From positions 86,852,451 through 86,916,450 of the forward strand of contig NC_082595.1 in assembly GCF_030936135.1 (NCBI RefSeq): 64,000 nt of DNA, written 5' to 3'. Source of the DNA: Gavia stellata. Its lineage: Eukaryota; Chordata; Aves; Gaviiformes; Gaviidae. Under the pieces are notes generated by a model. It was not told where the DNA came from, ran no database searches, and saw only the letters and a program-made list of their open reading frames with translations. Shown here piece by piece: positions 1 through 64,000 of this stretch (position 1 is its first letter; every line of letters starts with the position of its first letter). The translations under genes were made by a program, and so were the position numbers.

Positions 1-10690
<10,690 letters not shown>

Positions 10691-13600
10691 TGTGTGGAAA
10701 TACTCTCTGAACCAGCACGTGTTTCCCATGAAATGGTGGCTTACGTGAGACAATCTGATACTGTTTTATATACCTGTAAATTTAAAAGAAACAGATCTTC
10801 TATGAACAAGGCATTTTGACGGGGTTTTTTTACTTTTATTTGAATTAATTTGAATGCAATCTTGTACCTTTTTGTATAAAATTGTTTTGTTATATAATTG
10901 GGTCCAGTTATTTTCATAAATCTGATAGATTTTGTATATATGGCTTGGGGGGGTCGCATTTTTATATGGTAAATTTTTATAATGAACTTTTTTAAAATTT
11001 AACTTTTCCTTTATTAGATTCAACTTTTTTATAAAAGTGGGTAAAAAAAGCAAAGTGGTGCAATATTGCAGTGGAAGAGAAGTACTGAGAAAGGGGCATT
11101 CATTAGCACATAAACTTCAGAAAATGTCTAAATGAGGATGTATCATTTCAGTGATGCCACGCCTTGATGCCATACTTCTGTTGTCCTATACTCATTTGCT
11201 TTGAACTGACATCAAAGGAATGAGTGACTAACTGTCTAAACTCTTCTTTGCGGTCACTGAGAGACTGCTGAAAGTCAGTGATAGGCACTTTTTTTTTCTA
11301 AATTTATTTTTGCCTTTCAAAGGTTTTTGTTGGACTGCTGTCCAGCTTTCCAGCTCCATTCTTTTGCTTTTACCAAATTTGGGGAATCTTCTTATTTGGT
11401 GAAGGTTGAATACCCTTCTGTAGATCTGTTTTCTGACACAGCGCTCTTTTGTTCTGCTTCAAAGTTGCTTCTTGGCATTATTCACTATGAAATAGAATGT
11501 GGACCTACCTCTGTTAAATTCATTTAAATGTTCTAATGATTTATAAGGAGAAAAATCAGATTCTGTTTCTTCTTTTTTTGTTGTTGTTGGGAATCTAAGA
11601 TCTGAAGACATATTTAAGACACTATTAACAATTACAAAGCTGGTTTCAGAGTAACGAAGTATTAGTGATAGGCCTGCAGTAGAGTTTGAGGAAACAGTAT
11701 CTATGCAGCTGACTTAATTCTTACAACTGTTTTAAATCACTTTTGGAAAAAAAATTCCAGAGGAAATGAGTCAGTTTAAGCTCACTTCAGTTCTTCTTCA
11801 CTTCAATACCTCTTCACTTACAATGTGAAGAATATGTCAGCTTCTGTAAATTAGGCCCCCAGGCTCTACTGGGAAAAATGGGACCTTACCTGGTCCTGCT
11901 AAAAAAAAACATTCTAAAATTGCAGTTGATTTCACAGAAACTGATACAGTTCTTTCTTTGAAGAGCAGTTTAACTCAGTGTATAAGAGAAAATGAATTAT
12001 CAGGTTATAGAGAAAAGAAAATAGCACCATAGTCTGGGTTAATTTTGCACTGGAATGGCGTGCCAGAGTCCAGCCATCAGCAAAAGATTCACGTAGATCA
12101 CAGTCAACATTTGGCTGTTCCTGCACCTCCTTCCACAGAAGGAAGATAAAACAGCACCACCAAAACTGAAGTGTGCTGTGAAAATGCATCTTCCTGCAGA
12201 AGTGTACAGAAATGCTCACCTTTCTGAGCTCATTTTATGAACAGATCAGGCAAACTGTGTTTTTATGAGACTTAAATCCAGTCTAAAAGAATCAGAGCAG
12301 GTATGGTTCTCAGCATCTGGCCATTTCGAAGGAGCTGAATGGCTAGTGCATCAGTGAGATCCTCTCTGTGGGATCTGCCGGCACCCACAAGGGGCAGCCA
12401 CTGTGGACTGGAGACTGATAACGCATGCTGGCCTCTTCAGTACTTCCTGTGGAGAATGTTTGGGGTTTCGAAGAAAGTGTACCCTAAAGTAGGCTGCTGG
12501 CTCAGTGCTGCGGGGGGAACCGTGAGGAGCACTGGTTGCTGTTTGCTTTTATGGACTTGGTCCACAGTGAAACAGTACAAGACAAAAAGGGAGCAAAAGG
12601 GTCTATGCATTAAAAAAAGTATGCATGTAAGACTTACACATGCCAAGAACATGTTATGTGTCCAGCTACGCTGTTATTTGTTCATAGCAAGTACTAGCTC
12701 CAAGCCATACCTAACTGCTTCCATAGCAGTCATGCCAATGCATAGCAGTAAAATAAAGCAGCCATTCGATTTCTAAAGCACACACTGGTGGTGTCTTTGG
12801 GTAAGTGGAAACAGAAATATGTATATTTTTGTGTTAGAACTGGAAAGATAGTTGTTTCTCTTGGTGGAAATAAGTATCTGTATTTATGTCTAGATATCAT
12901 TTAATTTATTTTATCACTCAATTATTGGTCTTAAGAGGGAACACCCTGAACCTATCCTAAGTGTCCCTAGACCTAAGTAGGCAATTTAACTAGTCTGTTC
13001 CATACGCTTAACTCCTACTAGTGGAAGCAGGAGACGAACAAGTCACGAGAATGGGCTGCTGAGGCTTGGACTCATCCTACCTAACCGCAGGCACCTAAGT
13101 GTGAGCTCCTTTGTTGTGAGCTGACTCTTTAAACCAGTGGTGAGTGAGAATCATCTCAAGAGAAATTCAGCTCACCAGACAACTTAGTAGCCCTCTGGGG
13201 GTGCCTGGGTCTCTCTACTAAGGGTGGGGACTGCTCCACGTGTTTAAAAGTAATACTGGATGAATCTGAACCTGGCCTGTAATCTCTGACCCTTTATCAG
13301 CCCTGCAGTGATTTTCTTGACTACAGCATTCAGGTTTTGGTCAGTCCAACAAAAAGATCAGAACAAGAAGTAGTACTTTTTTTGGCATATCTCCTCCTTT
13401 CCCAAATTAAAGACTTTATCTTGGAAAAAAGCTAATAATCTTGATACTCAGAATCACTTCTGCTAGTTTTAACTAAGTGGGACAGAAAATGAGCTGAATA
13501 TAATGGCAACACTTGTAGCCTTTACTCAAGCAAATTCCTACTGAAGTTGGAAAAAGTTCTTTTTGAATAAGGACTGAGTTGATTGAGCTGTGTATTTTAC

Positions 13601-14230
13601 CGTGCTGTCGCAGTGTGCAATACAGATACGGAAAAGATGTAGGTCTTTATTATACTGAAATCTGGACAAGCAGCATATCTGAGAATTTATCATACATAAG
13701 CTACTACTCTGTGTTTTAATATTTAGCAGCATCTTTATGCAAAATGTTTTTAGAATTCCACTGTTTACATTTTCTCAGGCTTATGCATAACATGTAATAA
13801 TGACTGTTGGAAATAAAGGAGCCTGACAGTGGACTCATTCACCTCTGTAATCCAGATTTTCTTAAAAGTATTGTGTAAGTGCCATGATGTTAGCAAACAA
13901 AACCCTCAAGCCAGAAAACCCACTTCCATGGTATTTCTGTATCTAATAAGGCTGTTGATATGAGTAGGATGTTCTGTAATTTGGGGAGGAAAACATATAT
14001 TGAAAGAACACTTTTGAACTTACATGGAAGGAGAAGGTGGAATTGTCAGAGTGAATAAAGAAATAAGGGTTCTTCTTTATTCAGTGTTTCTGTTCAAAAA
14101 CGTTACAAATGTTTGTTTCATTCCTTCTGTGTCAAGTCTCCTGCCCAGAATAAAGTTACTCTTGAAGAAATACTGGCTGACTAGAGTCTTGATCTTTTAT
14201 TCAGTTTTTAATAAAAGCACTTTAGTTTGG
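10691..14230 (+). other. CILK1: CILK1 3'UTR (probable extent)
   Basis: AT-rich, with no coding exon that I recognise. Poly(A) signals AATAAA occur at 12752, 13812, 14053, about 14148 and 14210. The last is followed by a GT-rich stretch (TTTGGTGTGCATTTG), which makes it the best candidate for the distal end, giving a 3'UTR near 3.5 kb. Earlier sites may also be used. Two open frames of 115-145 codons here (12339-12776, 14024-14371) show no family resemblance and are taken as chance. Confidence 0.45.
14210..14215 (+). terminator. Candidate distal poly(A) signal of CILK1
   Basis: AATAAA with a strongly GT-rich region 15-45 bases downstream. Which of the five AATAAA sites is used cannot be decided from sequence alone. 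Confidence 0.4.
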
Positions 14231-14497
14231 TGTGCATTTGTTTGTTTAGTTGTGGCATTTTTTTTTAAAATAAGGCTTACATTTGGTGCCTTCTCAGAGG
14301 GCTACTGCCTTCTGGCAGCTGTGCTCTTTCTGCAGGTTCATTGGCCACGTGATTTGAGTCTAAGCATGTAATTTCTGCAATATATGGTGAGCTTTGTGTA
14401 AAGCTAATAGCTTAGTCCTTGGATGTCAACTCCTCTGAAACTAACTGCAGCACTGAATTAAAACAGAAGATGCATAATACCTTGGAAGAAAGACAGG

Positions 14498-14558
14498 CAC
14501 TTGGACTAGGTGATCATTGTAGCTCCCTTCCAAGTGAAATGTTCTGTTCTATTCTATA
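14498..14558 (+). mobile_element. CR1 LINE 3' tip
   Basis: About 60 bp: CACTTGGACTAGGTGATC, then the CTCCCTTCCAA segment and a TTCTGTTCTATTCTAT tail. It matches the tail type seen at 63.9 kb. Confidence 0.8.
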
Positions 14559-14962
14559 ATTGTTCTCAGTGTCTTGTGTTGCCTCTCCTCAGCCTTCTCC
14601 TGCTGCTTTCAAGGCAGTAGAAGCTGAAGACATGATAACTTACAAACCCAGCCCTTTTGCTAACTGTTCAAATGGGCTTAAAATGAATTGTACAAGTGAT
14701 GAACTAGGTAAAAAAATACATCTTCAAGTACAAAGATGCTAGATTGTAATTGGTGTGTGTGTAAGGTGAGGAGCTCAAGGATTTGTAGGTGTCTGGGGGA
14801 TGGAAGTGGGAGAAGTTGTAAACAGAGCACAGCCTGCAGGGGTGGAAATAAAGTAATTGGAATTCCCCATGCAGCCTCCCCAATGCAGTGTGAATGGGGA
14901 ATGTGCAAGAGGGAGTTTCTGAGGTGGTTCGAATAAGGCTGCCTTGGCGGGTTTGGCAGCAC
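14559..14962. other. Spacer between CR1 tip and the 7SK 3' end
   Basis: No recognised feature. Short overlapping open frames on both strands look random. Confidence 0.6.
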
Positions 14963-14966
14963 AAAA
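14963..14966 (-). terminator. RN7SK: Pol III terminator of 7SK
   Basis: A run of four T on the minus strand just after GGCAGTCTGCCATTG. The human end is recalled as CTTTCTTTT, so the bases before the run differ here. Confidence 0.8.
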
Positions 14967-15291
14967 CAATGGCAGACTGCCCCATGCAGTGCCTCACTTG
15001 GATGTGTCTGCAGTCTTGGAAGCTTGACTACCCTACGTTCTCCTACAAATGGACCTTGAGCTTGTTTGGAGGTTCTAGCAGGGGAGCGCAGCTACCGTAT
15101 ACCCTTGACCGATGAACGGTACGCCTCTATCGGGGAAGGTCGTCCTCTTCGACCGAGCGCGCAGCTTCGGGAGGGACGCACATGGAGCGGTGAGGGAGGA
15201 AGGGGACACCCGCCTAGCCAGCCAGATCAGCCGAATCAACCCTGGCGATCAATGGGGTGACAGATGTCGCAGCCAGATCGCCCTCACATCC
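14963..15291 (-). ncRNA. RN7SK: 7SK small nuclear RNA (RN7SK), full length
   Basis: Read on the minus strand from 15291, it begins GGATGTGAGGGCGATCTGG, the 5' end of vertebrate 7SK, and stays collinear with the remembered human RNA for about 329 nt (human 331-332). The three GATC motifs fall at RNA positions 13-16 (15276-15279), 42-45 (15247-15250) and 64-67 (15225-15228), the human register. The first two belong to the HEXIM-binding 5' hairpin. The 3' hairpin (GGCAGTCTGCC) and a terminal U-run are present. 7SK holds P-TEFb inactive in the nucleus with HEXIM1/2, and is stabilised by LARP7 and capped by MEPCE (established knowledge). Intact promoter elements upstream argue for the functional locus, not one of the promoterless retrocopies common in mammals. 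Open reading frames overlapping this interval are spurious. Confidence 0.97.
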
Positions 15292-15315
15292 GAAATACAG
15301 TGCCGCCCGCAGTGG

Positions 15316-15322
15316 TATATAA
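15316..15322 (-). promoter_or_regulatory. RN7SK: TATA box of the 7SK type-3 Pol III promoter
   Basis: TTATATA on the minus strand, 25-31 bases upstream of the 7SK start at 15291. This is the spacing expected for a gene-external Pol III promoter. Confidence 0.9.
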
Positions 15323-15337
15323 CGGTCAAAATACCCA

Positions 15338-15357
15338 ATCCGCTCTATGTTACGGCG
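15338..15357 (-). promoter_or_regulatory. RN7SK: Proximal sequence element (PSE) of 7SK
   Basis: The minus-strand block CGCCGTAACATAGAGCGGAT lies 47-66 bases upstream of the start, the SNAPc-binding position. The CCGTAAC core resembles vertebrate PSEs. The exact limits are inferred. Confidence 0.7.
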
Positions 15358-15473
15358 ACGCCGCCGAGGCCGAAAATTCAGCGACAGGTACCGCAGAATC
15401 ACCTCTCTGTAGCGAAAAAACCGCTTCAAGCTAAAACAGTTCGAAAGCTTTACCGTTTTTTCCTTAAGTTTTC

Positions 15474-15491
15474 CTCCCAGAAGCCTTTGCG
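15474..15491 (+). promoter_or_regulatory. SPH/ZNF143 (Staf) site, likely 7SK distal element
   Basis: CTCCCAGAAGCCTTTGCG fits 16 of 18 positions of the Staf/ZNF143 consensus (YWCCCRNMATSCMYYRCR). It lies 183-200 bases upstream of the 7SK start, where distal sequence elements sit. An octamer-like AAATATGCAG follows but matches poorly. The site could also serve the divergent CpG-island promoter. Confidence 0.7.
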
Positions 15492-15727
15492 AAATATGCA
15501 GAGTAGCGGCTTCCTATTGGCGGTTGTCCCCCTTGTGACTGCCTCCTAGCGCTGAGGCTGAGGGCGGGGTAGGTGGGTGGGTGCGCTGGCCTCCGGCTCG
15601 GCTCGGCTCGGCTCGGCTCGGCTCGGCTCGGCTCGGCTCGCTGCTTTCCTCACGGGGTGTCAGCCAGCTGCGGGCGGGTGGCGCCCCGCGGCGGGAAGCA
15701 CTGCTGCCTCGCTGGTTAAAAGCCGTG
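15480..15727 (+). promoter_or_regulatory. CpG-island promoter, probably GSTA first exon
   Basis: GC- and CpG-rich, unlike the AT-rich surroundings. It has an inverted CCAAT (ATTGG at 15516-15520), a GC box (GGGCGGGG at 15562-15569) and nine GGCTC repeats, then CGGGCGGG-type sequence. It lies head-to-head with 7SK and 2.6 kb upstream of the first GSTA coding exon. A possible exon-1 donor is GTACGT at 15727, followed by a T-rich stretch. The transcription start and exon limits are inferred from context and could be wrong. Confidence 0.6.
15595..15639. repeat. GGCTC pentanucleotide repeat, nine copies
   Basis: Perfect 5-bp units in the CpG island. The length is likely to vary between individuals. 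Confidence 0.95.
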
Positions 15728-18291
15728 TACGTTCACTTGTTTTTATTATTTTTTTGTTAATTCTTAGTGTGACTAATGTGGGCTTCTGTGATTTCTCTTT
15801 TCCCATCACCACCCTGCTGTCCTCTGGCTCGCTTGGCTCTTGTATGGGGGGCGGTGGGGGCTGTGCTGGGTTCAGGTTGGCATTCGGGTGTCTGATCGGG
15901 AGGTAGCCCCCCTGGTCCCGGGCTGCTCGCCCTGGACTTAACCAGTGCTCCCATAAGAAGCGCGTACTCGAGCGTTTCTCATCTCTTATGTCAGAGCTTG
16001 TTCTGTTCTGCTCTCTGCCTCCAAGCCCTCCCCTCACCGCCAGCTATCAGCATGACGGCTCCCCATTTAATAACGTGAACCACTCTTCATCTCGTGTCTC
16101 CTTGGCACGAATGGAAGGGGTTGGAGTTGATGGCCTGGGAGGCTACTACCTGTCATACACTGAGCAGGGGGCTTTCCCCCCAGGTTGGTGTTAGATGACG
16201 CAGGGTAGAGAAGAGCGGCCGCTGTTGGGCTGAGGGCTGCTGGATGCGAGCAGTGACAACCGGGGCCTGGAGCCTTGGGTGTGCAGGACGTGCCAGGCGC
16301 AGCTGGCCTCCCGGCCCTCTTCACCAGTGTGCTCCTGGTCTGCGTGGCTAGCATGGGAGCCATGACTTCTTGCACGGATACTTATGTTCCCTCTTTCCCC
16401 CTGTTAGCCCAGGCGGCCTTCATACACCACAACAAGGGAGTAAATTCAGAGCCTTTTTTCCCAAAGTCCCTTTTGCTGCCAAGATACCAGGCTGAGGGGA
16501 ATGGCCAGCAATCTACCTGCGATTGCGGCTCCTGGCTGCAAATTGCCATTTTCCCTCCTTTACTTCTGGTGAGAAGAGCGGGGAAGGGAGAGGCTCTTTG
16601 CCCATCCCCAGGACACTCCCTTTCCATCAGACTTCAGTTCACAAGTTGGACTTCCTCTTCCAATACTGCGTGGCAGGCTCAGTCTTAGGAACCAGAATGC
16701 TACAGCTTGCTTCAAAGCTTGCTGATCCCCTTGTATTTACGAGACAAGCATTCACCATGTCTTTACCTTCCGTTTGCCTTTGCTGCATTGATGTGAGCTT
16801 GGCAACAGTGACTTGCTTGTCTCCTGTGACATGTCAGTTGGACTGCTAGGAGCATGTCTTAGGAAGGTGCACTGAAGAAAAGTGACTCTTCTGTTTCTGT
16901 TTTAAACGTCGAATTAAAAATCACCTTTGGCTTTTTTTTCCTTCTGTGAAATTAGCTGCATTACAAGAAACTCCTGTTTCATTCTGTTCTTTCACGTAGT
17001 TCACACTGATACTTTTCTTTTAGTCTTTTTTTCTGTTTCTCATGCCCTGTTATATTTATTAGCAGTACAGATACTCAGTAATGTTTGAGTTCCCAGTGAC
17101 TTAACTAAGAAGAAATGGAGGCCCCAAAGCAGCCGTGAAGGGCCGAATAGCCTGGCTCATTTGAATTCCCGTGGTCAGATGCAGTCTCATATTTTGTGTT
17201 CTGTTTTCATGCCTGTTGGCTAACAAGCGGATTGCTTGCCTTGTGTGCGCTCAAGGCCTTTCAAAGGTCGCTTTTTCCCTCTGCTTATGAAGGAATGCTT
17301 GCAGCATTGGGAACTGGAGGTTATTGTTTGCATGCCAACAGCCTCTTTTCCAGAATTACTTGAACTGTGGATTGGAGTGACAAGAAATCTCCCTACAGAG
17401 AGAAAACAGCTCTCAGTTGCAGCAACGAGTTGATATTACCGAGTTCTGCATACAAAATGCCAGTATGATGAAATTTGATGCTCACTTGGCTTATGGCTCT
17501 GCAGTGGAATCCAATTCCTGCTGAGACCAAAACACTAGTCTATTCAAAAAATAACAAGTAATAGCCTCATTTATGAAGCCATTCAAGAACTAAAATGCTG
17601 CTTGTAAAGCATGGCGTATTTGATCAACTGAAAAGTCTATAAAGTTTTGCTTAGCAACAGGTTTGTTAATGAAAAGAAGTGCGACCAGTAGAAGGCTAAG
17701 TAATGCAACAGTCTGAATCTTTGTATTTTAATCTGGATTATTACGGAAGAAACTGGTCATTCTTTTGAAGTTTCTACTGATTCTGGATCACCACAGCTAG
17801 AAAGAAAAGTGGGAGGCTTTGAAAATACGTTCCCATACTTCACCTAAGTATGCGTTGAATTAAAGTTTAGATACTTTTGGCATTCTTTGATATAAGGGCT
17901 GCCAGATTTGAAAAACCTGTCTACTGCCTCTTCTCCCCTTTGATCGAAACTTGGCTTTCAGGGGTGATTGAGTAACTGTAGTGCTAAAATTTACATTTTG
18001 TAAAAGTTTTAAGGATTTCCTTAGTGGTGACTTTATTTTTTTTTTCTGTTATCTCCTACTTAGCAACTTGATGCTTACTTTTCCTGAATTTCAGGGGAAT
18101 AAAAAGACTATTAAATACTCTGACTTGAATGTGCAGCAGTAAAACCAAATCAGGTTTTAGACTGAAATTTACTGAAATGTTTTGCCAAAAATTAACTTAA
18201 ATTTTTGTCATGTGAGTGACCTGTGAACCATTATTCCAGCTGCCATCAGTTTTTTGTATCATGATTAACTTATCTTTTGTAACTATTTTAG
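15728..18291 (+). other. Probable first intron of the GSTA3-like gene
   Basis: GC-richer to about 16.9 kb, then AT-rich. Several open frames of 65-137 codons on both strands (for example 16275-16688) show no recognisable domain. I see no repeat. It ends at TATTTTAG before 18292. Confidence 0.5.
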
Positions 18292-21200
18292 GTAGTTTGA
18301 AGTCATGGCTGGAAACCCGAAACTTTACTACTTTGATGGAAGAGGCAAGATGGAGTCAATTCGCTGGCTGTTAGCTGCAGCTGGGGTCGAGGTTTGTTCT
18401 AGTGTTTTTGACTTTAAGCTGCACATTCGTAAGCTTGTCTTTGAGGCAGATCACAGGTTATTAACCAAAAAAGAAAAGGCATCCCAAGACGCAATAGTAA
18501 ATGAGTGTTGGCTATTCAGTATAATTAAACACCCTTACTTTAGGTACACAAAAGTATGGCTTCAAGTTACATGTCTTCTAAGCATTGACACTGTAAACCA
18601 GTTTCTTGCTTAATGCAAGAATGTGTAATGCTTAATTAAGCATTTGATTACTGAGCCAGAGCTGTTGAGCTGAATAATAGATGTGTTCCTGGCATAACAA
18701 GTATTATCTGTGCCAAGTAAAACAGCAACGAATTTGCTTTCTCTAGTCTTTCTGTTTTCAGTTGGCTGCTCACACACAGATTTTTATTTTATTTTTCACT
18801 CCACTGGCTGCATCCTCCACAATAAGTTATAGTACAAAATATATTTTGTCCTACTTGCAACATTTAGATGAGGCTTAACAGGGTGAAGTGAGCAAATTGA
18901 CTTACATGTGTAGGGAAATTAGAAATCTCAGAGCAGGAAGAAAAATATTTGGGTAAACCAGAGATGTAAGACACCACTTAAAAATAATTTTTTTTGATGG
19001 GATGTAATTTACTTATTCATTTGCTATCTATCTTGGTGATAAACTGATAATTCAGGACTAGTAGTTGCTCTGAGTGTCCTCTTACATAGTAGGCTGTTAC
19101 ACTTCATACAGTTACCCCTGTACTGAGACAAGGAACCTGAGTTTTTCAAAAAGACTACCAGCCTTTATTTGAAGGCCTTACAGAAGACACAACTGGTTGC
19201 TTCCCTGCATCGCTTGTTCCTATGTTTTAATTCCCTCTCTCTTTTCTTTTTTTTCTTTTTTTTTAAATTAAAAAAATGCCTGTTGACAAGTACCAATTAT
19301 TTTTTCCTTGAGATATTCTTTTCCCAGCTTTTCATCAGCAGAAGCTTGTGTTCTGAATTTTAGACTCTGTGATCACACTTACTATGGTTGAACATTGGCA
19401 CAGTATTAGTATGCCTAATCTTCTCGGCTTTCCCTAGCATAGCAAGTCTTAATTATTAACATAAGTTGCACAGATATTCTGAGAGAGGTCAACTGAGGAA
19501 GGATCCTTGGGAGTCCATAGCTAGGCACCTAGGGATTGGTAAGCTCAATCATTTTCTAGTCTCCATGGTCTACATTGATTATAGACCATGTATGGCATAG
19601 GCAAACATGTACATGCAGACATCTAACTTCGGTGTCTTAATCTTGAACTGAATTCCTCCATAAGTAGCACTGATTGGATCAGCCATTCTCAACTATATTG
19701 AATATAACTACAACATTCTGATCACAGGCAATTCTGTATCTTTTTGCTTCTCATCTAGTGAATAATTCTTCTTTAGGTGTCCTAAACATGCTTCTGTACT
19801 AAACTTCCTGCTGGGCATAATACTTTTACATTATTTTGTAAAAGCTTTGGTTTAATTTTCTAAGAATTTGTTCCTGTCTACCTCCCAAATCAAAATATCC
19901 CACAGCAGAGCTTTTTTTCCACATACCAGAAAGCATTTTAAGGACAGCCTAGTCTGTATTGTTGACCGTCTCACATTAAATTGCCTGTTCAATACCAAAT
20001 AAACCATCGTCACTCCAGTTCTTATTGCCCATTTTTCTGCTAGGTTGGCTTTAGCAGCATTGGTCAAATATGATGGTCCAAGAGGTTTTGCCAGTGCTTC
20101 TGGCCTTGGTATTTTCTCCCTTAGAGCCATATCTGGAATGGAAGGAACCATGATATATATTCTCTTCCTTTTATGATGCTTAAAAACTTTATCTGTTTTA
20201 GAAATGTGAAAAGATACTAATTTCTTCTTCTTCCTCATTCTCTTTTGTCAGTTTGAAGAAGAGTTTTTGGAAACCCGAGAGCAGTATGAGAAGCTCCTGC
20301 AAGGTGAGTCCATGTGAAACCTCAAGAAAAGTGTGAGCAGACTTTACTTAGTCTCAGAGAAGACGTGTGAAGAGAAGACTTTGAAGACTGTGTGGGGCTT
20401 TCATCCCACACAGCAGAGAGGGGAGTAAAACTGAGAGCTGTGAACAGCTGCAGAGACTGATTTCCAACCAACCCCACCCCCCCACCCCCCCCCACCCCGC
20501 CCCCATATGTGGACAGATGCAATTGAAAATTGAATGTCTTTCCAACCTGGAGCGTTTCCCAGGCCTCTGGGTTGTTTTGTTCTCCGTTTGTCTACGTGTC
20601 TCACCTGGTCCCACAAACTTACCCTGGGCATCAGTAACTTACCAAAACTTGTCCTAAAACTTCATTGAATGTCCTGATTTAGCTTAAGATACTGGTTGTA
20701 AGGGAGCAATTTGGGAATCTGACGTTTGCTTCAACTGTGTTTTAAATAATGGAACAGAATTTTAAAAATATATTTAGAATTAGACACTTTTTACTCAGCT
20801 GATATGTTTAGTGTGATTGTCTCCACTGTATTTCAGTTTCAGCATAAAAGCTGCTGTACACAGTCCTCACTGCAACTTCAGTGAAATTTTTTTAAAGCAA
20901 GGGTGTTAATCCACAATAATTGTGTTCTGCAGTTTAATTTGTCTGCACCACTGTAATTTATTGTTTGCATGGAAGAACTCCAGTTTAACATAATGACTGC
21001 CTACAGCAAGCTCACCATAAAAGTAATGATCTTCTGAAGATCCAGTAGAATAATGTGTGGCTTTCCCTTAGGTGGATCCCTGCTATTTCAGCAAGTGCCC
21101 ATGGTGGAGATTGATGGGATGAAGATGGTGCAGACCAGAGCCATCCTCAGCTACATAGCAGCAAAGTACAATCTCTATGGGAAGGACCTGAAGGAGAGAG

Positions 21201-24200
21201 CCCTGTACTGTAATAGTACTACTCTTCGTAAATTTATTATAGTAGCTTAGATACATCTAGAATTAATTGCATACTTGCATACCCAGAGAATCACCTGTGT
21301 TCCTCAGCAACACACAACTTGCAGCGAGCCTGAGAGGCCACAGCTAGATGCAGGCCAACTGATTTGTTCCAATTCGATTATTTCTACATAAAAATATTTG
21401 AAGCAGGGGTTTATTGTGCATTAGTAAAAGATTAATACTTGACACAGGTATTCAAGAGGTGACTGGCATGTTAATGTTGATCTACTTTTGTAAACAGAAA
21501 ACTTTTTGGAAAGCAATTGTTAGTTTTTAACTTTTGGCTGCAAAGTAAGATCTGTCATTCATGTTATCTGTGATTGCATGATGTTCCACAGCATTGTAAA
21601 AAGTGCATGGTTTAGGTCTTTGGGAGTTGGGGCAAGAACAGCTAAAAGCTGTTGAAAAGCTTCCGCTGTCACGTGAAATTAAATCCAGGTCTTGATGTTG
21701 TGTCTGTGTGAAGGGAAAAAAAAGTGATTGGGCTATCTCAATATGTATCCTTTAAATGTCCATTTCCTGTTGTTTTTCAAAAGAAGGAAAGCTAAAGATC
21801 AACTAGTAAAGCATCTAACTTTGATAGAGACTTTACAATAAACTGTCCTTAAACGGTGCAAATGGTTGGAAGAATTGGCTGGTTCAGGGAAGTAACAAAA
21901 AGAATGAATATTCAGATAGGAGCCTCAGTCATAGCTTATCAGCTTCTTTGTGTTGTTAATAAGCCGTCATTTCTTGTAGTTTGCATTCCTTGCATACCTC
22001 TTCCTTCAAACAGAATTCTCTTCCATGGAGTTTTAGATTTAGCCTGGAGCCTATTCCTGCTGTCTTACCAGCAAATATAAATAAGTATATTTGTTGATTT
22101 GTTCTTGGGCAGGGGGAAGGGAGCATCAGTGTTTTGAGGAAGGCGTGCTGTGATTAGCTCTAGGTTTAAGTACTTTGGATAGCTGGTCTTGTACAGTGTG
22201 GAAGTGCAGTTTTGGAAGACCAGGTGGATGCAGGCCAGAAGCTGGCATACATTAAGGCTTGTAGGAATATCTGATAGCACCTTATTGCACATAACATGTT
22301 TAATCCTTACAGAGGCTTTTTCGAGAAGCTGTTGCCTGACAACAAAAACTGCAATTAGTCTTATTACACAGCAGGAATTCAAATCTGTTACAACATAGGA
22401 TAGTTAGAAGACTTTGTTAGACTATTTTACCAGATATTTTATTCATATTCATGAGGACTTAATGTAAATTTGAGTCTTGTCTACAGTACAAAACATGCTG
22501 TCAGAGCTCTGGAAAATGGATAAAAGAACTGCTGTACTAATAATTTAGCTAGATGTGGAACCTGATAGACTTCAGGTTTCCAGCCCCATTACTAATCTAT
22601 TTGGCACCACTTGGACATTGGATGAAACCCTGAAGGTGGGATACATCCAGGTGACTAAGCCAGTTGGGGATGAATCTTCTCGTGGTACTGTGTGTTTCTT
22701 TGGTGATGCTGAAATGATCTGTAACACCAAAGTTAAACTTTTGTAACCTCTGTACAATCCTGTTTAATCCTGCACAATGAGGCAAGTGAAGTGCCAACAA
22801 CACTACAAATATGAGTGAGACTCAGACTGTGACATATTTTTTTTTTTAACTGCGAAAATAATTTTCATGAGGGGGGTGGGAAATTAAACTTTTACTATCA
22901 CAACACAAATCTAAGAAAACTCTGCTTTATGAAGGTGCCTTCTTATTTAAGGTTTTTGTTTGCTTTGGTTTTAAGGATTGATATGTATGTTGGAGGAACT
23001 GATGACCTTATGGGCTTCATTTTGATGTTCCCGTTCTTATCAGCTGAAGATAAAGAGAAACAACGTGCTGTTATAGTTCAAAAGGCGACAAGCAGGTATT
23101 TCCCAGCATATGAAAAGGTATGTAGGAGGATCATTTCCTTCCATTGTTCTGGAAGGATAACAATGGGAACACTGAGTATTTTACCGAAAGCAGAAGAAAC
23201 AGAAAGGTGTCAGCGCAGTACTTTAAACCAGGACATCATACTGTCTCCAGGCTGGAGAGATGAGAGGGAGGTCAGAGCAGTACGAAACAAGTTGGGGTGG
23301 GTTAAATGCAGAAATTCCTAAGTGAGATTTCATGGTCTGAGCAGCATCAACATTCAGACTGAAGGGTCCAACTATCTGGCAGAAATAGCTGCTTTTCTGT
23401 TTTAAAGACTAAAGGGAAGACAATTTCCCACTTAAATACTATCATCTCTCCTATAGATGGCTGCCAGAGTTTATTCTGCCTTAGATTCCACTTGTTGTGT
23501 CCTAGCCCCAGTGCTTTAGGTTGATCACCTCTCTTTTACATTCTCTATTTTCCCATTGAAGCTGTAACTACATACAGAAAAAATCAAGATTTATTAGGCT
23601 GGAAAGGAGTGAATACCAAGGAGGTTTCTAACCCTGTAGTCCAGTACGTGGCATTACCTATGGCTATAGGAAGGAAGGATGGCTAAGAGAAACCCTGGGA
23701 TTCTAGATTGCCGCTGTAAGGACTGCTCATAGATATCCTGTAAAATGATCAGTGGCTGCAGGCACTGGGCCCACATCCCCCACACTAGTAGTATCCCTAG
23801 TTGCATGGGAGAGAAAGGTGAAAAGAAGAGGAGGCAGTAAGTATTGTCAAAGAAGGTGTGCCTGTGTGTTTTGAAAATATCAACCCCAGCTGGCTATCCA
23901 CATCTTAAGGTTTTCACTTACGACACTTCTAGGTTTTGAAAGACCATGGGCAGGACTTTCTTGTTGGCAACAATTTTAGCTGGGCAGATGTTCATCTTCT
24001 TGAAGCCATTTTAATGGTAGAAGAGAAGAAGTCGGACGTGCTCTCAGGCTTTCCTCAGTTACAGGTACCTTACAGTAACAATACACTCATATGGCTGGAA
24101 AGGTGATAAATGATATTTCAAAGTCTGTTGTGTGTAGATAATTCTACAAAACAAGAGCATTTGTCCCTCCTCTTTCACTGTAGTCTCGCTCTTCTTGCTT

Positions 24201-25404
24201 TAGGAAGAACCTCATAATATGTTTCATCCAGAGAATCTATTATTTTCTGGAGTAATCCCTGTATAGATCTGAAGAAATCCACCCTCCCTTTTTTTTTTTT
24301 CCCCCTCCCCTCACCAATTCTGTGATATCTTTAAGCAGAAGATATTTTCTGTATCACTAGAAGTGATTTGAGTAAAGTACACATCCGAAACCACAGATAA
24401 CTGTTTCCACTTCATCCCATATCAATACAAGACAGAGGGCTGTTTTATTACTGTTTAAAATATCTAGGTTGGGGTGAGGAGGAGTAAAATTCATCCATGG
24501 TTAAACTATTTCTTCTCTTGCCTCCACATACAACTTGTTAAAGGATGTTACACAAGTCAGTAAAATTGTTTTTTCTTGTGTTACTTTCTGTTTTTTGAAT
24601 GCCATGTACTTACTATTTACCTTTTAGGCATTTAAAGCAAGGATAAGCAGCATCCCCACAATCAAGAAATTTCTAGAGCCAGGAAGCCAGAGGAAACCTG
24701 TTCCTGATGATAAATACGTGGAGACTGTGAGGAGAGTTCTCCGCATGTATTATGACATAAAAGCGAATTAGTGTGCCTGGCTAAAACAACAGCTGTGCTT
24801 GGTTTAAGAGAACTGTCAGATTGTATGTGTACAATTATACTGCAGAGAGAGGTAAAGGGGTGTTCAAAAGGAGTTTCAATGGGCAGTATCTCATGTTCTC
24901 CCATATAAAATACAGTAGGCAGGTATCTTTTATAACACTTTACTACTAGCCTATTTTTTTCCTTCGTTCTTCGTGATATTTTTCTGGTAATTTTAAGCAA
25001 GTGAAATGGCAGCAAGCATGCTGTCTTCCTGGAGACTTTTTGGAAGAGTGAAAAGGAAAGAAATGTGAACTGCTGACTGACAGCTTCAGCATGTTCTGCT
25101 ACTTCTAAGGATTTTCTTCCGAGATCCAGGTTGGATTTTTGTATGATGATTGCTTCCAGTTCAGGCCTTTATTGTTTTTAATATCACTGTAGGCAAATGA
25201 AATAAGTGTTTTTTAAAGAAAATAGGAGGGAGGTGTTTCTCTTGCCACTTCTGTTGGACATCGGTGACTTGTCTGAAATACCAGCATTGTGCCTTTATAA
25301 CTAAGCTGCACCTTTATTACTGAATTAGGAAACAAATCAATTGCCAAATGGCATTTTTGTGTAACTAACTGCTCTATCTAGAGGATCTGTTCTAATCAAA
25401 TAAA
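18292..25404 (+). CDS. GSTA3: Alpha-class glutathione S-transferase, GSTA3-like, complete
   Basis: A cytosolic enzyme joining glutathione to electrophiles. Coding joins are 18305-18391, 20252-20303, 21072-21204, 22976-23117, 23933-24064 and 24628-24771. They sum to 690 bp, 229 residues, all in phase, with no stop. Residues visible: catalytic Tyr9 (in LYYFDGRG), glutathione-site Q54-V55 and Q67-T68 (in MVQTRAIL), Tyr212, and the alpha C-terminal helix ([12 protein letters not shown]). The usual Arg15 is Lys. By memory it is closest to chicken GSTA3 (CL3), also 229 aa with Lys15. The ATG follows a short 5'UTR in exon 2. Probable promoter: the CpG island near 15.6 kb. The ortholog name is inferred. 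The alpha-class assignment is certain. Confidence 0.93.
18305..18391 (+). CDS. GSTA3: GSTA3-like coding exon 2 (start codon)
   Basis: 87 bp, 29 codons, starting [15 protein letters not shown] and ending AAAGVE. Exon begins at 18292 with 13 bases of 5'UTR. The donor is GTTTGT, as in the copy at 61.9 kb (GTTTGC). Confidence 0.95.
18392..20251 (+). other. GSTA3-like intron
   Basis: AT-rich with poly-T and poly-A runs near 18991 and 19245. No element recognised. Confidence 0.7.
20252..20303 (+). CDS. GSTA3: GSTA3-like coding exon 3
   Basis: 52 bp: [17 protein letters not shown] plus one base. The 52-bp size and phase are fixed in the family. Donor GTGAGT. Confidence 0.95.
20465..20505 (-). repeat. 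C-rich tract, possible G-quadruplex on minus strand
   Basis: Consecutive C runs of 4-9 separated by single A or G bases. The complement carries at least five G runs of four or more. Confidence 0.8.
20506..21071 (+). other. GSTA3-like intron, remainder
   Basis: No recognisable feature. Ends in CTTTCCCTTAG. Confidence 0.7.
21072..21204 (+). CDS. GSTA3: GSTA3-like coding exon 4 (glutathione site)
   Basis: 133 bp encoding [20 protein letters not shown], then [19 protein letters not shown]. It must end two bases into the Leu codon, at the unusual donor GTACTG, to give ALIDMY with exon 5. The first codon is Gly (GGT), where the 48.9-kb copy has Asp. Confidence 0.92.
21205..22975 (+). other. GSTA3-like intron
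   Basis: Holds a 63-codon sense frame at 22555-22746 that I cannot identify. Otherwise nothing recognisable. Confidence 0.6.
22976..23117 (+). CDS. GSTA3: GSTA3-like coding exon 5
   Basis: 142 bp encoding [25 protein letters not shown] and [11 protein letters not shown]. The [10 protein letters not shown] block marks the GSTA3-like type. Donor GTATGT. Confidence 0.95.
23118..23932 (+). other. GSTA3-like intron
   Basis: Nothing recognised. Confidence 0.7.
23933..24064 (+). CDS. GSTA3: GSTA3-like coding exon 6
   Basis: 132 bp, 44 codons: [20 protein letters not shown], then [15 protein letters not shown] and GFPQLQ. Includes the helix-6 N-capping/hydrophobic staple region (SWADVHLLE) typical of GSTs. 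Donor GTACCT. Confidence 0.95.
24065..24627 (+). other. GSTA3-like intron
   Basis: A pyrimidine tract near 24290-24315. No other recognisable feature. Confidence 0.7.
24628..24771 (+). CDS. GSTA3: GSTA3-like terminal coding exon 7
   Basis: 144 bp: [20 protein letters not shown], then [26 protein letters not shown] and TAG at 24769-24771. Confidence 0.95.
   Translation, partial: AFKARISSIPTIKKFLEPGSQRKPVPDDKYVETVRRVLRMYYDIKAN
25399..25404 (+). terminator. GSTA3: Poly(A) signal of the GSTA3-like gene
   Basis: AATAAA about 630 bases after the stop, followed by a GT-rich stretch (CATGTTGTCATCTTGTGTC). The 3'UTR is 24772 to about 25420. Confidence 0.8.
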
Positions 25405-25420
25405 CTTTTTATTTTCATGT

Positions 25421-26261
25421 TGTCATCTTGTGTCATGAATGAAAGTTGGGGCTTGCAAACTTCATTTTTACTTTTCCTGGAGGATAAATTCTTTATACTT
25501 GATATGAAGAGGATCCTTGTTAACCTGTATGTCTCGCGCAAAGGTATTTCATTTGCAGTTATAAACCAGAGCTGGGAGATGTGAAGGAGAGGTAGTAAAC
25601 CAGCACACAAACCTGATATAGTGCCTATCTAAGGTCTAATACCTGCCAAACACAAAATATTATTTCTTTTCCTCTTTTTTTTTTTTTTTTAAAATCATCT
25701 ACGGTTTCAGCAGATGAGTTGACAAATCAATTTCAAATGTTTTTAATTACTTCAATAAACGGCACTTATGCTTTGAAAAGCTGCACTATAGGATGTTATC
25801 TTGGGGTTTCATATCTGTTATTTATAGTTCTATATTAACGATATAGTTTACAAGAAAAGACTTGTGCTCAATCCCTAATGGCATTGTTTAATTCCTGTGT
25901 TAGCTATGGGTTGAGAAATAAGATGCTGCTTGACCTTGGAATGCAGTGAGTACACTCGTCTAATATTAGATGAATGAGTTGCCCACTTGAGAGCTCATCA
26001 ATCTGCCCAGCTTCATCATGACTGAATTTCTCAGCACTACGAATGCTTTTCCCTCATTGCCAGGAGTAGAAGGTCTATACTGACCTACGCTGGCTTATCT
26101 ATCACCTGCCTTCTTAATGTCAATTGCAATTACAGTTTAGTCCTTGATTTAATCTCAGGTTGGTTTAATAATAAAGTTTGGAAAACCCTGTAGTTGTTGA
26201 TCTTAATTCCTTTGCTAAGTGAACTCTTTGTGCAGAATATGAGGCAAGTTGTGGTGTAATT
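25421..26261. other. Intergenic, AT-rich
   Basis: A T-run with adjacent A's near 25670-25695. Nothing else recognised. Confidence 0.7.
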
Positions 26262-26395
26262 GGGTATTTGGGCCGGTCTTATTTAATATCTTTATCAATT
26301 ATCTGGAAAAGGAGATTGAGTGCACCCTCAGTAAGTTTGCAGACAACACCAAGTCGGGCGGGTGTGTTGATCTGCTCGAGGGTAGGAAGGGTCTG

Positions 26396-27609
26396 TGTGG
26401 AATAATTGCTGGAGGTAATTTAGGAATTAAATTTATATTAAAGGTACAGCATTGAAGAAATCTTCAGGGTGGAGTGTGGCGAATATGCGAGGAATCCATC
26501 CCACAGAAGTTCCCTAGGCAACCTTAGATGTTGGCAACACCAGGGGAGCTTGGCGTGCTGACTCTAAGAGAAACTACACAGAGGGTGGAGCGGAGTGAAG
26601 ACACCGCAGCCAGGCTCTGTGATAAGACGGGATCTGGAAGGTACTATGGAACTGACAAGCTGCATATTTACCACCCTAAGCCAACAGTCTGTCATTTTAT
26701 GACAAAATACTATCCTTTGGGTGAACTTTGCTCATTATAATCTCATTATAATACCAGAAAACACATCTCCATCCCAAAGCTACCCACCTCCAAGGTGCGA
26801 CCACCCCTCACTGAGCTTGCGCTCTGAATTTTTCTTAGTCTATACCTTTAAAAGAGAACGAGAAACTTTTACACCAATTACAATAGAGGTATGTATGACT
26901 AGAGTCACTCAAGCTCCACCTGTAAGGACAAATAATATAAAATGGCTTAAGAGAGGAGGGATGCCAGGGAAGATACCATCGCAGACCACCTTTGATACCT
27001 GGGATCAGTCGACGGGCTGAGCCTCTCTTCCCCTCCACAGGGACGCCTTTGGGTAAGATTCGAACACTTGGTTATACCGAGTGCTTCCCCGTGAAACTTA
27101 GAAATCTCTATAGAGTTGCTTTATAACTTAACGCGTTTGTAGCCAGGCTATATTACTCACATTCTTGGTATTTGCACATGCTTTGCAAGCAGTAATTTTA
27201 TCACCGGCAATCCAAAAGAACTTGTGTATCTGTTGCTTCAATAAACTGCACTATTCACTAATCTAGCCGTGAGAGTTCTCATTGAACGCCACCAAATCCC
27301 TTAAGTGTGGCCGTGCTAGTTCATGGAACGCGACTAGACTGAAAGTGTGCAGTGTTATGAGTGTATCCGTAATCGTGAGAGTTCAATACATTGAATGCGA
27401 CCGGACTTGTAACATCCTGATGGTGTTACGAGTGTATCCGTAATTGTGAGAGTTCAATACATTGAACGTGACCGGACTTGTAACACAGAAAAATTGGGCA
27501 TCACTCAGAATCTAAGCCTAGCCGCCCCCAGCCCCTCTGATATCTGAGGACAAGCTGGAACGCAAGGGGGTTCATTTTCTGCCAAATTGCCTTGCCCTTT
27601 AACGTGACA
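26396..27609 (+). mobile_element. Solo LTR (1,214 bp) inside CR1
   Basis: Begins TGTGGAATAA and ends AACGTGACA, flanked on both sides by the 6-bp duplication GGTCTG (26390-26395 and 27610-27615). A TATA box (TATAAAAT, 26936-26943) and AATAAA (27239-27244) place U3, R and U5 on the plus strand. There is no internal retroviral sequence, so this is a solo LTR left by LTR-LTR recombination. A 6-bp duplication is typical of alpha/betaretrovirus-like elements. The family is not identified. Confidence 0.9.
27352..27487 (+). repeat. 71-bp tandem repeat in the LTR
   Basis: Unit 27352-27422 is followed by 27423-27487. They share GAGTGTATCCGTAAT, GTGAGAGTTCAATACATTGA and GACCGGACTTGTAACA. Weaker related units (GAGAGTTCTCATTGAACGC, GCTAGTTCATGGAACGCGAC) precede them from about 27267. 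Confidence 0.88.
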
Positions 27610-28431
27610 GGTCTGCAGAGGGATCTGGACAGGCTGGATCGATGGGCCCAGGCCAACTGTATGAGGTTCAACAAGGCCAAGTGCCGGGTCCTGCACTTGG
27701 GTCACAACAACCCCAGACAACGCTACAGGCTTGGGGACGAGTGGCTGGAAAGCTGCCCCGCAGAAAAGGACCTGGGGGTGTTGATTGACAGCCGGCTGAA
27801 GATGAGCCAGCAGTGTGCCCAGGTGGCCAAGAAGGCCAAGATCATCCTGGCCTGTGTCAGAAATAGTGTGGCCAGCAGGAGTAGGGAAGTGATCGTGTCC
27901 CTGTACTCGGCTCTGGTGAGGCCGCACCTCGAATCCTGTGTTCAGTTTTGGGCCCCTCACTACAAGAAGGACATTGAGGTGCTGGAGCGTGTCCAGAGAA
28001 GGGCGACGAAGCTGGTGAGGGGTCTGGAGCACAAGTCTTATGAGGAGCGGCTGAGGGAACTGGGATTGTTTAGCCTGGAGCAGAGGAGGCTGAGGGGAGA
28101 CCTTATTGCTCCCTACAAGTACCTGAAAGGGGGTTGCAGAGAGGTGGGTGTTGGTCTCTTCTCCCAAGTGACTAGTGATAGGACAAGAGGAAACGTCCTC
28201 AAGTTGTGCCAGGGGAGGTTTAGATTGGATATTAGGAAAAACTTCTTCACTGAAAGGGTTGTCAGGCATTGGAACAGGCTGCCCAGGGAGGTGGTTGAGT
28301 CACCATCCCTGGAGGTATTTGTGTAGATGAGGCGCTTAGGGACATGGTTTAGTGGTGGACTTAGCAGGGTTAGCTTAGTGGTTGGACTCGATGATCTTAA
28401 AGGTCTTTCCCAACCTAAATGATTCTATGAA

Positions 28432-30908
28432 TGCTGTTCAAGCAAATGTTCCACAAGCAAAGATGCAGAAGATATAGGAGATTACTGTCTGCCAGTAGTT
28501 GCCCGTGATAAGCCTAACAGCTGATGGTCATGCCTTTTAGTAAATAGGGTGGCACAGTAGCAATGAATGTGAATAGAAGAACAGTTGATACTGAAACCTT
28601 GACATCAGCACTGTATGTGTTTGGGGACAGGGTTACTTCATCCTAGGTCAAGAGTGGTTGTGTGGACTGAATGTCCCTTAGACTGCATTGGGTGCAGTCT
28701 TGGAGCAATTCTTTCAGTTTAATTTCATCCAGAAAGAATCCAGTTTGTAGACTCCAAGATCACACTGTGATGGGAACCAAAGCACAATTAAATTCATTCT
28801 AAAAACATACTCCTTTTCCAGACCACTAATGTAGACATACCCTGTAATGCTCTGGGTCTGGCCCAACTGATGGGTCATTTCCTGGTATTTCAGTAAATCA
28901 TTGATAAGAACTTGTATTCTGTTTGGTTATTTTTTATTTATCTTCTTGATTTGGTTTGAGATGAAGACACCTAAATGTGTTTATATATGAGCTAGTGTGT
29001 ACTTCTTCATAGAACATCTACAACCATTTTTGCTTATGCTATCATCACAGGGCTACATGGTGTGACAGTGTTGTGGGTTAACCCTGTCTTAAGGATGTAG
29101 CATTTCTTATTGGGCCATTCCCACACAGATTCATCAGTTTAATTTCTAGCCTGTACAGAGTGACAGGTCTATAGACCATTATCATAATCTTCCAAATTCT
29201 GGGCAAACTAGGGAGGAAATCAGCTTAGATCTAAGTCTTTTGTAAAAAATCCCCATATTGAGTACCCTTGAGTCCTGGTACAGCTCTCTAGGTGGTAATT
29301 ATTTAGGTCTTTAGCTGACTTTGGTAATGCTTTTAAGACACATCAGAGCACTTCAGTTCTGCTACCAGCCTTCAAGACAGTAGTAAGCAAAGAAGATATA
29401 CAGATGTTTGTTGCTGTTTCTCCTATGTCTCTCGATATTGGTAGCCCAGTAATTCCTGTCTCAAAATCAGTTAAGAATGCATGATAACCCCAGGAGTAGT
29501 TTCACTCTTAACTATCCCAAAGCACTTACTTAGGTGTTAGACAGGCAGTTTTGATGTATTTTCCAAGAAGGACTTGGGTTTGTCTTCAACCCTTGCTCTG
29601 GTAAGACCTATTTATGTACAAATCAGCTTGCAGCATCATTCTGATAGCCAGGCAAAAGCTATGCTTAGTGGGAGTAAGGGCTGTGGTCCTACACAACCTG
29701 TTTTGGTTTAAAACACTCGCTGTCAATGGAATTCCTAGTTCATTCCCATTGAAAGCACTGGGAAAATTCTCACAGATTTAATAGTGAGTCCAGGCTATAG
29801 GCTTTAGTACAAGTTACGGTTTCTGGTGACCGTTTGGGATCTTTATAGATTGCTCTGCATTGTGTGTGTGCTTATATTTTGGTAGGTTGCACTTAATTCC
29901 AATGGAACTTTAGTATTTGGGTGAGTACCTCTGAAGGTGCAAAAGAAGTGCCAGCTATTCATAGGGATTTTGCAGATCTCCTGCGTGCTTCTTGTGGCAC
30001 TTCTTCATACTTGAGTATAGCAACATTAACCAAAAAAAAAGCAAGATGCCAAATTCAGGCAAGACTAGTCAGACCAACTGACTGGAGGGTTCCTAACACT
30101 GCTTACAGCAGCCATTTGACAGACTTTTCTATGTTTAGTAGAGAGATACAAAATCCCCCGCAAGGGCTATACTTTATTTCTGATGTCTTTACTGTGTAGA
30201 CTATCCATAGCGAATAGTTCAGGCTGTGGCTTTACAGCCAACTCTCTCACCAAAAAAGACAGGCCTCCCTTGGCTACTCCATCTCCTTCCCTGTTTTTCT
30301 TGTCTTACTATTCACAACATAAGCTGAACCAGTTGAAAACTCTAGACTTTTTATTTTAAGGGTGATTTTTTACTGGCTCAGACAATTAATCACAAATTCA
30401 GCTAGATTGCTGGTGCCAGCACAAGTTAGGCAGTAAGAACAAGTGGCTGCGAGCCACAGAGGAGGTATGACCACTTTCTTAATTGGACTCTTTTCAGTTG
30501 TATAGATCAGCTTAAGCATTTATAAAACTACTGCCAAAATGTACTGGATACAGGAGTACAGCAATTAACATAGTCTTACAAAATAACTTTTTGTAAGTGA
30601 TTTTCACTTAGTGAATCATTTTCCTGATCTCTGAGAGGATCATCACTATGTTTCCCATACAATGCAGTTATCACTGTTGCTGTACTTAGGCACAGAAATG
30701 CATAATTTAAAAATATATATATTTTAAGGTAAGAATTTTTTGGTTTTACCTCTGTAACAATCACCTTTAAACACTTAAAAGTCTTTGTTCTTGGCCCGTG
30801 TTTAACAGCATGCAGTATCTTTATCCCAGTCTTTAGTGCCATGGGAAGGGTGGCTGCAGCCTGAGGTCATCTTTCCTGACACGCTCACTTACCTTGTTCC
30901 CTTTCCAG
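28432..30908. other. Intergenic between CR1 and GSTA pseudogene
   Basis: No gene or clear repeat. I looked for an exon-2 relic of the pseudogene here and found none. Confidence 0.6.
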
Positions 30909-30960
30909 TTCGAAGGATAATTTCTGGAAAGCAGAGACCTCTCTAGGAAGTTACTGCAAG
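30909..30960 (+). pseudogene. GSTA pseudogene exon 3
   Basis: 52 bp between CTTTCCAG and GTAAGT, aligned over its whole length with the intact exons 3. The fourth codon is TAA. Confidence 0.9.
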
Positions 30961-31141
30961 GTAAGTTGCTTGACAGTCTTGAATGACTTCTACCAGATTT
31001 TGTTACCTTGTGTACTACCATGCAAACCAGTCTCCAGTCTTCTCAGCCTGAGGGAATATTAGCTCAAAATGATCAAAAGAGGGTGCATTTAGTGCTTAGG
31101 CTCAGGCTGCCAGCTGCCACATTTTTCCGTCTATCACTAGT

Positions 31142-31948
31142 TGTGGTGGGGTGACCTTGGCTGGCTGCCAGATGCCCACCCAGCCACTCTCTCACTGCCC
31201 CTCCTCAACAGGGCAGGAAGAGAAAATAAGATAAAAAAGCTTGAGATAAAAACAGGGAGATCATTTACCATTTACCATCATAGGCAAAATAGCCTTGATT
31301 TGGGAGAAATTAATTTATTGCCAATTAATATAGAGTTGGATGGTGACAAAGGCAAAAACTTAAACACCTTCCTCCCACTGCTCTTCTTCCAAGGCTAAAC
31401 TTCCCTCCTTCATTCCCGACTCCTCTACCCGTCTCTCCCCAAAATACTTCGCCGTGCAGTGTTTTGCCCTTTCTTAAATACATTTCCCCCAGGGTGCCAC
31501 CACCGTGGCTGCGGGGCTCAGCCGTGCCCTGCCGTGGGTCGGCTGGAGCCGTCTGGAACCAGAGGCTGCCCTGCAGCCCCCACTGGGTGCCTACACCCCA
31601 GGCATCAGTATCTGGTTTGATGTGGTACAAATAAGCTTGCTCCTCGGCTGGTTTCCAAGCGGGCCGTGGGGAATTTTGGGACCTGCTGGTGGCCTTGGAG
31701 CTAGCACTTGTGTGCGCTGGCCGCTGCTTTGAGGTTGAAGAGGGCAAAGTTTGCACTTCAGAGGAGGTGTGGAGGAGCTGACATCAGGTCCCCACCTGGG
31801 CACTGCTGGTGCAGAGGAGCCCTCGGCGGGCTGCCGGGAGGCTGCACTCAGCACCCAAAATTCGGAGTTGCTTTAAACCCCAATCCTGCTCCTAGGAAGG
31901 GCTCTTCCATATCCTATTTGCTGCCAGGGGAAATTTCAGCTGTAGGCA
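31142..31948 (-). mobile_element. Solo LTR (807 bp) in GSTA pseudogene
   Basis: Begins TGTGGTGGGG and ends GCTGTAGGCA, flanked by the 6-bp duplication ACTAGT (31136-31141 and 31949-31954). The minus orientation is favoured: TATTTAAG at 31473-31480 and AATAAA at 31314-31319 on that strand have the usual order. The sequence type (GACCTTGGCTGGCTGCCAGATG) is one I recall as a common avian ERV LTR. No internal region is present. Confidence 0.85.
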
Positions 31949-32036
31949 ACTAGTAGGCATGTCTCTCAGCTCCATTTCAACAATGCAAGAGCTGTGGGCA
32001 TTGAATTAGACTGACGTTACTTGTTTCTGTCCCCAG

Positions 32037-32165
32037 ATGGAGCACTGCTCTTTCAGCAAGTGCCCATGGTGGGACTGGTGGGATGAAGATGGTGCAGCCC
32101 AGAGCCGTCCTCAGCCATACAGCCCGAAAAGTACCTCTATGGGAAGGACCTGAAGGACAGAGCCT
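32037..32165 (+). pseudogene. GSTA pseudogene exon 4
   Basis: Preceded by TGTCCCCAG. It keeps CTTTCAGCAAGTGCCCATGG and GGGATGAAGATGGTGCAG but has a 1-bp loss between them and more indels near AGCCATACAGCC. Confidence 0.9.
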
Positions 32166-34509
32166 GGTACAATAACTGTAAGTGTCTAAGCACTAGATAC
32201 CCACTTTTGAACTATGACTACTTCTGTAGTTAATGGAAAGAAATAAATATCACCAGACGGCATGGTTAACCTCTTAGCATATGACTGCAAGCATGTCTGC
32301 AAGCCACCTAGGAGTGCAGGGCAGAAATCAGGCATACATATACACACATCTCCAGCAGCCCCTTCCAGGCTTTGGCGTGTAAAACTTTCTTTATTGATGT
32401 CTGTCGGAATTTCCCCTGCTGCAGCCTGTGCCCATCGCCTCTCCTCCTTTCTCTGTGCTCCTCTGAGGAGAGTCTGGTCCTGGCCTCTCTGTAACTACAC
32501 ATTAGGTAGGTGAAGGCAGCAATTAGATCATCGGCACTTTGCTATTTAACATTTTTATCAAGGGGTAAAAGAAAAATTAGCACAGTTCATGGAAGATAAA
32601 AAAGAAAGTGACAATATGGAGGAAAGGTGAGATTCAGTGATCTGGATCAGTATGCACACTGGGAATGAATAAACAAGATGCATTTAGTGTAGCTAAATTC
32701 AGTTTACCTAAATTCCCACTGATGTGGGAAGCAGGAACTCAGAGGAGGAGCTAAAGGACATGGTGGATAATCAGCCATATACCAGTTCCCACTGTGGCAC
32801 CGGCATCCAAAAAAGCTAATGTGACCTTGGTGTATAGTGGAAATTTTCAAGTAGCGTGGTTGTATAACTCCATGTCCAACTCTGACAGTGACCCATGAAG
32901 TATCTAGCTATAGGCATCACTTCCTAATCATAATCAGAACTGGGGACAATTTTCTGGTTATGCTGCAGGTTACAATTCGTTTATGTTGCTTGCCCTACAA
33001 CTACTACTTTCCATTTCAGACCAATTTGTACACTGCAGCAGAACCATTTAATCTCACACCTGGAAACGTCATCCAAGAGAAGATGGAATGGAAATGTTAT
33101 CCTTTCTGGCCAGAGAAAAAGAGCTTTACCTCATTCTTCAGCCTTAAGTGCCAGAGCTTAGCACATATGACCCCAGCTGTGCCAGCCTACTCAGATACAC
33201 ATTAGTTCAAGCATAGATCATCCCTCCACTCGCTTTGTCAAGGAAGTAACTACCTTATTTAACTCTTGCTATTATTCAGCAGGCAGTTTCGCTGTAGGAG
33301 AACTTTACTCAAGGGGTGATCTGGGAGAGAACTGTTTGTTCTGGATTCCTTTGAAAACCTGCTTTGAACAATTATTTCTGAGAAAGTTCCTCTAAGAAGG
33401 GGTTGCATGGAGACAGCTTTGAAATGAACGGCGTAACTCTTATGCTTTGCGGAGAATCTCATTGTTTAAGTTCTTGCAAGCAAAGTATGCCCACACAACA
33501 AAACAAAAGCGTAACAGGGGTGTGTGTGTCTTAACCTTAACTAAAGAAGCACACTGTTTATTTGTCTAGTGCCATGGTACTTTCTTGCTAATAGTAACTG
33601 GTGCTAATATGAACCGGTGCATGGTTGAGGCTGGAGAACGTACATGTCCAGGACCCAGGGGTCATTTTTAGCCTTCAAAAGCGACAGAGTAAGACTTCAC
33701 TAGTTGGATAGTGTTCTGGTCCTCCTTGAAGCACGAGGGATATCTCTCCAAGCCAGACTACTGAAGACAAGTGTATAAGTTTGGGCCCCAAAGATTGATC
33801 TGTCTTTTCTGCTCGTTCCTATGTAGAAGACTAGGAGTCTCCACATTCAGCAGTGAAACATAGTCCCATCAACACTTTTCTAACATGAGTGTATTTACTG
33901 TATTTTACTTATTACAACTTCATTACCTTGTACATAAAGACCGTACACAGTTTCAGTGTGGTTCTCAAGCACACCAAAGCCTTCTTTCAATATTCCTGCT
34001 ATGGCAAGGGCAGTTCAGTTCTATGTATACATATATTCAATTTAACCTCCCACTGCGCAGGCTGATTAAAAGAGTATGTGTAAGTGAGATGTTACCTTTG
34101 TGAAGTGAGCACTGAGGTCCATAGCACTGCTACCTAGCTGGGCGAGATGAGCCCCATTCCTATTCCATGATCAAACTTGCATTGAAAATCTGTCCTTGAG
34201 AACAAGGGAACAAAAGCAAGTGGAAGTTCGTGTCTGATCAAGTGCACATATGACTAACTACCTATCTTGTCCCCCTTTTAATATATCTTATACCATACCT
34301 ACAGTTTCTCTCTTCTGATAATTTTTTATTTGTAGTTTTTATGGAAATGTAGCAACTGTTGTACAAGTGCAATTTATAAAACTGTCTAGGGATGCAGAAG
34401 TAAACCTGAAATGTAGGTTTAGGTGATTAGTATCTCCATCAACTCTATACTGGAGCAAAACTGAGAAGAGTAATTAGTTTTTTAATTCCTGTAAACCCTT
34501 TTCCGCTTG
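32166..34509. other. Pseudogene intron region
   Basis: Expected place of exon 5, for which I see no relic. No repeat recognised. Confidence 0.55.
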
Positions 34510-34611
34510 AATCAAACTAGCTACAATTTTCAAGTCCAACAACTGATTGAAGCTATTTTGATGGTAGAAGAGAAAGTGCCCTCCATTCTCTCTGAGGTTC
34601 CCTTTCTGCAG
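34510..34611 (+). pseudogene. GSTA pseudogene exon 6
   Basis: The 3' 85 bases align well and end TTTCTGCAG before GTGATT. The 5' third of the normal 132-bp exon is not recognisable. Confidence 0.85.
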
Positions 34612-35351
34612 GTGATTAAATCAAATAGTAATACAGCCATATTTATTCGAAGTTTTGAGGAAAACAAGTTAAAATGCTTGGCAGTTTCTTGCACTCTTGC
34701 AGAATGCAGAAGTAATCAAGTGAGGATCACGAAATACAACCAACAAAGTAAAATATAAAGAATAGAACATGAAAAAGCAGAGCTGAGAAATGCATGTGAG
34801 AAGTGAATTACAGTCCAATTTGTTTAAAAACTTATAAGATAAATTGTATTTTATGCATGTGGTCCCAGTAAGAGAGCTGGAGAAGGCCTGTCATCTCCCC
34901 TATCTTATAACAAAATTGGAATAAGATACTTAATGAAATTAAAAGCAGCAAAATACAAGCAATGAAAGGCAAAACTTTCACACTAAGACTGTGGAAATCA
35001 TTGTTACAGGGTGTCATTGAGGCCAGGAATTTAAAAGGATTAAAATGATATCAAGGGTATAATAATTAATGCTGTGAAATCTTGAAAGATATTGAACTTT
35101 CAGGGGCTAAGCATCTGTCTAATGCTGAAGGATTAAATTGTGAAAGGCAGATTATCCCAGTACTGATCATTGCATAATTTTATATCTTGCCTTGTACCAT
35201 CTGATTTGCACCTACTTTTCTCTGAGGTTGTACCATCTGCTCCTAAGAAACTGTCTCCTCCCTCATCATCAGTCCTGAGCCACCATCCAATGAAGCTGAT
35301 TTCACAGGTTTGTGTTGGCTTGTCATTAGAACTTTTCCCATCCCTATTCTT
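34612..35351. other. Pseudogene intron, left of CR1
   Basis: Nothing recognised. Confidence 0.6.
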
Positions 35352-36260
35352 AGAATCACAGAATCACAGAATCACTAAGGTTGGAAAAGACCTGTAAGAT
35401 CATCAAGTCCAACCATTAAAAAAAAAACAAAAAACCCCCACACACAAAAAACCCAAAAACAAACAAAAAAAACCCCCACCCACAAACCACAAAATACACC
35501 ACAACCCACACCAAAACAACCCACCCAACACCACACAGCACCATGCCCATCAAGCTACATCCCACAATGCCACATCCACACGCTCCTTGAATACCTCCAG
35601 GGAGGGTGACTCTACCACCTCCCTGGCAGCCTATTCCAATGTTTCACTACTCTCTCAGTAAAGAACTTTTTCCTAATATCCAGTCTGAACCTCCCCTGGC
35701 GCAACTTGAGGCCATTTCCTCTAGTCCTGTCACTAGTCACTTGGGAGAAGAGACCAGCACCCACCTCACTACAAACTCCTTTCAGGTAGTTGTAGAGAGC
35801 GATAAGGTCTCCCCTCAGCCTCCTCTTCTCCAGGCTAAACAACCCCAGCTCCCTCAGCCGCTCCTCATAAGACTTGTGTTCCAGACCCCTCACCAGCTTC
35901 GTCGCCCTTCTCTGGACACGCTCCAGCACCTCAATGTCCTTCTTGTAGTGAGGACCCCAAAACTGAAGACAGGATTCGAGGTGTGGCCTCACCAGCGCCG
36001 AGTACAGGGGCACGATCCCCTCCCTACTCCTGCTGACCACACTATTTCTGATACAAGCCAGGATGCCGTTGGCCTTCTTGGCCACCTGGGCACACTGCTG
36101 GCTCATCTTCAGCCGGCTGTCAATCAACACCCCCAGGTCCTTTTCTGCGGGGCAGCTTTCCAGCCACTCGTCCCCAAGCCTGTAGCGTTGCCTGGGGTTG
36201 TTGTGACCCAAGTGCAGGACCCGGCACTTGGCCTTATTGAACCTCATACAATTGGCCTCA
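35352..36260 (-). mobile_element. CR1 LINE 3' portion, antisense
   Basis: On the minus strand it encodes [20 protein letters not shown] through [10 protein letters not shown] and [17 protein letters not shown] to [14 protein letters not shown], with one open frame. It then ends in the CR1 tail (plus-strand AGAATCACAGAATCACAGAA). It is the same subfamily as the 27.6-kb copy by protein similarity. It lies 23 bases before pseudogene exon 7. A 120-bp A/C-only stretch (35418-35537) replaces the normal sequence near its tail. Confidence 0.94.
35418..35537. repeat. A/C-only tract inside CR1 tail
   Basis: Only A and C on the plus strand (G and T on the minus), apart from one T at 35495. It appears to be an expansion of the GGTGTTGGGTTGATGGTTGG part of CR1. 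Confidence 0.85.
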
Positions 36261-36283
36261 AGTTGCATTGTTTTCAGTTTTAG

Positions 36284-36372
36284 GCTTTTAAAGCAAGAGT
36301 AAGCAACATCATTGCCACAAATAAGAAGTTCCTCCAGCCTGGCAACCAATGAAAGCCACCACCAGATGAAGA
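36284..36372 (+). pseudogene. GSTA pseudogene exon 7
   Basis: Starts after TTTTAG with AFKARVSN and keeps KKFLQPG, then TGA in place of Arg, and PPPDE. Confidence 0.9.
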
Positions 36373-39300
36373 AGGTGTATAGCATTAATGAACAGATTTT
36401 TTACCAGGAAATGAAGCCAGGTTCCATCTGCTGTCATTTTTCAACCCCTTGTCCTACTTAAACCTTGATTTTTGTTCTTCTAGATTTGTACAATCTTGCA
36501 CATGCAACATGGACAAATGAATCTCATGGTGAAAACATCATTAGAGAGCAAGCCAAGTTACATTTCACAAACTGTTATACGTTATCTGCAAGAAAGGTAA
36601 ATGCAGAGTTAGAACGTTACTCATAAATGTCATTAAAACCCGTACGTTTTATAATTTTGAACGTGCTACCAAACAATGAATAATGAGTATCTTAAAAGTG
36701 GGATAGTTCTAGATTGTATAAATAATATGTCACTAATCTTGTTTCATGGAATCTTTTAATGCTGACAGATTTGTGTAAGAGGGTTTAAGGGAAGGAGAGA
36801 ATATTTGCCTTTGGAGAGAAATTAATGTTGAAATCTGTATTAGGGTTACAGGGTCTTATGAAAATTCTTATGAACTCCAGGGAAACATGAACTTCAGTGG
36901 AAACAAAACTGTTTTGTAAGAGAAGAAATGGAGTTGGGGTCAATAAAACCTATTTCTCCTTGTCTGAGAAGTATAAATAAATCCGGTTTTATTAAAAAAA
37001 AGGACCAAAACAAACAAACAAATCTCCTACAGGATGAAAGCAGATTTTAATTTTTTTCAAGTGATCAATTTTTATCTTTCTTTTATAGCAAAAAATCTTT
37101 TTTATTGGGAAACAAACCCCAAATTTTTGTCCAGCTTTATGATTGGTCATCAGATAAAAATAGGATTGAAATTTCTGCTTTACTTCTTCACACCCTCTTT
37201 TGAAAATAAAAAGATTCTTTAAACCTAAGCTTAGATTATTATTAGTTTTAGTCATAACAACACACATAAACTGAGAGTCTTAGAAAGTTTTACAACACAC
37301 ACCAGAAACCAAATGGAGGAAACATGAACTGATACAAGTTACTTTCAAATTATGAAGTCATTATAATACATGAGTTATTTAAGATAAATATTTCATGATG
37401 AAATTTGTACTACTAAGGTTTTTTTTCAATTGGCTTTGAAACCCTCATCTTGCCTATCTTGTGCCTATATAAATCAGCCTTTTGAACATGTAGAGTTACT
37501 TAGATCAGTAAAGGCTAAAGGATCCAAATAATAACATTCTGTAAACTGGCTCTCCATCTATGCTGTCCTTGCCAGCAGCAGAATGGGTATAAATCAGAAT
37601 TAGGATTACTGTTTTCAGACTTTTCTGTGCCAGTGGTCTGGATGAGTGCCGAACAGCTTACAGAAATATGTGTGAGGGTGAATACAGGCTTGGTTAACCT
37701 TGTCCTCAGGTGGTCAGTAAAGCTTCCAGGACAGAACCAGAGCAGTCACTGAAGGTTTGCAGCAAGTCTAGGCTTGAGTGATGCATGACATGTTCTATAC
37801 TTGTGGACTCTAATTTTTTATCACAGTGGTGGTGTGCTTCAGTTTAGGAGCTCAATAAGCAGCATGGGGAGAATCCTCCTAACCCCTTGATTAATTCTCT
37901 AGTGGCAGTTACACACCCTGTCCCCACCTCTGAGAGGATACTGCTGGAAACTGGAATCAGGCATGGTCCCCCAAGCCAGCAGCTTGGTGGTTTGTGAGGA
38001 TTGCAGGCAGGTACATTTCAAGAAGACTTTGGGCTTGTCTAACCCACAGCACAATGAAGTGTGTCCACAGAGCACAGTGGGAACTTGACACGCCAGGGCA
38101 TAGTATATGCACGATTTAAAATCTGCCTATGCCCAACCCAAGATCACTTCAGTGGTACCTGGGCTCCATGCCAGCTGTCTGAATACTCACAGGCATAGCT
38201 TAACAAGTTATTTATAAAAGAAACTTATTTTCTTTTCTACTCTAGAGGTTTACAGAACAGCTAGTCAAGTTATAGATAACAGTAACCTCATTGATACAAT
38301 ACCTTTAGATGTCAAATGAGCTTTATAATTACATTATGAAAGGCTGTGCTGGAAACAAAAAGAGAACAAGGGGAAAAGTCTTTCTGGCAAACAGGAAAGT
38401 GTGGAAGGGGAACAACACTCAAAGTTGGATGTGGCCATGTTCAGCAAATCCAGAAAGCATCAGAACGCTTTGCTTGACCACTCATTCCTGAGTCTCAAAT
38501 CAGAGACCTCTTCGTCCGCTGCTTCTTTGCCATCCAGCCCACTTGCTGCTATTGGCAGCATTTGAGACTGCAGAAAGGACAAGGAGACAATATTTATGTG
38601 CATGCTCTTCTGTGGTCACTGTTCCTGAACCAACTCTTGCACTCAGGTACATGCTGATAACAAAGACCTCAAAAGCAGGAATAGATTAACCTTGATTCAG
38701 TGCTCCCATCACGGACAAGTATGAACAAATGCTCCTTTCTTACTCAGCTACCCCTTCCTGCGTGTGCCATGCTCCTACTGTAGCCACATCTACAGTAGTG
38801 GTTTAGGCATACGGGGACCACACTGCTGCCAGCTAGCATGGTACAGCATGCATTGACATCACGCTCCTAGCTTCCAAAATAGGGTGCCGTACCCACGCTG
38901 CCCACTGGGAACAATTCTGGGCCTATGCTGGACTTCCAACTAATACTTGGGAATTTTCTGGGGAGTGGTAACTGGGTTTGACATAGAAACAATACAGAAG
39001 CATATATTTAATGCTGTGTTTTATTCATTAAATGATGAACCTGAGAAAGAGCTAGAATTAGGCAAAGGGTAAAGAAGCACCATACAGTTGTTTTTTGCTG
39101 ACACCATCAACCTTTGAAGCACATAAATTACAAATTGGCAAGAAGCCTCTAGTGGAAGTGCATCCTCTAGAAGAGACTGCCAGCAATTGCCAGGCAGAGA
39201 AACTATAACAAACTCCAACTGTGAGGAAAAAAGAAAGTAGCAGCTTTGGGGGGGATTTCCTCAAGATAGTTACCTAGAGATTTTTGTGCTGAGATTCCCC

Positions 39301-40859
39301 GTCTTGAGATGCTGTGTTAGTACAGCCATGGCTTTAGACTGATAAACACAATTTTGATAACAGTGTGGGTCCTGTGAAGGTATCTTCAGATTAGCTGTAC
39401 TGACATCTGCTGCAGGGGTGTAAAGTGATGCCCAAAATCACATGCGGGTCTATGCTAGAGGTGAGAACCTGATGTTTGGCACCCAAATCCCATTTCCCAT
39501 CTGGTATGCCATTCTTGTGTCTGTTCACATCCACTTTCAGTTTTGGTATTTTCACCTGAAATGTAGATAGCAAAGCTGAAGCAGTTACTTTCCATGGAAA
39601 CAGGGTAGGAAAATCATGATTTATTTCATCTCTAACTGAGTATTAGCCACGTACATTCAATTTCCAAAATTAATGCTATTGCCTTAAGACGTGGGGTAAG
39701 TTGTGACATAAACTGCTCACCTATTTTTATACCAAGTTATCACTAACTAAGTTTGATACTGGCAAACTTCTATTTCAAAGTACTTGAGCATTGTTATCCC
39801 ATACTTTGGATATCTTTTTTGTGCCATACAGCACTGAAAATAAAAACCTGGGGTACTGTTAAATAGTGAAATAAGCCTAGAAGCTTCAGTGCTTAGTCTT
39901 TAAATGGCTACTATTACCCTAAATATGACCCGGAAGAATCTATAATTTTCTCAATGTGTTAAAGTGCCTTGCCCTTGTATTTGGGTGAAATGCCCCAATA
40001 ATTCCAACAAAGCAGCTTGAATAGGTGGCTACAATAGAAACTATGAGGCTACCCACACGGTATAGTCAAATCAGCAAACTGAAAGACAGTCTCTGCCTTG
40101 GATGGCAATTTTCAGAGACGTATGTCTTTAAGCTGGGCAGTGCCAGGTTAATAGCAATGGGAGATTTTCTCTCTAATTGGGTATGGCTGGGAACTCCCCT
40201 GAGCTCCAAAGTTTAAACACCGCCAGGGAACCTGCCTGTGCTGGGTGGAGGCTGAGTCAAGGTCTGAAGGTAAGTACTAACTTACAAATTCCTTTTTCTT
40301 AAAGTGTTTGAGCAACTATTTATAGTGAAGCTACTTCCAAATTTATTAGGGCATCTGCTGGGGTAATGTAAATTCTCCGCTCTCTTTAGCTCCTGTGCCA
40401 GGTAGACTAAGCATAGCTCGATAGTTACTCACCAGTGGGACACTGCAAGAGAGAGAAAGCAAGAGAAAGATGTTTTTTAACCAGGAAATGAATCCTGCGG
40501 TGCAGTTCAGAGCTGAGCAAGGCAGCCATGAAACCGCTGAGGGGACAAGGTGTGGGAAGGCAAAGGTGCGTGGGAAAACACAGTGCGAGCTGCCAGCACT
40601 GTGGCTGTTTCTTCTAGGTTTGAGCAGGAAAGCTGGCCCATTTGGTGTGCTGGACCCTGCTCCCAGCTCCAGGGCTAAAGGACACTTCTGAATGCATATA
40701 ATGCTGTTTCTGAAAGACTATCCCCTCTTAAACGATTCTTACATTGCTGAGAAGCACCCTCAGAGAAATTCAGGACAGGCTTATCATTTAAGGCTCACTA
40801 CAATAGCAGACAAAAGCAGTAAAAACATTTGTATATAGACAAATCTTGTGTTGGGGTCT
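36373..40859. other. Intergenic, about 4.5 kb
   Basis: AT-rich to 37.5 kb and mixed after. A TATA-like CTATATAAATC at 37463 and a donor-like AAGGTAAGTA near 40269 could be parts of an unseen GSTA4-like first exon, but nothing supports either. No gene or repeat recognised. Confidence 0.5.
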
Positions 40860-42640
40860 TTGCTGAATATTATTAAGGCCAAAGGTAGTGCATGCAAGAC
40901 GTGGTTACTTATTTGGTTGCAGCATAAATTTCTGGTGTGAACAAATTCTTCAGCAGTGTCTGGGCTAGTGCACCAGTCCCAAAATGCCCTGGATGGTGAT
41001 GCATTTTTGCTATGGGAATCAGGTATTGCTTAGGTAAAATAGGAAGATTTTCCACATCTGCTCTCCATATTCCTTGGGAGTCTTTGGTCACTTGTACCTT
41101 TTGCAAGAGTCAAATTCTTCAGCAGAACAGTCAAACATTATCTTTTCAAGAATGAGCAACACTAGGTAGAACCGTTGGACTGCTTGTAATCCCAGTGGTT
41201 CGTACGGCTGTTGTGCTGTGGCTTCAGTGGCATTATCTGTTAGACTATTTCTTATCTCTTCTTTTGTCCTTCTGCCAGTCTGGGCTGGCTGATGAATGAT
41301 AGCAAGTTTCTCTGGCTATTGTATAGCTTTTAACAGTTCAGTAATTTGCGGATTTGCGGAACATCTGATGTTTTAGTTCCAGTAGAAGTTATAAACCCAT
41401 GCAGCTTCCATAACTGCCCAGTAGCGTGGCATACTCCAAATGCATATTGAGAATCACCATATATATTTACAGTCTTCTCTTTGGCTGGCTGATAGACCTT
41501 TGTTAATGCAATTAATTTGGCTGTGTGTGCACTCAGCTTCAAACTGAGCGGTGAAGCCTCCACCTCTTCATTCACAGTATTTATTGAATAACCCATAACC
41601 TGGTTGCTGCTCAGATAATATGAGGACCCGCCAACAAACAGTTCCAGATTGGGATTTAGAAACGGCATATCTGTTAAATCTTCTTGAGCCTTTTTGGCTT
41701 TACTGGTGGTTACTACACAGTCGTGATGTGGAGCTCCTTCCCCAGGTGAAGGGAGTAGAGTAGCAGGGTTCAGCGTGTTAGTTACCATCCCAGAGGCTGT
41801 TCCTTGCCCTTCATGTATAAAAAAGGTAAATGGTTTACCGTAGTCTGGTGCAACTTGCTTCAAAAGCTTGAATGTCTTTACCTTGTCTGTTGTCCAGTGA
41901 ATGGGTTCTCCATCATCTTGAGCAATAATCTGTGTCAGTGGTTTTGCCATTTCCTCAAAAGGAGCTATGCAAGGGTGGCAGAATCCTACAGCTCCTAAAA
42001 AGACTTGCATTTGATTGTAGTGACTGGTCAGGGCAGATTTTGAACGGTTTTAATATGGCTTTCAGGTAAATGCTGCTCCTCTTGTTGGAGAATGTAACCC
42101 AGATATTCTACACTTCTCTTACAAAAATTGTGACTTATGTGGAGAGGTCCCATGGCCCTTTTCAGCTAAGGTAAACAGTAAGGAACGGGTGTCAGCTATA
42201 CAAGATTCCTTGGCTACTAAAAAATCATCAACATATTGTATCAAAAATGGTTCAATTTTCTTTAAACACAACATCCTGCAAATCTTTCACTAAAATTTCA
42301 GGAAAAATAGTGGAGGACTGAGTGAGGTCCTGAGGGACCCTTGTCTATGTTAGCTGTATCTTTCCCAAAATAAATGCAAAAAAGCATTGAGAGTCTGGAT
42401 GAAAAGGTATACTGATTTAAGGTAGAAAAAGTTGCCCCGTCTCCAGTAAGTTGAGGGTTGTATCTGCCCACCTTTAGGGAATCTCAAGTGTCAATAGACA
42501 CATAGGAATGGGCAACTAAACTGAGCCCTCAGGGCAAGACTCAGGTCCAAACCCAGGCACCAAAATGTAGCTGTCTTTATGTGAGCTACATGTGTCAGGT
42601 CCCTGTATAGTCAATGGAGATACATTCAGTGCATGTAAAG
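40860..42640 (-). mobile_element. Endogenous retrovirus pol remnant (gammaretrovirus-like)
   Basis: Minus strand, in order: degraded reverse transcriptase with a YVDD active-site motif (about 42225-42236), connection and RNase H (open frame 42010-41330), then the integrase zinc-binding part (HHPGHFGT, about 40990; open frame 41106-40909). The frame is interrupted between these pieces, and stops occur in the reverse-transcriptase part. In RNase H the usual Asp of the first catalytic motif is Gly and the usual Glu of the second is Lys, so the enzyme would be inactive. I see no LTRs, gag or env. This is an old dead copy. Confidence 0.88.
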
Positions 42641-44553
42641 ATTGAGGAGACTTTACAAAAAAAACAAGTTGGTTTTTTTGTGTGTGTGTCAGAAGCTTAA
42701 GACAATTAAAATCCACATACAGCTGACAGAGTTATTCTTAATAAAAAAAATAAAGCTGATGACAGGTTTTTATTCTCCATTTGTCATTGTTCTCACAAAT
42801 TTAATGCCATATAAAATTTCTTGTTCATGTTCATTTTTCACTCCTTCTGCTTTTGTTCTGCAAACAATAGATAAATTTTCCAAGAGGATTAAGTTTCATA
42901 TTCTTGGTATTGCAGTCTGTGGCTTTTTTAGTTAAAGGAAAAGTCTTATTTACTGTAAGTTTCTGCACATTTCAAGTTGGGGGATGCAATATATCTGAGA
43001 AGTATGGTAATGAGAGGCACTAGTTAGCTGTTGTGAACTACACGGATAAGCTGCACTGCCATATAGTGAAAGCTAGTCACACAACATGCAGAAACTAATA
43101 AAACCATTGTCTTAGAGGCAAAACATTGTAATTAACAACAGCTATTCACACTTTAAAGCTGGAGGGGATAATTTTTTCCTTTATGTGCATTTGGATTATA
43201 TTGTCTAAATTACCCCAAAATACCTCTATTGATTGTAGTAACATGTCTTGGTTCTTACCAGAATTGCTCAAGGGAGAGCTCTCAATCTGATAGTTCTTTA
43301 AAATCAAGTTTTGGCAAAATATGTTCCAAATGTACTTTATTTTAAGTACACTTACAAAGCACTGTGACTTGAAGAAAACACATCACTAGAGTGTAACGAA
43401 CCTGATTCGAATGGGAAACGTCATGTGGATGCGAAGTGTGACAGACGTCATATTGCAACTTTGGCTTTTAGCTCTGAGAAAACTGTGGTTGTCTGTAAAA
43501 TTATTTTTTTAAATCAGGAACTCTACTCTGGTTTCTGAGCCATTATGAGATGATTAGGATACCCATTTTTAAGCTTTTTTCTCCCAGTCATTAGTGTATG
43601 AGCTTTATGAAGGGGGAATGCTAGTCCCATTTTTTTAGTAATTAGGGCAATGAAGCACAGAGAAATTAAGGCCTGGATTTGTAAGCACTTACACTCAAGT
43701 GTCAGCACAAATAGTCCAGCTGGTTGTCCCTAAATATGAAACAGCTCAATACAGACGCTCTGTCTCTGCCACGCACTCTACCGCTCATGGTGCAGAGAGA
43801 GGCACTGTTATGGCAAGCTTCCAGCAGCCTCCGATGTGCCAGTCCCCTGGGTGTGAAGGTCCCCGGTGCCTTGGGGGATACTTTTGGGGGCACCTGGAGC
43901 CAATGCAGCCAGGTTCCAGGTCTGGCTTTGAGGGACACCTCAAGGCTGCCGTAAGCAGCAAGGAAACAGGCTGCAGCCATTCAGTAGGGCCACCAAAGAA
44001 GCTCAGCCTGTTTCATGGAATAAAGGGAAGATTAACAATTCATTTGCCTCTACTTGAGGAAAGAAGTGGATGGCAGTTGAAGGTGCAAAATGCCCTCCGA
44101 CATCTGGCAAACAATGCTAGACAAATTTCAGCCTGCCAGTAAAACATCTTCATCTTTCGTCTTTTCAATGAGGATGACGGCAATGAGGATAAGTGAGTAA
44201 CTTCCCTGAGGACGTGGTAGGATTTTCAGTGGCTTTGTATAATTGTCTTAAAATGCAGCAAGGTTCCCCCTGTAGCTTGGTGCTCATATCACTTGTTTAA
44301 ACATGTCTGCATTTGCTTGTAATCATAACAAACCTCCCTGGTAGTACTGGGGAACGCTTTAGAGATCTGCACATCTTTGCTTTCCTAGCACAGGCTGTGT
44401 GGTGTCACTGGTCTAGCTCTCATTTTATGTTTTAAATCAGATGAAGTTTGAACTTCAACAGGCATAGAGAAAATAGAAGTCTCTCTCTCCCCTCAAAATA
44501 ATTGTACTTACACCAGTTTTATGAGACGCTGGTTTCTGCTTAATATTTTTCAG
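42641..44553. other. Region upstream of GSTA4-like exon 2
   Basis: Should hold the first exon and promoter of the GSTA4-like gene unless these lie further up. I cannot place them. Open frames of 92-147 codons on both strands at 43699-44142 show no domain and look random. Confidence 0.5.
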
Positions 44554-47500
44554 GGATCCAGGAGCTCAGAAGCATGTCGGGGAAGCCCAGGCTTACCTAC
44601 TGTAATGGAAGGGGGCGAATGGAGCCCGTACGATGGCTGTTGGCTGCAGCCGGTGTGGAGGTTAGTTGACACTCAGTACGGTGTTCCAGACTGGTGTTTT
44701 CAACCGCCCTCAGAAAAGAACAATTTAACATGCACGTGCAGGATAAACGGCTGCAAGAGGGTGGCTAAATTCATTTGGCCAGTGGCACTGCATGTTTGTA
44801 ACTACCTTGTTTGGGGGTTGGTATTTGCGATGCAAACTCAGTGGACCTGGGAGTTTATTAGAGTTGGTATCAGTCCTGTAAAATAATTAATCATAATGGG
44901 TCAAAATGGGGATTTATTTAAAGGCCCTTAATCTGAGTTTTCCAGCTGTGCAAAAACACCTTAACTCAGTCTTATTTAGTTTGCAGTTACAATGTGTATA
45001 AACAAAAGAGTGTCGTTGACTTACATACCCTGGGGTGGGGTTAGAAATAGTTGATTTACCTTGTGCTTCCCTTGGCACTGGCTGCAAACCGTCTTCCTCC
45101 AGTAGATGTCTGTACACTCTTTTCTACCTGCACTTAGGTTATTTCCGAATCAGTGCCCTGAGGCAGAAGCTCCTCCCCAGCTCTGAGGATGGGTGGAGGA
45201 TCCTCAGGACATCTGCACCCAAACAGCTCAGCTGAAGATCCAGCCCATCATCTTTTGCTTGGTTCGGTTGTTCTGTTCATGGTTATGTACAGTCACTTAT
45301 GGAAGAAAAATGTTCAAATACAGCAATGTAACACTATCTTCTCTCCTTTTCCAGTTTGAAGAAATCTTTTTGGAAACAAGAGAGCAGTATGAAAAGTTAA
45401 TCAAAGGTAAGAATCCCAACGCCTGAGGCTTAGTCCCTCAAAATACTGCTCCAGTTGTGCTAAATTTGTGGTTTAAAATTAGTTTATTTAAACCAGTGCA
45501 AACTTCTAGGTGCACACCTAGAATACTGAAATGCTAGTTTTGAGTAACCTATTCTTTCCAGTGCCAAACAACTCCTATAAGCTAAAAGCCATAGCTTCTG
45601 TGGCTGTGTTCATTGTAGTACATTAAACAGGGGTAGCAAACTTTCCTATGTAACACAACTTAATTATCTATGCTGTCGAACTGTTAGCATGGTTCCTGGC
45701 ACATTTTTGGTCCAGGGCAAACAGCACTCCCCAAAGCAATTCCTAGGCAGCATTTGGGAGTTGTCCCAGGCCAAGGGCCATTTCTAAGATGTCATTTACA
45801 TGTGACCATCATGCTCTATAGGCAGAGAAAGATGAATAGGGTGAATGTGCTGAGCTGTTGCTGAGTTGACTAGTATAGATGTACCTGTGTGTTGGTTCGG
45901 AACTTCAGTCAGATAAGCCTCTAAATCAAAGGCTGGCATGGCACCAAAATCCCCAGGAAAGCCAGTTTTCCTTTGTGTTAGGCCCTGTGCAATCATACTA
46001 GTGACAGTCCTAAGCAGGATAAGCCTGAGCCATGAAGCTTCCCCCAGTTAGGCAGGGAGACCTGTGGGAAGTCTGACATGGTCAAAGCAGCAAACCACAA
46101 AGGCTTCATGTCAACCTTGGGAGTGAGGCCAGATCCCGAACACCAGTGCATACCCCCAGCCACTGCCCTTCATGTCTGGCCAGATGAAATCCAGCAGTGA
46201 GCCCCTCCGCAGCCACCCTGGAAGGAGAAGACCTTGCTGCTGGGGTGGGGAAGGAGTTGGGACTGTGAGGAGCACTACAGAGCTCCTGCCCGGCAGTTTA
46301 CCTGATGCCCAAGACATGTAAGAGAAACCTCACAGCAGGCTGAGCTTGCCAAGACATACTGGGAGACTTGGAAGAGGACTCGGCTGCATTCTGGCTGCTT
46401 GCTCAGAAAGGAAAAGCTGTGTTTAAAGAAATTCTGACAGGAAAACTAAAATTAACAAAAATTAAAAAGTGGTATCAAGAAGATCAGAATTAAATTTGCA
46501 GGTCCAGCTGGCTGGGAATCCGATGACATGGGAGGCCAGTGCAGGGTAAAGACACCAGTTACAGCTCTAAATATGATAACTCAGGTACTGAAAGCCCAAA
46601 TCTGAATTTGCTTCACAGGACTAATTAATCCAGACAGAGTGGTACAATTCTGGATACAGTGTCCAAGCTTATCCATATCCAGACAGAAGAATTAAATGGT
46701 GATGAAAAGAATAGGGAAGTTTTATAAAGAAGATCAAAGGCTTTTATGTATATATATTGAGCTTAAGAGGGTGAGAACACAAAGAAAAAGGTGGGGTTTA
46801 ATAAGATAGGTTGAAGAAAGACAAATTAGTCATCCTAATAAAGGGATCTCTAGAATGCTGCCAGTCATGCAGGGCAGGACTGAATACAAATAACCTCACA
46901 TTACCTCTCCCTCTAATTTTTTTCTCTCCCTACCAACATGCTTTTGCCGGGGTATCCTGTGTTTAGACACCACCACATCGTTAGAACAGTCCAGGTGTGA
47001 CTGTGGCCCATGCCAGCTGATGATCGGAGCAATGCCCCAGCAGTGTCCAGGATGAAGCCTGGGCCAGGGGCTGTTCCCAACAGGCAGCTTGCAGACAGAC
47101 AGCTGTTTTGGAGGCTGAGAGAGTTAAATAAAATTGGCCTGGCCAGATCTGTGCCCTTTAGCCTGAGAGACGACTAGCTTGGCTCAATCCGTGCAGCCAC
47201 AGGTTGCCCAAGTTGCTACTTGGATATCAACAAGCTCTGCTGGTCGGTGACAAACAGTAGGTCTAGATGATTGTTTTTTAATGTATGCTCCACAGACCAC
47301 TTTCTGACAGCACAATCCAATTTGCAAAGGGACTGGCAAACTGCTTTTAATCCTGCATATATATTCTATGCAGTGGCTATGTGAAGTGGTTCTCACTGCA
47401 AAGCGAGAAGCAGTACGCTACTGGTCATAAGAGGAAAATCCCTCTTTTCTGTAGATAAGAAACAAAGCTTGTATACAGTTCACTCACATTTGCTGCATCA

Positions 47501-50500
47501 CTTTTTGTCAACGGCCAGAAAGTCAGATTTCATTTTTCACTTCACATCTTTCTGCTGAAAAACATCCTTGCAGAGCTGTTAGTTTTCCTGTTCTACTGTG
47601 TTTCTACTAGATACCAAGTAATATTTCTTCCTTAAGCTGCAGAGGTGTGTGCTGGAAAGACATGAAGACACAGGATCTTCCTGTGAATGTTTACAAGAAA
47701 CAAACACAGGTTATTTGTGGCTGCAGAGAGAACTACTCTTCAAATTTAAACTGTAAACTAATAATATAGAATGAGTGAAGAATGATTATTAATTCTAGAC
47801 TAGCAAAGTATTTTAATAGCTCTGTGGAGAAAAAAGCAAACAGACGTGCTTGCTAAAATGAACCCTTATACCTGAAATAAGGATGCACTGAATGGATTAA
47901 AATTCAGCAATTAAAATAAATTATTAACTTTGAGCGATGCAAACTGGCAGCTGCCTAGTTGGATTTGGAGTTTTGCTGTGATTTTAACAAGGTGGGATTG
48001 TTCTCTGGATGCCCTTAATGTGTAAATGTAGGAGGGAGTATCTCTAAAGACAGTGAATTAGTCCAGCAGAAAAGGGGTCTAGAAAAGACTGACTTTGCTA
48101 TGCTGAATCACTATGTCAGCTTAGCTCTCAAAGTGCCTCACTGAAGGCTCAGGCAAATGGTCTTATGAGCACCAGGAGAAAATGGGACTACAAAGACGTA
48201 TCTAAATAGGCTTAAATTGTTGTGGAACGACACTGAGGATATGCCTGTAATGAAAATCTATGGGGACTCTCATACTCTTGTCCCTGGAGTGACTGTGTAA
48301 AACTTAGTTAAACAGCAACTGCTGTCACAGTCCCTGCCTCTACCTCTGTAGCTCCACGATGTTTGAAGTGGCCTGACCTCTTCCTTTATCCCAGTAGCTC
48401 AGTCTTGCTGCGGTACTACCCCTCTCATTCTTTCTACTCATGTGTGTATGCCCCTGACAGGGAACCGATCTGCATTCAAAATAATTGGATTTTTTTTAAG
48501 TTCAGATTTAACACAGATCTTTATTCTCCTCCAATCCCTTGAGTTGAAAGTGCTGGTTCAGGCTTTTCCTGCCAGCATGAGGCAGGGTCCAGAAGTGCAA
48601 AGGAGCAGGTGGTGTCACCTCCCATCAGCCAGTGGAGCTCTGGCAATGCTGTAAAGCAAGGGGCCCCGCTGCACTGTGATGACCAAGCTACAAAAGTGTG
48701 ACGCAGGCTAGTCAATATTTGATCTTTCCCACAATGTTAGTTTACTGCGTGGAGTTTTACCATTAGGGCAAAACATCAATCATCTCCTACACTGCAAAAG
48801 AGATGTGCTCAGTCTCTTGCTCTCCTGTAAAGCTAACACTCTAGGAGGAACTAACAAGCTTTCTCTCAACTTTCCACCCTAGATGGAGTCCTGATGTTCC
48901 AGCAAGTGCCCCTGGTTGAGATCGATGGGATGAAGATGGTGCAGACGAGAGCCATCCTCAGCTACATAGCAGGGAAATACAATCTCTATGGGAAAGACTT
49001 GAAGGAGAGAGCCCTGTATCGTAACACCTCATTTCACTTAATGAGCAATCCGTTATTTGATAGCTGCATTATGTATAACAAATTCAATCCTGTAAATCCA
49101 GTAGAAAGGCATGAGAAAGACTAACACAATAAAAAGCAAAGACTCTAGCCTTTGCTTAGGTTTTAACCACTGCTTCTGAAATGCTGCTGAACAGAAACAG
49201 GCTTCTAGTCCTTTTAGAAAATATTTAGCTTTAGTTATGTTTAGTTTTGGCTGTGAAAATTGGCACTATGGTGGTGATACAGAATTCCTATAAGTTGCCT
49301 TAGTTAATTGGAAAACAGATGAAATAACTTCTGTGCTCTTTTCTACTGTCTTCCCCCACCAATAGGATTGACATGTATGTGGAAGGAATAACAGATCTGA
49401 TGCAAATGATTTTGATGTTTCCTTTCTCTCCACCTGAGGCAAAGGAGAAAAATCTTGACTCAATTAAGGAGAGGGCAACTAACAGATACTTCCCAGTCTT
49501 TGAGAAGGTAAGTGACAGTAAGGATATGTCTATAAAACTTGTATTTACAATTATCAAAAAGTTTCCCCAAAATAAGAACATGTTTGTAGCGCAGGTCAGT
49601 TCCAAATCCTCAGCTTTCTTGGCTCTCTCAAAGAAGGGGAAATACAGCAGCACGTTTTCTCTGTTTGTTGGCTTGTGTTGTCAGGACTGTGGTATTTGAA
49701 CATCTACAAAGCAATATGTTCTCAGCTATACAGCAAAACTTTTCACTAAAGTAAAAGCAAGCACATACGATTTCTTTTCTCCTTGAAGGGATAGTTTCAC
49801 ACTTGTATTTGTTTAGAGCACATCTCTCTGCTGTACTTAATTTCAGTTGGAACATTTTCATTAGAAGAATGCAAAAATCCCTTGCAAATAAATCAGGTAA
49901 AGACATTAGGAGTGCTTTAGTAAAACAACAGTCATAGATTTCTGCACATCCCACTTTTGAAAACAACAAACCAAACCCATATGACTCAGGCATCTGGCAA
50001 CATTTCTCACTTTTTGTAACATTCATCTAGTTTTGATGGAAAACAATAATAAAGACTGAACATCCTAGAAGTTCTTACGACTGTAACTTATTCCCAAAGG
50101 CAAGGATTTTCTTTGGTTAGCTATTGTAATTCTGCATTTCTAAGTTTACTTCCTGGTATCAACATTGGAAATAACTTTAAATGAAAAATCTAAATGGCAA
50201 TTTTATAGATTCTCCAAGTGATTGTTTAGTTCCTCCATTATCCCTATTTCTATTTCTATGACTGTTACTAGCCTACTTAAGTGTGTGGTTTTGTCCCTGT
50301 TCCCAGTGCTATCATCATGACGGAGTGACCAAAGTTTGTAGCCTGTGTACTACAAGAGTTCAGATTTTTCCCCAACAATAATGAAGTGATTTAGGCTCAC
50401 AGCTTCCGGCTGAAAACTCCACCCAGAAATTTCAGATATAATCACTCTTCAGCTCTACAGCTGTGCTGTGAGGCTTAGCTGCCAGGCATCATACGTCCCC

Positions 50501-52848
50501 ATTCTCACCTGCAGCCCACATTCTCTTGTATTCTACAGGTTTTGAAACAACATGGCCAAGACTTTCTCGTGGGCAACAAATTCAGCTGGGCAGATGTTCA
50601 GCTAATTGAAGCCATTTTAGCAGTGGAGGAGAAAATACCTGCTGTGCTGTCAGGGTTTCCTCAGTTGCAGGTAATTTTGTTATTGAGCATGCCTGTATTC
50701 AGGAGCTAGAGGGCAATCCTGAAGTGACCATCTCTCCATGCTATGTAAATCAGGAGCGTGGGCTCAAGGAACTGTCACTACCGTATGTTTGCTTAACATC
50801 AAGCACAAGAGGGAATTGATTTAGTTGGTTTGTTGTAAGACACTGTGCTCCTGATTAACCCTGTTCAGGTACGCCTATCCCTGTTTGAGTGATGTATGCT
50901 TCCTCAGTAGAAATGAATTGATGTTGTCCCAAGGGAATCACTGATCTAAGCTGCCCTGTTTTCATTTTCCTGCTTCCTGTCAGTAGATGCTGTGTAATAC
51001 CAGACAACAAATTAAGTCTGTGATACAGGCTGACATGTTAGAATAAGGTACAATGTGCCATTTTCTGTACTGGCTGGTATTACAATTTTGAGATCCCAGA
51101 AACCTCATTTCACTTCTGCCTTCTACAGTATGACTAGAAATTCAAGCCTTAGCATTAAGCCACGGTTTTCTTTCAATAATCAACTTGATACAATCGATGA
51201 TGAATTCTCTGCCTCTGTGCCATGCAGAAATTCTGAAACCAAGCAGAAGTGAGGCACTTTGCTGTGAGACTCGACCAGAAACTGGAAGCCTCCAGGCATG
51301 CAGCATGCTATAGAGCACAGTGCATAGGCAAGCTTGGGGCGTGACCTGCAGGAGTCATTAAGAGTTGAGATACAGTGGACCCAAGTAGTCTGTGACTGGA
51401 AAGAAACAGTGTTCAGTACTCCTCCCAAGTGCCTGTAATCATGGTAATAAAGCAGTGTAGGTAATGTAAATTTGGGTTGAGGATGCAAAGCTTGAGCTCA
51501 TGCTTCTTTGTTTTTATAAACATTAATTTGAGGGGTGCACTCAAAGACTTTGGCTTATTCCCATTAACAAAAGAAACAGTTCAGAATCAGACTATCACAA
51601 TTAGGTTTTCTGCTTGGAACTGATGAGGAAAAGGGCTTTGATTTTTTTTTTAATTAATTTTTATTTTTAAATCTTAACGCCAACAGTTTAAGCCTGAATT
51701 TAGTGTGACAGAACGAGGCACTTCAGCCACAAAGTGGGCAGTAATGTGTGTCAGATTTTATCCCATATGCAGTTTTGCAGCCTCAGGGAGCCTCTAGCTC
51801 CCATCTTCTAGCAAGATATCTTAGTCACCAGGCCTGGGTGATAACTTAGTCACCAGTTCTGTTGAAGCCATGCCTTGAATTATGGAGGGATTCCTTCACT
51901 GCTAGAAGGGAAAAAGTTTCAAAAATTGGTGGTTACTTATTTCACAGTTTTTACTTTTCTTGCTCCTTCTTGTATTTACCCCTTATCCTTCCAGTGCCTG
52001 TAAGGAAGAGGAAATTATGTTCATACATGTGCCAGCAAGAACTGGCTGTTGCTCTGTGAAGCTCCTCTCCCTTAGCCCCATTGTTAGAAGAGGTTCTTGT
52101 GTATCTAAGATTGCTCAGCTAACTGTGGGGTCTCCAGCTGCTTGCAATCTGCATCAGTGAGTCCTCTCTGACTGTCTGTACCCTGAGATGTCTCAGGATC
52201 CTTGACTCATGGTTTGCCCACACAGTAGTTTGCACCATCAGAGCCAGCAATGAAAAGAAAAAGGTCATGAGCTGAGTTAGTGTATTTGTACCTTCAATAC
52301 TATCCCCTGGTGCTCCTGGATATTGAATTTTTGCCTTCAGTTTCTTTCAAACAGCAGAGACTTAGACATTGCCTGCTCCAGTACTGCCTTCACTGGTAAG
52401 AACAGGCTTTTTGCAGCAGCTGGGTCCTTCCCCTGTTGGACAGAAGGAGACTGTGTAGGTGGCACGAGACCTGAATGGATGTTAGGATCTCTTCTAGCTG
52501 CAGGGGGAAGCAGTTGTTCTGTGCAAGTAGCACTATTTGCTACTGGAGTAGCTGGAATTTCTCTCTTACTCTGTTTTTGCTTTTTAGGCTTTTAAAATAA
52601 GAATGAGCAACATGCCTACAATTAAGAAGTTCCTGCAGCCTGGCAGCCCAAGGAAACCCCCACCAGATGAATATTATGTAGAAACTGTGTTGAAGATTTT
52701 TAAGAGATGAATGCCTTGCTACCTTCAGTGAGACCCAAAATGCTGGAAAAAAAACAACACAAATCCTTAAAGGAAGTAGGAAACTCAGTAAATTAGTATT
52801 GCTGTAGTTAAAACCAATGGTAAAAAAAATCCCAAAAACTGAAATAAA
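44554..52848 (+). CDS. GSTA4: Alpha-class glutathione S-transferase, GSTA4-like, complete
   Basis: A cytosolic GST. Coding joins are 44574-44660, 45355-45406, 48883-49015, 49366-49507, 50539-50670 and 52588-52710. They sum to 669 bp, 222 residues, the same length as human GSTA4. Tyr9 (LTYCNGRG), Arg15, Q54-V55 and Q67-T68 are all present. The C-terminal [15 protein letters not shown] resembles the human GSTA4 ending, including Tyr212, linked there to 4-hydroxynonenal conjugation. The internal [11 protein letters not shown] and [13 protein letters not shown] also fit GSTA4. The start is the first ATG in exon 2, 20 bases after the acceptor. A poly(A) signal is at 52843. Alpha class is certain. 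The exact ortholog is inferred. Confidence 0.92.
44574..44660 (+). CDS. GSTA4: GSTA4-like coding exon 2 (start codon)
   Basis: 87 bp: [20 protein letters not shown], then WLLAAAGVE. Donor GTTAGT. Exon starts at 44554. Confidence 0.95.
44661..45354 (+). other. GSTA4-like intron
   Basis: Nothing recognised. Ends in CCTTTTCCAG. Confidence 0.7.
45355..45406 (+). CDS. GSTA4: GSTA4-like coding exon 3
   Basis: 52 bp: [17 protein letters not shown] plus one base. Donor GTAAGA. Confidence 0.95.
45407..48882 (+). other. GSTA4-like intron, about 3.5 kb
   Basis: The longest intron of the gene. I see no repeat or exon. Short open frames on both strands look random. Confidence 0.65.
48883..49015 (+). 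CDS. GSTA4: GSTA4-like coding exon 4 (glutathione site)
   Basis: 133 bp: [20 protein letters not shown], then [20 protein letters not shown]. It ends two bases into Leu before the unusual donor GTATCG, which is needed for the ALIDMY join. Confidence 0.92.
49016..49365 (+). other. GSTA4-like intron, 350 bp
   Basis: Nothing recognised. Ends in CCAATAG. Confidence 0.75.
49366..49507 (+). CDS. GSTA4: GSTA4-like coding exon 5
   Basis: 142 bp: [31 protein letters not shown] and [11 protein letters not shown]. Donor GTAAGT. Confidence 0.95.
49508..50538 (+). other. GSTA4-like intron
   Basis: Nothing recognised. Confidence 0.7.
50539..50670 (+). CDS. GSTA4: GSTA4-like coding exon 6
   Basis: 132 bp: [20 protein letters not shown], then [20 protein letters not shown] and PQLQ. 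Donor GTAATT. Confidence 0.95.
50671..52587 (+). other. GSTA4-like intron, 1.9 kb
   Basis: T/A-rich run near 51640-51670. Nothing else recognised. Confidence 0.7.
52588..52710 (+). CDS. GSTA4: GSTA4-like terminal coding exon 7
   Basis: 123 bp: [40 protein letters not shown] and TGA at 52708-52710. Seven codons shorter than the GSTA3-like exon 7, as expected for GSTA4. Confidence 0.95.
52843..52848 (+). terminator. GSTA4: Poly(A) signal of the GSTA4-like gene
   Basis: AATAAA 132 bases after the stop codon. The 3'UTR is therefore short (about 150 bases). Confidence 0.8.
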
Positions 52849-52869
52849 GCATTCTGATTACTCTGGCAA

Positions 52870-55291
52870 TGTGACAGCAGATTTGTCTTTATTCATATCA
52901 AATGCTTGGCAAAACATGAAAACAAAGGAGCATGGAAGCAAAGAACTATTTGTAGGGTAGGGAATTTACTCCTTTGGAAAAAGACCGATGCAGTGTTAGT
53001 ATTGTCAGAATGTAACTTATTGAAGAAGATATTTTTTGGATGAAAATAGTCTTCAGAATAAGAGCTACAGAGGAGAATAAAGAGAAGACGACTCGCTGAA
53101 TCACTTACCATTTAAAGAAGTAGACTTATTTCAAGAGCAATTTTGGTAAGTAAGTACTTACATTGCATTATTTTTACAGTGTGAATGAAACTTCTAAATT
53201 ATTATTAGTTTCATCTGTTGTTACCAAAGACAAATCTCTTTGGTTTCTCAAACTTCCCAGGTCTTGCCTAGGAACCAGCTCTTACAATGTTCCATTATTT
53301 TCTTCCTCTACCTTCCTCTACCAATGAACCTTAGTTCATTGTTCCCAGTGCACTGGAGTCTGTGCACCTCTTCACAGGATGAACCTCTTCGAAGGATGGG
53401 GAGGGCACAGCCACATCCTCAAACATACGATCACTCGGGTTCAATATTTGTTCATGCTTCTTTCTGTGCATTCGTCTGCCATTTTCGGGGACTCTCAGCT
53501 GCTTCCTAGCCCCAGTTCTGGACACAACAGCGAGCTATATCTTTGTCCTAGTAAAACAAGAAGTGCTAGGGTCCTTTCTCTGGCTCTGAGGCCATATACA
53601 CGCTATTAGACTCTCTTATTACCCAGAGCTCTGTAGCCCCATCCAAACAGCCTGTTGCGGCTGGGCCCTGGTGTGGACCGACTGCGGCTGGGAGCCGTGA
53701 GGGCGAGAGCGGTGGGCTCAGACCAATAACCCCTGAGCGAGCCGCTGTCAATTCAGTAACACAGACAGCGTCTTCCAGCGCCCATGCCCTGGCACTGCCT
53801 CGTGTTTGATGCGGTCTTCAGAGAACTTCAGAGGGCAAAACCTGAGCCTGAGCTTTGCACAGAGTGAAAAGCGGGTAGCCGAGGGGTGCTGCTGCTTCGG
53901 CGGCATTGTGGGGCACCACCTGCCCTTGTAGCAATGCGGTGGGACCAGTCACACCAAGGTGGTCACAGCTTCTCCCAGAGAGGCCTGTCTGCAGTGGTGG
54001 AGGTGATTCACGGAGTGGCAATGGGGAAGGGAGGCTTGGGGTCACAGACCAGTGCAGGTTTCATGGCCAGGACGTCTCAGGTACGTTAAAGGTGTAATAA
54101 TGTTGCCTAAATTTCTCTTATCATTCTCTCCTCATGCAGGTAAGTTCACTAATAATTTAGTGAGTCATGCTCATTAGCTCTATCCTAAAAAACTATTTAA
54201 GGTTTCTTGGAAAGTGACTTTGGTCCAATGTGAGCAATGAAGAATGTGCCACCCAAAAGACTCCCAGGTCTGATGTCAGAGTCAAGTCAGGCTGAAGGGA
54301 GGAATGGACCTGCATTGCTTTCACTCTGGATCTCTGCTCCAAATACGGAGCCACTGGGCACAGCAGTGGCAGCCGTTGTGGCTGGCATCGGCACCTTCCT
54401 CCACAAGACTGTCAATCCTATTTGGTGTAACTACCTAACCCCCTGGGAGTCGCAGGAGGTCTTGGAAAGATCTCCTCTGGAGATGGCTCTTCACTTAGCT
54501 GGCATGCTAGCACACAGGATCTGTGCTGGCGTGCCTCACTCTCACCAGGCGCTCTGAGCCATGATTCCCCAGGCCACCCAAGTGCTCAGCTTTGATACCA
54601 GCCTCCCTGTGTCACCCTCACCATCAGTGCTTTTTCTCCTCCTAGTTCCCTAGTAAGAGAAAGCAGCAGGTCTCAAGCAGTTGCTGAAAGAAGTTGCTTT
54701 TCCTGTAAAATCCGGAAGGCTGGAAAAGTACCTGAACTTATTTGTTAACAGTTGGCAATGCCCTAGGCAAACTGCCCGTGTGGCTGTGGTGCATCCTGCC
54801 ACCCTGTGTCACCAGGCACCTCTGTGCTGTCCCAAGAAGAAAGCCCCTGCATACCTGCCTGTGCAGGGATGCCGCCTTCCTAGTAGCTGCTACTGCGGCG
54901 ATGTACACCTCCATGCAAACTGCGTGGCTTCTAACTTTCCACGCTGAGCAACAGGATGGGGTCTGAATGTGAAAGTGAAATTACTGTGAGCTGGTTGGCA
55001 CATCACTTGCTTATGCACCTGTAAAAGGTCAAAATGTAGTCAATGTTGCCATCTTTAAATTAAGGCCTGTGGGTGAATTGGCTTTTTTAACATCTGTCTG
55101 CAAAGTTTTCCTTGCAAAACTGATTATTTTTCATCATAAATCAATTATTTCAAACCATGTGTATGATCTTACCAGCATTTCACATGCAGGTTACAAATAC
55201 ATTATCTCTTGAGAATGAACCATCATGAAAGAAAGATGCAATCTGTTTTGCACACTCCGGTAAGGCAGAGGTGGCTTATTTCTACAGCTGT
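52870..55291. other. Intergenic, partly GC-rich
   Basis: 53.6-54.1 kb is richer in G, C and CpG than its flanks, with a CCAAT near 53720. Open frames of 60-106 codons exist on both strands, but none shows a known domain. I can name nothing here. Confidence 0.5.
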
Positions 55292-55466
55292 ACAGCTTCC
55301 CCAGGGAAATGGTGGAGTCACCCTCACTGGAGGTGTTCAAGGAACGTGTGGACGAGGCATTGTGGGACATGGTTTAGTGGGCATGGTGGTGTTAGTTGAT
55401 GGTTGGACTTGGTGATCTTGCAGGTCTTTTCCAACTGTAGTGATTCTGTGTGTGTGTGATTCTGTA
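55292..55466 (+). mobile_element. CR1 LINE 3' end fragment
   Basis: About 175 bp: TCCCCAGGGAAATGGTGGAG, GGACATGGTTTAGTGGGCAT, TTGGACTTGGTGATCTT and a GTGATTCTGT tail with an expanded GTGTGT. Confidence 0.92.
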
Positions 55467-58400
55467 GGACAGAACACAGAGAAACAGAGGTTCAGCTTCT
55501 ATTGATTTTAAAACAAAAATATTAGGGCTTATATACATTACGGAAAACAGTAACTGCCTTGTGAAGAGGCCTGATGCGGCAGAGCAGCATCTGCATAGAA
55601 GGAAACTTTGTTCCAGCGGATGTCAGTAACCAAATCCGACGCTTAATATTGCCATGACAAAAGTGTAGAAAAAAGGAAATTAGAAAAAAATATTGGATAA
55701 CGAACCTGGTAGGGAGAAAACAGAAGAACAAACTTCCTTTTCAGATTGCTCACTCTCCAGCATTCCCCCAGGCCTCTCCCATGCAGCAGACTACAAAAGG
55801 ACAATTAATTATTTATTTCTGTTAGGATACAACTAGATGAAGTGGGGTTTTTTAACTGAATATGCTCTGCATTTTGTCAGAGGCAACTTCTTCTTTTACT
55901 ACTATGTCTGGTAGAATTGTGTAGCTTTTTGGCTATGACCTGCAAACACTGAAACTCATCTTTGTTCATCTGAGGGCAAGTGTGTGCTTATGCACATAAC
56001 TCAAAGAGTGAGTGCTAGTGAACTGTGTACTCAAGGGCACCTTTATGCTCTAAGCATAAATAGAGCTGAAGTAGAAAATATACTTATGAGAGTTATTCAC
56101 GTGTGTGTGTAAGGTAGGGCCCTTCTGTAAAATTTTATTACTCTTGTAATTAGGATTTAAAAACAAAAAAGTGCATCCCTTAGTGTTGTCAAGCTTTTAG
56201 GCAAGCTGAACAAGAGAGTAAATCTTCTGAAAATAAGGGTGCTGAAAAATGCTAGCATACCCTGTTTGCCACTTAATCCTCTAAGAGGTACAAAACCTGT
56301 TAAAAACAATTGCATTTCCCACTGGTATAGGACATACAGTGGCTTAAACTGTAGGGACAGAGAGCACAAGCAGTTTAACAAGCCATACGGTACATTCCAG
56401 GCTCCATGGAGCAAGAGGGCTGGAGGCCACTGTCAGGAGAAGGTGGATAAATATAGACTTCTGGTACTTGGTGCGTAAGTCTTCCTTTCCATGCCCACCT
56501 TGGGTTTCAAAACAGAAGTTGTATTTCTCATTGATTTTCCACTCTTACATTCCCAACAGGTGCTGGAGCAACAGCTAGCAGAGTTAAGTGGTTGGCATCT
56601 CTCACTCTAGGATAGTGAGGACCTGCAGGTCAGATGTTGAAATGGTCAATACTTCTTCACATTAGGCCATAAGTGACCTTAGAGTGGAGTCGTGATGTTT
56701 TGTATCATGTTATTGCTTGAGTGGGCTTGGAGGGATACTTGCAGAGGAAGTTACTCCCTTAACCTTGGTTTCAGAGAGGAGGATTCTGAAATCATTACTA
56801 ATAGTGATCTAAGAAACACCTGAATTTCTATAAATACTAGGATCCTTTCTGGCTGGCTGATGGAAAGCTGAGAAAAGAAGGGGAAAGATGCCAAAGAGAA
56901 GGTTTTCAGGTATGAAATGCTCTGGAAGTCCTGCCTGACAATGGCATGCTACTTTCTATTCTTCCATACTGACTGTCTCCATGGGGAGAGAATCACATTC
57001 AGAAAGGAAAAAAGTCCAGGGACTGGAAGTGTGGAGGCGAAAATAGGGAATAATCACAGGTAAGTAAGTGAGACAGTTTGGAATTTGCCAAGAATACACA
57101 AACTAAGATTACAAACTAAGCAGGAGAGAGAGAGAGAGAAAGGGAGCCAACTAGAGGGAACTAGAAGGAAAACTGAAAGCTTAACATGTTATGTGGACAG
57201 AGAGCTCTAAAAGCAATGGTGAGCAGGTAACACCCCATTCACAACCTCCTCTTTGTCTGCCTCACATGGAGATGGCAGGAGCTGCTGATGTTAGCCAATT
57301 TTACTGATTTTCACTGAATATGACATCGTTGTTTTGGTTTTGCTTAGGCAAGGTTATTTGTTACTCAAACCGTCATGTAAGGAACCGCTGGCAAAATATA
57401 TATAATGGTAAAAAAAATCCAAGCTCAGTAGCACTGAGAACACCTGCCTGCTTCTAGGTAACCCACCTGCTCTTCCAAATGTTTGAGAAAACACGTAATG
57501 CCCTTCACATACCTGAAGCTAAGTGTTAAGTCAGCATGAGGATCACTGGAGAAAAGGCCATTTCCTTTCTTTTAATTTCTCTCTTCCCTGGTTACATTGC
57601 ACACTTACCCCGCTGGGTTCGCAGGGTGTAATTCAGTGGGGAGAAAAGTTTCATGGAACATAACATGTGAGCTTCACTTTTCAAGTGTGCTGAACACAGG
57701 CAGCACCAGTTTGGAAAAACAACAACAAATGGGACCTTTGTTTTAAATAATATGAAACACCACAGCTGCACTTTATTTCTGCAGCAAGGCAGGACTGGGT
57801 ATATCCCAACAGGTCTCATTAGCCACAGATAATGCTCCCTTCTCTACAGTCCCTACTCCCCCTGGTAATATAAAAAGGCACAACAGTTTGTGTGTGCACC
57901 TATTATTTCCCTTGCAAGTGCATTTTAAATATTGGCTCATCATTTTGAACACAGCTCCAACCAAAATTAACATAATCCTGATATGTTTTACGTAGAGAGG
58001 AAAGCCTGATGACAAAAAACATTTTCCAATGCTTTGTCAAGAAATCAGTATCATGTCTAAAAAAAAAAATTTAAAAAATATTTATACCCTATTGTTTTAA
58101 AGGAAGAAACTAAATGGAAACAAGCTGGTGGGCAACAGCAGCAGCTGGGGTGAATATTCACTCCTAAGTTATTAGGGTATCTTTGACATTTCCCCTAGTT
58201 TTAACTCCTGGATGGTCAATCTGAACCTAGAAGTTCTTAAGCAATCAGATGCCTTCAGGCGTGCAAGATACAAACAACACTTCTACAGAATTTTCCAAAT
58301 TACTTTACGAGCTCAGGGAAGTGACATTTCCAAAAGTCCTGTTAAGTTAGGAGACAGACTGTATTGTATTTTTCACTTTTATTTAGGCTAGTAACTGTGT

Positions 58401-59740
58401 TAAAGAGGACTTGCCTGAAATCTTGACGGATACCTCTGATAGGGTAAGAAATGTCAGTGTTGGGATAAATCACCCTCTGAAGACTTCTACTCCTCTCCCC
58501 TACCCCTAAGGGAAGGTTGAAGGGACTGGCTTCATCTAAACTTTTAACTGCCTCAGTTGAGACAGCATCCTTTTGAGTAGTTTGGATATCAGCTGTAGCT
58601 CAAGTGCATGGTGAGGGACTCCTCCTGAATTTAGACCTACTTAAAGGAGACTAGACTGCTAGACTAGATGTAGGTGTCTACAAAGTTAGGTGAGATGAAT
58701 TTTCCCAAGTTGTCTACACCGTGTTTAACTTTCATGCTTGAACTCATGCTTTCTTACCCTGCAGTCCTCTGACACAGTGGATGTCAAGTCTTTGTAGGAG
58801 TAGTCACTAGACCTGGGATACCTCCTAGAATTTATCATGGCCAGGCCTACAAATGATTAATCCGGCCGAGCTACCTAAGAGTGAGTTTGGATTTGTGAAA
58901 CACTACCAGACGCGCCTTGGTGCACATGCCTATGCAGGGAAAGCTTCAGTCATCTCCCACGTTATCCTAGATTCTGGGTCTTAAATCAGGTCTGTCCAAC
59001 AATGCCGGAAACACTGTTTCCAGCAATGTAGTTCAATCTTTTACTCTTAAAAACCCCTGTGCTAACAGCAAAAGTCAGCACTCCCAGAAGCCTAGAGGGG
59101 AAAGCAGTCACTTCTCAAGCAAGCAAATAAAACATTCTTATGCAAAGTTCTGTTTCATTATAAAATATGAGCAAATTACTTCAGGCTGGATGTTAACAGA
59201 AAACAAAATGTGGGCAGCTTGTGCTTCTACAGCACTACCAAGAGTGGGCTTCCGCTGCACTCAGCACAGATGCCTGGGGCTCTCCGCGACATCTCTGCAG
59301 GGCTGGCCATCGTGCCATGGCACACGCCACAGAGTCGGGCTCTCTGGAGCAGCAGCTGGAGGCCAGCAGATGCCCTGAAACATGCACAGTGGTGTGGACG
59401 CCTCTGCATAGGTGACTGAGCCCTGCTGCAGGCTTTCAGAGGCTGGAGAGAAGAACCTCCCAAAATGTTAGAAGGGACTGAGGGAAATAAGAAAGAAAAG
59501 AGCCTGAATCAGAAGGCGGAGGCTATAGGATGCGCTGTCAGTGAGAGGTCCCCTTCTGTGAAGCCTGGCTCGCCTCACGTGCCATGTAGGGTACAGAGTG
59601 TTCCATCTGGGGACTAGGCACCTCCTAAAAGACAAGACATTGCAGTGGTGACTGTCTTGATGCCTTGCCCTTCTGTGGTTCTAGCTCTAAATAAACAATT
59701 ATGCTTATTTTATTGTCAAGCATGGAACATATTGGTCTAA
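55467..59740. other. Intergenic, about 4.3 kb
   Basis: A short (AG)n near 57122-57140 and otherwise unremarkable DNA. 59.2-59.4 kb is locally GC-rich with several overlapping open frames on both strands, none recognisable. Confidence 0.55.
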
Positions 59741-59850
59741 CAGGCACCAGTGGTGGAGACTGATGGGATGAGGATCATTTTCAGCTACATAGCAGCAAAG
59801 TACATCTACAGGAAGGACCTGAAGGACAGAGCCCCCTGTACTGTAACAAC
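59741..59850 (+). pseudogene. Orphan GSTA exon-4 relic
   Basis: Carries GTGGTGGAGACTGATGGGAT, CAGCTACATAGCAGCAAAGT and GGAAGGACCTGAAGGACAGA, aligned with GSTA exon 4. About 14 bases are missing between GATGAGGATC and TTTTCAGC, and it has other small indels. The bases after it (CTGTACTGTAAC) match the exon-intron junction of the GSTA3-like gene. No other exon is seen nearby. Confidence 0.9.
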
Positions 59851-60700
59851 TCATTTTTTTGTTTGACAGACTACAGTTCATATAACCTCTCTGTGTAATA
59901 CGAGAAGAATATCCCAGCCCACAGTTACGTTCAGGGTGATTCAGCACATTTTTATACGGCACACTGACCTTACCTGCAGGTGATGTCTACAACAGTATTA
60001 ACCAGCTAGATTAGACAGGCAGGATGGTGCATGGGAGTTTATGCTGTATTGACTCTTTGAAGTCAACAGAGTTATCAGAAGAAAGCAGTCAGGAGTGCAG
60101 AGGGCAGTTTGTCTTCCGATGCTGCTCTTCATTCACTGTCTCCTACAGTTGTCTTTGGCGTGCGTTTTCACCAGGTCAAATTCAGGAAAACATTTTTGAC
60201 AGAAATAGAAAAAAACCTTCTACATCCAGGAATGAAATTCAGCAGAAAAAATGTCCTGAAGGGATATCCCCCGTCACTAAGAAAGGGAAGGAAGCTTATG
60301 AAGGATTCAGGCTGAATTAGTTGATGTGACTTACGTAAAGCAGCAATCTATCAAAAGTAAAAAACCACAAAATATGAAAAGAAAGTTTTTACTTATTATT
60401 TGATTTATTATTATTTTTTATTATCACAGTATTTTTTGAATCACGGGAACTTTTTGGCCATTCTGATTATTTTTAACTAGCAGGTTGCCAAACAATGAAA
60501 ATAGGAAGCATACAATTTTCTGCTGGCACAGATGTTCCCAATGATCATGACCTCTCATGAATCTTACATTTGTACATAGTCAGCATTAGTCAGGAATTTC
60601 TATTCTGTAGGTGAGAAGCGACTAAACAGACCTAATCGTTTTTATTTGTTTAGGAAATAGGAGTTTCCCATCGGCAGAGAACTGTTTGCAATTCTCTTTG
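59851..60700. other. Upstream flank of GSTA1/2-like gene
   Basis: AT-rich around 60.38-60.44 kb (ATT repeats). No relic of other GSTA exons. Confidence 0.6.
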
Positions 60701-60720
60701 TAGGAGGGGCTACAGACCAA

Positions 60721-60726
60721 TATAAA
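60721..60726 (+). promoter_or_regulatory. TATA box of the GSTA1/2-like gene
   Basis: TATAAA preceded by CCAA, about 30 bases before the expected start and 50 before a good GTAAGC donor. The exon-1 end follows at 60775. Confidence 0.65.
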
Positions 60727-60749
60727 CTCAAGGCAAAGCTACTGAGAGC

Positions 60750-60775
60750 TTAGAGTGAGTTATACTGTGCACAAG
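60750..60775 (+). other. Noncoding exon 1 of the GSTA1/2-like gene (predicted)
   Basis: Predicted from the TATA box and the CACAAG/GTAAGC splice donor. The 5' end is approximate. Noncoding first exons are usual in alpha-class GST genes. Confidence 0.55.
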
Positions 60776-61863
60776 GTAAGCTTTCTGGATTTTGGACATG
60801 CATAGGGAATTAGTGTACTTGAAACTAAGTCTGTGAATGGGTTTTATGGATTAAATACTTGTTTGTATGTACTTTCTTTACTAGCATGGTTATGTGCATC
60901 AAATGTTAAATTATTAATCAACTGCTTTCTAGGTGTACAGATTTAAGAAAAAGAAATGTAGATCTCAGATGTGTGGAGTGCTTCCTCTCACCCCGTTCTT
61001 TCTATTGTAGAGGAGATGACATGTTGCAAGGGGAATATGTGTTTTTTGTAGCCATTTGCTTTTTACTGCCTTCAATGCTGTAGCTTTACTGTTGACACGA
61101 TGTTAATAACTGTGAAGCTAGTATAAATGAGGCACTGTCTACATGTTTGCTGCTGATGCGCACACACTGGTTCTGAATGGGGAGGATGACAGTCTGTCTA
61201 GAAACCACTGTTGCTTTAAATTCCAGCAAAGAGTTGGAATTGAACCAAGGAGGTATTGCACTTTGGCTCTATCATCTATGGTAAAAGCAAATCTAATGTT
61301 ACCAGAGACAAAATTAAATTCCATGTCTTCAGGTGCTTGCTTAAAGAAATGAGAAGAGTGGGGCATGTTGTAAATGAGATTGAATGCTTGCAATGGGGGA
61401 AAAAATCCTTCCTGTCACTTTATAATGGAGCATAATGTCTGCTGGAGAAAGCACGGCAATTGCTGAGTTTATATTGTGTATCTGATTAAACAGTAAACTG
61501 TATCCTGAGATAATGCCAAAATAAACAGAGCAGTGTATGTTGCGCACAGTGCTTTTTGGTCAAAACAGAATACTTTGGGGTGCAAAAGGGTTTTGATTTG
61601 CTTGTTCTCTGACATGGGCCAATCGCTCTCAGTACAGAGTTCTGCTTAACTAAACTGCACATATAAAAGACATCTTAAGGTAAAATGATACAACGCAGTC
61701 TCTCAATACAGTCTTTCTCCTCCTCTACTAATTTGATGAGAGTCTTGGACCATAAATCATTGGTTTCAAACAATACAATTTTGAACAATGCTTGAGAACC
61801 ACTTAGAGACTCAAACCCAGCATTCTGAATCTTTATTTTGCAAAACCTACTTCTTTATTCCAG
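60776..61863 (+). other. GSTA1/2-like first intron
   Basis: About 1.1 kb. Nothing recognised. Ends TTATTCCAG. Confidence 0.6.
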
Positions 61864-64000
61864 ATAGTAGGAAATCAGGCACATCATAGAAACATGTCTG
61901 GGAAACCCAAGCTGCACTACTTCAATGGACGAGGGCGAATGGAATCAATACGGTGGCTACTAGCAGCAGCCGGGGTTGAGGTTTGCCTCTGTTTTTTATA
62001 CTAAGAGCATGTGACAAATATGTATTTTTACTGTTCTTTATAAAAAATGTGACTGACCAGCAGTTTCAAGCTCCGCATTTAATGCTTTGCTGACCAAGCC
62101 AACAATGACCACTAGCTTACCCTAAGCAGGGGAGCAAGTTCCCGTTTCACTTCCAAGCACCATGTGGCAAGCCTACTGGTAGCACCACAAATGTCTCTCC
62201 CCTGTAGCTAGTGAAAGAAAAAATTTAAAACCATAGCAGCAGAACCTGGCTTCTTATCTTCTGATCACAGGGGTCAAGCACTTTCAATTCTGAAGACCTT
62301 CAGTTAAATCCCAATGTCCAAACCAGCAAAAAATTACTATGCCTACTACAATGCAGCTCACCCCTGAAGGTAGTGTATATTATAAATACAGACTAATTAT
62401 TTTTACCTCTAGCGGTTTCTGATATTAAACTGGAGAGGGAGTGTGGGGATCTGTGTATTTTAAGAGCTCTGAATTTTTGTCATGGCGATGGGCAATGTGC
62501 CAGAAAGCTGCATGGGGCACATGATTTCTTCTCTTCATCCCTCCTTTTGCCAGCTTGTGGCAAAGGACCAGTGTGAATTTACCTATCCTCTCCTCTGCCT
62601 GCACCATCCCTTGGCAGCACTGACAACAGAAGCAGCATGGTCATCATTTGCTCAGCAGACAGCATTTTGTGCCTTTCATTCACCTCAGCTTTAGCCAAAA
62701 TCTTACCTGCACAAAAATATGAATCACATGTGAGAGGGAAAAGGAGAGGATGTGACAGAGGCAAAATAAAATTTTAAAGATATCACTTCCAAATTTGATT
62801 TATTTTTTTAAAAGTCAAATTCCTTAAAACAGCTCTTTGTGCCCTCACTGTCTCATGCAAAGCAGAAGCTAAAACATGCAGTGACAATACAACTTTTCTT
62901 CTGTATTTCCTGCAGTTTGAAGAATGTTTTCTGGAAACAAAGGATGATCTGACGAAGTTACAGAAGGGTAAATTTCCTTCACTTTTTAATAATTAGATAA
63001 GAACAACAACAACAACAACAATAATAATAATAATGATAGTTTGTCTTAGAATACCTAAGAAGTCTTCTGTCTCTTAAAAAGAAAATCTAGACTGGATTGT
63101 ACATGAGGTATCACAGATGCACACTGTAGTGTTTTAGATGGTGTCATCCACCCAGTTGCTTCAGTCTTCACTGAATCACAGAAGGGCTGAAGTCAGAAGG
63201 GACTTCTCGAGATTGTCTGTTCCAACCCTGCTCCTCAAGCAGGGCCACCTACAGCCAGTTGCCCAGGACGGTGTTCAGTTGGGTTTTGAATATCTCCAAG
63301 GACGGAGAATCCACAGCCTCTCTGGGCAACCTATGCCAGTGTTCAGTCACTCTCACAGTAAAAAAGCCTTTCCTTAAGTTCAGATGGTTGACTCTCCTGT
63401 GTTTCAGTTTGTGCCCATTGCCTCCTGTCCTATGACAACACAGGTTTTTGTCATCAGGTCATCTTGAAATTCATTAGCATTTTAGGTTGCCTACAAAGCT
63501 GTTGTTTTATAATCTGTATGAAACCAGAGTTTCAGATTTTTGAGTTTAACCTGTACCTCTGATGCGTTCCTGTTTCCCAAGGCAGCTACTCACTTTGCTA
63601 TCTTTAGCTCCCATCTTTGTGGACATGATATTCACATTTAGAAGGTGGAGAGGGAAGTGCTGATCTCTCTTCTCTGGTATCCAGTGACAGGACGCGTGGG
63701 AATCGTTCAAAGCTGTGCCAGGGGAGGTTTAGACTGGACATTAGGAAGCATTTCTTTACCAAGAGGATGATCACACACTGGCACAGGCTTCCTAGAGAGG
63801 AGGTCGGTGCCCCAAGCCTGTCAGTGTTTAAGAAGCATTTGGACAATGCTGTTAACACCATGCTTTTAACTTTTGGTCAGCCCTGAATTGGTCGGGCAGT
63901 TGGACTAGATGATCAGTGTAGGTCCCTTCAAACTGAAATATTCAGTTCTGTTCTGTTCTGTTCTATTCTATTCCATTCTATTTGATTTCCTCCAAATAAA
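61864..64000 (+). CDS. Alpha-class GST, GSTA1/2-like, 5' part
   Basis: Coding exons 2 (61894-61980) and 3 (62916-62967), then an intron running to the window edge. The protein starts [20 protein letters not shown] and continues [17 protein letters not shown]. Tyr9 and Arg15 are present. The [10 protein letters not shown] segment, unlike [10 protein letters not shown] of the other two copies, recalls chicken GSTA1/GSTA2 (EKKEDLQKL). The remaining four coding exons must lie beyond 64000. Whether it is intact cannot be judged. Confidence 0.88.
61894..61980 (+). CDS. GSTA1/2-like coding exon 2 (start codon)
   Basis: 87 bp with 30 bases of 5'UTR from 61864. The ATG stands in AAACATGTCTGG. Donor GTTTGC. 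Confidence 0.94.
61981..62915 (+). other. GSTA1/2-like intron
   Basis: Nothing recognised. Short open frames on both strands near 62.4-62.7 kb look random. Confidence 0.65.
62916..62967 (+). CDS. GSTA1/2-like coding exon 3
   Basis: 52 bp: [17 protein letters not shown] plus one base. Acceptor TTCCTGCAG, donor GTAAAT. Confidence 0.94.
63002..63037. repeat. (AAC)n(AAT)n microsatellite
   Basis: Six ACA-type triplets pass into five ATA-type triplets, just after exon 3. Confidence 0.9.
63173..63436 (-). mobile_element. CR1 LINE 3' fragment, antisense
   Basis: Plus-strand GAATCACAGAAGGGCTGA through TCACTCTCACAGTAAAAAAG to GTGCCCATTGCCTCCTGTCC is the reverse complement of a CR1 3' end. Confidence 0.9.
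63659..63984 (+). mobile_element. CR1 LINE 3' fragment, sense
   Basis: ATCCAGTGACAGGACGCGTG, GGAGGTTTAGACTGGACATT, TTGGACTAGATGATCAGTGT and a tail of TTCTG/TTCTA repeats. Same tail type as at 14.5 kb. Opposite in direction to the fragment 220 bp upstream. Confidence 0.92.

Follow-up and report, generated by a model that had tools for sequence, protein, structure and literature searches.

Question raised by the locus

In animals, the small nuclear RNA 7SK acts as a restraint on transcription. A first-pass annotation of a 64 kb stretch of the Gavia stellata genome (64,000 nucleotides, hereafter the window), made by reading the letters alone, placed a full-length gene for this RNA on the minus strand at 14963-15291. 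We asked whether or not this locus is indeed a 7SK gene and, if so, whether it is likely to be the functional orthologue of the vertebrate gene or a dead copy of it.

Identity and extent of the 7SK RNA gene

Scanning the 64 kb window with cmscan against 4227 Rfam families gave a single match at the gathering level, that of RF00100 (7SK), which lies on the minus strand, from 15291 to 14964, and covers positions 1-331 of the 331 of the model. Its score of 375.1 bits (gathering score 35) bears out a full-length 7SK gene on this strand, and its E-value of 1.7e-106 excludes a chance match or a low-complexity artefact, a reading in favour of which we found no point and to which we assign a negligible probability. 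The check with the Rfam 7SK model proposed in the first-pass annotation thus returned a full-length, high-scoring match, and the structured non-coding RNA gene lies where the covariance model puts it. The same annotation described the locus as easy to miss when annotation is protein-oriented; a standard Rfam scan finds 7SK at once. With a permissive threshold (E of at most 1), cmscan returned two rows, 7SK and Vax2os1_2, the latter far below its gathering score at 15.6 bits. No second 7SK-like copy was found within the window, either by this permissive scan or by blastn, which gave matches of 11-20 bases with E-values of at least 2.5 and nothing longer.

We delimit the gene at 14963-15291 on the minus strand (Rfam match 14964-15291). 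The sequence TTTT at RNA positions 326-329 (14963-14966, minus strand) is the expected pol III terminator; the 391 bases examined from +1 onward contain no other run of at least four T. An RNA ending with the final T of this run would measure 329 nt, which fits these coordinates and agrees with the length first given. According to a review, human 7SK measures 331-334 nt (PMC10083321); the G. stellata copy is thus slightly shorter, with three deleted positions in the Rfam alignment.

Conservation of sequence and pairing

In the printed cmscan alignment, which spans all 331 model positions, 309 are identical to the RF00100 consensus, 19 are substituted and three are deleted. Standard pairing is kept in 85 of the 87 consensus pairs of the printed Rfam alignment; among these 85, six differ from the consensus in one partner and one in both partners (305/319, G-C to A-U). 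The two broken pairs are 116/171, now U-U, and 301/325, now A-A. The latter belongs to the 3' terminal hairpin (SL4), which together with the U tail forms the expected LARP7 site at 14963-14999 on the minus strand (consensus 296-331 in the Rfam structure line). Besides this mismatch, SL4 carries the double change at 305/319 and a U to G substitution at consensus position 313.

GATC motifs begin at RNA positions 13, 42 and 64, in the same register as in the Rfam consensus. The first-pass annotation had given these as exactly the human positions; the agreement established here is that between the window sequence and the Rfam consensus. GAUC1 (RNA 13-16) lies at 15276-15279, GAUC2 (RNA 42-45) at 15247-15250 and GAUC3 (RNA 64-67) at 15225-15228, all on the minus strand. 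Following the roles described in PMC10083321, the second and third would each form one half of the expected HEXIM site.

Plain minimum-energy folding of the RNA was no better than that of shuffled sequences (z 1.12, 86 of 100 shuffles being at least as stable). Folding of the single sequence being without support, the structural case for 7SK rests on the covariance model, and we did not count plain minimum-energy folding as evidence for it.

Promoter elements

A TATA box, TTATATA, is found at -31 to -25 (15316-15322, minus strand), the position being identical to that published for the chicken 7SK gene (PMC2235858). This heptamer occurs nine times within the window, both strands included, so that its position and not the heptamer itself constitutes the evidence.

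The published description of the chicken gene also reports a PSE at -67 to -46 and an OCT-1 element at -222 to -215, the latter being followed 4 bp further downstream by an SPH domain (PMC2235858). In G. stellata, an SPH/Staf (ZNF143)-type site is present in reverse orientation at -200 to -183 (15474-15491, minus strand). It agrees at 16 of 18 positions with the Staf consensus, which we took from PMC5006282; sequences with at least 16/18 agreement are found at three places in the whole window on both strands, the -200 site among them. The weak octamer-like sequence CTCTGCAT, which has two mismatches to ATTTGCAT, lies at -212 to -205 (15496-15503, minus strand), upstream of the SPH-type site, from which it is separated by exactly 4 bp. 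This spacing, the same as in chicken (PMC2235858), is the sole point in favour of CTCTGCAT as a putative octamer. The overlapping sequence CTGCATAT matches the reverse octamer equally well, and the position of the chicken octamer, -222 to -215, reads GAAGCCGC in G. stellata. By our own estimate, chance would yield roughly two sites with two mismatches in 300 bases, and the octamer is thus not above chance.

For the PSE, we used as queries a human U6 PSE and a short PSE-like pattern. The U6 PSE matches the sequence at -67 to -46 (15337-15358, minus strand) at 10 of 19 positions, a value tied with three other upstream places and lower than the best match elsewhere in the window (13/19). The short pattern has its best match, with four mismatches in 12, away from this position, and neither query rises above chance. 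The candidate PSE is therefore placed by position only, after the chicken gene (PMC2235858).

The start of the gene is CpG-rich, with observed/expected ratios of 1.04 (15001-15500) and 1.07 (15251-15750), versus 0.12, 0.05 and 0.08 in three overlapping stretches of 14001-15000, the last 38 bases of which belong to the 3' end of the gene. At 15594-15640, some 300 bp upstream of the start of 7SK, the pentamer CGGCT is repeated in 9.4 perfect copies. The promoter also contains a minus-strand tblastn match to GSTA4 at 15468-15412 (E 0.089), which we took as chance.

Gene neighbourhood

Neighbouring genes were sought by tblastn with human protein queries (CILK1, GSTA4, FBXO9 and ELOVL5). Three matches to kinase-domain exons of CILK1 (ICK), with 89-100% identity to the human protein, lie on the plus strand at 514-2041, and an additional short CILK1 match lies at 4462-4491. 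On the other side, a GSTA-type gene is indicated on the plus strand at 18305-24744 by six exon-like matches to human GSTA4, one of them weak (E 0.036). Human FBXO9 and ELOVL5 gave no tblastn match in the window at E 1. The order is thus CILK1 exons (plus strand) on the 3' side, 7SK (minus strand), then GSTA-type genes (plus strand) on the 5' side. Homologues of GSTA3 and ICK (CILK1) are reported to flank 7SK on its 5' and 3' sides, respectively, in chicken and mammals (PMC2235858), and this common arrangement indicates that the G. stellata site is the orthologous one.

The GSTA-type genes stand in a row on the plus strand, at 18305-24744, 44574-52704 and 61894-62969; two have matches along the whole protein and the third is cut by the end of the window. 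Three incomplete GSTA-like matches found between the first and the second, at 31967-36370, probably represent a decayed copy; in-frame stops occur in two of them.

Functional gene or pseudogene

One could assume that the locus is a 7SK pseudogene, that is, a dead copy either retroposed here or decayed in place. Other 7SK-like sequences are known in birds: in chicken, matches on chromosomes 1, 2 and 4 are described as having no upstream TATA-like sequence (PMC2235858), and a survey based on Rfam counted 316 7SK loci in human, nine in chicken, three of these nine being confirmed by RNA-seq, and a median of 6.5 across 48 birds (PMC4378963). From such numbers, further copies or pseudogenes are to be expected elsewhere. 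The present locus, however, is syntenic with the 7SK gene of chicken and mammals (PMC2235858). In addition, it matches the model over its full length, its start is CpG-rich, and a correctly spaced TATA box and an SPH-type site lie upstream. A retroposed copy would not be expected to carry the upstream promoter along. We thus regard a pseudogene as very improbable.

Judging from its sequence, the locus is most likely, and in our opinion almost certainly, the G. stellata orthologue of vertebrate 7SK and a functional gene: the TATA box, the SPH-type site, the CpG-rich start, the terminator and the gene neighbourhood all fit. The points against this conclusion are the two broken pairs, the three deletions, the folding result, and a PSE and an octamer that do not exceed chance.

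The closest known gene is that of chicken (chromosome 3, named as GenBank AJ890101 in PMC2235858). According to its published description, the two share the GSTA and ICK/CILK1 flanks, the TATA box at -31 to -25 and an SPH element 4 bp after the octamer or, in G. stellata, after the octamer-like sequence (PMC2235858). On the other hand, the octamer-like and SPH-type sites of G. stellata are closer to the start by about 10 bp, at -212 and -200 versus -222 and -210 in the description of the chicken gene (PMC2235858). One would wonder whether this shorter enhancer spacing, the shorter RNA and two of the SL4 differences noted above (U to G at consensus position 313, A-A at 301/325) could reflect a lineage-specific drift in the promoter or in LARP7 recognition of an otherwise normal 7SK gene; we consider this unlikely.

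Proposed function

As a functional orthologue, the gene would be transcribed by RNA polymerase III from an upstream type 3 promoter in which the distal octamer/SPH element, the PSE and the TATA box would all be used. Transcription would stop at the TTTT, and the product would measure about 329 nt. On the basis of homology with the system reviewed in PMC10083321, this RNA would be capped by MEPCE and held by LARP7 at the SL4 hairpin and the UUU end. In this RNP, HEXIM would bind at GAUC2-GAUC3, and P-TEFb would be sequestered and inhibited (PMC10083321).

The gene is an ordinary one, belonging to a known RNA family at a known locus, where the chicken gene has been on record since 2007 (PMC2235858). 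It is one further orthologue of this conserved transcription-elongation regulator and raises no new question.

Other features of the window

ARAGORN, used with its bacterial setting, found no tRNA in the window. A Pfam scan, which covered 10 of the 298 listed open frames, gave a match to PF00075 (RNase H, E 3.8e-07) in an open frame of 239 aa at 41330-42049 on the minus strand, probably a retroelement remnant. The tandem repeats of the window are unrelated to 7SK; they include a 71-bp unit repeated 1.9 times at 27352-27485. The sequence that follows this unit, at about 27600-28430, looks like a bird CR1 repeat; its CR1-type end, which points to an avian source, lies near 28380-28430.
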